Below, in pieces: positions 1 through 34,087 of a stretch of DNA of 34,087 nucleotides. Position 1 is the first letter of the stretch, and each line of letters begins with the position of its first letter. The notes under the pieces are model-generated. The model searched no databases. It saw nothing but the letters and a program-made list of their open reading frames with translations, and was not told the DNA's origin. The stretch comes from Gemmatimonadota bacterium. Its GTDB lineage: Bacteria; Gemmatimonadota; Gemmatimonadetes; Gemmatimonadales; Gemmatimonadaceae. The position numbers were made by a program, and so were the translations under genes. Location of the stretch: assembly GCA_947471365.1 (NCBI GenBank), contig CANIWQ010000020.1:1-34087 (forward strand), in the 5' to 3' direction.

Positions 1-82
1 GTAGCCGGCGACGTACTTGATCGGCGTCGTGGGCTAGTTCGAGGAGTGGGGCGTTCGTGTAGTAGTCGAGCAAATCCTTCAT
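1..82 (-). CDS. mqnC: MqnC, dehypoxanthine futalosine cyclase (partial, N-terminus only)
   Basis: Only the first 27 codons are inside the window; the gene continues past the left edge. The ATG is at 82-80 and the translation begins MKDLLDYYTNAPLLELAHDA, followed by DQVRRRL. The 'APLLELA..AD.VRRR' pattern is typical of the N-terminal helix of MqnC-type radical-SAM enzymes, before their CX3CX2C cluster motif. MqnC cyclises dehypoxanthine futalosine in the futalosine pathway to menaquinone. The call is supported by mqnA and mqnE directly upstream on the same strand. The 109-bp spacer 83-191 holds no ORF that I would call and no clear Shine-Dalgarno. With so few residues the family call is probable rather than certain; another radical-SAM paralogue of the pathway is the main alternative. 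Confidence 0.7.
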   Translation of the reverse strand, partial: MKDLLDYYTNAPLLELAHDADQVRRRL

Positions 83-191
83 GGCGGGCTCAGAGTTGGG
101 TCAATAGCAAAACACGCGTCCGGTATTGCGTGATCCGTTTTCGGTAATCCGACATCGAACAACGATCCCCGACCAATAGCAGCTACTCCAC

Positions 192-1040
192 CTACGCCAC
201 CGCGAGAAACGCGAGTCGCCCGGGCGGAACCTTTCCTGCCACCGTGAGCCGCCGGTAGAACTCGGTGAGGCCGCCCAAATGCGGGTAGCTGAAACCGTAG
301 TCGAGGCCGGCGAAATAGTCGAGACAGGCGACATAAGGCACTGACGTGCGCTCAGAGGCCTGACGCGCCAGAATGTCGAGATGTGTCAGCCCCCAGTCCC
401 GACTCTGCATCAAGGCGGCATGGACCGCGAGTGCCTTGGCGGTGTCCGCGGTGCGTTGCGCCACCCACACGGCAAACACAAAAGGGAGCCCAGTCCATCG
501 CTTCCACTCTTCACCCAGATCATACGCGTGGGCGTAGGGCGAAGGCATCGCCCCCGACCGCAGCATGAGCGCGGCGTCGCCGATCACCAGACGTGCGGCG
601 ATACCATCACGGCCATCCTCAGCACCGGCCATCGCCCCGCGGAGTTCCGCGGCCTCGGCGTCGCCCGGCACGAACTCCGGCGTGGTGCCCCACACGTGCT
701 CAAACAACAGTTCCAGTAAATGCACACTCGTCATGGAGCTTCGGCTGACGAGCACCCGTTTGCCGCCCAGTGCCTCGGCGGGCTCGTGCGAAAACAGCAT
801 GACGCTCTGCACTGCCCCGTCGCAGGAAATCGCGAGATCCGGCAACAAGAGATAGCGTTCCCAGTCGCGCGCGTACTCAACGGCCGACACCACGCTCACG
901 TCGAGCTCGCCGCGTGCCATCATCTGATTGAGCGCGCTCGGGACGCCATCCACCAGCGTGCCGTTGAGTGGCACCAGTCCGCGATCAACGCCCCCGTACA
1001 CCGGGTAGCAGTTGATATACGGAATGCGACCGACGCGCAT
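192..1040 (-). CDS. mqnA: MqnA, chorismate dehydratase of the futalosine menaquinone pathway
   Basis: This 282-residue protein belongs to the MqnA/MqnD periplasmic-binding-protein-like fold family. MqnA dehydrates chorismate to 3-[(1-carboxyvinyl)oxy]benzoate, the first committed step of the futalosine route, in the cytoplasm. The N-terminus MRVGRIPYINCYPVY is the family signature (R-G-x-Y-N-x-x-P-like start), and the segment ARGELDVSVVSAVEYAR is the second conserved stretch of the substrate-binding lobe. Length is normal for the family (about 270-290). The ATG at 1040-1038 follows the mqnE stop by 2 bases, so the two are surely co-transcribed and probably translationally coupled. The product is the substrate for MqnE, encoded immediately upstream. 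MqnD is the nearest paralogue, but the conserved IPYINCYP start favours MqnA. Confidence 0.9.
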   Translation of the reverse strand: MRVGRIPYINCYPVYGGVDRGLVPLNGTLVDGVPSALNQMMARGELDVSVVSAVEYARDWERYLLLPDLAISCDGAVQSVMLFSHEPAEALGGKRVLVSRSSMTSVHLLELLFEHVWGTTPEFVPGDAEAAELRGAMAGAEDGRDGIAARLVIGDAALMLRSGAMPSPYAHAYDLGEEWKRWTGLPFVFAVWVAQRTADTAKALAVHAALMQSRDWGLTHLDILARQASERTSVPYVACLDYFAGLDYGFSYPHLGGLTEFYRRLTVAGKVPPGRLAFLAVA

Positions 1041-1042
1041 GG

Positions 1043-2227
1043 CTAGGCCGGCACCGGAACGGGCGCGGCCGCATCGAACGTACGCAGGATGTTGTAAAAC
1101 GAATCGCGCTCCGCCGGGATCTTGCCGGCACCGCGAATGAGCCCGAGGATGGCATCGAGCGTCATCGCCTGCGGTGTGTGGGCACCCACGGCATGGTAGA
1201 TCTTTTCACGGACCACCGTCCCTTCGAGATCATTCACGCCAAAGTGCAACGCCACTTGCGACACGGCTTGCGAGACCATGATCCAGTGGCTCTTGACGTG
1301 TGCGAAGTTGTCGAGAAAAAGTCGCCCGACCGCGAGCATCTTGAGATCGTCCACGCCGCCGGTGGCTTGTCCCTGCCGCAACAACTCGCGGCCGAGTTCG
1401 TTGTCGTCCGGATGATAGGCGAGCGGGATATACGCTAAGAAGCCGCCGGTTTCATCCTGAAGATCGCGGAGCATTTGCAGATGTTCCATCCGGTCATCGA
1501 GCGTCTCGACGTGGCCGTACAGCATCGTGCAGTTGGAGCGAATCCCCAGCGCATGGGCGGCGCGATGCACCCCGATGTAGTCCGCGCCGGCGAGCTTCTT
1601 GCCAGCAATCCGGTCGCGCACCGCCGCGCTGAATGTTTCGGCGCCACCGCCGGGCATGGTGTCGAGTCCGGCCTCGCGCAGCGCGATGAGCACGTCGGTC
1701 CACGACATTTTCTCGATGCGCGCAATGTGTGCGATCTCGACCGCCGTGAGGGCCTTGATGTGGACGTGCGGGAAATTCGATTTGAGCGCGCGGAACATCT
1801 CTTGGTAGTACGCCAGCCCCGCCTGCATATCGAGGCCGCCCACGATATGAAACTCGCGGGTCAGACCGTCGGCGGCGTTGGAGGCCTCCCCGAGCACTTG
1901 CGCCAGCGTGTAGCGATACGCCCCCGCTTCCTTGGGCAAGCGCGCGTATCCGCAAAACGTGCAGGTCGTGCGCAGGACGCAGATGTTCGTGGGATTGATG
2001 TGCTGGTTGGACGCGAAGGTCACCACGTCGCCATGCTTGGCACGATTCACGGCGTCGGCGAGCGCGCCAAGGCCAAGGAGATCATGCGAGCGATACATCG
2101 CGTGGCCATCGGCCTGATCGAGGCGCGTTCCCGCCACAAGCTTGCTGCCAATGCGACGCAGCGCCGGGTCACTGACGGTGGGGAGGGCCAGTTCCGCCAG
2201 CGCTGCGATGGTTCCTGCCGATGCCAC
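1043..2227 (-). CDS. mqnE: MqnE, aminofutalosine synthase (radical SAM) with an atypical CX5CX2C motif
   Basis: The 394-residue protein is a radical-SAM enzyme that joins the MqnA product to S-adenosylmethionine to give aminofutalosine. Family hallmarks are HINPTN before the cluster motif, FCGYARL after it, EFHIVGG, and PGGGAETFS. The cluster cysteines are C83, C89 and C92, so the motif reads C-V-L-R-T-T-C-T-F-C (CX5CX2C) instead of the CX3CX2C known for MqnE; deleting the two threonines restores the usual form. Translation starts at a GTG (2227-2225), 2 bases after the fabF stop; the next in-frame ATG lies at codon 44 and would cut conserved sequence. Its neighbours place menaquinone synthesis at the tail of the fatty acid operon. 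MqnC is the closest alternative, but length and the PGGGAETFS region favour MqnE. Confidence 0.88.
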   Translation of the reverse strand: MASAGTIAALAELALPTVSDPALRRIGSKLVAGTRLDQADGHAMYRSHDLLGLGALADAVNRAKHGDVVTFASNQHINPTNICVLRTTCTFCGYARLPKEAGAYRYTLAQVLGEASNAADGLTREFHIVGGLDMQAGLAYYQEMFRALKSNFPHVHIKALTAVEIAHIARIEKMSWTDVLIALREAGLDTMPGGGAETFSAAVRDRIAGKKLAGADYIGVHRAAHALGIRSNCTMLYGHVETLDDRMEHLQMLRDLQDETGGFLAYIPLAYHPDDNELGRELLRQGQATGGVDDLKMLAVGRLFLDNFAHVKSHWIMVSQAVSQVALHFGVNDLEGTVVREKIYHAVGAHTPQAMTLDAILGLIRGAGKIPAERDSFYNILRTFDAAAPVPVPA

Positions 2228-2229
2228 GG

Positions 2230-3474
2230 CTACGCTCGGTATCGCCGGATGGCCAAGCTCACGTTGTGACCGCCGAAGCCCGACGAGTTGCTCAGTGCGG
2301 CGCTAATGTCGCGCTTGACTGGCACATTCGGCGTGCAATCCAAATCGCACTCCGGGTCGATCGAACTCAGGTTAATCGTGGGCGGCACAACGCCGTTCAC
2401 GATGGCCAACGTGGTGAGAATCGCCTCGACAGCTCCGGCCGCGCCCAGCATATGGCCGGTGGCGCTCTTGGTGGAGCTCACGTTCAGGGCGGTGGCGTTC
2501 GGGCCGAACACGGCCTTGATGGCGCGAATCTCGTTTGGATCATTGAGCGGCGTGCTCGTGCCGTGCGCATTGATGTACTGCACGTCACTGGGAAGAAGCT
2601 TGCCGTCCTCGAGCGCCCGACGCATCGCGCGCTGCAACCCTTCGTGATTTTCAGGCTGGCCGGTGAGATGGTAGGCGTCGCCCGTCGCGCCATAGCCCGC
2701 GAGTTCGCCGTAGATGCGGGCGCCGCGGTTGAGCGCATGCTCGAGCTCTTCGAGGATGACGACCCCCGATCCTTCGCCCATCACAAAGCCATCACGCGCC
2801 ACGTCAAACGGCCGACTCGCCGTCTCCGGCGAATCGTTGCGCGTCGACAACGCCTGCATGTTGGCAAAGCCACCAACCGCCATCGGGGTCACCGAGGCTT
2901 CGGTGCCGCCCGCAATCATCACGTCGGCGTCTCCGTACTGAATCATGCGGTACGATTCACCAATCGCATGTCCGCTCGTGGCGCAGGCCGACTGAATCGC
3001 GAAGTTCGGCCCACGCGCCTTGAAGCGCATGGACACCACGCCAGCCGCAATGTCGCCGATGAACATGGGGATGAAAAACGGCGAAATGCGATTCGGCCCC
3101 GCGTCGCGAAACACGTCGTGCTGTGCCTCAAACGTGGTGAGCCCGCCGATTCCGCTACCGATCACCACGCCGGTGCGCTCGGGCGTATAGCCCTCGCCTT
3201 CACCAAACCCGGCGTCGCGCATGGCCTGCACCGCCGACGCCATCGCGTACTGGGTGTAGAGATCGGTGCGCTTGGCTTCCTTGCGGTCCATGTAGTCGGC
3301 GATGTCGAAGTTCTTCACCTCGCACGCGAACCGCACCTTGAACCCACTCGCGTCAAACCGAGTAATCGGTCCGCCACCGGACTTGCCGGCCAAAACGGAC
3401 GCCCACGTGCTCGCCACATCGTTACCGATGGGCGTGAGACATCCGAGTCCGGTAACGACGACGCGACGCGACAT
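2230..3474 (-). CDS. fabF: FabF, beta-ketoacyl-ACP synthase II
   Basis: This 414-residue condensing enzyme elongates acyl-ACP with malonyl-ACP in the cytoplasm. The complete catalytic set of a KAS I/II enzyme is visible: nucleophile C164 in QSACATSGHA, H304 in INAHGTSTPLND, K336 in SSTKSATGHM and H341. The N-terminus RRVVVTGLGCLTPIGNDV and length are standard. ATG at 3474-3472 overlaps the acpP stop by one base (TGATG), so FabF is coupled to its own carrier protein, as in many bacteria. The TAG stop is followed after 2 bases by the mqnE start. KAS II rather than KAS I is suggested by position next to acpP; FabB cannot be excluded from sequence alone but is unlikely outside proteobacteria. Confidence 0.96.
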   Translation of the reverse strand: MSRRVVVTGLGCLTPIGNDVASTWASVLAGKSGGGPITRFDASGFKVRFACEVKNFDIADYMDRKEAKRTDLYTQYAMASAVQAMRDAGFGEGEGYTPERTGVVIGSGIGGLTTFEAQHDVFRDAGPNRISPFFIPMFIGDIAAGVVSMRFKARGPNFAIQSACATSGHAIGESYRMIQYGDADVMIAGGTEASVTPMAVGGFANMQALSTRNDSPETASRPFDVARDGFVMGEGSGVVILEELEHALNRGARIYGELAGYGATGDAYHLTGQPENHEGLQRAMRRALEDGKLLPSDVQYINAHGTSTPLNDPNEIRAIKAVFGPNATALNVSSTKSATGHMLGAAGAVEAILTTLAIVNGVVPPTINLSSIDPECDLDCTPNVPVKRDISAALSNSSGFGGHNVSLAIRRYRA

Positions 3475-3713
3475 CAGCCGCCGATCTTCCCGTTGAGGTA
3501 GCCGATCGCGTCACCAACGGTGCGCAACTTCTCGGCGTCTTCGTCCGGAATGTCGATGTTGAACTCCTTCTCGAACTCCATGACCAGCTCGACGATGTCG
3601 AGGCTGTCGGCGCCAAGGTCTTCGATGAAGCTCGCTTCCGGGGTGAGCTTATCGCGCTCGACGCCGAGCTCCTTCTCGATGATGTTTTTGACCTTCTCCG
3701 AATGATCAGCCAT
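3474..3713 (-). CDS. acpP: Acyl carrier protein
   Basis: This 79-residue acidic protein carries growing acyl chains on a 4'-phosphopantetheine attached to S37 in [10 protein letters not shown], the universal ACP motif. The reading frame is open further upstream, but the ATG at 3713-3711 ([12 protein letters not shown]) is chosen because it gives the normal ACP length and is preceded by a good Shine-Dalgarno (GAGGA, 8 bases before the ATG). The longer in-frame start at 3779 would add 22 residues unlike any ACP. A 69-bp spacer separates it from fabG, the largest gap among fabG, acpP and fabF; it could hold an extra promoter to raise ACP levels, though I do not see a convincing one. The stop overlaps the fabF start by one base. 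Confidence 0.96.
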
Positions 3714-3782
3714 GTCCGAAATCCTCGGTCGTATTTGGGGTGGGACAACCTGCAGAAATATAGTCGGCGGACGCCGCAACCG

Positions 3783-4523
3783 TTACATCGCCAGCCCGCC
3801 GTCCACCACCAGTACCTGCCCGGTAATGTACGAGGCGGAGTCACTGCTCAAAAACGCCACGGCCCGGGCGACATCGGACGGTGATCCCAGCCGCTCCAGA
3901 GGGATCTCCTGGCTCATCGCGGTACGGGCTTCGGGCGCCATCGCGGCCGTCATATCCGTTTCGATGAATCCAGGGGCCACGGCATTACACAGGATATTCC
4001 GTGATGCGAGCTCCCGAGCGACCGACTTGGTGAGGCCAATCAGCCCGGCCTTGCTCGCCGCGTAATTCGTCTGCCCCTTGTTCCCCATTAGGCCGACCAC
4101 ACTGGTGATGTTGATGATGCGCCCCCAGCGACGCTTCATCATACCGCGGCTCGCGGCACGGGTGGCCACAAACGCGGAGCGGAGGTTGGCATTGATCACC
4201 GCATCCCAGTCCTCGTCCTTGATGCGGAGCATCAGGTTATCGCGGGTGATGCCAGCGTTGTTCACCAGAATGTCGAGCGACCCACACCGCTCCTCGACCG
4301 CGGCGACCAGCGCCGTGACCTCGGCGGGGACACTCACGTCGCATCCGAACCCCAGCGCCCCCCCGCCGATCTGTGCTGCCACGTCTTCGGCCTTGGCCGC
4401 GTCACGGCCAACGATCGCCACGCGGGCACCACATTCGGCCAGCGTCAGCGCGATCGCATGACCGATCCCCCGTGTGCTGCCGGTGACGAGTGCGACCTTT
4501 CCGGTCAAATCGATATTGATCAT
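3783..4523 (-). CDS. fabG: FabG, 3-oxoacyl-ACP reductase
   Basis: This 246-residue short-chain dehydrogenase reduces 3-oxoacyl-ACP to 3-hydroxyacyl-ACP with NADPH. The Rossmann dinucleotide motif TGSTRGIG is at residues 14-21, the structural NNAG at 88-91, and the catalytic triad is S141, Y154 and K158 in the order expected for the SDR family. The C-terminus ITGQVLVVDGGLAM is the characteristic FabG end. The ATG at 4523-4521 is preceded by a purine-rich GGGAGAAGAG stretch. It sits 25 bases after fabD and upstream of acpP, the conserved fab order, which supports FabG over other SDR reductases. Confidence 0.96.
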   Translation of the reverse strand: MINIDLTGKVALVTGSTRGIGHAIALTLAECGARVAIVGRDAAKAEDVAAQIGGGALGFGCDVSVPAEVTALVAAVEERCGSLDILVNNAGITRDNLMLRIKDEDWDAVINANLRSAFVATRAASRGMMKRRWGRIINITSVVGLMGNKGQTNYAASKAGLIGLTKSVARELASRNILCNAVAPGFIETDMTAAMAPEARTAMSQEIPLERLGSPSDVARAVAFLSSDSASYITGQVLVVDGGLAM

Positions 4524-4548
4524 AGCGTCTCTTCTCCCAATGCCGCGG

Positions 4549-5484
4549 TCAGCCGAACGTGGCCAGTAGCGACTCGACGTCCGCTACCGTGCCGCAGGTA
4601 CGTGCCGGATTGTTTGGCGCGAGTCGCTTGAGGAGCCCCGTCAGGACGTTCCCTGGCCCCATCTCCACGAACGTCGCGCCGGGGTGCTCGGCCGCCATGG
4701 CCTGAATCACCTGTACCCAGCGCACGGGGCTCGTCAGTTGTTCCGTCAGCAGGCGCCGCGCCGTGGTTTCGTCGGCGACGCGCTGTGCGGTGACGTTGGA
4801 ATACACCGGGTAATGGGGGTCCGACCACCGCGCGCCGGTGAGTGCGGCGTCCAGTCCAACAGCGGCTGGTGCCATCAACGGCGAGTGAAAGGCGCCGCTC
4901 ACCGTGAGACGGAGCGTCCGCTTGGCCCCAGCGGCCTTCGCCAGCTCCATCGCCCGCTCGACGCCAGCGACTTCCCCCGAAATCACGATCTGCTCGACAG
5001 CATTATAGTTGGCTGGGACCACCTCGCCGGCCTCGCTCGCCTCTCGGCAGATATCCTCAATCGGTCGATCGAGCACGCCCAGAATGGCCGCCATCGCGCC
5101 AGGGCGCGCCGTGCCAGCCTCGAACATCAACTCGCCGCGCCGCCGCACCAGTTTCACCGCATCTTCGAGTGGCAAGGCGCCCACGGCGTGGTAGGCCGTG
5201 AACTCGCCGAGCGAATGTCCGGCCGCCGCTCGCACGGCTGGCGCCACTCGCTCGCGCACGACGGCCCATACGGCCGCTCCGTGAGCCAAGAGCGCGGGCT
5301 GCGCATTATGCGTGAGCGTGAGTTCTTCGGCGGGCCCTTCAAAAGCGAGCGTGCTGAGCGAGGTGCCGAGCGCCGCATCGGTGCGCGCCCACACGTCGCG
5401 GGCGGCCGGAAATGCATCGACCAGATCTTGAGCCATGCCGGGCTTCTGCGAGCCCTGGCCGGGAAATAAGAGAAGGAGGTCCAC
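4549..5484 (-). CDS. fabD: FabD, malonyl-CoA:ACP transacylase
   Basis: This 311-residue acyltransferase moves malonyl from CoA to ACP to supply the condensing enzymes. The N-terminal FPGQGSQKPGM, the nucleophile elbow GHSLGEF with S91, the conserved arginine region RRRGELM (about 114-120) and the catalytic histidine in SGAFHSPLM (near 200) are all present. Translation starts with GTG at 5484-5482; the next in-frame ATG is inside the FPGQGSQKPGM motif, so no better start exists. No clear Shine-Dalgarno precedes it: the upstream spacer is short ordinary sequence followed by a tandem repeat that reaches back to the fabH stop. This suggests FabD translation may depend on context other than a standard ribosome binding site. 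Confidence 0.95.
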   Translation of the reverse strand: MDLLLLFPGQGSQKPGMAQDLVDAFPAARDVWARTDAALGTSLSTLAFEGPAEELTLTHNAQPALLAHGAAVWAVVRERVAPAVRAAAGHSLGEFTAYHAVGALPLEDAVKLVRRRGELMFEAGTARPGAMAAILGVLDRPIEDICREASEAGEVVPANYNAVEQIVISGEVAGVERAMELAKAAGAKRTLRLTVSGAFHSPLMAPAAVGLDAALTGARWSDPHYPVYSNVTAQRVADETTARRLLTEQLTSPVRWVQVIQAMAAEHPGATFVEMGPGNVLTGLLKRLAPNNPARTCGTVADVESLLATFG

Positions 5485-5520
5485 GAAAGTCGGGTTGAAC
5501 GTCGGTTGCGAAGTGAAGAG

Positions 5521-5595
5521 TGCCGGCGCGGTGCGCTAGCGGTGCCGGCGCGGTGCGCTAGCGGTGCCGGCGCGGTGCGCTAGCGGTGCGCTAGC
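5521..5595. repeat. 22-bp tandem repeat (three full copies plus a partial) in the fabH-fabD spacer
   Basis: Three identical 22-bp units lie at 5521-5542, 5543-5564 and 5565-5586. Each contains an 11-mer GGTGCGCTAGC followed, in the circular unit, by the 11-mer GGTGCCGGCGC. A fourth copy of GGTGCGCTAGC is at 5585-5595, only 11 bp after the third. The last copy covers the fabH TAG stop codon and final cysteine codon. Both 11-mers contain 6-bp palindromes (GCTAGC, GCCGGC). Perfect identity between units points to recent expansion by slippage or unequal recombination. Confidence 0.95.
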
Positions 5596-6580
5596 AGCGC
5601 ACGACCATCGAGCCCCACGTGAACCCAGCGCCGAACGCCACAAACAAAACTACCGCTCCGTCTTTCACACGCCCCGCTTTGACGGCCTCGTCGAGGGCAA
5701 TGGGAATCGATGCAGCCGACGTGTTGCCAAAACGGTCCACATTGACGAACACTTTTTCCATGGGGATTCCCGCATGCTTGGCCGTGGCTTCGATGATGCG
5801 CACGTTGGCCTGATGCGGGATGAGCAGGTCGATATCGGCGGCCGACATCTTGGCGCCGTCGAGTGCGCGGTCGCACGCATCGGCCATGGACCGCACGGCG
5901 TTCTTGAACACCTCGCGGCCGCTCATGTGAATCTTGTCGCTTCCCTCGGCGATGATCTCCGGCGTGCTCGGGTCCGCGGCACCACCTTTGGGGCGATGCA
6001 ACAGATTGGCCAGCGTACCGTCGCTCCGCATGTACGCGGAGAGAATCCCGCGCCCCTTCGTGGAACGCTTGAGCACGGTGGCGCCTGCGCCATCACCAAA
6101 TAATACGACCGTGTTGCGGTCTTTCCAGTTGATGATGCGCGTCAGCAACTCCCCGCCAATCACGAGGATTGTTTCGGCGTTGCCCGAGGCCATCAATCCT
6201 TCCGCGACCTGCATGCCATAGAGCCAGCCGCTGCAGGCGGCACTCAGGTCAAAGGCGGCGGCCCGCGTGGCGCCAAGGGCAGCCTGAATCTCAACGGCAG
6301 TCGACGGAAGCAAATGATCTGCTGACGCCGTGCCGAGAATGATCACGTCTAACTCCGCGGCGGTCACACCGGCGGCCTGCATCGCAAGCCGTGCGGCCTC
6401 CGTGGAAATGGAGGTCAGCGTTTCATCGGGACCGGCGACATACCGATAGCGAATGCCGGTGCGGTCGCGAATCCACTCATCGTTCGTCTCAAGGCCGAGC
6501 GCAAGAAACTCGTCGTTGGACATCCGACGTTTGGGGACGGCATAGCCGGTTCCCGCGATCATCGCGAATGGACGTTTCAT
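5591..6580 (-). CDS. fabH: FabH, beta-ketoacyl-ACP synthase III
   Basis: This 329-residue thiolase-fold enzyme starts fatty acid synthesis by condensing an acyl-CoA with malonyl-ACP. The catalytic triad is complete: C116 in DLSAACSGWL, H256 in LIPHQANVRI and N286 in DRFGNTSAAS. The C-terminal GAGFTWGSMVV is the family end. The last residue is a cysteine whose codon, with the TAG stop, lies inside the 22-bp repeat tract, so the terminus may have been shaped by the repeat. The ATG at 6580-6578 is 22 bases after the plsX stop. Order plsX-fabH-fabD is the conserved fab arrangement. Acyl-CoA preference (acetyl or branched) cannot be read with certainty. Confidence 0.96.
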   Translation of the reverse strand: MKRPFAMIAGTGYAVPKRRMSNDEFLALGLETNDEWIRDRTGIRYRYVAGPDETLTSISTEAARLAMQAAGVTAAELDVIILGTASADHLLPSTAVEIQAALGATRAAAFDLSAACSGWLYGMQVAEGLMASGNAETILVIGGELLTRIINWKDRNTVVLFGDGAGATVLKRSTKGRGILSAYMRSDGTLANLLHRPKGGAADPSTPEIIAEGSDKIHMSGREVFKNAVRSMADACDRALDGAKMSAADIDLLIPHQANVRIIEATAKHAGIPMEKVFVNVDRFGNTSAASIPIALDEAVKAGRVKDGAVVLFVAFGAGFTWGSMVVRC

Positions 6581-6602
6581 CGTTGGGCTCGCGCCTGTGA
6601 GG

Positions 6603-7628
6603 CTAGGACTGGGCTACGGAGGTCTGATGCTGTGACAGCCGCTGACCGATGTGGTCGCTCATGCGCGACTCCACGGTCCGGGCGGCCACCTGCACCGCGT
6701 TCTTAATGGCCACCGCCGACGATTTTCCGTGACAGATGATGCTGACGCCTTTCACGCCAAGGAGCGGTGCGCCGCCGACGGATGCGTAGTCGAGGTGCTG
6801 CAGTCCGCGTGAGAGTTGTTCTTTGCTGACGCCGCCTTTGGCCAGCAACCCGACGACCATCGGCGCCATCCCTTCGTACAGCTTGAGGACGACGTTCCCC
6901 ACAAAGCCGTCGCAGACCACGACGTCGAAGACGCCACGGTCGCTGATGCCGGCGGGGACGTCGCGTCCCTCGATGTTGCCGTGGAAGTTCAGCCCTGACG
7001 CCGCAAGCAACTGGTGCGTTTCTTTGACGGCCGCATTGCCTTTTTCGGGCTCCTCGCCAATCGACAAGAGACTCACCGACGGGTTTGGCCGGCCCAGAAC
7101 ATCTTCGGCATAGATGGCGCCCAGGCGCGCGAAGATGACCAGTTCCTCGGGCGAGCAATCGACGTTGGCGCCGGAGTCGAGCACGACCACGGATTGCCGT
7201 GCGGTGGGCAACAACGTGCTGATGGCCGGACGTTTGACGCCGTCGTGCACTTTGAGAATGAAAGCCGAGGCCGCCATTTGTGCGCCGGTGTTCCCGGCGG
7301 AGACAAAGGCGTCCGACTTGCCTTCCGGCTGGAGGCGTAAGCCTACCGCCATCGAGCTGTTGGGCTTGCCGCGAATAGCAACCGACGGTTTATCCGTCAT
7401 TTCAATGACGTCGTCGGCATGCACGATGTCCAGCGCGCGCGAGACGTCACGGAACTCCGCATACTCGGTCGCCAAAAGGCGCTCGAGTTGTTCGCGGATC
7501 ACCGCTTCGCGGCCAATCAGCTGAATCGTGTGGGTCGAACCAAACTCTTGGAGGGCGAGCAACGCGCCGGCGATTGGAGCCGCCGGCGCGAGATCACCGC
7601 CCATCGCATCGAGGGCGATGCGAGCCAA
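6603..7628 (-). CDS. plsX: PlsX, phosphate acyltransferase
   Basis: This 341-residue enzyme converts acyl-ACP to acyl-phosphate for PlsY, linking fatty acid synthesis to phospholipids; it acts at the inner face of the membrane. The N-terminus after the start is ARIALDAMGGDLAP, the family signature. The frame stays open to 7937 but that extension runs through rpmF and has no homology character. I place the start at a TTG (7628-7626), 2 bases after the rpmF stop, because it gives exactly the standard N-terminus and has an AAAGGA Shine-Dalgarno 9 bases upstream inside the rpmF end. The internal ATG at the MGGD motif would remove a conserved strand. A rare TTG start may tune expression. Confidence 0.93.
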   Translation of the reverse strand: MARIALDAMGGDLAPAAPIAGALLALQEFGSTHTIQLIGREAVIREQLERLLATEYAEFRDVSRALDIVHADDVIEMTDKPSVAIRGKPNSSMAVGLRLQPEGKSDAFVSAGNTGAQMAASAFILKVHDGVKRPAISTLLPTARQSVVVLDSGANVDCSPEELVIFARLGAIYAEDVLGRPNPSVSLLSIGEEPEKGNAAVKETHQLLAASGLNFHGNIEGRDVPAGISDRGVFDVVVCDGFVGNVVLKLYEGMAPMVVGLLAKGGVSKEQLSRGLQHLDYASVGGAPLLGVKGVSIICHGKSSAVAIKNAVQVAARTVESRMSDHIGQRLSQHQTSVAQS

Positions 7629-7630
7629 GG

Positions 7631-7813
7631 TCAGGCTTCCTTTGCTGCGACCCGCTGTTTGCCGGCGTAGTACCCGCACTCCGCACACACACGGTGCGGA
7701 CGCTTTGCGGAACCACACTTCGGGCATGCCTGAATGGCAATCGCCGGCGCCTTTTTGTGCGTGTTGCGGGCGCGCTTCTTTCGCTTCGATGTCCTTCTCT
7801 TCGGGACGGCCAT
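7631..7813 (-). CDS. rpmF: Ribosomal protein L32
   Basis: This 60-residue basic protein is the L32 component of the large ribosomal subunit. The start MAVPKRRTSKRKKRARN is diagnostic. It keeps the zinc-ribbon cysteines (CPKC and CAEC, residues about 30-33 and 43-46), so it is the zinc-binding form rather than the cysteine-free paralogue that some bacteria make under zinc limitation. ATG at 7813-7811 lies 3 bases after yceD and its stop is 2 bases before the plsX TTG. The yceD-rpmF-plsX linkage is widely conserved. Confidence 0.97.
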   Translation of the reverse strand: MAVPKRRTSKRKKRARNTHKKAPAIAIQACPKCGSAKRPHRVCAECGYYAGKQRVAAKEA

Positions 7814-7816
7814 GCG

Positions 7817-8293
7817 TTACTCGGTGGCTTGCGGGGCGCAGCTGCAGGCACCCTGGTTCAATTTGGCACCGCACGTCGGGCACAACCCCTTGCAGTCGGG
7901 GGAGCAAAGCACGAAGGCGGGAACTTCCAATACCCATTGTTCACGGAGCGGGGGACGTAAATCCACTGAGGTGCCCTGACGACCAATGGTCAACGGGTAC
8001 ACATCCGGATCACCGTCCTGCTCCGTTTCCGAATCCGCAAAAATGAAATGGGACTCTGCCCCCACCTCCATTTCCACGTCCTGCAAACAGCGTGTGCATT
8101 CCGCAACGGCCTGACCAGCCAAGCGACCGTTGAAGTAAAAACGACCAAGCCCGGCAACCGACACACGTCCGGTTAACCGAATCGCCTTAATCGGCCGCGT
8201 ATCGCCTTCGATCCAAACGGCATCATCGCGGTCGAGTTCGCCGTTGACTTGCACGGCGGCGGCCGTAATAGACTGGGTTGGGAACGACAGCAT
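7817..8293 (-). CDS. yceD: YceD/DUF177 family protein, probable large-subunit rRNA accumulation factor
   Basis: This 158-residue protein belongs to the DUF177 (YceD) family, which is encoded beside rpmF in most bacteria and is linked to 23S rRNA accumulation. It has the central CTRCLQDVEM motif (CxxC) and a C-terminal cysteine-rich tail with CSPDCKGLCPTCG and CSC, which could bind a metal ion such as zinc. The ATG is at 8293-8291. No Shine-Dalgarno precedes it, but a sigma70-like promoter ends 8 bases upstream, so the message may be leaderless. It is the first gene of the fab/mqn operon. Molecular function of the family is not fully settled, so the product name is kept general. Confidence 0.9.
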   Translation of the reverse strand: MLSFPTQSITAAAVQVNGELDRDDAVWIEGDTRPIKAIRLTGRVSVAGLGRFYFNGRLAGQAVAECTRCLQDVEMEVGAESHFIFADSETEQDGDPDVYPLTIGRQGTSVDLRPPLREQWVLEVPAFVLCSPDCKGLCPTCGAKLNQGACSCAPQATE

Positions 8294-8301
8294 AACATAG
8301 G

Positions 8302-8330
8302 AATGTAACCAGGGAATCGGGCGGGGTCAA
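8302..8330 (-). promoter_or_regulatory. Candidate sigma70 promoter of the yceD-fab-mqn operon
   Basis: On the minus strand TTGACC (8330-8325) is followed by a 17-bp spacer and TACATT (8307-8302), a good -35/-10 pair. Only 8 bases separate the -10 box from the yceD ATG. Initiation at the usual distance would fall on or within 2 bases of the ATG, giving a leaderless or nearly leaderless mRNA. Inferred from sequence only. Confidence 0.6.
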
Positions 8331-8367
8331 CTTGCGGTGGTTGCGTAAGTTACGCGCCTTTGAGCGA

Positions 8368-8403
8368 CGAAGGCGCCCCCCGGAGCCCGGGGGGCGCCCT
8401 TCG
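8368..8403 (-). terminator. Strong GC-rich hairpin after ndk, probable terminator without a U-tract
   Basis: The arms GGCGCCCCCCGG (8372-8383) and CCGGGGGGCGCC (8387-8398) pair perfectly across a 3-base loop; flanking CGAA/TTCG extends the stem to about 16 bp with one bulged base. It lies about 60 bp after the ndk stop and upstream of the fab promoter, where a transcription boundary is expected. There is no T-run on either side, so a classical rho-independent terminator is not certain. Confidence 0.55.
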
Positions 8404-8463
8404 ACCGCTCCTGAGCCCCAAGAAATGAGCACCAGAAGCGACCCGCCAGCCCTGCGACGAACC

Positions 8464-8886
8464 CTAACGGATGAGGTCCGTCTCAGCGAAGAAGAAGCGC
8501 GATTCACGGGCCGCGTTCTCGTCCGAATCCGAGGCATGAATCGCATTCTTGCCCTTGGACTCTGCGTACAGTTTGCGCACCGTCCCCTCAGCCGCCTCGG
8601 CTGGGTCCGTGGCGCCAATGGCGTCACGAAGGGCCAGCACGGCGTCGGCCTTCTCGAGCACCATCGGCATGCAGTAGCCGCTGGTCATGAACTCCACGAG
8701 TTCGCCATAGAACGGGCGCCCCGCATGCACCGCATAGAACTCGCCGGCCTGCGCCTGCGAGAGCTTCATGACGCGCGAGGCGATGAGCTTGAATCCCTTT
8801 TTTTCGAGCAGCGCGAGAATGTTGCCCGCGTTATTCGCCGCAAAGGCGTCGGGTTTGATGATGGTCAGTGTTCTGTTCGCAGCCAT
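8464..8886 (-). CDS. ndk: Nucleoside diphosphate kinase
   Basis: This 140-residue cytoplasmic enzyme transfers the gamma-phosphate between nucleoside triphosphates and diphosphates through a phosphohistidine. The N-terminal ANRTLTIIKPDA and the catalytic histidine H117 in NAIHASDS are diagnostic, and the length is standard. The ATG at 8886-8884 has only a weak purine stretch (GTAGAGA) upstream. It lies 63 bp downstream of sucD and probably shares its transcript; the pairing makes sense because succinyl-CoA synthetase makes ATP or GTP and Ndk interconverts them. The spacer upstream carries a GTTAAC repeat array that might be regulatory. Confidence 0.97.
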   Translation of the reverse strand: MAANRTLTIIKPDAFAANNAGNILALLEKKGFKLIASRVMKLSQAQAGEFYAVHAGRPFYGELVEFMTSGYCMPMVLEKADAVLALRDAIGATDPAEAAEGTVRKLYAESKGKNAIHASDSDENAARESRFFFAETDLIR

Positions 8887-8902
8887 GGTCTCTACAATGC
8901 GG

Positions 8903-8944
8903 GTTAACAGTAGGCGGTTAACGGTAAACCGTTAACGGTAAACG
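8903..8944. repeat. Three 14-bp direct repeats beginning GTTAAC, between sucD and ndk
   Basis: Units occupy 8903-8916, 8917-8930 and 8931-8944. The second and third differ only in the last base; the first matches the third at 11 of 14 positions. GTTAAC recurs at exact 14-bp spacing, and ACCGTTAACGGT (8928-8939) is a perfect 12-bp palindrome across the junction of units two and three. It could be a binding site array or a simple expansion. Confidence 0.85.
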
Positions 8945-8949
8945 ACGAC

Positions 8950-9822
8950 CTACTTGAGTCCTGCCTTGATTAGGTCAACGAAATCGATCGGACGCTGGGC
9001 GACTCCCATGCCCGCGGCCTTGAAGGCCTCGATCTTTTCGGCGGCCGTACCCGCCGAACCGGAGATGATCGCGCCTGCGTGTCCCATGCGACGGCCTGGG
9101 GGCGCCGTCTGGCCTGCAATGAATCCCACTACCGGCTTGGTCATGTGGTGCTTTACAAAGTCGGCAGCTTCCTGCTCATCCGTTCCGCCGATTTCACCCA
9201 TCATGGCGACGGCCTTGGTGTGCGGATCCTTCTCGAACGCCTCGAGGCAGTCGATGAAGTTGGTGCCGTTGATCGGATCGCCGCCGATGCCGACGCAGCT
9301 CGTCTGACCAATGCCAGCGCGTGTGAGCTGATAGACGATTTCATACGTGAGCGTGCCCGAGCGGCTGACTACGCCCACCGGGCCCGGCGCGCAAATACGG
9401 CCGGGGATAATGCCGACCTTCGATTCACCTGGGGAGATGAGCCCCGGGCAGTTCGGACCGAGCAGACGGGCGCCACGTTCCTTCACGAACGGATACACGC
9501 GCGTCATGTCGAGCACCGGCACGCCTTCGGTGATGCAGACCACGAGCGCGCAGCCGGCGTCCACCGCTTCCATGATGGCGTCAGCAGCGCCCATGGGCGG
9601 CACATAGATGACGGCGGTGTTGGCGCCAGTTTTGTCGACCGCGTCGTACACCGTGTTGAACACGGGAACAGTGCCTTCGAACGTCTGTCCGCCTTTTCCC
9701 GGGGTGACGCCGGCGACGACCTGCGTGCCGTACTCAATCATCTGCTTGGTGTGGAACGAACCGTCGCGTCCGGTGATGCCCTGCACCACCAGCTTGGTGT
9801 CCTTATTGATGAAAATGCTCAC
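8950..9822 (-). CDS. sucD: Succinyl-CoA synthetase alpha subunit
   Basis: This 290-residue subunit, with SucC, converts succinyl-CoA to succinate with substrate-level phosphorylation in the citric acid cycle. It holds the CoA-binding Rossmann region ([18 protein letters not shown]) and the phosphorylated active-site histidine H248 in GHAGAIISG. Length is typical. The start is GTG at 9822-9820, which overlaps the sucC TGA stop by 4 bases (GTGA), the classic arrangement for translational coupling of the two subunits. The next gene downstream is ndk. The nucleotide preference is set by the beta subunit and cannot be decided here. Confidence 0.97.
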
Positions 9823-10964
9823 GCGGCCTTTCCTCCCTTCGCCAGCTGCACGGCTTTCTTGACGGCTTCGTCCATGTCGTTCGACGCGGTGAATCCGTTC
9901 TCGGTGAGAATCTTCATAGCGATTTCTTCGTTGGTGCCCGTGAGCCGAATGACAATCGGCACCTTGAGCGGATTGTTCTTGGTCGCGGTGACGATGCCAT
10001 TGGCCACGTCATCGGTACGCGTAATGCCACCGAAAATATTGAACAGGATGCATTTGACATTCGCATCCTCGGTGATGATGCGGAGCGCGTTGACCACCTT
10101 TTCCGGATTCGACGACCCGCCGATGTCGAGGAAGTTGGCGGGCTCGCCACCGTAGTACTTCACCAAGTCCATGGTCGCCATGGCCAAGCCGGCGCCATTC
10201 ACCACGCAGCCGACGTCGCCGTCGAGCTTGATGAACGTGAGGTTGCAGTTGCGCGCGTCCACTTCGCTCGGCGCTTCGCTGCTTTCGTCGCGCAGCGCGA
10301 CGATTTCGGGGCGGCGGTCGAGTTCGTTGTCGTCGACGACCATCTTGCCGTCGACGGCGAGCAACGTGCCGTCAGGTGTGCCGACGAGCGGGTTGATTTC
10401 GGCGAGCGAGCAGCCGCTCGCCATAAAGGCGGCGTAGAGCTGCTGCATGATCTTCGCCGCTTGCTTGACGAGCTTGATGTCGCTGTAGAGAAAGAAGCCC
10501 ATGCGCATCGCTTCGTAGCTGCGGAGACCGTAGCGCGTGTCGACGGGCAGATAGAGAATCTTTTCCGGCGTGTCGGCGGCCACCTGCTCAATGTCGATGC
10601 CACCGGCGGCGCTCACCATGAAGACCGGCTTTTTGCGCGAGCGGTCTACGATGATGCCAACGTAGGCCTCACTCGCGATGTCGGCGGCGACGGTGACGAG
10701 CACCTTCTCCACCGTGAGTCCCTTGATCTGCATGCCGAGGATGGCCGTGGCCTTTTCCTTGGCGTCAGCGGGCGTTTTGCAGAACTTCACGCCACCGGCC
10801 TTCCCGCGACCGCCCGCATGAACCTGCGCCTTTACCATAACGGCCGTCCCGAGCTTGATGGCGAGTTGCTCCGCCTGCTCAGGGGTCGTGGCAATGTCAC
10901 CTGCCGGAATCGGCACGCCGAAACCGCGCAGGATTTCCTTCGCCTGATATTCGTGGATATTCAT
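9819..10964 (-). CDS. sucC: Succinyl-CoA synthetase (ADP- or GDP-forming) beta subunit
   Basis: This 381-residue ATP-grasp subunit binds the nucleotide and succinate. The start [17 protein letters not shown] is the family N-terminus, and [17 protein letters not shown] is the ATP-grasp nucleotide loop; the C-terminal domain contains the conserved FNIFGGITR turn. The frame is open back to 11087, but I choose the ATG at 10964-10962 because all SucC proteins begin this way and the extra 41 residues look like upstream sequence. No obvious Shine-Dalgarno is visible. A 62-bp gap separates it from the UPF0182 gene; I see no clear terminator or promoter in it. Confidence 0.96.
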
Positions 10965-11026
10965 CAGAAAAACCGGGAAGAGGTCACGAGCAAGACAGCC
11001 TTGGAAAATACCGAAAAGCGCGGCGA

Positions 11027-13492
11027 TTAGGGAGCGGCACGGAGCAGTTTTCCGAGCGCACCAAAAGCGTCCCCAAACGCATGCCAATCGCCGCTGCGAA
11101 TCGCACGCTCCATAGCAACGTAGAGTGCGGCGGCACGGTCACGGAGCGCGGCGGGCAGCTGTTCGCTGCCGACGGCACCGTGCCCCAGCGCCTCCGCCAG
11201 GGAGTGGCCGGTTCGAATGACCGCCGCCCCCCTATCTCCGGAGGGGACGACGGCGGTAGCGACCGCCACGAGGCGCGGGGGCTCGTCCGCCGGCCAGTCG
11301 TAAAAGGACTGTGTGTACGCGATTCCCATCGGAACCGGCACTACGGTCACCCGGCCTCGCCGTGGGGCGCTGAGGCCTTTGGTGAGTCCCGCGCTGTCCA
11401 CGGCGTGCTGCATGGCTCCCATCAGCGCGGTCCACTGCCCCGCCCGCTCGCGCGCATACCAGCGGGTATGGGGCGCGGGGCCGCCCGTGGCCACGAGGGT
11501 CCCACGCACCGCGTCGTCCGCCCCAATCAATGCCACCGACCAGGCGAGCACGGGATCCGTGCCTGGGCCCACCAACGGCGCCGGTCCGTGCTCTACGAGC
11601 TCGGTGTCCGCATCATCCCCCAGCGAAGTGGCGCGCGGCGGCGTGGAGTCGTTGGTGAAGCCGGTGCGCGTCAGCACGCGGGACTGTAGCGTGAGGAGGT
11701 CTAGGTTCCCCTGCCGCCGCGCCGCAATGGATGGATCGAGCGACGTGATGGGCCGAAACAACTGCGGAAGACGCGCGACCCATGACTTGGCGATTGGATC
11801 GAGTTGCGCGTCGGCATAGAACGTCACCTCGCCGGACATGGCCTGTACGACGGCAAGGGCGGCGTGCCGCACGTAGCGTCGCGACGCGCCATTAAACGGC
11901 ACCGCCTCGGAGAGCGGATAGGCATCGCTCACGGCGTACAGATCCACCAACCAGAGCAGCGAGTCGCCCGTCACCACGGCTTGCATAGTGTGACCGGCCT
12001 CAAAAAACGGCACGAGACGCGCGAGGCGGTCCGTGATATCTCGATGAAAGAGCACGCGCGTCCGTGCCGAGACTGGCGCGTCGAACGCGAGGATCGGTTT
12101 GCGCAGATGCAGGGCGTGGAGCACGCGTTGCGATGGCGTCACGAACGCGGGGGCGAGCACATGCGATGGCGTGTCGAGCACGATCGCGTATGGCGGTGCG
12201 CCGGCCCACACGCGCACCCCCCGCAGTTGCCTCCGACCGTCCGTTGCACCGTCATCCCAGGTGGGACGCGCACGCCCTCGCGCATCCACGCCCGCGGCAT
12301 CGCGACCAATCACCCACCAGTCTGCGGCGGCATCGCCGGAGCGCGCCAGTACACGAGCCCGCACGCCTGTCGTGGTCGCATCGAACGCTGCGCCGGCGGT
12401 CGTCACACCTCGACGTGCAAACTCCGCGTCATGCACCAGCGCCGACGGATCCCACGGCGAGAGTTTGCTCGGCAGCTCTGCCATCGCGTACGGTGAGAGG
12501 CGAAGCGAATCTGCATTACCGATGCGTTCAAGTGCGAAGGCGTGGCGGGTGAAGGCCGCGCGCGTGGTTAGGTACGGGCGGTCGGCGGATCGGCGCACCG
12601 CGTCGCTCGTTGCCCACGCAAAGACGGCGGGAGCGAACGTACGCTCGACGGGCCCTGCCAAAAGGAGGACGCCGAGAAGTGAGAGGAGCACACGGAAATA
12701 CCCGTGCCAGCCAGCCCACAACACGACGGCGGACGCGAGGAGCGCACCGAGCGAGAGACCGGTGAGCGCCGACGTGGCGCCGCGATGGTCAAACGCCACA
12801 AAGGCGCCCTCGGGGCCGCTGCCGCTCATCACGAGATCCATGGCGTCGAGGCGGTAACTCCACGCCAACAACAGCAGGAGGGTGGCCGCGAGTACCGAGA
12901 GATGTCGGCGCACGTACACCGAGATGTGGACGACCCCGCGTTCCCAGCGCAAACTCGGCGTGACGGCATAGAGAACCACGCAGAGCGTACTGACCAACAG
13001 CGCGGCACCCATGCTCCATTCGTACATCGACCGTTCGAACGGCAGGTGATACACATAGAAGCCGACGTCCCGATCGCGAAACGGTTCCAGCTCACCAAAG
13101 GGCAGACCGACGCGGGCGAGCGCCGCGAGCGTCCATGCGTCCTGCGCGCCCGCCAGCAACACCGCGACGATCGCCGCCAGCGTCACGACTCCGAACGTCA
13201 GAAAACGCCCGGGAACCGCCTCGGAGAAGTCGAGCCCGCCGAGCCGGCGCGGCAGCACCATGGACACAATGGATCGGCGGACGGCATAGAGATGGAGCGC
13301 GGTGAAGACGAAGGCGGTAATTGCGCAGGCGGCGCGCATCCCCCACTCGAACGTCAACTGCATCCGGTACACGGGGAGCGCCCCCATGACCTCGAACCAG
13401 GTCCACTCGCCGTAGAGTGATGCAACTACGCGGCCGATCACCAACAGCAACGCGCCGCAGGCAGCGAGCAGCAGAAGCCACCGTCGCGGCAT
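11027..13492 (-). CDS. UPF0182 (COG1615) family membrane protein
   Basis: This roughly 821-residue protein has about seven N-terminal transmembrane segments in the first 290 residues and a large soluble C-terminal region. The conserved segment DRDVGFYVYHLPFERSMYEW (about 140-160) and the ADRPYLTTRAAFTRHAF stretch after the last membrane segment are typical of UPF0182. Members are usually 900-1000 residues, so this one is somewhat short. Function is not known for the family. The start is ambiguous by one codon: GTG at 13495 is immediately followed by ATG at 13492, which I use. It begins only a few bases after the phosphomutase stop, so the two are in one operon; whether they share a role is unknown. 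Confidence 0.85.
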   Translation of the reverse strand: MPRRWLLLLAACGALLLVIGRVVASLYGEWTWFEVMGALPVYRMQLTFEWGMRAACAITAFVFTALHLYAVRRSIVSMVLPRRLGGLDFSEAVPGRFLTFGVVTLAAIVAVLLAGAQDAWTLAALARVGLPFGELEPFRDRDVGFYVYHLPFERSMYEWSMGAALLVSTLCVVLYAVTPSLRWERGVVHISVYVRRHLSVLAATLLLLLAWSYRLDAMDLVMSGSGPEGAFVAFDHRGATSALTGLSLGALLASAVVLWAGWHGYFRVLLSLLGVLLLAGPVERTFAPAVFAWATSDAVRRSADRPYLTTRAAFTRHAFALERIGNADSLRLSPYAMAELPSKLSPWDPSALVHDAEFARRGVTTAGAAFDATTTGVRARVLARSGDAAADWWVIGRDAAGVDARGRARPTWDDGATDGRRQLRGVRVWAGAPPYAIVLDTPSHVLAPAFVTPSQRVLHALHLRKPILAFDAPVSARTRVLFHRDITDRLARLVPFFEAGHTMQAVVTGDSLLWLVDLYAVSDAYPLSEAVPFNGASRRYVRHAALAVVQAMSGEVTFYADAQLDPIAKSWVARLPQLFRPITSLDPSIAARRQGNLDLLTLQSRVLTRTGFTNDSTPPRATSLGDDADTELVEHGPAPLVGPGTDPVLAWSVALIGADDAVRGTLVATGGPAPHTRWYARERAGQWTALMGAMQHAVDSAGLTKGLSAPRRGRVTVVPVPMGIAYTQSFYDWPADEPPRLVAVATAVVPSGDRGAAVIRTGHSLAEALGHGAVGSEQLPAALRDRAAALYVAMERAIRSGDWHAFGDAFGALGKLLRAAP

Positions 13493-13496
13493 CACG

Positions 13497-14870
13497 TCAC
13501 ACGGTGGGGAATGATACGCCCTGCGAGGCGAGCCATCCCGCGACGTCGTCGCGAATGGCGTCCAGTCGCGCCTGACTCAGTGCCTCAAAGCGCACGACCA
13601 GAATCGGTTGCGTATTGGAGGCGCGAATCAGGCCCCACCCATCGCCGTACAGAATACGCACGCCGTCCACATCGATCACGTCGTGACGCGCGCGAAAATA
13701 CGCGGTGGCGGCTTCGACAATCGCGAACTTTCGTTCGTCGGGGCAATCCACGCGGATTTCCGGCGTGGACACATAGTGGGGAATGTCCGCGAGGAGTTCG
13801 TGCACGGGGCGGTTGGCATCGGCGACAATCCGCAGGACGCGCGCCGCCCCATAGATGGCGTCGTCGTGGCCGTAGAACCCTTCAGTAAAAAACATATGAC
13901 CACTCATCTCGCCCGCGAGGGGCGCCTGCAACTCTTTCATCTTTTCCTTGATGAGCGAGTGCCCCGTCTTCCACATCACCGGCGTGCCGCCAGCGGCGGC
14001 GATAGCGTCCGGCAGCGCTTGTGAGCACTTCACGTCGAATATGATGGAATGCCCTGCCCCCGTGCGCGCGAGCACATCGCGCGCATACAGAATGAGCAAG
14101 TAGTCGCCCCAGATGATGGTCCCGTGCGCGTCGACGATGCCAATGCGATCCGCATCCCCGTCGAATCCAATGCCGATGTCCGCCTTTTCCCGCCGCACGG
14201 CCGCAATGAGATCTTGCAGGTTCTCCACCACCGTTGGATCGGGGTGGTGATTGGGAAAGGTGCCGTCGCTGTCCGCAAACAAGAGCGTTGGCGTGATGCC
14301 AAGTCGCGGGAACAGCTGTGGCGCCACCAAGGCGCCGACGCCATTGCCGCAGTCAATCACGGCTTTGAGCGGACGCGAGAGCGGACCGATGCGTGCGACC
14401 ACGTCATCCACATAGCGATCGATGACGGCGGCTTCCTGCATGGTGCCGGCGCCGGACGGAAAGGTGCCGGCCTCGATCAACTGCCGCAGCCGTTGAATCC
14501 CGTCGCCATGTAGCGACGCGGTTCCAACGCAAATCTTGAATCCGTTAAACTCCGGCGGATTGTGCGACCCTGTAATCTGAATTCCGCCGAACACGGGGAG
14601 GTGATGTAACGCCCAGTAGAGCAGTGGTGTCGGAACAACCCCGATATCGATGACACTGACGCCCGTCGCGCGCAGTCCGTGCACTAATGCGTCGCGCAGC
14701 GCCGTTCCGCTCGGCCGATTATCTCGCCCCACGGCGATGCAGGGCGTGATGCCGCGCTCCGCGAGCAGCGCACCGAAACCGCGACCGATGCCTTCCGCGG
14801 CTTCGATCGTGAGATCCTGTCCGACCACGCCACGAATGTCATACTGCCGAAAAATGCCGGGTGCGATCAT
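13497..14870 (-). CDS. Phosphomannomutase/phosphoglucomutase (AlgC-type)
   Basis: This 457-residue alpha-D-phosphohexomutase interconverts the 1- and 6-phosphates of glucose or mannose, feeding cell-envelope polysaccharide synthesis. The phosphoserine loop is TGSHNPPEFNG with S102, the magnesium loop is DGDADRIG with D237, D239 and D241, and the sugar-binding loop is GEMSGHMFF with E321 and S323, all in the order of the PMM/PGM subfamily (AlgC-like). GEMSGH fits dual glucose/mannose specificity. The ATG at 14870-14868 lies just downstream of the terminator that ends the nuo operon, so it needs its own promoter or read-through. ManB and Pgm names would both be defensible. Confidence 0.92.
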   Translation of the reverse strand: MIAPGIFRQYDIRGVVGQDLTIEAAEGIGRGFGALLAERGITPCIAVGRDNRPSGTALRDALVHGLRATGVSVIDIGVVPTPLLYWALHHLPVFGGIQITGSHNPPEFNGFKICVGTASLHGDGIQRLRQLIEAGTFPSGAGTMQEAAVIDRYVDDVVARIGPLSRPLKAVIDCGNGVGALVAPQLFPRLGITPTLLFADSDGTFPNHHPDPTVVENLQDLIAAVRREKADIGIGFDGDADRIGIVDAHGTIIWGDYLLILYARDVLARTGAGHSIIFDVKCSQALPDAIAAAGGTPVMWKTGHSLIKEKMKELQAPLAGEMSGHMFFTEGFYGHDDAIYGAARVLRIVADANRPVHELLADIPHYVSTPEIRVDCPDERKFAIVEAATAYFRARHDVIDVDGVRILYGDGWGLIRASNTQPILVVRFEALSQARLDAIRDDVAGWLASQGVSFPTV

Positions 14871-14880
14871 CGGTCTCTCG

Positions 14881-14919
14881 AAGGAAAACGGGGGCGGAGC
14901 GCGTCAGCGATCCGCCCCC
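14881..14919 (-). terminator. Rho-independent terminator at the end of the nuo operon
   Basis: On the minus strand, 21 bases after the nuoN stop, GGGGGCGGA (complement at 14911-14919) pairs perfectly with TCCGCCCCC (14890-14898) over a 12-base loop, followed by GTTTTCCTT (14889-14881). Stem plus T-rich tail fits intrinsic termination. Confidence 0.75.
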
Positions 14920-14939
14920 AGATGTTCACTACGCAGCGA

Positions 14940-16460
14940 TCAGCGGACGGACGTCGTACCCTGTGGCACCAACGCAGCCACGGGCGGGGTGGGCACGCTG
15001 GAGCGCGTGAGGCGCACCAACCGTGATGGGAAAATCCCGAGCCCGAGGATCGCGGCGATCGTGACGCCAAGGACGACACGCGTCAATTTGCCCGTCGCGG
15101 CAATCTCGACGGCATCCTCGGGGCGTGGCTTCATGAACATCGCGCGAATAACGCCCAGATAGTAGCCGGCGGATACCACCGACGTGAGCACCAACAGCAC
15201 GGCGAGTGGGATCAAATTGTACTGCGTCGTCAACGCGGCTTGCAGCAGATACCACTTGGCAAAGAACCCGACACCGCCGAAGATGGGAAAGCCGAGCAAG
15301 GCGAGCATGCAGGCGGCCATTCCGGCGGCAAGCCATGGGCGCGTCAACCAGAGTCCGTCGTAGTCAGCAATGTTCAGTCCCTGCTCACCCGCGCGACTGA
15401 CCGTAGCGACAACGGCGAATGCGCCGAATGTGGCAAAGGTGTACGCGAGTAAGTAGAACAGAAAGGCCGCCGATCCGAGACGTGAGCCGGCGAGCACCGC
15501 CAAGAGCAGGTAGCCACTGTGTGCGATGCTGGAGTACGCGAGCATGCGCTTGATGTTGCGTTGTGAAAGCGCCACGACGTTGCCCACGATCATCGTGAAC
15601 GCGGCCACCCACCAAAGTGGGGCGAACCATGCGAAGTCGACGAGATTGAAGGCGTCGATCCAGACACGGAAGAATGCCGCGAAGGCCGCCGCTTTGACCG
15701 CCGAGGCCATAAATGCGGTGATCGGCGTCGGCGCACCTTCGTACACATCGGGCGCCCACATATGGAACGGTACGGCTGCCACCTTGAACCCGAACCCAAC
15801 CAGCAAGAGACCGATGCCAACCATCAGCATGGCGTTGTGGTGCAGTTGGTACGAGAAGATGCGTTCGCCGATCACGGTGATGTTCGTCGATCCGGTGGCG
15901 CCGTAGACGAGGGCGATGCCGTACAGCAGAAATCCCGTGGCAAAGGCGCCGAGGAGGAAATACTTCAGCGCCGCTTCCGCCGAACGCTCGGAACGGCGGT
16001 TGATCCCCACGAGCACGTACACGGCAATCGACATCAGTTCGAGGCCGATGAACAGGATCATGAGATCCCGCGCCGCTGCCATAATCATCATGCCGCTGGT
16101 CGCGAACAACACGAGCACATGCGACTCGGCGTACCGAATGCCGTCGCGGACATTGTGCTCAATGCCCAGCGCGATGGTGCCCATCGCCGCCAGCAAGAAG
16201 ATGATGTCGGCCGCCCACCGGAACCGGTCCATGGCAATCACGCCAGGCCCAGCGGTGCCACCCTTGGCGCCAAACCAGAGCACCGAGAGGAAGGTAATGC
16301 CGAGGACGATCAGCGCCCCAAAGCCAACGGTGCGTTGATGGCCTTCACTTTCCGGACGCCACGCCGCGGCGAGCATGAGCAGCATCGCGCCGCCCATCAA
16401 GATGAGATCCGGGGTCAATGCTCCGAGGAGCTGACCGGGAATGAGCAGATCGTAGTTCAT
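14940..16460 (-). CDS. nuoN: NADH-quinone oxidoreductase subunit N
   Basis: This 506-residue antiporter-like membrane subunit of complex I takes part in proton pumping. About 14 hydrophobic helices are visible. The conserved glutamate helix reads FIGLELMSIAVYVLVGI and the lysine helix region reads KVAAVPFHMWAPDVYEGAPT, both hallmarks of the NuoL/M/N family, and the ITAFMASAVKAAAF stretch is typical of NuoN. The ATG at 16460-16458 overlaps the nuoM stop by 4 bases (ATGA). It is the last gene of the operon and is followed by an intrinsic terminator. Confidence 0.96.
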   Translation of the reverse strand: MNYDLLIPGQLLGALTPDLILMGGAMLLMLAAAWRPESEGHQRTVGFGALIVLGITFLSVLWFGAKGGTAGPGVIAMDRFRWAADIIFLLAAMGTIALGIEHNVRDGIRYAESHVLVLFATSGMMIMAAARDLMILFIGLELMSIAVYVLVGINRRSERSAEAALKYFLLGAFATGFLLYGIALVYGATGSTNITVIGERIFSYQLHHNAMLMVGIGLLLVGFGFKVAAVPFHMWAPDVYEGAPTPITAFMASAVKAAAFAAFFRVWIDAFNLVDFAWFAPLWWVAAFTMIVGNVVALSQRNIKRMLAYSSIAHSGYLLLAVLAGSRLGSAAFLFYLLAYTFATFGAFAVVATVSRAGEQGLNIADYDGLWLTRPWLAAGMAACMLALLGFPIFGGVGFFAKWYLLQAALTTQYNLIPLAVLLVLTSVVSAGYYLGVIRAMFMKPRPEDAVEIAATGKLTRVVLGVTIAAILGLGIFPSRLVRLTRSSVPTPPVAALVPQGTTSVR

Positions 16461-18043
16461 CGCCGGGGCTCCGTAGGACCAGCATCCGCGTTGCCGCCCG
16501 ACTCAATCTGTCGCACAAACCGATCGGCGGCTGCTTGCGTTTTCTCGAGGACCGGCTTGGGATAGACACCCAGCCAGAGGATCGCGATGAGCAACGGCAC
16601 GAGCAATGCAATCTCACGCCGATTGAGATCGCTCAAGCCCTTGTTCTCGGGCTTCGTGAGCGGGTTGTAGATGATACGCTGCAACGCCCACAGCAAATAG
16701 GCCGCGGCAAAGATGACGGCGGAGGCCGCGATCACCGAAAAGATAGGCTGCGTGCGATACGTGCCGATCAGCACGAGAAACTCGCCGACGAATCCGTTAG
16801 TGCCCGGAACGCCGATCGAACTCAAACATACGATGGTCAGGATGGTGGCAAAGATCGGCGTGACCGCCGCGATGCCGCCGTAGTCTTCAATGAGGCGCGT
16901 ATGACGGCGCTCATAGATCATGCCGATGAGCAGGAACAGCGCGCCCGTGCTCACGCCGTGGCTCAAGTTCACCATGAGCGCGCCCTGCACCGATTGCGGC
17001 GTCAACGCGAAGATGCCCAGCATGACGAACCCAAGGTGACTCACCGAAGAGTACGCCACCAACTTCTTGAAGTCTGGCTGCACCATCGCCACGAGCGCGC
17101 CGTAGACGATGCCGATGACCGCCAGCGAAAGGAAGAGGAATCGCACGGTCGGATGCATCGCGGCCACTGGGAACAGCGGCAACGCGTATCGGATAAACCC
17201 GAACGTTCCCATCTTGAGCATGATCGCAGCCAGAATCACGGAACCGGCGGTCGGCGCTTCGACGTGCGCGTCCGGCAACCAGGTGTGGAAGGGCCACATC
17301 GGCACTTTCACCGCGAAGGCCAGCGCAAAGGCCGCAAAGAGCCAGAGCTGTTGCACCGAGCTCAAGTGGACGTTGGCCAAGATGTAATCGTAGCTGAACA
17401 CCGGGAGCCCATGCGCGTCGGGCACCTGCAGCCCGAGATACAAAATACCCACCAACATCAGCAACGATCCGACCATCGTATAGACGAAGAACTTGAGACT
17501 CGCGTAGAGACGACGGTTGCCGCCCCAGATGCCGATGATCAAATACATCGGCACGAGCATCAACTCCCAGAACGTATAGAAGAGCACGAGGTCGAGCGCC
17601 ATGAACACGCCGAGCATCCCCGTGGTGAGCACCATCAACAGCGCGTAATAGCTCGGGGTTTTTTCGCGAATGCTCGTCCAGCTTCCCAACACCGCGAGCG
17701 GCATCAAGAGCGTGGTGAGCAGAATGAGCATCTGGGCGATGCCGTCAATGCCGAGTCGCAGGTCCACGCCCCAGTTCGGAATCCACGGGACAAGGAACCC
17801 CGCCTGCCAGAGCGGGCTCGTGCTATTGACCGACCACCAGAGCCCAAGCGAAATGACCGCTTCGACTAGGAACAGCGCCAGCGCCCAACGGCGCGACTCG
17901 CGCATGATGGACTCGGCCGTGGCACCCGCTGGGCGCAGCACCGTACCGCGGAGCAGCAGGAGCGCGGCACCCACGAGCGGCAACGCGAGCAGGACCGGGA
18001 GGATCCAGCTGTTGTAGCCGATGGAGTTTAGGAATGAAGTCAT
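16457..18043 (-). CDS. nuoM: NADH-quinone oxidoreductase subunit M
   Basis: This 528-residue antiporter-like membrane subunit forms one of the proton channels of complex I. The essential glutamate is in LFYTFWELMLVPMYLIIG and the lysine helix with the broken-helix motif in KVPMWPFHTWLPDAHVEAPT. Length and helix pattern are standard. The ATG is at 18043-18041, 15 bases after the nuoL stop, and its own stop overlaps nuoN by 4 bases. Order L-M-N matches the canonical operon, which separates NuoM from its paralogues. Confidence 0.97.
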   Translation of the reverse strand: MTSFLNSIGYNSWILPVLLALPLVGAALLLLRGTVLRPAGATAESIMRESRRWALALFLVEAVISLGLWWSVNSTSPLWQAGFLVPWIPNWGVDLRLGIDGIAQMLILLTTLLMPLAVLGSWTSIREKTPSYYALLMVLTTGMLGVFMALDLVLFYTFWELMLVPMYLIIGIWGGNRRLYASLKFFVYTMVGSLLMLVGILYLGLQVPDAHGLPVFSYDYILANVHLSSVQQLWLFAAFALAFAVKVPMWPFHTWLPDAHVEAPTAGSVILAAIMLKMGTFGFIRYALPLFPVAAMHPTVRFLFLSLAVIGIVYGALVAMVQPDFKKLVAYSSVSHLGFVMLGIFALTPQSVQGALMVNLSHGVSTGALFLLIGMIYERRHTRLIEDYGGIAAVTPIFATILTIVCLSSIGVPGTNGFVGEFLVLIGTYRTQPIFSVIAASAVIFAAAYLLWALQRIIYNPLTKPENKGLSDLNRREIALLVPLLIAILWLGVYPKPVLEKTQAAADRFVRQIESGGNADAGPTEPRR

Positions 18044-18058
18044 GGTCCGGTCGGCGCC

Positions 18059-20224
18059 TTAGTGATACTTGGTGAAGGCGCTCAAGAGCGCGATGACGCC
18101 GATCAGCAGCACCCAAGCGTAGGTGCCAATCTGACCGGACTGCAGTTGCGATCCGAGCCAACCCAGCGCACGAGCCGCGAGGGCGCTGCCATTCACCATC
18201 AGTCCGTCGATGAGTCCAACATCCACGCCCTTCCAGAGGACAACCCGTGAGGTCGCCACGGTCGGCTGAATGATGGCTGCGTCGTACCCCTCATCCACGA
18301 AGTACTTGTGCTCGAGTACACGCGCAAAGCCTGTGGACGCGGGCGATTCCTTTTTGGTGACGAGTGCGGCGGGCTTGAGACGCGTGATCGCGATCGTGAT
18401 GCCCACTACCGCAATGGCAACGGCGATGCCAATGAGCATCTGTTCTGTAGAAACCGATTCGTGTCCTTCCGTGCCCGCAATACGTTTGGTGGCGACGCCG
18501 ACGACTGGCTCCAGCCACTTCTCAAGCGCACCGATTGGGCCGATGGGAATCAGCTCCGGCAAGTTCAGCCAACCGCCAGCGGCACTCGCAATGCCCAGCA
18601 CCACGAGGGGGCCCGTCATGATCCACGGCGCCTCCGCGAGATGCCCCTGCTCCGCCTGTCCCGACCGGTTGGGGCCGTGGAAGGTGTACAGCATCATCCG
18701 TGTCATATAGATGGCCGTGAGGAGTGCTGAGGCGAGTCCAAGCCCCCACACCACAAACAGCACAGTGCCACCAGGCACACCGAGCCAGGTGACTTCGCTC
18801 AGCATCGACCCGTGCGCACGGGCAAAGACGTTGCCGAGGATTTCGTCCTTGGAGAAGAATCCAGCGAACGGCGGAATGCCGGCGATGGCGAGCGTGGCAA
18901 TCCACATCAGCGTCCACGTCACGGGCATGTACTTTCGCAGGCCACCCATGTTGCGCATGTCCTGCGCATCATCGTGGTTGTGCGTGGCGTGATACGCCCG
19001 GTGCATGGCAAAGATCACCGAGCCCGATCCAAGGAACAGCAGCGCTTTGAAAAACGCGTGCGTGACCAGGTGGAACACACCGGCGGTGTACGCACCGACG
19101 CCAACGCCGATGAACATGTAGCCGAGCTGTGACACCGTGGAATACGCCAACACTTTCTTGATATCCCACTGCTTCAGGCCAATGGTCGCCGCAAAGAGCG
19201 CGGTGAGCGAACCCACCACCGCCACCGTCAACGAGGCAACGGGGGCCATCGAGAAGAGCAGTGAGCTGCGCGCAATGAGGTAGACACCCGCGGTGACCAT
19301 CGTCGCCGCGTGGATAAGTGCTGAAACGGGCGTCGGACCCGCCATCGCGTCCGGTAGCCAGATATAGAGCGGGATTTGCGCGCTCTTCCCCGTGCATCCC
19401 AAAAACATGAAGAGGCAGATGGCCGTGATGACCACGCCGCCGAACGGCAGCTTGCCAGCATTCTCCGCGACGCCGGCGAAGTCGAGCGACCCGACATTGG
19501 CGAAGAGCAGGAACATCGCCACGAGGAACCCAAAGTCGCCAATACGATTGACGATGAACGCCTTCTTGCCGGCGTCGGCATTGGCCTTTTCGCTGAACCA
19601 GAAGCCAATGAGCAGATACGAACAGAGTCCGACGCCTTCCCAGCCCACGAACAGCAACGGGTAGTTGCCGCCGAGCACCAGCAGCAGCATGAAAAAGACG
19701 AATAGGTTCAAGTACGCGAAGTACCGCGGGTAGCCCGGATCGTCCTGCATGTAGCCGACGCTGAAAATATGAATCAGCGAGCCCACGCCGGTGATCACGA
19801 GCACCATGACCATGGACAGCGGATCCAACTGCAGCGCGGCGTCAATGTGGAGATCGCCGACCGGCATCCATTGAAACAGCGTGAGGAGATACGGCTCGTG
19901 CATCTCGACGCCGCGCATCGCCACAAAGATGGCGACGGCGAGTGCGAAGGCGAGGAGCAATACGCCGGGGCCGACCAGACTCACGATGCCGGCAAACTTA
20001 TGCCGAGCGGCGTGATGCCCGTGGTCATGATCATGGCCGTGGTCGTCGTGATGCGCGTCGTGTCCGGCGGCCGACGGATCATCGGGGCCGAGCTTGGCAA
20101 CAGCGAGCAGCGACAAGGTGCCATTGATCAAGAAGCCAATCAGCGGCAGGAGCGGAAGGAGCCACACGAATTGCGCGACCGTGGAGGCCAGCGCGTGCGT
20201 GCCAGAGGTAGGGACGGTCATCAT
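18059..20224 (-). CDS. nuoL: NADH-quinone oxidoreductase subunit L, with a histidine-rich loop
   Basis: This 721-residue subunit is the distal antiporter-like unit of complex I and carries the long lateral helix. It shows GWEGVGLCSYLLIGFWF, the lysine region KSAQIPLYIWLPDAMAGPTP and the HAATMVTAGVYLI helix, all typical of NuoL. It is longer than the 613-residue E. coli protein. Part of the excess is a loop at residues 50-76 between the first two hydrophobic segments, where residues 55-75 contain ten histidines and five aspartates. The start has two adjacent ATG codons (20224 and 20221); the first overlaps the nuoK stop by one base. Confidence 0.97.
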   Translation of the reverse strand: MMTVPTSGTHALASTVAQFVWLLPLLPLIGFLINGTLSLLAVAKLGPDDPSAAGHDAHHDDHGHDHDHGHHAARHKFAGIVSLVGPGVLLLAFALAVAIFVAMRGVEMHEPYLLTLFQWMPVGDLHIDAALQLDPLSMVMVLVITGVGSLIHIFSVGYMQDDPGYPRYFAYLNLFVFFMLLLVLGGNYPLLFVGWEGVGLCSYLLIGFWFSEKANADAGKKAFIVNRIGDFGFLVAMFLLFANVGSLDFAGVAENAGKLPFGGVVITAICLFMFLGCTGKSAQIPLYIWLPDAMAGPTPVSALIHAATMVTAGVYLIARSSLLFSMAPVASLTVAVVGSLTALFAATIGLKQWDIKKVLAYSTVSQLGYMFIGVGVGAYTAGVFHLVTHAFFKALLFLGSGSVIFAMHRAYHATHNHDDAQDMRNMGGLRKYMPVTWTLMWIATLAIAGIPPFAGFFSKDEILGNVFARAHGSMLSEVTWLGVPGGTVLFVVWGLGLASALLTAIYMTRMMLYTFHGPNRSGQAEQGHLAEAPWIMTGPLVVLGIASAAGGWLNLPELIPIGPIGALEKWLEPVVGVATKRIAGTEGHESVSTEQMLIGIAVAIAVVGITIAITRLKPAALVTKKESPASTGFARVLEHKYFVDEGYDAAIIQPTVATSRVVLWKGVDVGLIDGLMVNGSALAARALGWLGSQLQSGQIGTYAWVLLIGVIALLSAFTKYH

Positions 20225-20517
20225 CAGCCGCGCAGCAGGTTGATGTTCTGCAGATTCACGGTCTGCTTATGGCGGAAAATCGCGATGATAATGGCGAGGC
20301 CGACCGCTGCTTCGGCCGCCGCCACGGTCATTACGAAGATCACGAATACCTGGCCCGTGGCACCGTACAACTTGGAGAGCGCCACGAACGAGAGGTTGAC
20401 GGCGTTGAGCATCAGCTCCACGCACATGAACACGATGATCGCGTTACGCCGGGTGAGAACCCCGACGACGCCGATCGCGAAGAGCGCTGCGGAGAGCGCG
20501 AGAGACTCAGCGAGCAT
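20224..20517 (-). CDS. nuoK: NADH-quinone oxidoreductase subunit K
   Basis: This 97-residue subunit has three membrane helices and forms part of the proton path. The two conserved membrane glutamates are E34 in [13 protein letters not shown] and E69 in [14 protein letters not shown] place the start at the ATG 20517-20515 ([14 protein letters not shown]), which gives the normal length; the upstream in-frame ATG would add nine unconserved residues. This start overlaps the end of nuoJ by 11 bases, and an AAGAAG purine stretch inside nuoJ could serve as ribosome binding site. Confidence 0.95.
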
Positions 20518-21049
20518 CTGTCTTCTTGGCGAGGACCACCGCACCCATGATCGCGGCTAGCAGCAGCACGCTCGTGAGTTCGAAGGCCAGGAGATATTCC
20601 TTGAACATCGGAGCCGCGATCGACGCGATCACGCCTCCGGTTGGCGGGACGTCCGTCGCGGCGGGAAGCACCAGGCGCAGATCGAGTGGGCTCTTGGTGA
20701 GCGCCATCAACTCGGCGACGAGCGCCAGACCGACGAAACCGGCCAGCAGACGCCCCCACTTCCCTCGCATGTCATTGAGGTCGGCGGGCGAGCCGAGGTT
20801 GAGCAACATGACGACAAACAAGAACACCACCATGATCGCGCCGGCGTACACCAAGACTTGCATCACACCCACAAATTGCGCGTCGAGCATGATGTAGAGC
20901 GCGGCCAACGCGAACATCGTGGCCACCAGCCACATCGCCGCTGCCACCGGGCTCTTGCGCGTGACGAACATGAGCGAGCTGGCGAGCGCCATCAGGCCAA
21001 ATAGGTAAAAATGGAACGAATAGAAGAGGGGATAAAACTGATTAGACAT
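20507..21049 (-). CDS. nuoJ: NADH-quinone oxidoreductase subunit J
   Basis: This 180-residue membrane subunit has five helices and contains the conserved third helix with its pi-bulge, [18 protein letters not shown]. The start is taken at ATG 21049-21047 ([17 protein letters not shown]): it overlaps the nuoI stop by one base (TGATG) and has AGGGGGAG just upstream. The longer reading to 21079 would add ten residues encoded inside nuoI. Length and context match NuoJ. Confidence 0.95.
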
Positions 21050-21546
21050 CACTCCCCCTTCCGGTCGGCAGGATCCCACAGTTCACTGACGGGGTGCGTC
21101 TGCGAGGTGAGGCGCGCGAGATCGTAGACAAACCGATCGCGACTGTATTCGGCGTTCTCGTAGTGGCGGCCCATGTGGATCGCTTCCTCCGGGCACACTT
21201 CCTGGCAGTAGCCGCAGAAAATGCAGCGGAACTCGTCAATCTCGAACACGAGCGGATAGCGGTTCCCTTCCTCGTCCTCGCCCGGCACGAGCTTGATGCA
21301 GTTCGCCGGGCACACCGTCGGGCAGAGACCGCACGCCACACACTTGGCCGTGCCGTCTTCGGTCGTCAGCATGCGATGCGTCCCGCGCCACCGCGGCGAG
21401 ATGTCCCATTTTTCGTCGGGATACTGCACCGTCACCTTGTGAGGATCGATGAGGTGTTTCAGTGTGAGCGCCAATCCTTTGACGGTGGCCCGCACATAAC
21501 TCACCTCCCCCACGGGGCGGTCGACAACTTTCACCCGGATGGTCAT
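21049..21546 (-). CDS. nuoI: NADH-quinone oxidoreductase subunit I (two 4Fe-4S ferredoxin domain)
   Basis: This 165-residue peripheral-arm subunit carries clusters N6a and N6b that pass electrons to N2 in NuoB. The ligands are CVACGLCPTVCP (C69, C72, C75, C79) and CIFCGYCQEVCP (C108, C111, C114, C118). The preceding basic region with HKVTVQYPDEKWDISPR is the family-specific N-terminal part. The ATG at 21546-21544 follows the nuoH stop with no intervening base, and the stop overlaps nuoJ by one base. Confidence 0.97.
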   Translation of the reverse strand: MTIRVKVVDRPVGEVSYVRATVKGLALTLKHLIDPHKVTVQYPDEKWDISPRWRGTHRMLTTEDGTAKCVACGLCPTVCPANCIKLVPGEDEEGNRYPLVFEIDEFRCIFCGYCQEVCPEEAIHMGRHYENAEYSRDRFVYDLARLTSQTHPVSELWDPADRKGE

Positions 21547-22830
21547 TTAGGCTCCAGGTCCCTTGAGGGTCGAACGACGAGGGGCGACGGCACGCAGCTG
21601 GTCGACGCCGGCACGGTTCAGACGGCTGTACGCCGGACTGACCATGCGGCCACGATCAAGCCAGAAGAAGAGTGCCGCGACCGAGACGATGTTGATACCA
21701 AACAGGATGAGTCCGAACATATGCCCGCGCACGATACCGGCCTTATCGAGGACAACCACCACGGTTGCGATCAACGCGACATAGGCGAGCGCGATCGGCA
21801 ACATGAGTTTCCATCCCAACGACATCAGCTGGTCATACCGGAAGCGTGGGAGCGTCCAACGGATCCAGATGAAGAAGAAAAGCCAAAAGACAACCTTGGC
21901 GGCAAAGAATCCAAAGGTCAGGAGCGTCTTGAGCACCGTGAACGGCGGCAGGTTATCCCACGTCGTGAACGGGATGTCCCAGCCGCCGAGGAACAGCGTC
22001 GAGAGCATCGCGCCCGCCGTGATCATGTTGGCGTATTCCGAGATCGGAAACATCGAGAACTTCATCGCGCTGTACTCGGTGTGATAGCCGGCCACGAGCT
22101 CCGATTCCGATTCTGGGAGATCGAACGGCACGCGATTCGTTTCGGCAAACGCCGCAATGATGAACAGGAAGAATGCCACCGACAGCAAGAGCACGTTCCA
22201 TCCCATCGTCACCTGCTGGGTGATGATCTCGCTGAGGTGCACATTGCCCGCCAGCAGCAACACGCACACCGTGCTCATCCCCATCGCGATTTCATATGAC
22301 ACCATCTGCGCGCTGGCGCGCAGGCCGCCGAGGAGCGCGTACTTGTTGTTTGAACTCCATCCAGCCAGCGTGAGGCCATACACGCCCAGGGAGCTGATCG
22401 CCAAGGTGAAGAGAAATCCCACGGGCAGATCGGCGACGACCATGTCGATGCGCCCCCACGGCGTGGGTAGCGGCGACGCAAAGGGAATCACGGCCCAGGT
22501 GAGCATGGCGGGAACGAAGGCCAGCGCCGGCGCGAGCATGAACAGCACTTTGTGCGCGTCCGCCGGATACGTCTCTTCCTTCATGAAGTTTTTGACGCCG
22601 TCGGCCAGCACCTGAAAGAGTCCCCACGGGCCCACGCGGTTCGGACCATGACGGTCCTGAATCCAGGCTGAGATCCGTCGTTCCGCAAACGTGGTATAGG
22701 CAACGGTCACCATGACCAGCGTGAACATCACGAGCATCTTGATGATGGAGGCGATGACAAACACACCGGTCGTCGGCGGCAGTTGGGAATCCGCCACCTG
22801 TAACAGCAGCGAGAACGTATGCACCATCAT
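21547..22830 (-). CDS. nuoH: NADH-quinone oxidoreductase subunit H
   Basis: This 427-residue membrane subunit links the peripheral and membrane arms and helps form the quinone cavity. Its conserved loops are visible: ERRISAWIQDRHGPNRVGP and AETNRVPFDLPESESELVAG followed by YHTEYSAMKF. It is longer than the 325-residue E. coli protein because of extra C-terminal membrane segments and a basic tail, as in several other phyla. Two adjacent ATG codons (22830 and 22827) are possible; the first overlaps the nuoG stop by 4 bases (ATGA) and is used. Confidence 0.97.
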   Translation of the reverse strand: MMVHTFSLLLQVADSQLPPTTGVFVIASIIKMLVMFTLVMVTVAYTTFAERRISAWIQDRHGPNRVGPWGLFQVLADGVKNFMKEETYPADAHKVLFMLAPALAFVPAMLTWAVIPFASPLPTPWGRIDMVVADLPVGFLFTLAISSLGVYGLTLAGWSSNNKYALLGGLRASAQMVSYEIAMGMSTVCVLLLAGNVHLSEIITQQVTMGWNVLLLSVAFFLFIIAAFAETNRVPFDLPESESELVAGYHTEYSAMKFSMFPISEYANMITAGAMLSTLFLGGWDIPFTTWDNLPPFTVLKTLLTFGFFAAKVVFWLFFFIWIRWTLPRFRYDQLMSLGWKLMLPIALAYVALIATVVVVLDKAGIVRGHMFGLILFGINIVSVAALFFWLDRGRMVSPAYSRLNRAGVDQLRAVAPRRSTLKGPGA

Positions 22831-24377
22831 GCCCTCGCCCCTGCCAGCGCACCCGGGACTGTCTGTCCCGAGAGCGCGAGCGTGTCGTAGTTCATGCCGG
22901 CAAAGGCCGGCTCAGCTTTGGCGAGCGCGTCGAACGCGGCACGCGCGGTGAGATGCGGGGCCACCTCGCCCAACGACTGGAGTAGATCGGCCAGCACGAA
23001 CCAACTCGGCCGCGCCAATCCAGGCGCCTGCTTGGACTGCAGAAAGCGTTGCACGCGCCCGCGCAGGTTGGTGAGCGTCCCTTCTTCTTCCACCACATTC
23101 GCGATGGGCAACACGACGTTGGCTCTCGCGACGGCGGTCGGCATGGCGGTGGCAATCACGATCACGGCTCCGGCCTTTGCCACGGCGTCGGCAGAGATTC
23201 CGTCGAGCGCGTCGTCCACGATAATCAGCACGTGCTGCGCGGAGAGGCCACTCAACACATCGCTGGTCCGCGTGAACCCAAACAACTCGGCAGCCGTGGC
23301 ATTGGCCGCACGATCCGCGCGAACCGCGAGGTCGGTGGCGCCGGGGAGGGCGGCTTCGATTCCAGTGTTCACGGCGTACGTCACCGCTCCGCCCGTCTTG
23401 CCCGCAATGCGCTTGATCAAGTGCATCGCTTCGTTGGACAGCGAGGCATTCGCAACAATGTGCGCCTTCTTTCCCTTGAGCAGAGCGGCCGTGGCGGCGA
23501 GCGCCACCTCCCAATCCACCGGTCGACCATCAGCCATCGGGACCTCAAGACGGTCCGGCCGGTTGAGCCAGCGATAGTTGGCGCGCCCTTCGTCACACAT
23601 GTAGAAGTGGTTCACGTGCTCGTTGGCGCGCGGCTTGAACCGCACGACCACGTTGTCACGCATTTCCACCGTGATATTGCACCCCTGCGAGCAACCGGTG
23701 CACACCGAGGCGGTGCGATCCAGCTCCCACGCCCGGGCCTTATTCAAGAAATCCTTGGAGACCAGGGCGCCCACGGGGCAGAGATCCACGACGTTTGCGG
23801 CCCACGGTTGCGTGAGATCAGCGTCCGGCGCCTTGCCAATAAATGCACGATCACCACGCTCGGTGACGTTCAGTACTGGCGCGTGGTGCACATCATCCAT
23901 GAAACGCACACACCGCGTGCAGAGGATGCAGCGGTTCTGCACGTACAGCACATCGCCGCCAAAGTCTTCCATGGGATTAAAGCGCTTGGGCTCGCGATAC
24001 CGCGAGTCGGCGCGTCCTTCCTGGAAGGTGTAGTCCTGCAACTCGCACTCGCCGGACTGATCGCAGATCGGGCAATCGAGCGGATGGTTGATCAGCAGGA
24101 ACTCGAGAACGCCCTTGCGGGCCTCGAGCGCCTTCGCGCTGTAGACATGCACCACTTGTCCTTCGCCCACCGTGGTCGCACAGGCGGGCGCCAGCTTGGG
24201 ACTCTTCTCGACTTCGACAAGGCACATACGGCACACGCCGGCCACCGGAAGGCCAGAGTGATAGCAGTAATGCGGGATGAGAACGCCGACGGTTTTGGCG
24301 GCCTCAAGGATAGAGGTACCGGCCGGCACGGAGACCGCGCGGCCCTCAATCGTCAGGTTGACAGTGTTGTCGGCCAT
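22827..24377 (-). CDS. nuoG: NADH-quinone oxidoreductase subunit G, short form with an N7 cluster motif
   Basis: This 516-residue subunit holds several iron-sulfur clusters. A 2Fe-2S domain has C38, C49, C52 and C66; the histidine-ligated 4Fe-4S site has H98, C102, C105 and C111; a further 4Fe-4S site has C150, C153, C156 and C200. Then C226-x2-C229-x3-C233-x27-C261 has the spacing of the off-pathway N7 cluster known in E. coli and Thermus. The C-terminal molybdopterin-oxidoreductase-like part is much shorter than in the 900-residue E. coli protein but still has the NVVLPIANVVEEEGTLTN motif. The ATG overlaps the nuoF stop by one base (TAATG). Confidence 0.96.
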   Translation of the reverse strand: MADNTVNLTIEGRAVSVPAGTSILEAAKTVGVLIPHYCYHSGLPVAGVCRMCLVEVEKSPKLAPACATTVGEGQVVHVYSAKALEARKGVLEFLLINHPLDCPICDQSGECELQDYTFQEGRADSRYREPKRFNPMEDFGGDVLYVQNRCILCTRCVRFMDDVHHAPVLNVTERGDRAFIGKAPDADLTQPWAANVVDLCPVGALVSKDFLNKARAWELDRTASVCTGCSQGCNITVEMRDNVVVRFKPRANEHVNHFYMCDEGRANYRWLNRPDRLEVPMADGRPVDWEVALAATAALLKGKKAHIVANASLSNEAMHLIKRIAGKTGGAVTYAVNTGIEAALPGATDLAVRADRAANATAAELFGFTRTSDVLSGLSAQHVLIIVDDALDGISADAVAKAGAVIVIATAMPTAVARANVVLPIANVVEEEGTLTNLRGRVQRFLQSKQAPGLARPSWFVLADLLQSLGEVAPHLTARAAFDALAKAEPAFAGMNYDTLALSGQTVPGALAGARA

Positions 24378-25699
24378 TACGCGGCAGCCCCCGACGAAAC
24401 GGCGACGGTCGAGGACCGCTTCCCGGTAATCAAGGCCTCGAACTCATGGCGGTATTTTTGGAGCGCGCTCACCACAACCGTCGCGCACGAATCGCTCAGG
24501 ACGCAAATCGTCTTGCCGGTCATGTTATCAGCCATCTCCAACAGGGTGTCGAGATCTTCAAACGTGCCCTGCCCCGCCACGATGCGGTCGAGAATCTTGG
24601 TGCTCCAAGCGGTGCCTTCACGGCACTGCGTGCACTGGGCGCAACTTTCGTGGGCGAAGAAACGCGCGTGGCGCGCCGTCATACGCGGAATGGATTGTGC
24701 GTCGTCAAAGATGATGACGCCGCCAGAGCCGAGCATCGTGCCCTGCGCCACGAATCCTTCGTAATCCATCATCGTGGCTTCGGCTTCGTCCATGGTTTGA
24801 ATCGGCACGGAACAGCCGCCCGGAATCACACCCTTGAACTTTCGACCCGCAAGCGGTCCGCCGCAGAGGTCGTACAGGAAATCCTTGAAGGGAAAGCCCA
24901 TCACGACTTCATAGTTACCGGGGCGTGCGATGTTGCCGCATACCGAGAACAACTTGGTGCCCATGCTCTTCGGGCTGCTCAGCGACATTGCCTTGTACCA
25001 CTCGGCGCCGTTGATGAGAATGTGAGGCACCGCCGCCAGCGTCTCGACGTTGTTGATGGTCGTCGGCATGCCGAAGAGCCCGGACACGGCCGGAAACGGC
25101 GGCTTGATGCGCGGGTTCCCACGGCGTCCTTCGAGCGAATTCATCAGCGCGGTTTCTTCGCCGCAGATGTAGGCGCCCGCACCGGAATGGACATAGATGT
25201 TGATCGTCTTGCCAGTTCCCATGGCATTCGAGCCAAGGATATTGGCCGCATAGCATTCTTTGAGTGCCTCGTTCAGGCACCGAATGGGCTCGGTGAACTC
25301 GCCACGCACGTAGATGTACGCTGTCTCTGCGCCAATCGCGTATGCGCCAATCGCGCATCCTTCGATGAGCGAGTGGGGCGTCCACCGCATGATTTCACGA
25401 TCCTTAAACGTCCCCGGCTCAGATTCATCGGCGTTGCAGCAGAGGTAGTGCGGTTTACCGTCGTCCTGCTTCATGAACGACCATTTGAGGCCCGTCGGGA
25501 AGCCCGCGCCGCCACGACCGCGCAGCCCGGAATCCTTGACGACGTTCACGATGTCGGTGGGCGTCATCGCGAGCGCTTGTTCCAGCGCGCGATACCCACC
25601 GCGCTTCTTCCACCCGTCGAGGGTGCGCGCTTCGGGATCACCGAAGTGCTTGCTGAGCACAGCGGTCTCTCTCGGATGCGACTTGTTCGGATAGCCCAT
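24377..25699 (-). CDS. nuoF: NADH-quinone oxidoreductase subunit F (NADH- and FMN-binding)
   Basis: This 440-residue subunit oxidises NADH through FMN and contains cluster N3. The glycine-rich NADH loop is SGLRGRGGAGFPTGLKWSF, the FMN region includes CNADESEPGTFKDRE, and the N3 ligands are in SCAQCTQCREGT (about 348-358) plus a cysteine in SDSCATVV near 398. The ATG at 25699-25697 (MGYPNKSHPRET) is chosen; the open frame to 25804 runs inside nuoE and is not conserved. It overlaps the nuoE stop by one base (TAATG). Confidence 0.97.
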   Translation of the reverse strand: MGYPNKSHPRETAVLSKHFGDPEARTLDGWKKRGGYRALEQALAMTPTDIVNVVKDSGLRGRGGAGFPTGLKWSFMKQDDGKPHYLCCNADESEPGTFKDREIMRWTPHSLIEGCAIGAYAIGAETAYIYVRGEFTEPIRCLNEALKECYAANILGSNAMGTGKTINIYVHSGAGAYICGEETALMNSLEGRRGNPRIKPPFPAVSGLFGMPTTINNVETLAAVPHILINGAEWYKAMSLSSPKSMGTKLFSVCGNIARPGNYEVVMGFPFKDFLYDLCGGPLAGRKFKGVIPGGCSVPIQTMDEAEATMMDYEGFVAQGTMLGSGGVIIFDDAQSIPRMTARHARFFAHESCAQCTQCREGTAWSTKILDRIVAGQGTFEDLDTLLEMADNMTGKTICVLSDSCATVVVSALQKYRHEFEALITGKRSSTVAVSSGAAA

Positions 25700-26199
25700 T
25701 ACTTCAACCCCGCGAGGATCTGGGGGACTTTGTCGGCCGTGACATTTTCGATGTAATCCAAGTTGACCTGCACCGGCGTGGCGAACCCGCACGCACCCAA
25801 GCACTCGACCTCGATCACCGTGTACCGGCCATCGGCCGAGGTGACGCCGAGTTCTTTGCAGCCGGTATGCTCAAGGAACGCGTCCACCACTTTGTCGGCG
25901 CCCGCGCACAGGCACGGGCTGGTGGTGCACACTTGAATGAAGTGGTTCCCCACTGGGTGCTGGTGATACATCGTATAGAAGGAGACCACGCCCTTGACGT
26001 AGGCGGCCGTGAGATCCAGCTGCGCGGCGACTTCCGTCATCGCCTCTTCGCTGATCCAACGGCGGTCTTCTTGCACCATCCAGAGCGCGGGCAACAGCGC
26101 GGCCATCTTCGTCGGATAGCGCGTGAGCAGCTGCGTCAGCTCCGCCTTGCGGGCGCCGACGAAGACTGGTTCGTAGGGTGCGTGCGTATGCGCGCTCAC
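25699..26199 (-). CDS. nuoE: NADH-quinone oxidoreductase subunit E (2Fe-2S)
   Basis: This 166-residue thioredoxin-fold subunit carries the N1a 2Fe-2S cluster next to FMN. Ligands are C91 and C96 in VCTTSPCLC and C133 and C137 in ECLGACGFA, the standard C-x4-C and C-x3-C pattern. The start is GTG at 26199-26197, overlapping the nuoD TGA stop by 4 bases (GTGA); length matches the family, and the next ATG would remove the N-terminal helix. Confidence 0.97.
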   Translation of the reverse strand: MSAHTHAPYEPVFVGARKAELTQLLTRYPTKMAALLPALWMVQEDRRWISEEAMTEVAAQLDLTAAYVKGVVSFYTMYHQHPVGNHFIQVCTTSPCLCAGADKVVDAFLEHTGCKELGVTSADGRYTVIEVECLGACGFATPVQVNLDYIENVTADKVPQILAGLK

Positions 26200-27503
26200 C
26201 GGTCGATTTCTCCCATCACGATGTCAATCGAAGCATTAATCGCGATCACGTCGGAGAGCAGATGCCCCTCCACCATTTTCGGAATCGCGGAGAGGTTCAC
26301 AAAACTCGGCGGGCGAATGCGCCAGCGCGCCGGTTTCGAGGTGCCGTCCGACACGAAGTAGTAGCCCTTCTCGCCCTTCGGCGCCTCGACGGCGACGTAC
26401 GTCTCACCGATCGGAGGCCGCGGGCCTTCCATCACGTTCTTGAAGTGATGGATCATCGATTCCATCTCGCTGGTCGCTTTGTGCTTGGGCGGGAGGATGA
26501 CGCGCGGATCGTCGACATTCACCGGGCCGTCTGGGAGGCGCTTGACCGCCTGCTCAAGAATACGCACCGACTGCCGCATCTCTTCCATCCGTACGAGGTA
26601 CCGATCGTACACGTCGCCCTGATTGCCGACGGGGACTTCGAAGTCGTAGGTCTCGTAGTCGAGATACGGGAAGTCACGACGCACATCGTAGGCCACGCCG
26701 GAGGCACGTACCATCGGACCACTCAAACCGTAGTTGAGCGCTTCTTCGGGCCCCATGACGCCGAGCCCGATCGTGCGACCGACCCAGATGGCGTTCCTCG
26801 TGAGCATCCGGTCGCATTCGTCCAGCGTCTTCGGGAACGAGTAAAGGAACCCGTTGAGTCCCTCGAGCCATTTGTCCGGGATATCGGCCGCCATACCACC
26901 GACGCGCGAACCCGACGTCGTGAGGCGGGCCCCGAACCACCCTTCCAGCAGGTTGTAGATATTCTCGCGTTCCTGAAACGACCAGAGGAACGGCGTGTAC
27001 GCGCCGATGTCGATGCCGGTCGTTCCCATCCACACGAGGTGCGACGCGATGCGCGAGAGTTCCATCGCCATCACACGCAAGACCGTGCACCGCGGCGTGA
27101 TCTCAATGCCGAACAACCGCTCGGCACCGAGGGAGAAGGCGATGTTGTTACCGATGCAGTTGAGATAATCCTCGCGATCCGTCCACGGGATGATCTGGTT
27201 GTACTGCCGGTACTCGCCAATCTTCTCAAAGCCGCAATGGAGATAGCCGACGTGCGGAATGCAGCGCACCACGGTTTCACCGTCGAGCTCGAGCACCAGT
27301 CGCAACACGCCATGCGTAGCCGGGTGTTGCGGACCGATGTTGATGAGCATGTGCTCACCGCCGAGATCCGGCTCGAGGCTGGGTGGCGCTTCGAGCGCCA
27401 CGGCGGCACCGCCGGACGTGACGATCGGTACGCGCTGCGGCCGTCCTTCACGGTCGAGGCCCGACGTGGAGAGCTCAACTTCAATGGTACGCTTGGTCGC
27501 CAT
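26196..27503 (-). CDS. nuoD: NADH-quinone oxidoreductase subunit D
   Basis: This 435-residue subunit, related to the large subunit of NiFe hydrogenases, lines the quinone-binding site next to cluster N2. The loop IGPQHPATHGVLRLVLELDG carries the conserved quinone-site histidine. The [NiFe] ligand cysteines are absent, as expected for NuoD. The C-terminus ends in VMGEIDR. The ATG at 27503-27501 is 3 bases after the nuoC stop. Separate nuoC and nuoD genes contrast with the fused nuoCD of E. coli. Confidence 0.97.
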   Translation of the reverse strand: MATKRTIEVELSTSGLDREGRPQRVPIVTSGGAAVALEAPPSLEPDLGGEHMLINIGPQHPATHGVLRLVLELDGETVVRCIPHVGYLHCGFEKIGEYRQYNQIIPWTDREDYLNCIGNNIAFSLGAERLFGIEITPRCTVLRVMAMELSRIASHLVWMGTTGIDIGAYTPFLWSFQERENIYNLLEGWFGARLTTSGSRVGGMAADIPDKWLEGLNGFLYSFPKTLDECDRMLTRNAIWVGRTIGLGVMGPEEALNYGLSGPMVRASGVAYDVRRDFPYLDYETYDFEVPVGNQGDVYDRYLVRMEEMRQSVRILEQAVKRLPDGPVNVDDPRVILPPKHKATSEMESMIHHFKNVMEGPRPPIGETYVAVEAPKGEKGYYFVSDGTSKPARWRIRPPSFVNLSAIPKMVEGHLLSDVIAINASIDIVMGEIDR

Positions 27504-27506
27504 TGG

Positions 27507-28193
27507 TTACTCCCCCGTCCGATCGCCGCCGGCGAGGCGCGCGCGCATATCGAGCGGCAGATCTTCGAACGCGTCGGCAATCGATAGTTCTTCCATCGAA
27601 TAGCGCGATTCGGGAGCTGCCGCGAGTGCGTTGGTGAGTTGCTGCGAGCGCGAGAACCGTCCGCGGAGCGGAAAGTCTTTGCGCAACGGGTGTCCTTCCG
27701 TGAAGGACTCCCAGAGTAAAATGCGGCGCAGGTCAGGATGTCCCGTGAACGTGATGCCGAACATGTCGAAGGTCTCGCGCTCAAGCCAATCAGCGCCCTT
27801 GTAGATGTCCCACACACTCGGCACGGCGAGCGGCGCGTCCTTGGCCAGCTGCACCTTGAGACGCAAGAAGCGGCGGTACTTGACGGAGCGCAGGTGCCAC
27901 ACGACTTCCATCGGCTGCGACAGATCGCGGTATTCGACGGCCGTGACGTCCGAGAGATAGTCGTAGCACTCGCTGGGCTCGTCGTGCAGCCACTGAACCA
28001 CGTCGTGCAGCTGATCAGCCGCGACGAACAGGGTGGTCTCGCCCCAACCGACGATGGAGCGCAGGACGGCACCAGGGAAACGAGCGGCGACGGTCGTGGC
28101 CGACGGATTGGCGGCTCCGCCACGATGCGGAACCCGCTTCGGCGTCGAGGGCTGATCGCCCTCGGGATGATAGATCGTGAATCCGGTCGTCAT
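27507..28193 (-). CDS. nuoC: NADH-quinone oxidoreductase subunit C
   Basis: This 228-residue peripheral-arm subunit stabilises NuoD and NuoB. Family motifs are [15 protein letters not shown], then the signature around [20 protein letters not shown] and [20 protein letters not shown] proline- and basic-rich N-terminal extension (residues 10-30) precedes the conserved domain. The ATG at 28193-28191 overlaps the nuoB stop by 4 bases (ATGA). Confidence 0.96.
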
Positions 28194-28828
28194 GGGGCCG
28201 ACCGGGTTTGGTGCACCGAGTTACCAAACGGCTCCGAGAGCTCGTCGATGCGGTCGGGCGGGAGATAGAGCTTGCTCCGCGGATCCGGCTGCATCTCGTT
28301 GCGCAGCGTCTTACTCGACATTTGTTCCTGCATGATCTTCTTCTGCAGCATCATGATGCCGTGGATCAGCGCTTCGGGGCGCGGTGGGCAGCCGGGCACG
28401 TAGACGTCGATCGGGATGATCGTGTCGATGCCCTGCACAACCGCGTACGTGTCGAACATGCCACCCGTGCTCGCGCAGGCTCCCATGGAGATGGCCCACT
28501 TGGGCTGCGGCATTTGCTGCCAAATGCGGCGCAGAACGGGAGCCAGCTTAAAGGGGACGCGACCCGCGCAGATCAGGAGATCCGCTTGGCGGGGCGAAAA
28601 ACTCATGCGCTCCATGCCGAAGCGTGCGAGATCGAACTTACTGGCTGCCGTGGCCATGAATTCGATGGCGCAGCAGGCCGTGCCGAACGGCATTGGCCAT
28701 AGCGAATTGGAGCGACCCCAGTTGACGAGGAAGTCGAGTCGCGTCGCGACCCACCCATCCTGCATCGTGGGGTCGAACGTGACGGTGGAGGGGGCGTGGC
28801 CATTTTCCGGCTGACTGATCAATCCCAC
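28190..28828 (-). CDS. nuoB: NADH-quinone oxidoreductase subunit B (cluster N2)
   Basis: This subunit binds the terminal 4Fe-4S cluster N2 that reduces quinone. Ligands are the tandem C52-C53 in [12 protein letters not shown]118 in [10 protein letters not shown] and C147 in VPGCPPRPE. There is no suitable ATG near the expected N-terminus. I choose GTG at 28828-28826, which has GGGAG 7 bases upstream and gives 212 residues. A TTG at 28822-28820 that overlaps the nuoA TGA by 4 bases is the main alternative. The far upstream ATG at 28990 would place 54 residues inside nuoA in another frame and is rejected. Confidence 0.93.
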
Positions 28829-29226
28829 TGGAGTGCTCCCTTCTTCCAGACGTAGGCAAACCCAACGACGAGAATCACCATAAACACGAGCATCTCGTTG
28901 AGTCCAAAGAATGAAACTTGCGCGGGTGGGCAGATACCGGCGACGGTCAGCGGAATGCTGCACGACAGCTGTCGGTAGTACGCACTCCACGGAATCATGA
29001 ACACCGTTTCAATGTCGAACACGATGAACAGCATCGCGACCATGTAGAACTTGACCGAGAATCGCTCGCGGGCGTCGCCCAGCGGCGGGATGCCGGATTC
29101 GTACGGCATCTGTTTCTCGGGCGTCGGTCGCGGACGAAGTGTCCATGCCGAAAGGCCGATAATGATTGCGGCATTCGCGATGACGAAGCCGACGAGGAGT
29201 AGAACCGGAAGGTAGGTGCGGTCCAT
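28819..29226 (-). CDS. nuoA: NADH-quinone oxidoreductase subunit A, with an inserted two-cysteine loop
   Basis: This 135-residue subunit has three membrane helices and forms part of the junction near the quinone site. The conserved [20 protein letters not shown] loop precedes helix two ([19 protein letters not shown]), and the C-terminal [17 protein letters not shown] is the family end. Between helices two and three there is an extra segment, about residues 84-108, containing C89 and C99; usual NuoA proteins have a short loop here. The ATG at 29226-29224 has AAAGG four bases upstream. It is the first gene of the operon. Confidence 0.96.
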
Positions 29227-29245
29227 TTTGCCTTTAATAGTCGCT

Positions 29246-29261
29246 CGTGAAAAAGTTCACG
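29246..29261. other. Short inverted repeat in the nuoA leader
   Basis: CGTGAA and TTCACG flank AAAG, giving a 6-bp stem in the predicted 5' leader of nuoA, about 20 bases before the start codon. It could be an operator half-site pair or a weak RNA hairpin. No known motif is recognised. Confidence 0.4.
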
Positions 29262-29278
29262 AAGTTTTCCAACTTGTA

Positions 29279-29308
29279 AACTTACCGAGCGTGTGGGAAA
29301 CATGTCAA
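29279..29308 (-). promoter_or_regulatory. Candidate promoter of the nuo operon
   Basis: A perfect -35 hexamer TTGACA (29308-29303, minus strand) is followed after 18 bp by TAAGTT (29284-29279), a weak -10 box. This would start transcription roughly 45 bases before nuoA. The -35 element lies directly against the terminator of the preceding gene. The -10 match is poor, so the exact pairing is tentative. Confidence 0.45.
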
Positions 29309-29313
29309 CGACA

Positions 29314-29349
29314 AACGCGGCTCCCGAACGGAGGTTCGGGAGCCGCGTT
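29314..29349 (-). terminator. Strong hairpin terminator after the amidohydrolase gene
   Basis: A perfect 16-bp stem (arms 29314-29329 and 29334-29349) encloses a 4-base loop. It starts 22 bases after the amidohydrolase stop and on the minus strand is followed by TTGTCGTTGACATGTTT, moderately T-rich. It separates this gene from the nuo operon. Confidence 0.75.
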
Positions 29350-29371
29350 GTGCCAGGCCGCTGGAACGGGC

Positions 29372-32300
29372 CTAGGGCTTGATCCCAGCTTTCGGGTTGG
29401 GGATGACCGTCACCCACGGCTGCACCGGCATTTTCTGCTGCTTCGGATAGACCTCATCCAGGGTATTGGCGTCAAACAGTCGGCCGTTTTTCATCACCAG
29501 AGCCACGGAGTTGGTATTCCGGATATCCGTCAGCGGGTTACGGTCCAGCACGAGAATATCGGCCAGCTTCCCTGGCTCCAGGGAGCCCACATCCGCGTCG
29601 AGTCCGATCGCCTCCGCCCCGACGATAGTGGCGGCCCGGAGCGCGTCGTGCTGCGAGAGCCCGCCGCTCTGGAGGAGCCAGATCTCCCAGTGCATGCCCA
29701 ATCCCTGGAGCTGTCCATGGCTGCCCACGCCGATGCGACCACCCGCGGCGACGGTCTTGGCGACGTCCTCCGCGTGCTGCCACATCGCGTATTCCTCCTT
29801 GAGCGCAAAGCCAGCCGGCCCAGGCGAGTTCCCCATGCCGCGCCGGCGGACTTTCTCGTTGAAGTCGGTTGGGTGCGTGAAATGGCGCAGTTTCGCGTCG
29901 CCGAGCAGGTCCTCCGACTGGTAAAACCACCCTTCACCAAAGGGGCCGCCGTATTCCACGATCAGCGTCGGCGAGTTGGTGACCTGCGTGCCTTTGTACC
30001 ACTCGAATACGTCAGCGAACTTCGGCGTGATCGGCAGGGTGTGTTCGATTCCCGGATAGCCATCGAGTCCGTGGGTGATGTCGAGCTTGTGATCGAGGCC
30101 ACCTTCGGTGGTCGGCATAATGCCGAGTTCCTTGGCCGCCATGATGACCCACTGCCGCTGCTGGCGATTGCCGGTCATGTACATCTTGAGCGTCTTGGTG
30201 TCGTAATACAGCGCGTACCGCTTGAGGATAGTGCGTGCATGGTCGAGATCGCGGATCTGCTCCATTTCGAACACGCCGGGACCCGTCGTGTAGATACGCG
30301 GCCCGACCACTTCCCCGCTCTCCACGCGATCTGCATACGAGAGAAAATCGGTGGTGGCAGTCTGCGGATCGCGCGTGGTGGTGGTGCCGTATGCGAGCGT
30401 GGCTTGAAACTGCCACACCTGCGACGAGTGGATCGACGGAATCAGCCACTGCGGATGGTAGTGGAGATCCACAAAGCCGGGCATGACGGTCTTCCCCGTC
30501 ACATCGACGGTGTGCGTTCCCGCCGGCACCGTCACGGAGCCGCGTGCGCCGATGGCCACAATCCGATTGTCCTTCACGAGCACGTCGGCGTTCTCGATGA
30601 TCTCCTTTCCCTTCATCGTGATGGCACGGCCGCCACGGAAGAGGACGCTGCCGCGCGGCGTCTCGCGCGTTGCTGTCACGACAATGCGCTGTTCTGCCGG
30701 CTTGTACCCTGGCGCTTCTTTCTTAGTGGTGTCCGCCTTCGGCGCCGGAGCGGTCGCGCTGTCCTTCTTGACGGAGGCCTTGGCGCGGGCGTCGGCTTTG
30801 AGCGAATCGTCCACGACCTTGGCGCGATCGAGATCAAAGGTCCAGAGCGCATTCGCCAGCGACCACATCACCTTGCGGCCATCATTCGACCAGGTGGCGA
30901 ACTCGCCGCCGACGTCGTTGAGCTTGCGCACTGGCACCGGAGTGGCGGCAAGCATGGCCACCGACACGCTCGGAGCCGTGGCGCCGAGCTGCGGGACCGT
31001 CACGGTGTAGATGTTCATCCCCACCGTCGCGAGCGCTTGATCGCCTCGCGGCGCCATGAGCACAAGATCAGCGGCGGGTGGAGCGAGCGGGTTCGGTTCC
31101 GCTTGGTCATCGCCGACGTACAGGCGAGCGGCACGTCCGCCCATGTCGTGCTTGGACTCGCGCGCCGCGAGACCGGCGTCGAGCGTGCGCTGCGCACTCG
31201 TGCCAGCCGCACTCGGCGACATCGGGCCCGTCACCTTGAGGTGCGAGCGCATGTCGGTACCGTCCCAGCGGAACGAGACGAGGCCGTCGCGGCGGCCATA
31301 CGCGTAGATGCGTTCGGAGTTCGCGGTAAAGTGCGGCGTGCCCAATCCGCCCGTCGGCATGATGAGCGTTGCCGGTCCGCCCGTCGCCGGGATGGCGACG
31401 AAATCAGCGGCAGCGGGCCCCATGAACATGCCGCTGGCTTCCTGCAGCTCACGCGCGGCAGCGCGCACGGCGACCAAGCGATCGCCGGTCGGGGCCCATG
31501 CGATGTCCGTGTAGAGACCCGAGTGTTGCGTGAGCGTGGAGATCACGGGCGCCGTTTTCTTGGGCTGCCAGCTGGCCCGCATAATCTGCCCACCCTGGGC
31601 GTCCTGCCAAGTGACGAATGCGAGGGACTTGGAATCCGGAGCCCACGCCGAACCGAACTCGCCAATCTCGCTGTTGGTGACACGGGTCGGCTTGCCGTTG
31701 GGCAACTCCATCACCCAAAGGCGGTCGAGCGCCGTAAACGCGAGCTTGGTGCCATCGGGCGAGGGCGCGATGTCGCGAATCTGATGGGCGTTGAACGTCG
31801 GCGATGTGTCGACGCGATTGGCGAACTTCACCTCCGGCCCCATCGCCATCTTCACGTGCGCTTCAAACGGAATCTTTGTGGCGGCGGAGCGATCGACCGG
31901 TACGCGCCACATCTCACCGCCGTATGAGACGACGATGGCCTTGGAATCCGGCGTAAAGGAGAAGCCCGGGTAGGCGTCGAGCGGAGAGACCGATTCGGTT
32001 TCGTCGCGCTGCACAGGGAACGCGAGCCAATCTTCTTCCTGCGTGGAGAGGTTGCGAATGCGCAGGCCCGTCTTGGTTTCAAAACGCGAGGCGTACACCA
32101 ACCAGACGCCATCCGGCGAGAGCGTCGGACGGAATCCAGAGCCAAACCGGGTCGTCATCTGCGAGCTTTTGCCGTTCTCTCGGTCGTAGACATGCAGCTG
32201 GAACGTCGGTCCAATAGAGTTGTACTGCCAGTTCCCGAGACGGGTGGCGTACCAGAGGTAGCGCGGATCCTTCCCAAAGGCGGCGCCGATCGCTTTCTCC

Positions 32301-32854
32301 TCCTTGGGGGCGCCGGCGTTGAGTGGCATACCGGTGCCGCCGTCGACGTTGTACACCCAAAGTTTTCCAGCGCCAAAGCCAGCCCATTTTGTGCCGATGA
32401 TGTACTTGCCGTCGGGCGTCCATTCCGGCGAGGCAAAGTTCGCATCGTTGCCCTTCGAGATCTGTGTCGTATCCTTGCTGTCGAGCGCCATCGTCCAGAC
32501 GTTGTCGCCGCCGCTCCGATCGGAGATAAAGGCGATGCTCTTGCCATCCGGAGAGAAGCGCGGCTGCGAGTTGTACGCCATGCCGCTCGTAATAGCCGCG
32601 GCAGTGCCGCCGCCGATGGGAAGCGTATAAAGCTGACCGAGCATATCAAACACGATCGTCTTGCCATCCGGCGACACGTCGAGCGAGAGCCAGGTGCCCT
32701 TGGTGGTGGTGAACTCGTGGGTGCGTGCGGCCTTGAGCGGGAGCGCGGCGGCCGGCGGGGCGCCGGCGGCTGGGGCACCCTGTGCGGCGAGCGCCGAGGG
32801 GCTGCCGGACAACACAAGCGCCGCGAGGGTGGCGCGCGAGAAACGTTTCAACAT
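29372..32854 (-). CDS. Exported TolB-like beta-propeller/amidohydrolase fusion protein
   Basis: This 1160-residue protein begins with a signal peptide (LKRFSRATLAALVLSGSPSA, cleavage probably after ALA). Residues about 50-480 carry around eight PD40/WD40-like repeats with the SPDGK/F-x-SDRSG signature of TolB propellers. A Lys/Ala/Pro-rich linker lies near 680-722. From about 735 to 1135 is an imidazolonepropionase-like amidohydrolase domain with VMPGFVDLHYHPQ (metal histidines near 798), a lysine near 890, histidines near 920 and 936, and VGSLEPGKLADILVLDRNPL. The usual last metal ligand Asp (GTD) is replaced by GVGSHGQ near 1042. Start ATG has AGAGGT 9 bases upstream. Substrate unknown; a cyclic amide or dipeptide hydrolase in the periplasm is possible. 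Confidence 0.88.
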   Translation of the reverse strand: MLKRFSRATLAALVLSGSPSALAAQGAPAAGAPPAAALPLKAARTHEFTTTKGTWLSLDVSPDGKTIVFDMLGQLYTLPIGGGTAAAITSGMAYNSQPRFSPDGKSIAFISDRSGGDNVWTMALDSKDTTQISKGNDANFASPEWTPDGKYIIGTKWAGFGAGKLWVYNVDGGTGMPLNAGAPKEEKAIGAAFGKDPRYLWYATRLGNWQYNSIGPTFQLHVYDRENGKSSQMTTRFGSGFRPTLSPDGVWLVYASRFETKTGLRIRNLSTQEEDWLAFPVQRDETESVSPLDAYPGFSFTPDSKAIVVSYGGEMWRVPVDRSAATKIPFEAHVKMAMGPEVKFANRVDTSPTFNAHQIRDIAPSPDGTKLAFTALDRLWVMELPNGKPTRVTNSEIGEFGSAWAPDSKSLAFVTWQDAQGGQIMRASWQPKKTAPVISTLTQHSGLYTDIAWAPTGDRLVAVRAAARELQEASGMFMGPAAADFVAIPATGGPATLIMPTGGLGTPHFTANSERIYAYGRRDGLVSFRWDGTDMRSHLKVTGPMSPSAAGTSAQRTLDAGLAARESKHDMGGRAARLYVGDDQAEPNPLAPPAADLVLMAPRGDQALATVGMNIYTVTVPQLGATAPSVSVAMLAATPVPVRKLNDVGGEFATWSNDGRKVMWSLANALWTFDLDRAKVVDDSLKADARAKASVKKDSATAPAPKADTTKKEAPGYKPAEQRIVVTATRETPRGSVLFRGGRAITMKGKEIIENADVLVKDNRIVAIGARGSVTVPAGTHTVDVTGKTVMPGFVDLHYHPQWLIPSIHSSQVWQFQATLAYGTTTTRDPQTATTDFLSYADRVESGEVVGPRIYTTGPGVFEMEQIRDLDHARTILKRYALYYDTKTLKMYMTGNRQQRQWVIMAAKELGIMPTTEGGLDHKLDITHGLDGYPGIEHTLPITPKFADVFEWYKGTQVTNSPTLIVEYGGPFGEGWFYQSEDLLGDAKLRHFTHPTDFNEKVRRRGMGNSPGPAGFALKEEYAMWQHAEDVAKTVAAGGRIGVGSHGQLQGLGMHWEIWLLQSGGLSQHDALRAATIVGAEAIGLDADVGSLEPGKLADILVLDRNPLTDIRNTNSVALVMKNGRLFDANTLDEVYPKQQKMPVQPWVTVIPNPKAGIKP

Positions 32855-33059
32855 CAGCTGTGACCTCTAAGGAACCGGGACGACCAACGAAATCCGGCGA
32901 ACAATGCGCGGAAGGTACGACCGACGCGGGGCGACTGCTAGGGTGCGGGGTTCGCTCACGGAGCCCCTGCCGTCCTGCCGGCGGGAGGTTATCTTCTGGC
33001 GGACTGCGCGGCACGCACGCCGCGCCGCGCGCTGGCCTCCCTTGCTGCTACGAGCCCCG
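32855..33059. other. Divergent intergenic region between the amidohydrolase gene and dcd
   Basis: This 205-bp region must hold promoters for both divergent genes. The minus-strand gene has an AGAGGT ribosome binding site at its start. For dcd, TATCTT at 32990-32995 could be a -10 box, but no matching -35 element is visible. A GC-rich stretch near 33005-33035 precedes dcd. I see no reading frame here that deserves a call. Confidence 0.5.
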
Positions 33060-33614
33060 ATGTCGATCAAGAACGATCGCTGGATTACGATGATGGCCAA
33101 AGAACATGGCATGATCGAACCATTCGAGAGTAGCCAGCAGCGTGACGGCGTGGTGAGTTACGGCGTGAGTGCCTACGGCTACGATATGCGCGTGGCGCGC
33201 GAGTTCAAGATCTTCACGAACGTGCTCAGTTCGATCATCGACCCCAAGCACTTCGACCCCAAGTCGTTCGTCGAATTCGAAGGCGATGTGTGCATCGTGC
33301 CGCCAAACTCCTTTGCGCTGGCTCGCTCCGTGGAATACTTCCGGATACCGCGCAAGGTGATGACAATCACCGTCGGGAAGTCCACGTACGCGCGCTGTGG
33401 CATTATCACCAACGTCACACCGTTTGAGCCGGAATGGGAAGGCTACGTGACGCTCGAAATCTCCAATACCACACCCCTGCCGGCCAAGATCTACGCCAAT
33501 GAGGGGATTGCGCAGGTGCTGTTCTTTGAGGGCGACGAAGAGCCCGAAGTCAGCTACAAGGACAAGAAGGGCAAGTATCAGGGACAGGTGGGCGTGACGT
33601 TGCCGAAGATTTAG
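33060..33614 (+). CDS. dcd: dCTP deaminase
   Basis: This 184-residue enzyme deaminates dCTP to dUTP, or to dUMP in bifunctional forms, to supply dTMP synthesis. The fold signature is [13 protein letters not shown], then [20 protein letters not shown] and the catalytic glutamate E133 in [14 protein letters not shown]. The C-terminus contains [12 protein letters not shown]. The frame is open from 32904, but the ATG at 33060 ([12 protein letters not shown]) gives the standard N-terminus and length. There is no clear Shine-Dalgarno. It is the only plus-strand gene in the window and ends at an intrinsic terminator. Whether it is mono- or bifunctional cannot be told from sequence alone. Confidence 0.95.
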
Positions 33615-33636
33615 GGCGGCACGGTCCGAGAACACA

Positions 33637-33670
33637 AGAGGCGCCGATAATCATCGGCGCCTCTTTGTTT
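33637..33670 (+). terminator. Rho-independent terminator after dcd
   Basis: Arms AAGAGGCGCCGAT (33637-33649) and ATCGGCGCCTCTT (33654-33666) form a perfect 13-bp stem with a 4-base loop, followed by TGTTTATC. It lies 22 bases after the dcd stop, between convergent dcd and sdhB, and may also help stop sdhB transcription from the other side, although the T-rich tail is better on the plus strand. Confidence 0.85.
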
Positions 33671-33697
33671 ATCACGCTTCACCAGCGCAGCGTATGA

Positions 33698-34087
33698 TCA
33701 CCCTGCGCCCATCTCCGCCTTCTCCTCGCGCTTGGTTGCCGAGGCCCAGATATAGTCTCGGTTCATCTGCACAATAGAATCAATCGAAATCCCCTTCGGG
33801 CACGCCTCCTGGCACTCCCCGAACAGCGTGCACCCGCCGAACGATTCGAGATCCATCTGTGCCACCATGCTGAGCGCGCGCCGGTACCGTTCGGGCTGCC
33901 CCTGCGGCAAGCGACCGAGATGGGTAATCTTCGCCGAGGTAAAGAGCGACGCAGACGCATTCGGGCACGCCGCCACGCAGGCGCCGCATCCAATGCACGC
34001 CGCTGCGTCCATGGCTTCATCAGCGTCCTGCTTGGAAATCGGAAGACCGTTGGCGTCTTGCGCGGAGCCCGTGGCGGCGGAAATAAA
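33698..34087 (-). CDS. sdhB: Succinate dehydrogenase iron-sulfur subunit (C-terminal part, cut by window edge)
   Basis: The last 129 codons are present; the frame is open through the right edge, so the 2Fe-2S N-terminal domain lies outside. The 4Fe-4S motif CIGCGACVAACP and the 3Fe-4S motif CTLFGECQEACPKGISIDSI are diagnostic, and the segment HLGRLPQGQPERYRRALSMV is typical of the SdhB of menaquinone-using bacteria with a single-cytochrome-subunit enzyme. An in-frame ATG at 34012 is internal and not the start. The enzyme oxidises succinate at the membrane, or works in reverse as fumarate reductase. The partner sdhA and sdhC would be expected just beyond the edge. Confidence 0.93.
   Translation of the reverse strand, partial: FISAATGSAQDANGLPISKQDADEAMDAAACIGCGACVAACPNASASLFTSAKITHLGRLPQGQPERYRRALSMVAQMDLESFGGCTLFGECQEACPKGISIDSIVQMNRDYIWASATKREEKAEMGAG

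Follow-up and report, generated by a model that had tools for sequence, protein, structure and literature searches.

A gene for aminofutalosine synthase (MqnE), a radical SAM enzyme, lies on the minus strand at positions 1043 to 2227 of the 34,087-nucleotide stretch analyzed here (the window) and encodes 394 amino acids from a GTG start. Radical SAM enzymes are recognized by the signature CX3CX2C, and the locus raises the question of what to make of an MqnE whose cluster-binding cysteines are spaced differently. The translation of the open reading frame around the motif reads ...NPTNICVLRTTCTFCGYARLPKE..., and the motif itself, read directly from the sequence at 1952 to 1981 on the minus strand, is C83-VLRTT-C89-TF-C92, or CX5CX2C. 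Counted from the GTG, the codons of the three cysteines are 1981 to 1979 (C83), 1963 to 1961 (C89), and 1954 to 1952 (C92). An earlier sequence-only reading had named these three residues and this spacing, and it was correct on both, with the interval 1952 to 1981 matching the motif exactly. The five-residue loop between the first and second cysteines, V84-L85-R86-T87-T88 (1964 to 1978, minus strand), is two residues longer than the loop of CX3CX2C enzymes. Since membership of MqnE otherwise goes with a CX3CX2C motif, it is the CX5CX2C spacing that makes the window protein a variant.

One account would put the six extra bases down to a mistake in sequencing or assembly, or to an insertion acquired recently in the window genome alone, and with 222 contigs the assembly could contain errors. 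However, when bacterial and archaeal species, each represented by one genome, were scanned, CX5CX2C was present in an open frame in all of the best 80 relatives (80/80), which were Gemmatimonadota, with two titles saying only "bacterium." Of 395 Gemmatimonadota genomes searched with an exact degenerate DNA pattern that encodes the CX5 form, 217 had a match (153 of the 286 of good quality), and the reversed control of the pattern had none. The codons encoding the motif varied among relatives. Sequencing error is therefore refuted by the same spacing in the relatives and across the phylum, and the probability left to an error or a recent insertion is negligible.

The distribution within the phylum was then defined further. 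Matches to the MqnE profile TIGR03700 above its cut-off were found in 111 Gemmatimonadota genomes, mostly of the CX5 form. When these were compared by eye with the CX5 pattern matches, for genomes present in both lists, no genome with a full MqnE but without the CX5 pattern was seen in families f1, f2, f3, f4, f7, and f9. In two apparent exceptions (G163 and G238), mqnC is either alone or accompanied by no more of mqnE than a C-terminal fragment. MqnE proteins with CX3CX2C were found in family f8 (L111 and L164) and in a separate group, f10 (L086, L087, L091, L107, and L165). Most genomes of family f5 gave no match, and the f5 matches examined lay in open frames of 849 to 885 amino acids with an FbiC-like look; these were excluded as not MqnE. 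The data indicate that the longer cluster loop is a trait of most Gemmatimonadota MqnE proteins of the futalosine route and not of the window gene alone. According to the sequence-only reading, CX5CX2C in many MqnE proteins across phyla would make the spacing ordinary; none was seen among the four from other phyla that were compared (Streptomyces, Sulfurovum, Paenibacillus, and Pedobacter), all four having CX3CX2C. Scans of viral contigs gave no matches, and the genome relatives of G001 all fell within Gemmatimonadota.

To be a variant MqnE, the protein must first be an MqnE, and this identity was established. In profile searches the window protein scored 421.6 bits with TIGR03700, a near miss of the curated cut-off of 434.55 bits, versus 341.1 for MqnC and 289.2 for CofH. 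Its Pfam domains were Radical_SAM (48 bits) and CofH_C. Among 25 signature positions, defined as conserved in CX3 MqnE and different in MqnC, 24 have an unchanged majority residue in the CX5 proteins. This group departs from the CX3 consensus at L85 and R86, by an extra residue at G286, and at position 240, where it has V and CX3 MqnE has I. An AlphaFold2 model built with MqnE and MqnC rows (mean pLDDT of 86 and pTM of 0.88) found its best PDB matches in 6xig and 6xi9, both MqnE of P. heparinus, with further structural matches to HydE, PylB, HydG, ThiH, and BioB that point to a radical SAM barrel fold. The signature residues and the structural match bear out the earlier statement that the remainder of the protein is well conserved as MqnE. 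An identity as MqnC or CofH was ruled out by the profile scores, the tree described below, and the signature residues. Judged from its sequence, the window protein is an MqnE in its ancestry and in the rest of its residues, and what has changed is the spacing of the defining motif.

The origin of the longer loop was examined on a tree of 43 proteins. The motif had been cut from each of them beforehand to keep the trait from influencing the topology. All 25 CX5 rows formed one clade (bootstrap 100, SH-aLRT 99). This clade was nested within MqnE, whose rows all grouped together (100/99), and adjoined the CX3 MqnE of f10 and of Paenibacillus (93/87); MqnC was separate (97/90). On this topology the loop spacing requires one change of state, which indicates that the two-residue insertion arose once, and several origins are unsupported. 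The CX3 proteins of f8 sit elsewhere in MqnE, outside the CX5 clade, so a return to CX3 within that clade does not seem to explain them. Family f8 belongs to the same class, and its CX3CX2C MqnE suggests a replacement or transfer. Several outside rows were long-branched, which makes the deeper branching order less certain than the CX5 clade itself. Two rows were omitted from later trees: L130, with a branch of 5.29 in the first tree and probably a badly extracted sequence, and L167, which was over-long.

A single origin leaves open how freely the loop has changed since. In 144 distinct genes the first cysteine was followed by V, I, T, or Y, then L, then R (N in 3), then K, N, T, A, H, or R, then T (V in 5), and then C-x-F-C. 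The consensus is C-[VIT]-L-R-[K/N/T]-T-C, in which L, R, and the second T are nearly fixed. At these three positions pN/pS was 0.06 (L85), 0.10 (R86), and 0.12 (T88), with many synonymous changes at the codons, while codons 84 and 87 gave 0.83 and 0.93 and are free to vary. The whole gene gave ∼0.36 and the ten-codon motif 0.24; all of these values are proportions without correction for saturation. L85, R86, and T88 are thus under strong purifying selection, and with 84 and 87 free, the pattern indicates that the loop is maintained at three of its five residues. The sequence-only reading had described the change as the insertion of two threonines (ACG ACC) in the cluster loop. Alignment and tree uphold a two-residue insertion in the loop, but not the two threonines as a unit: position 87 is T in the window MqnE and K or N in most relatives, whereas T88 is conserved. 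The position of the gap is itself ambiguous, as two alignments locate the two "inserted" residues differently. In the AlphaFold2 model a short helical turn is seen at residues 84 to 87, in a region where the mean pLDDT was 77 (residues 81 to 90) and 61 (residues 91 to 100) and no cofactor was included, so that the detail of the loop is to be read with caution. A first model, made from close relatives only, gave a loop pLDDT of <50, which rose when MqnC paralogues were added.

Whether the protein would act in menaquinone synthesis was considered from its pathway context. Directly downstream of mqnE, an mqnA-type futalosine-pathway gene (PF02621; Pfam VitK2_biosynth, E value of 1.3e-65) lies at 192 to 1040 on the minus strand. 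A second PF02621 gene is found on contig C151 of the same genome, making two PF02621 proteins in total. In one relative (L001) the gene order is mqnE-mqnA followed by an mqnC-type gene, and mqnC adjoins mqnE in most relatives. In the window genome mqnC was not found anywhere in the assembly. The window contig stops at base 1, just past the PF02621 gene (window 1 to 192), where relatives carry the mqnC-type gene, and because the contig ends where mqnC would lie, its absence is probably an assembly gap. The missing mqnC could instead be taken to mean that the window MqnE is a nonfunctional or moonlighting paralogue and that menaquinone is made by another route. Against this stand the intact reading frame, the purifying selection on the family described above, and the usual adjacency of mqnC and mqnE in relatives. 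In addition, mqnE is single copy in the window genome, and no MenB was found there above the cut-off, the seven weaker MenB matches probably being other crotonase-family proteins. In cultured Gemmatimonadota the main quinone is MK-8 or MK-9 (PMC8779627), and a preference of Gemmatimonadales for the futalosine pathway has been reported (PMC9426454). These reports, together with the pathway genes of the window genome, make an inactive MqnE unlikely, and the paralogue explanation is very improbable. The CX5 MqnE is therefore very probably active, as the sequence-only reading had suggested it may be, and probably works as an ordinary MqnE despite its unusual loop.

Other genes were noted along the window. 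A fatty-acid synthesis cluster precedes mqnE at 2230 to 8293, with open reading frames that were named by eye as fabF-, acpP-, fabG-, fabD-, fabH-, and plsX-like. Genes for NADH-quinone oxidoreductase subunits NuoD, F, G, H, L, M, and N were identified by profile within 13497 to 27503; a phosphoglucomutase-like gene (13497 to 14870) lies in the same run, and the NuoG-type protein is short, at 516 amino acids. At 29372 to 32854, a protein of 1,160 amino acids combines TolB-like propeller stretches with an amidohydrolase-like C-terminal part.

Taken together, the most satisfactory explanation, and one that we hold with high confidence, is that the window protein is a functional futalosine-pathway MqnE in which CX3CX2C was lengthened to CX5CX2C by a change that went to fixation once, in the common ancestor of a large Gemmatimonadota clade. 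The spacing, its single origin, the selection on the loop, and the MqnE identity are shown by the data above; how the cluster assembles, that the enzyme is active, and what the loop residues do are inferred. The three cysteines would continue to ligate three iron atoms of a single [4Fe-4S] cluster, leaving the fourth iron to bind S-adenosylmethionine. The 5′-deoxyadenosyl radical would then form as usual and add to the product of MqnA, yielding aminofutalosine. The turn after C83 would be lengthened by the extra residues, and L85, R86, and T88 may pack or hydrogen-bond in a way that keeps the cysteines in place. It may be asked whether the longer loop instead changes the chemistry, through a clade-specific substrate, product, or redox behavior such as a more oxygen-tolerant cluster. 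The strong conservation of L85, R86, and T88 would fit, since a strictly neutral insertion would not have to be so conserved, and so would the fixation of the change throughout a large clade. However, structure alone can account for the conservation, the MqnE-specific residues elsewhere are kept, and the gene sits among other mqn genes, so that a change in chemistry seems unlikely. A functional innovation in which SAM or cluster chemistry is altered (redox potential, oxygen tolerance, or radical control), with a spacing convergent with that of HcgA/HmdB, is likewise given a low probability. The preferred reading thus remains an MqnE of conventional function whose cluster loop has been lengthened.

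No description of CX5CX2C in MqnE was found in the literature searched, which was mostly open literature and so gives weak evidence of absence. The CX5 MqnE proteins are a second CX5CX2C group, phylogenetically separate from HcgA/HmdB. With a well-understood enzyme and a solved canonical relative at hand, they also allow the tolerance of the first cluster loop to changes in length to be tested directly. For annotation, methods based on motifs and scores may miss CX5 enzymes, the window protein lying just below the NCBI cut-off.

The nearest known system is the MqnE of P. heparinus (6xi9/6xig), which shares the fold of the window model (TM 0.85 to 0.89), ∼35% identity, and the same signature residues. 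It has CVYDCKFC, a CX3CX2C motif, where the window protein has CVLRTTCTFC, and the two align across the motif with a single two-residue gap in the cluster loop. HcgA/HmdB of methanogens, which act in [Fe]-hydrogenase cofactor biosynthesis, have CX5CX2C in common with the window MqnE but differ in family and reaction. Published work presents this spacing as exclusive to HcgA/HmdB (PMC10100467, PMC3087415) or terms it the less common HmdB motif (PMC9431491), and the sequence-only reading was right to cite HmdB as a precedent for noncanonical spacing. HcgA with CX5CX2C is reported to contain a [4Fe-4S] cluster and to form 5′-deoxyadenosine from SAM (PMC10100467). Membership of HmdB itself was rejected for the window protein, as its TIGR03957 score of 34.5 bits is far below the cut-off (320.9) and the match (residues 215 to 368) excludes the motif. 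Convergence is the most likely reason that the two share a spacing. The MqnC encoded in the same gene cluster is also a radical SAM protein of the CofH/MqnC group and is 30 to 35% identical to the window MqnE, but unlike the adjoining CX5 MqnE it has CX3CX2C in every locus read, and so the longer loop is not general among Gemmatimonadota radical SAM proteins of that group. A longer first loop with the canonical cluster site retained is known from QueE, with CX14CX2C (PMC4389238), where the insert is much longer than that of the window MqnE and the family is different.
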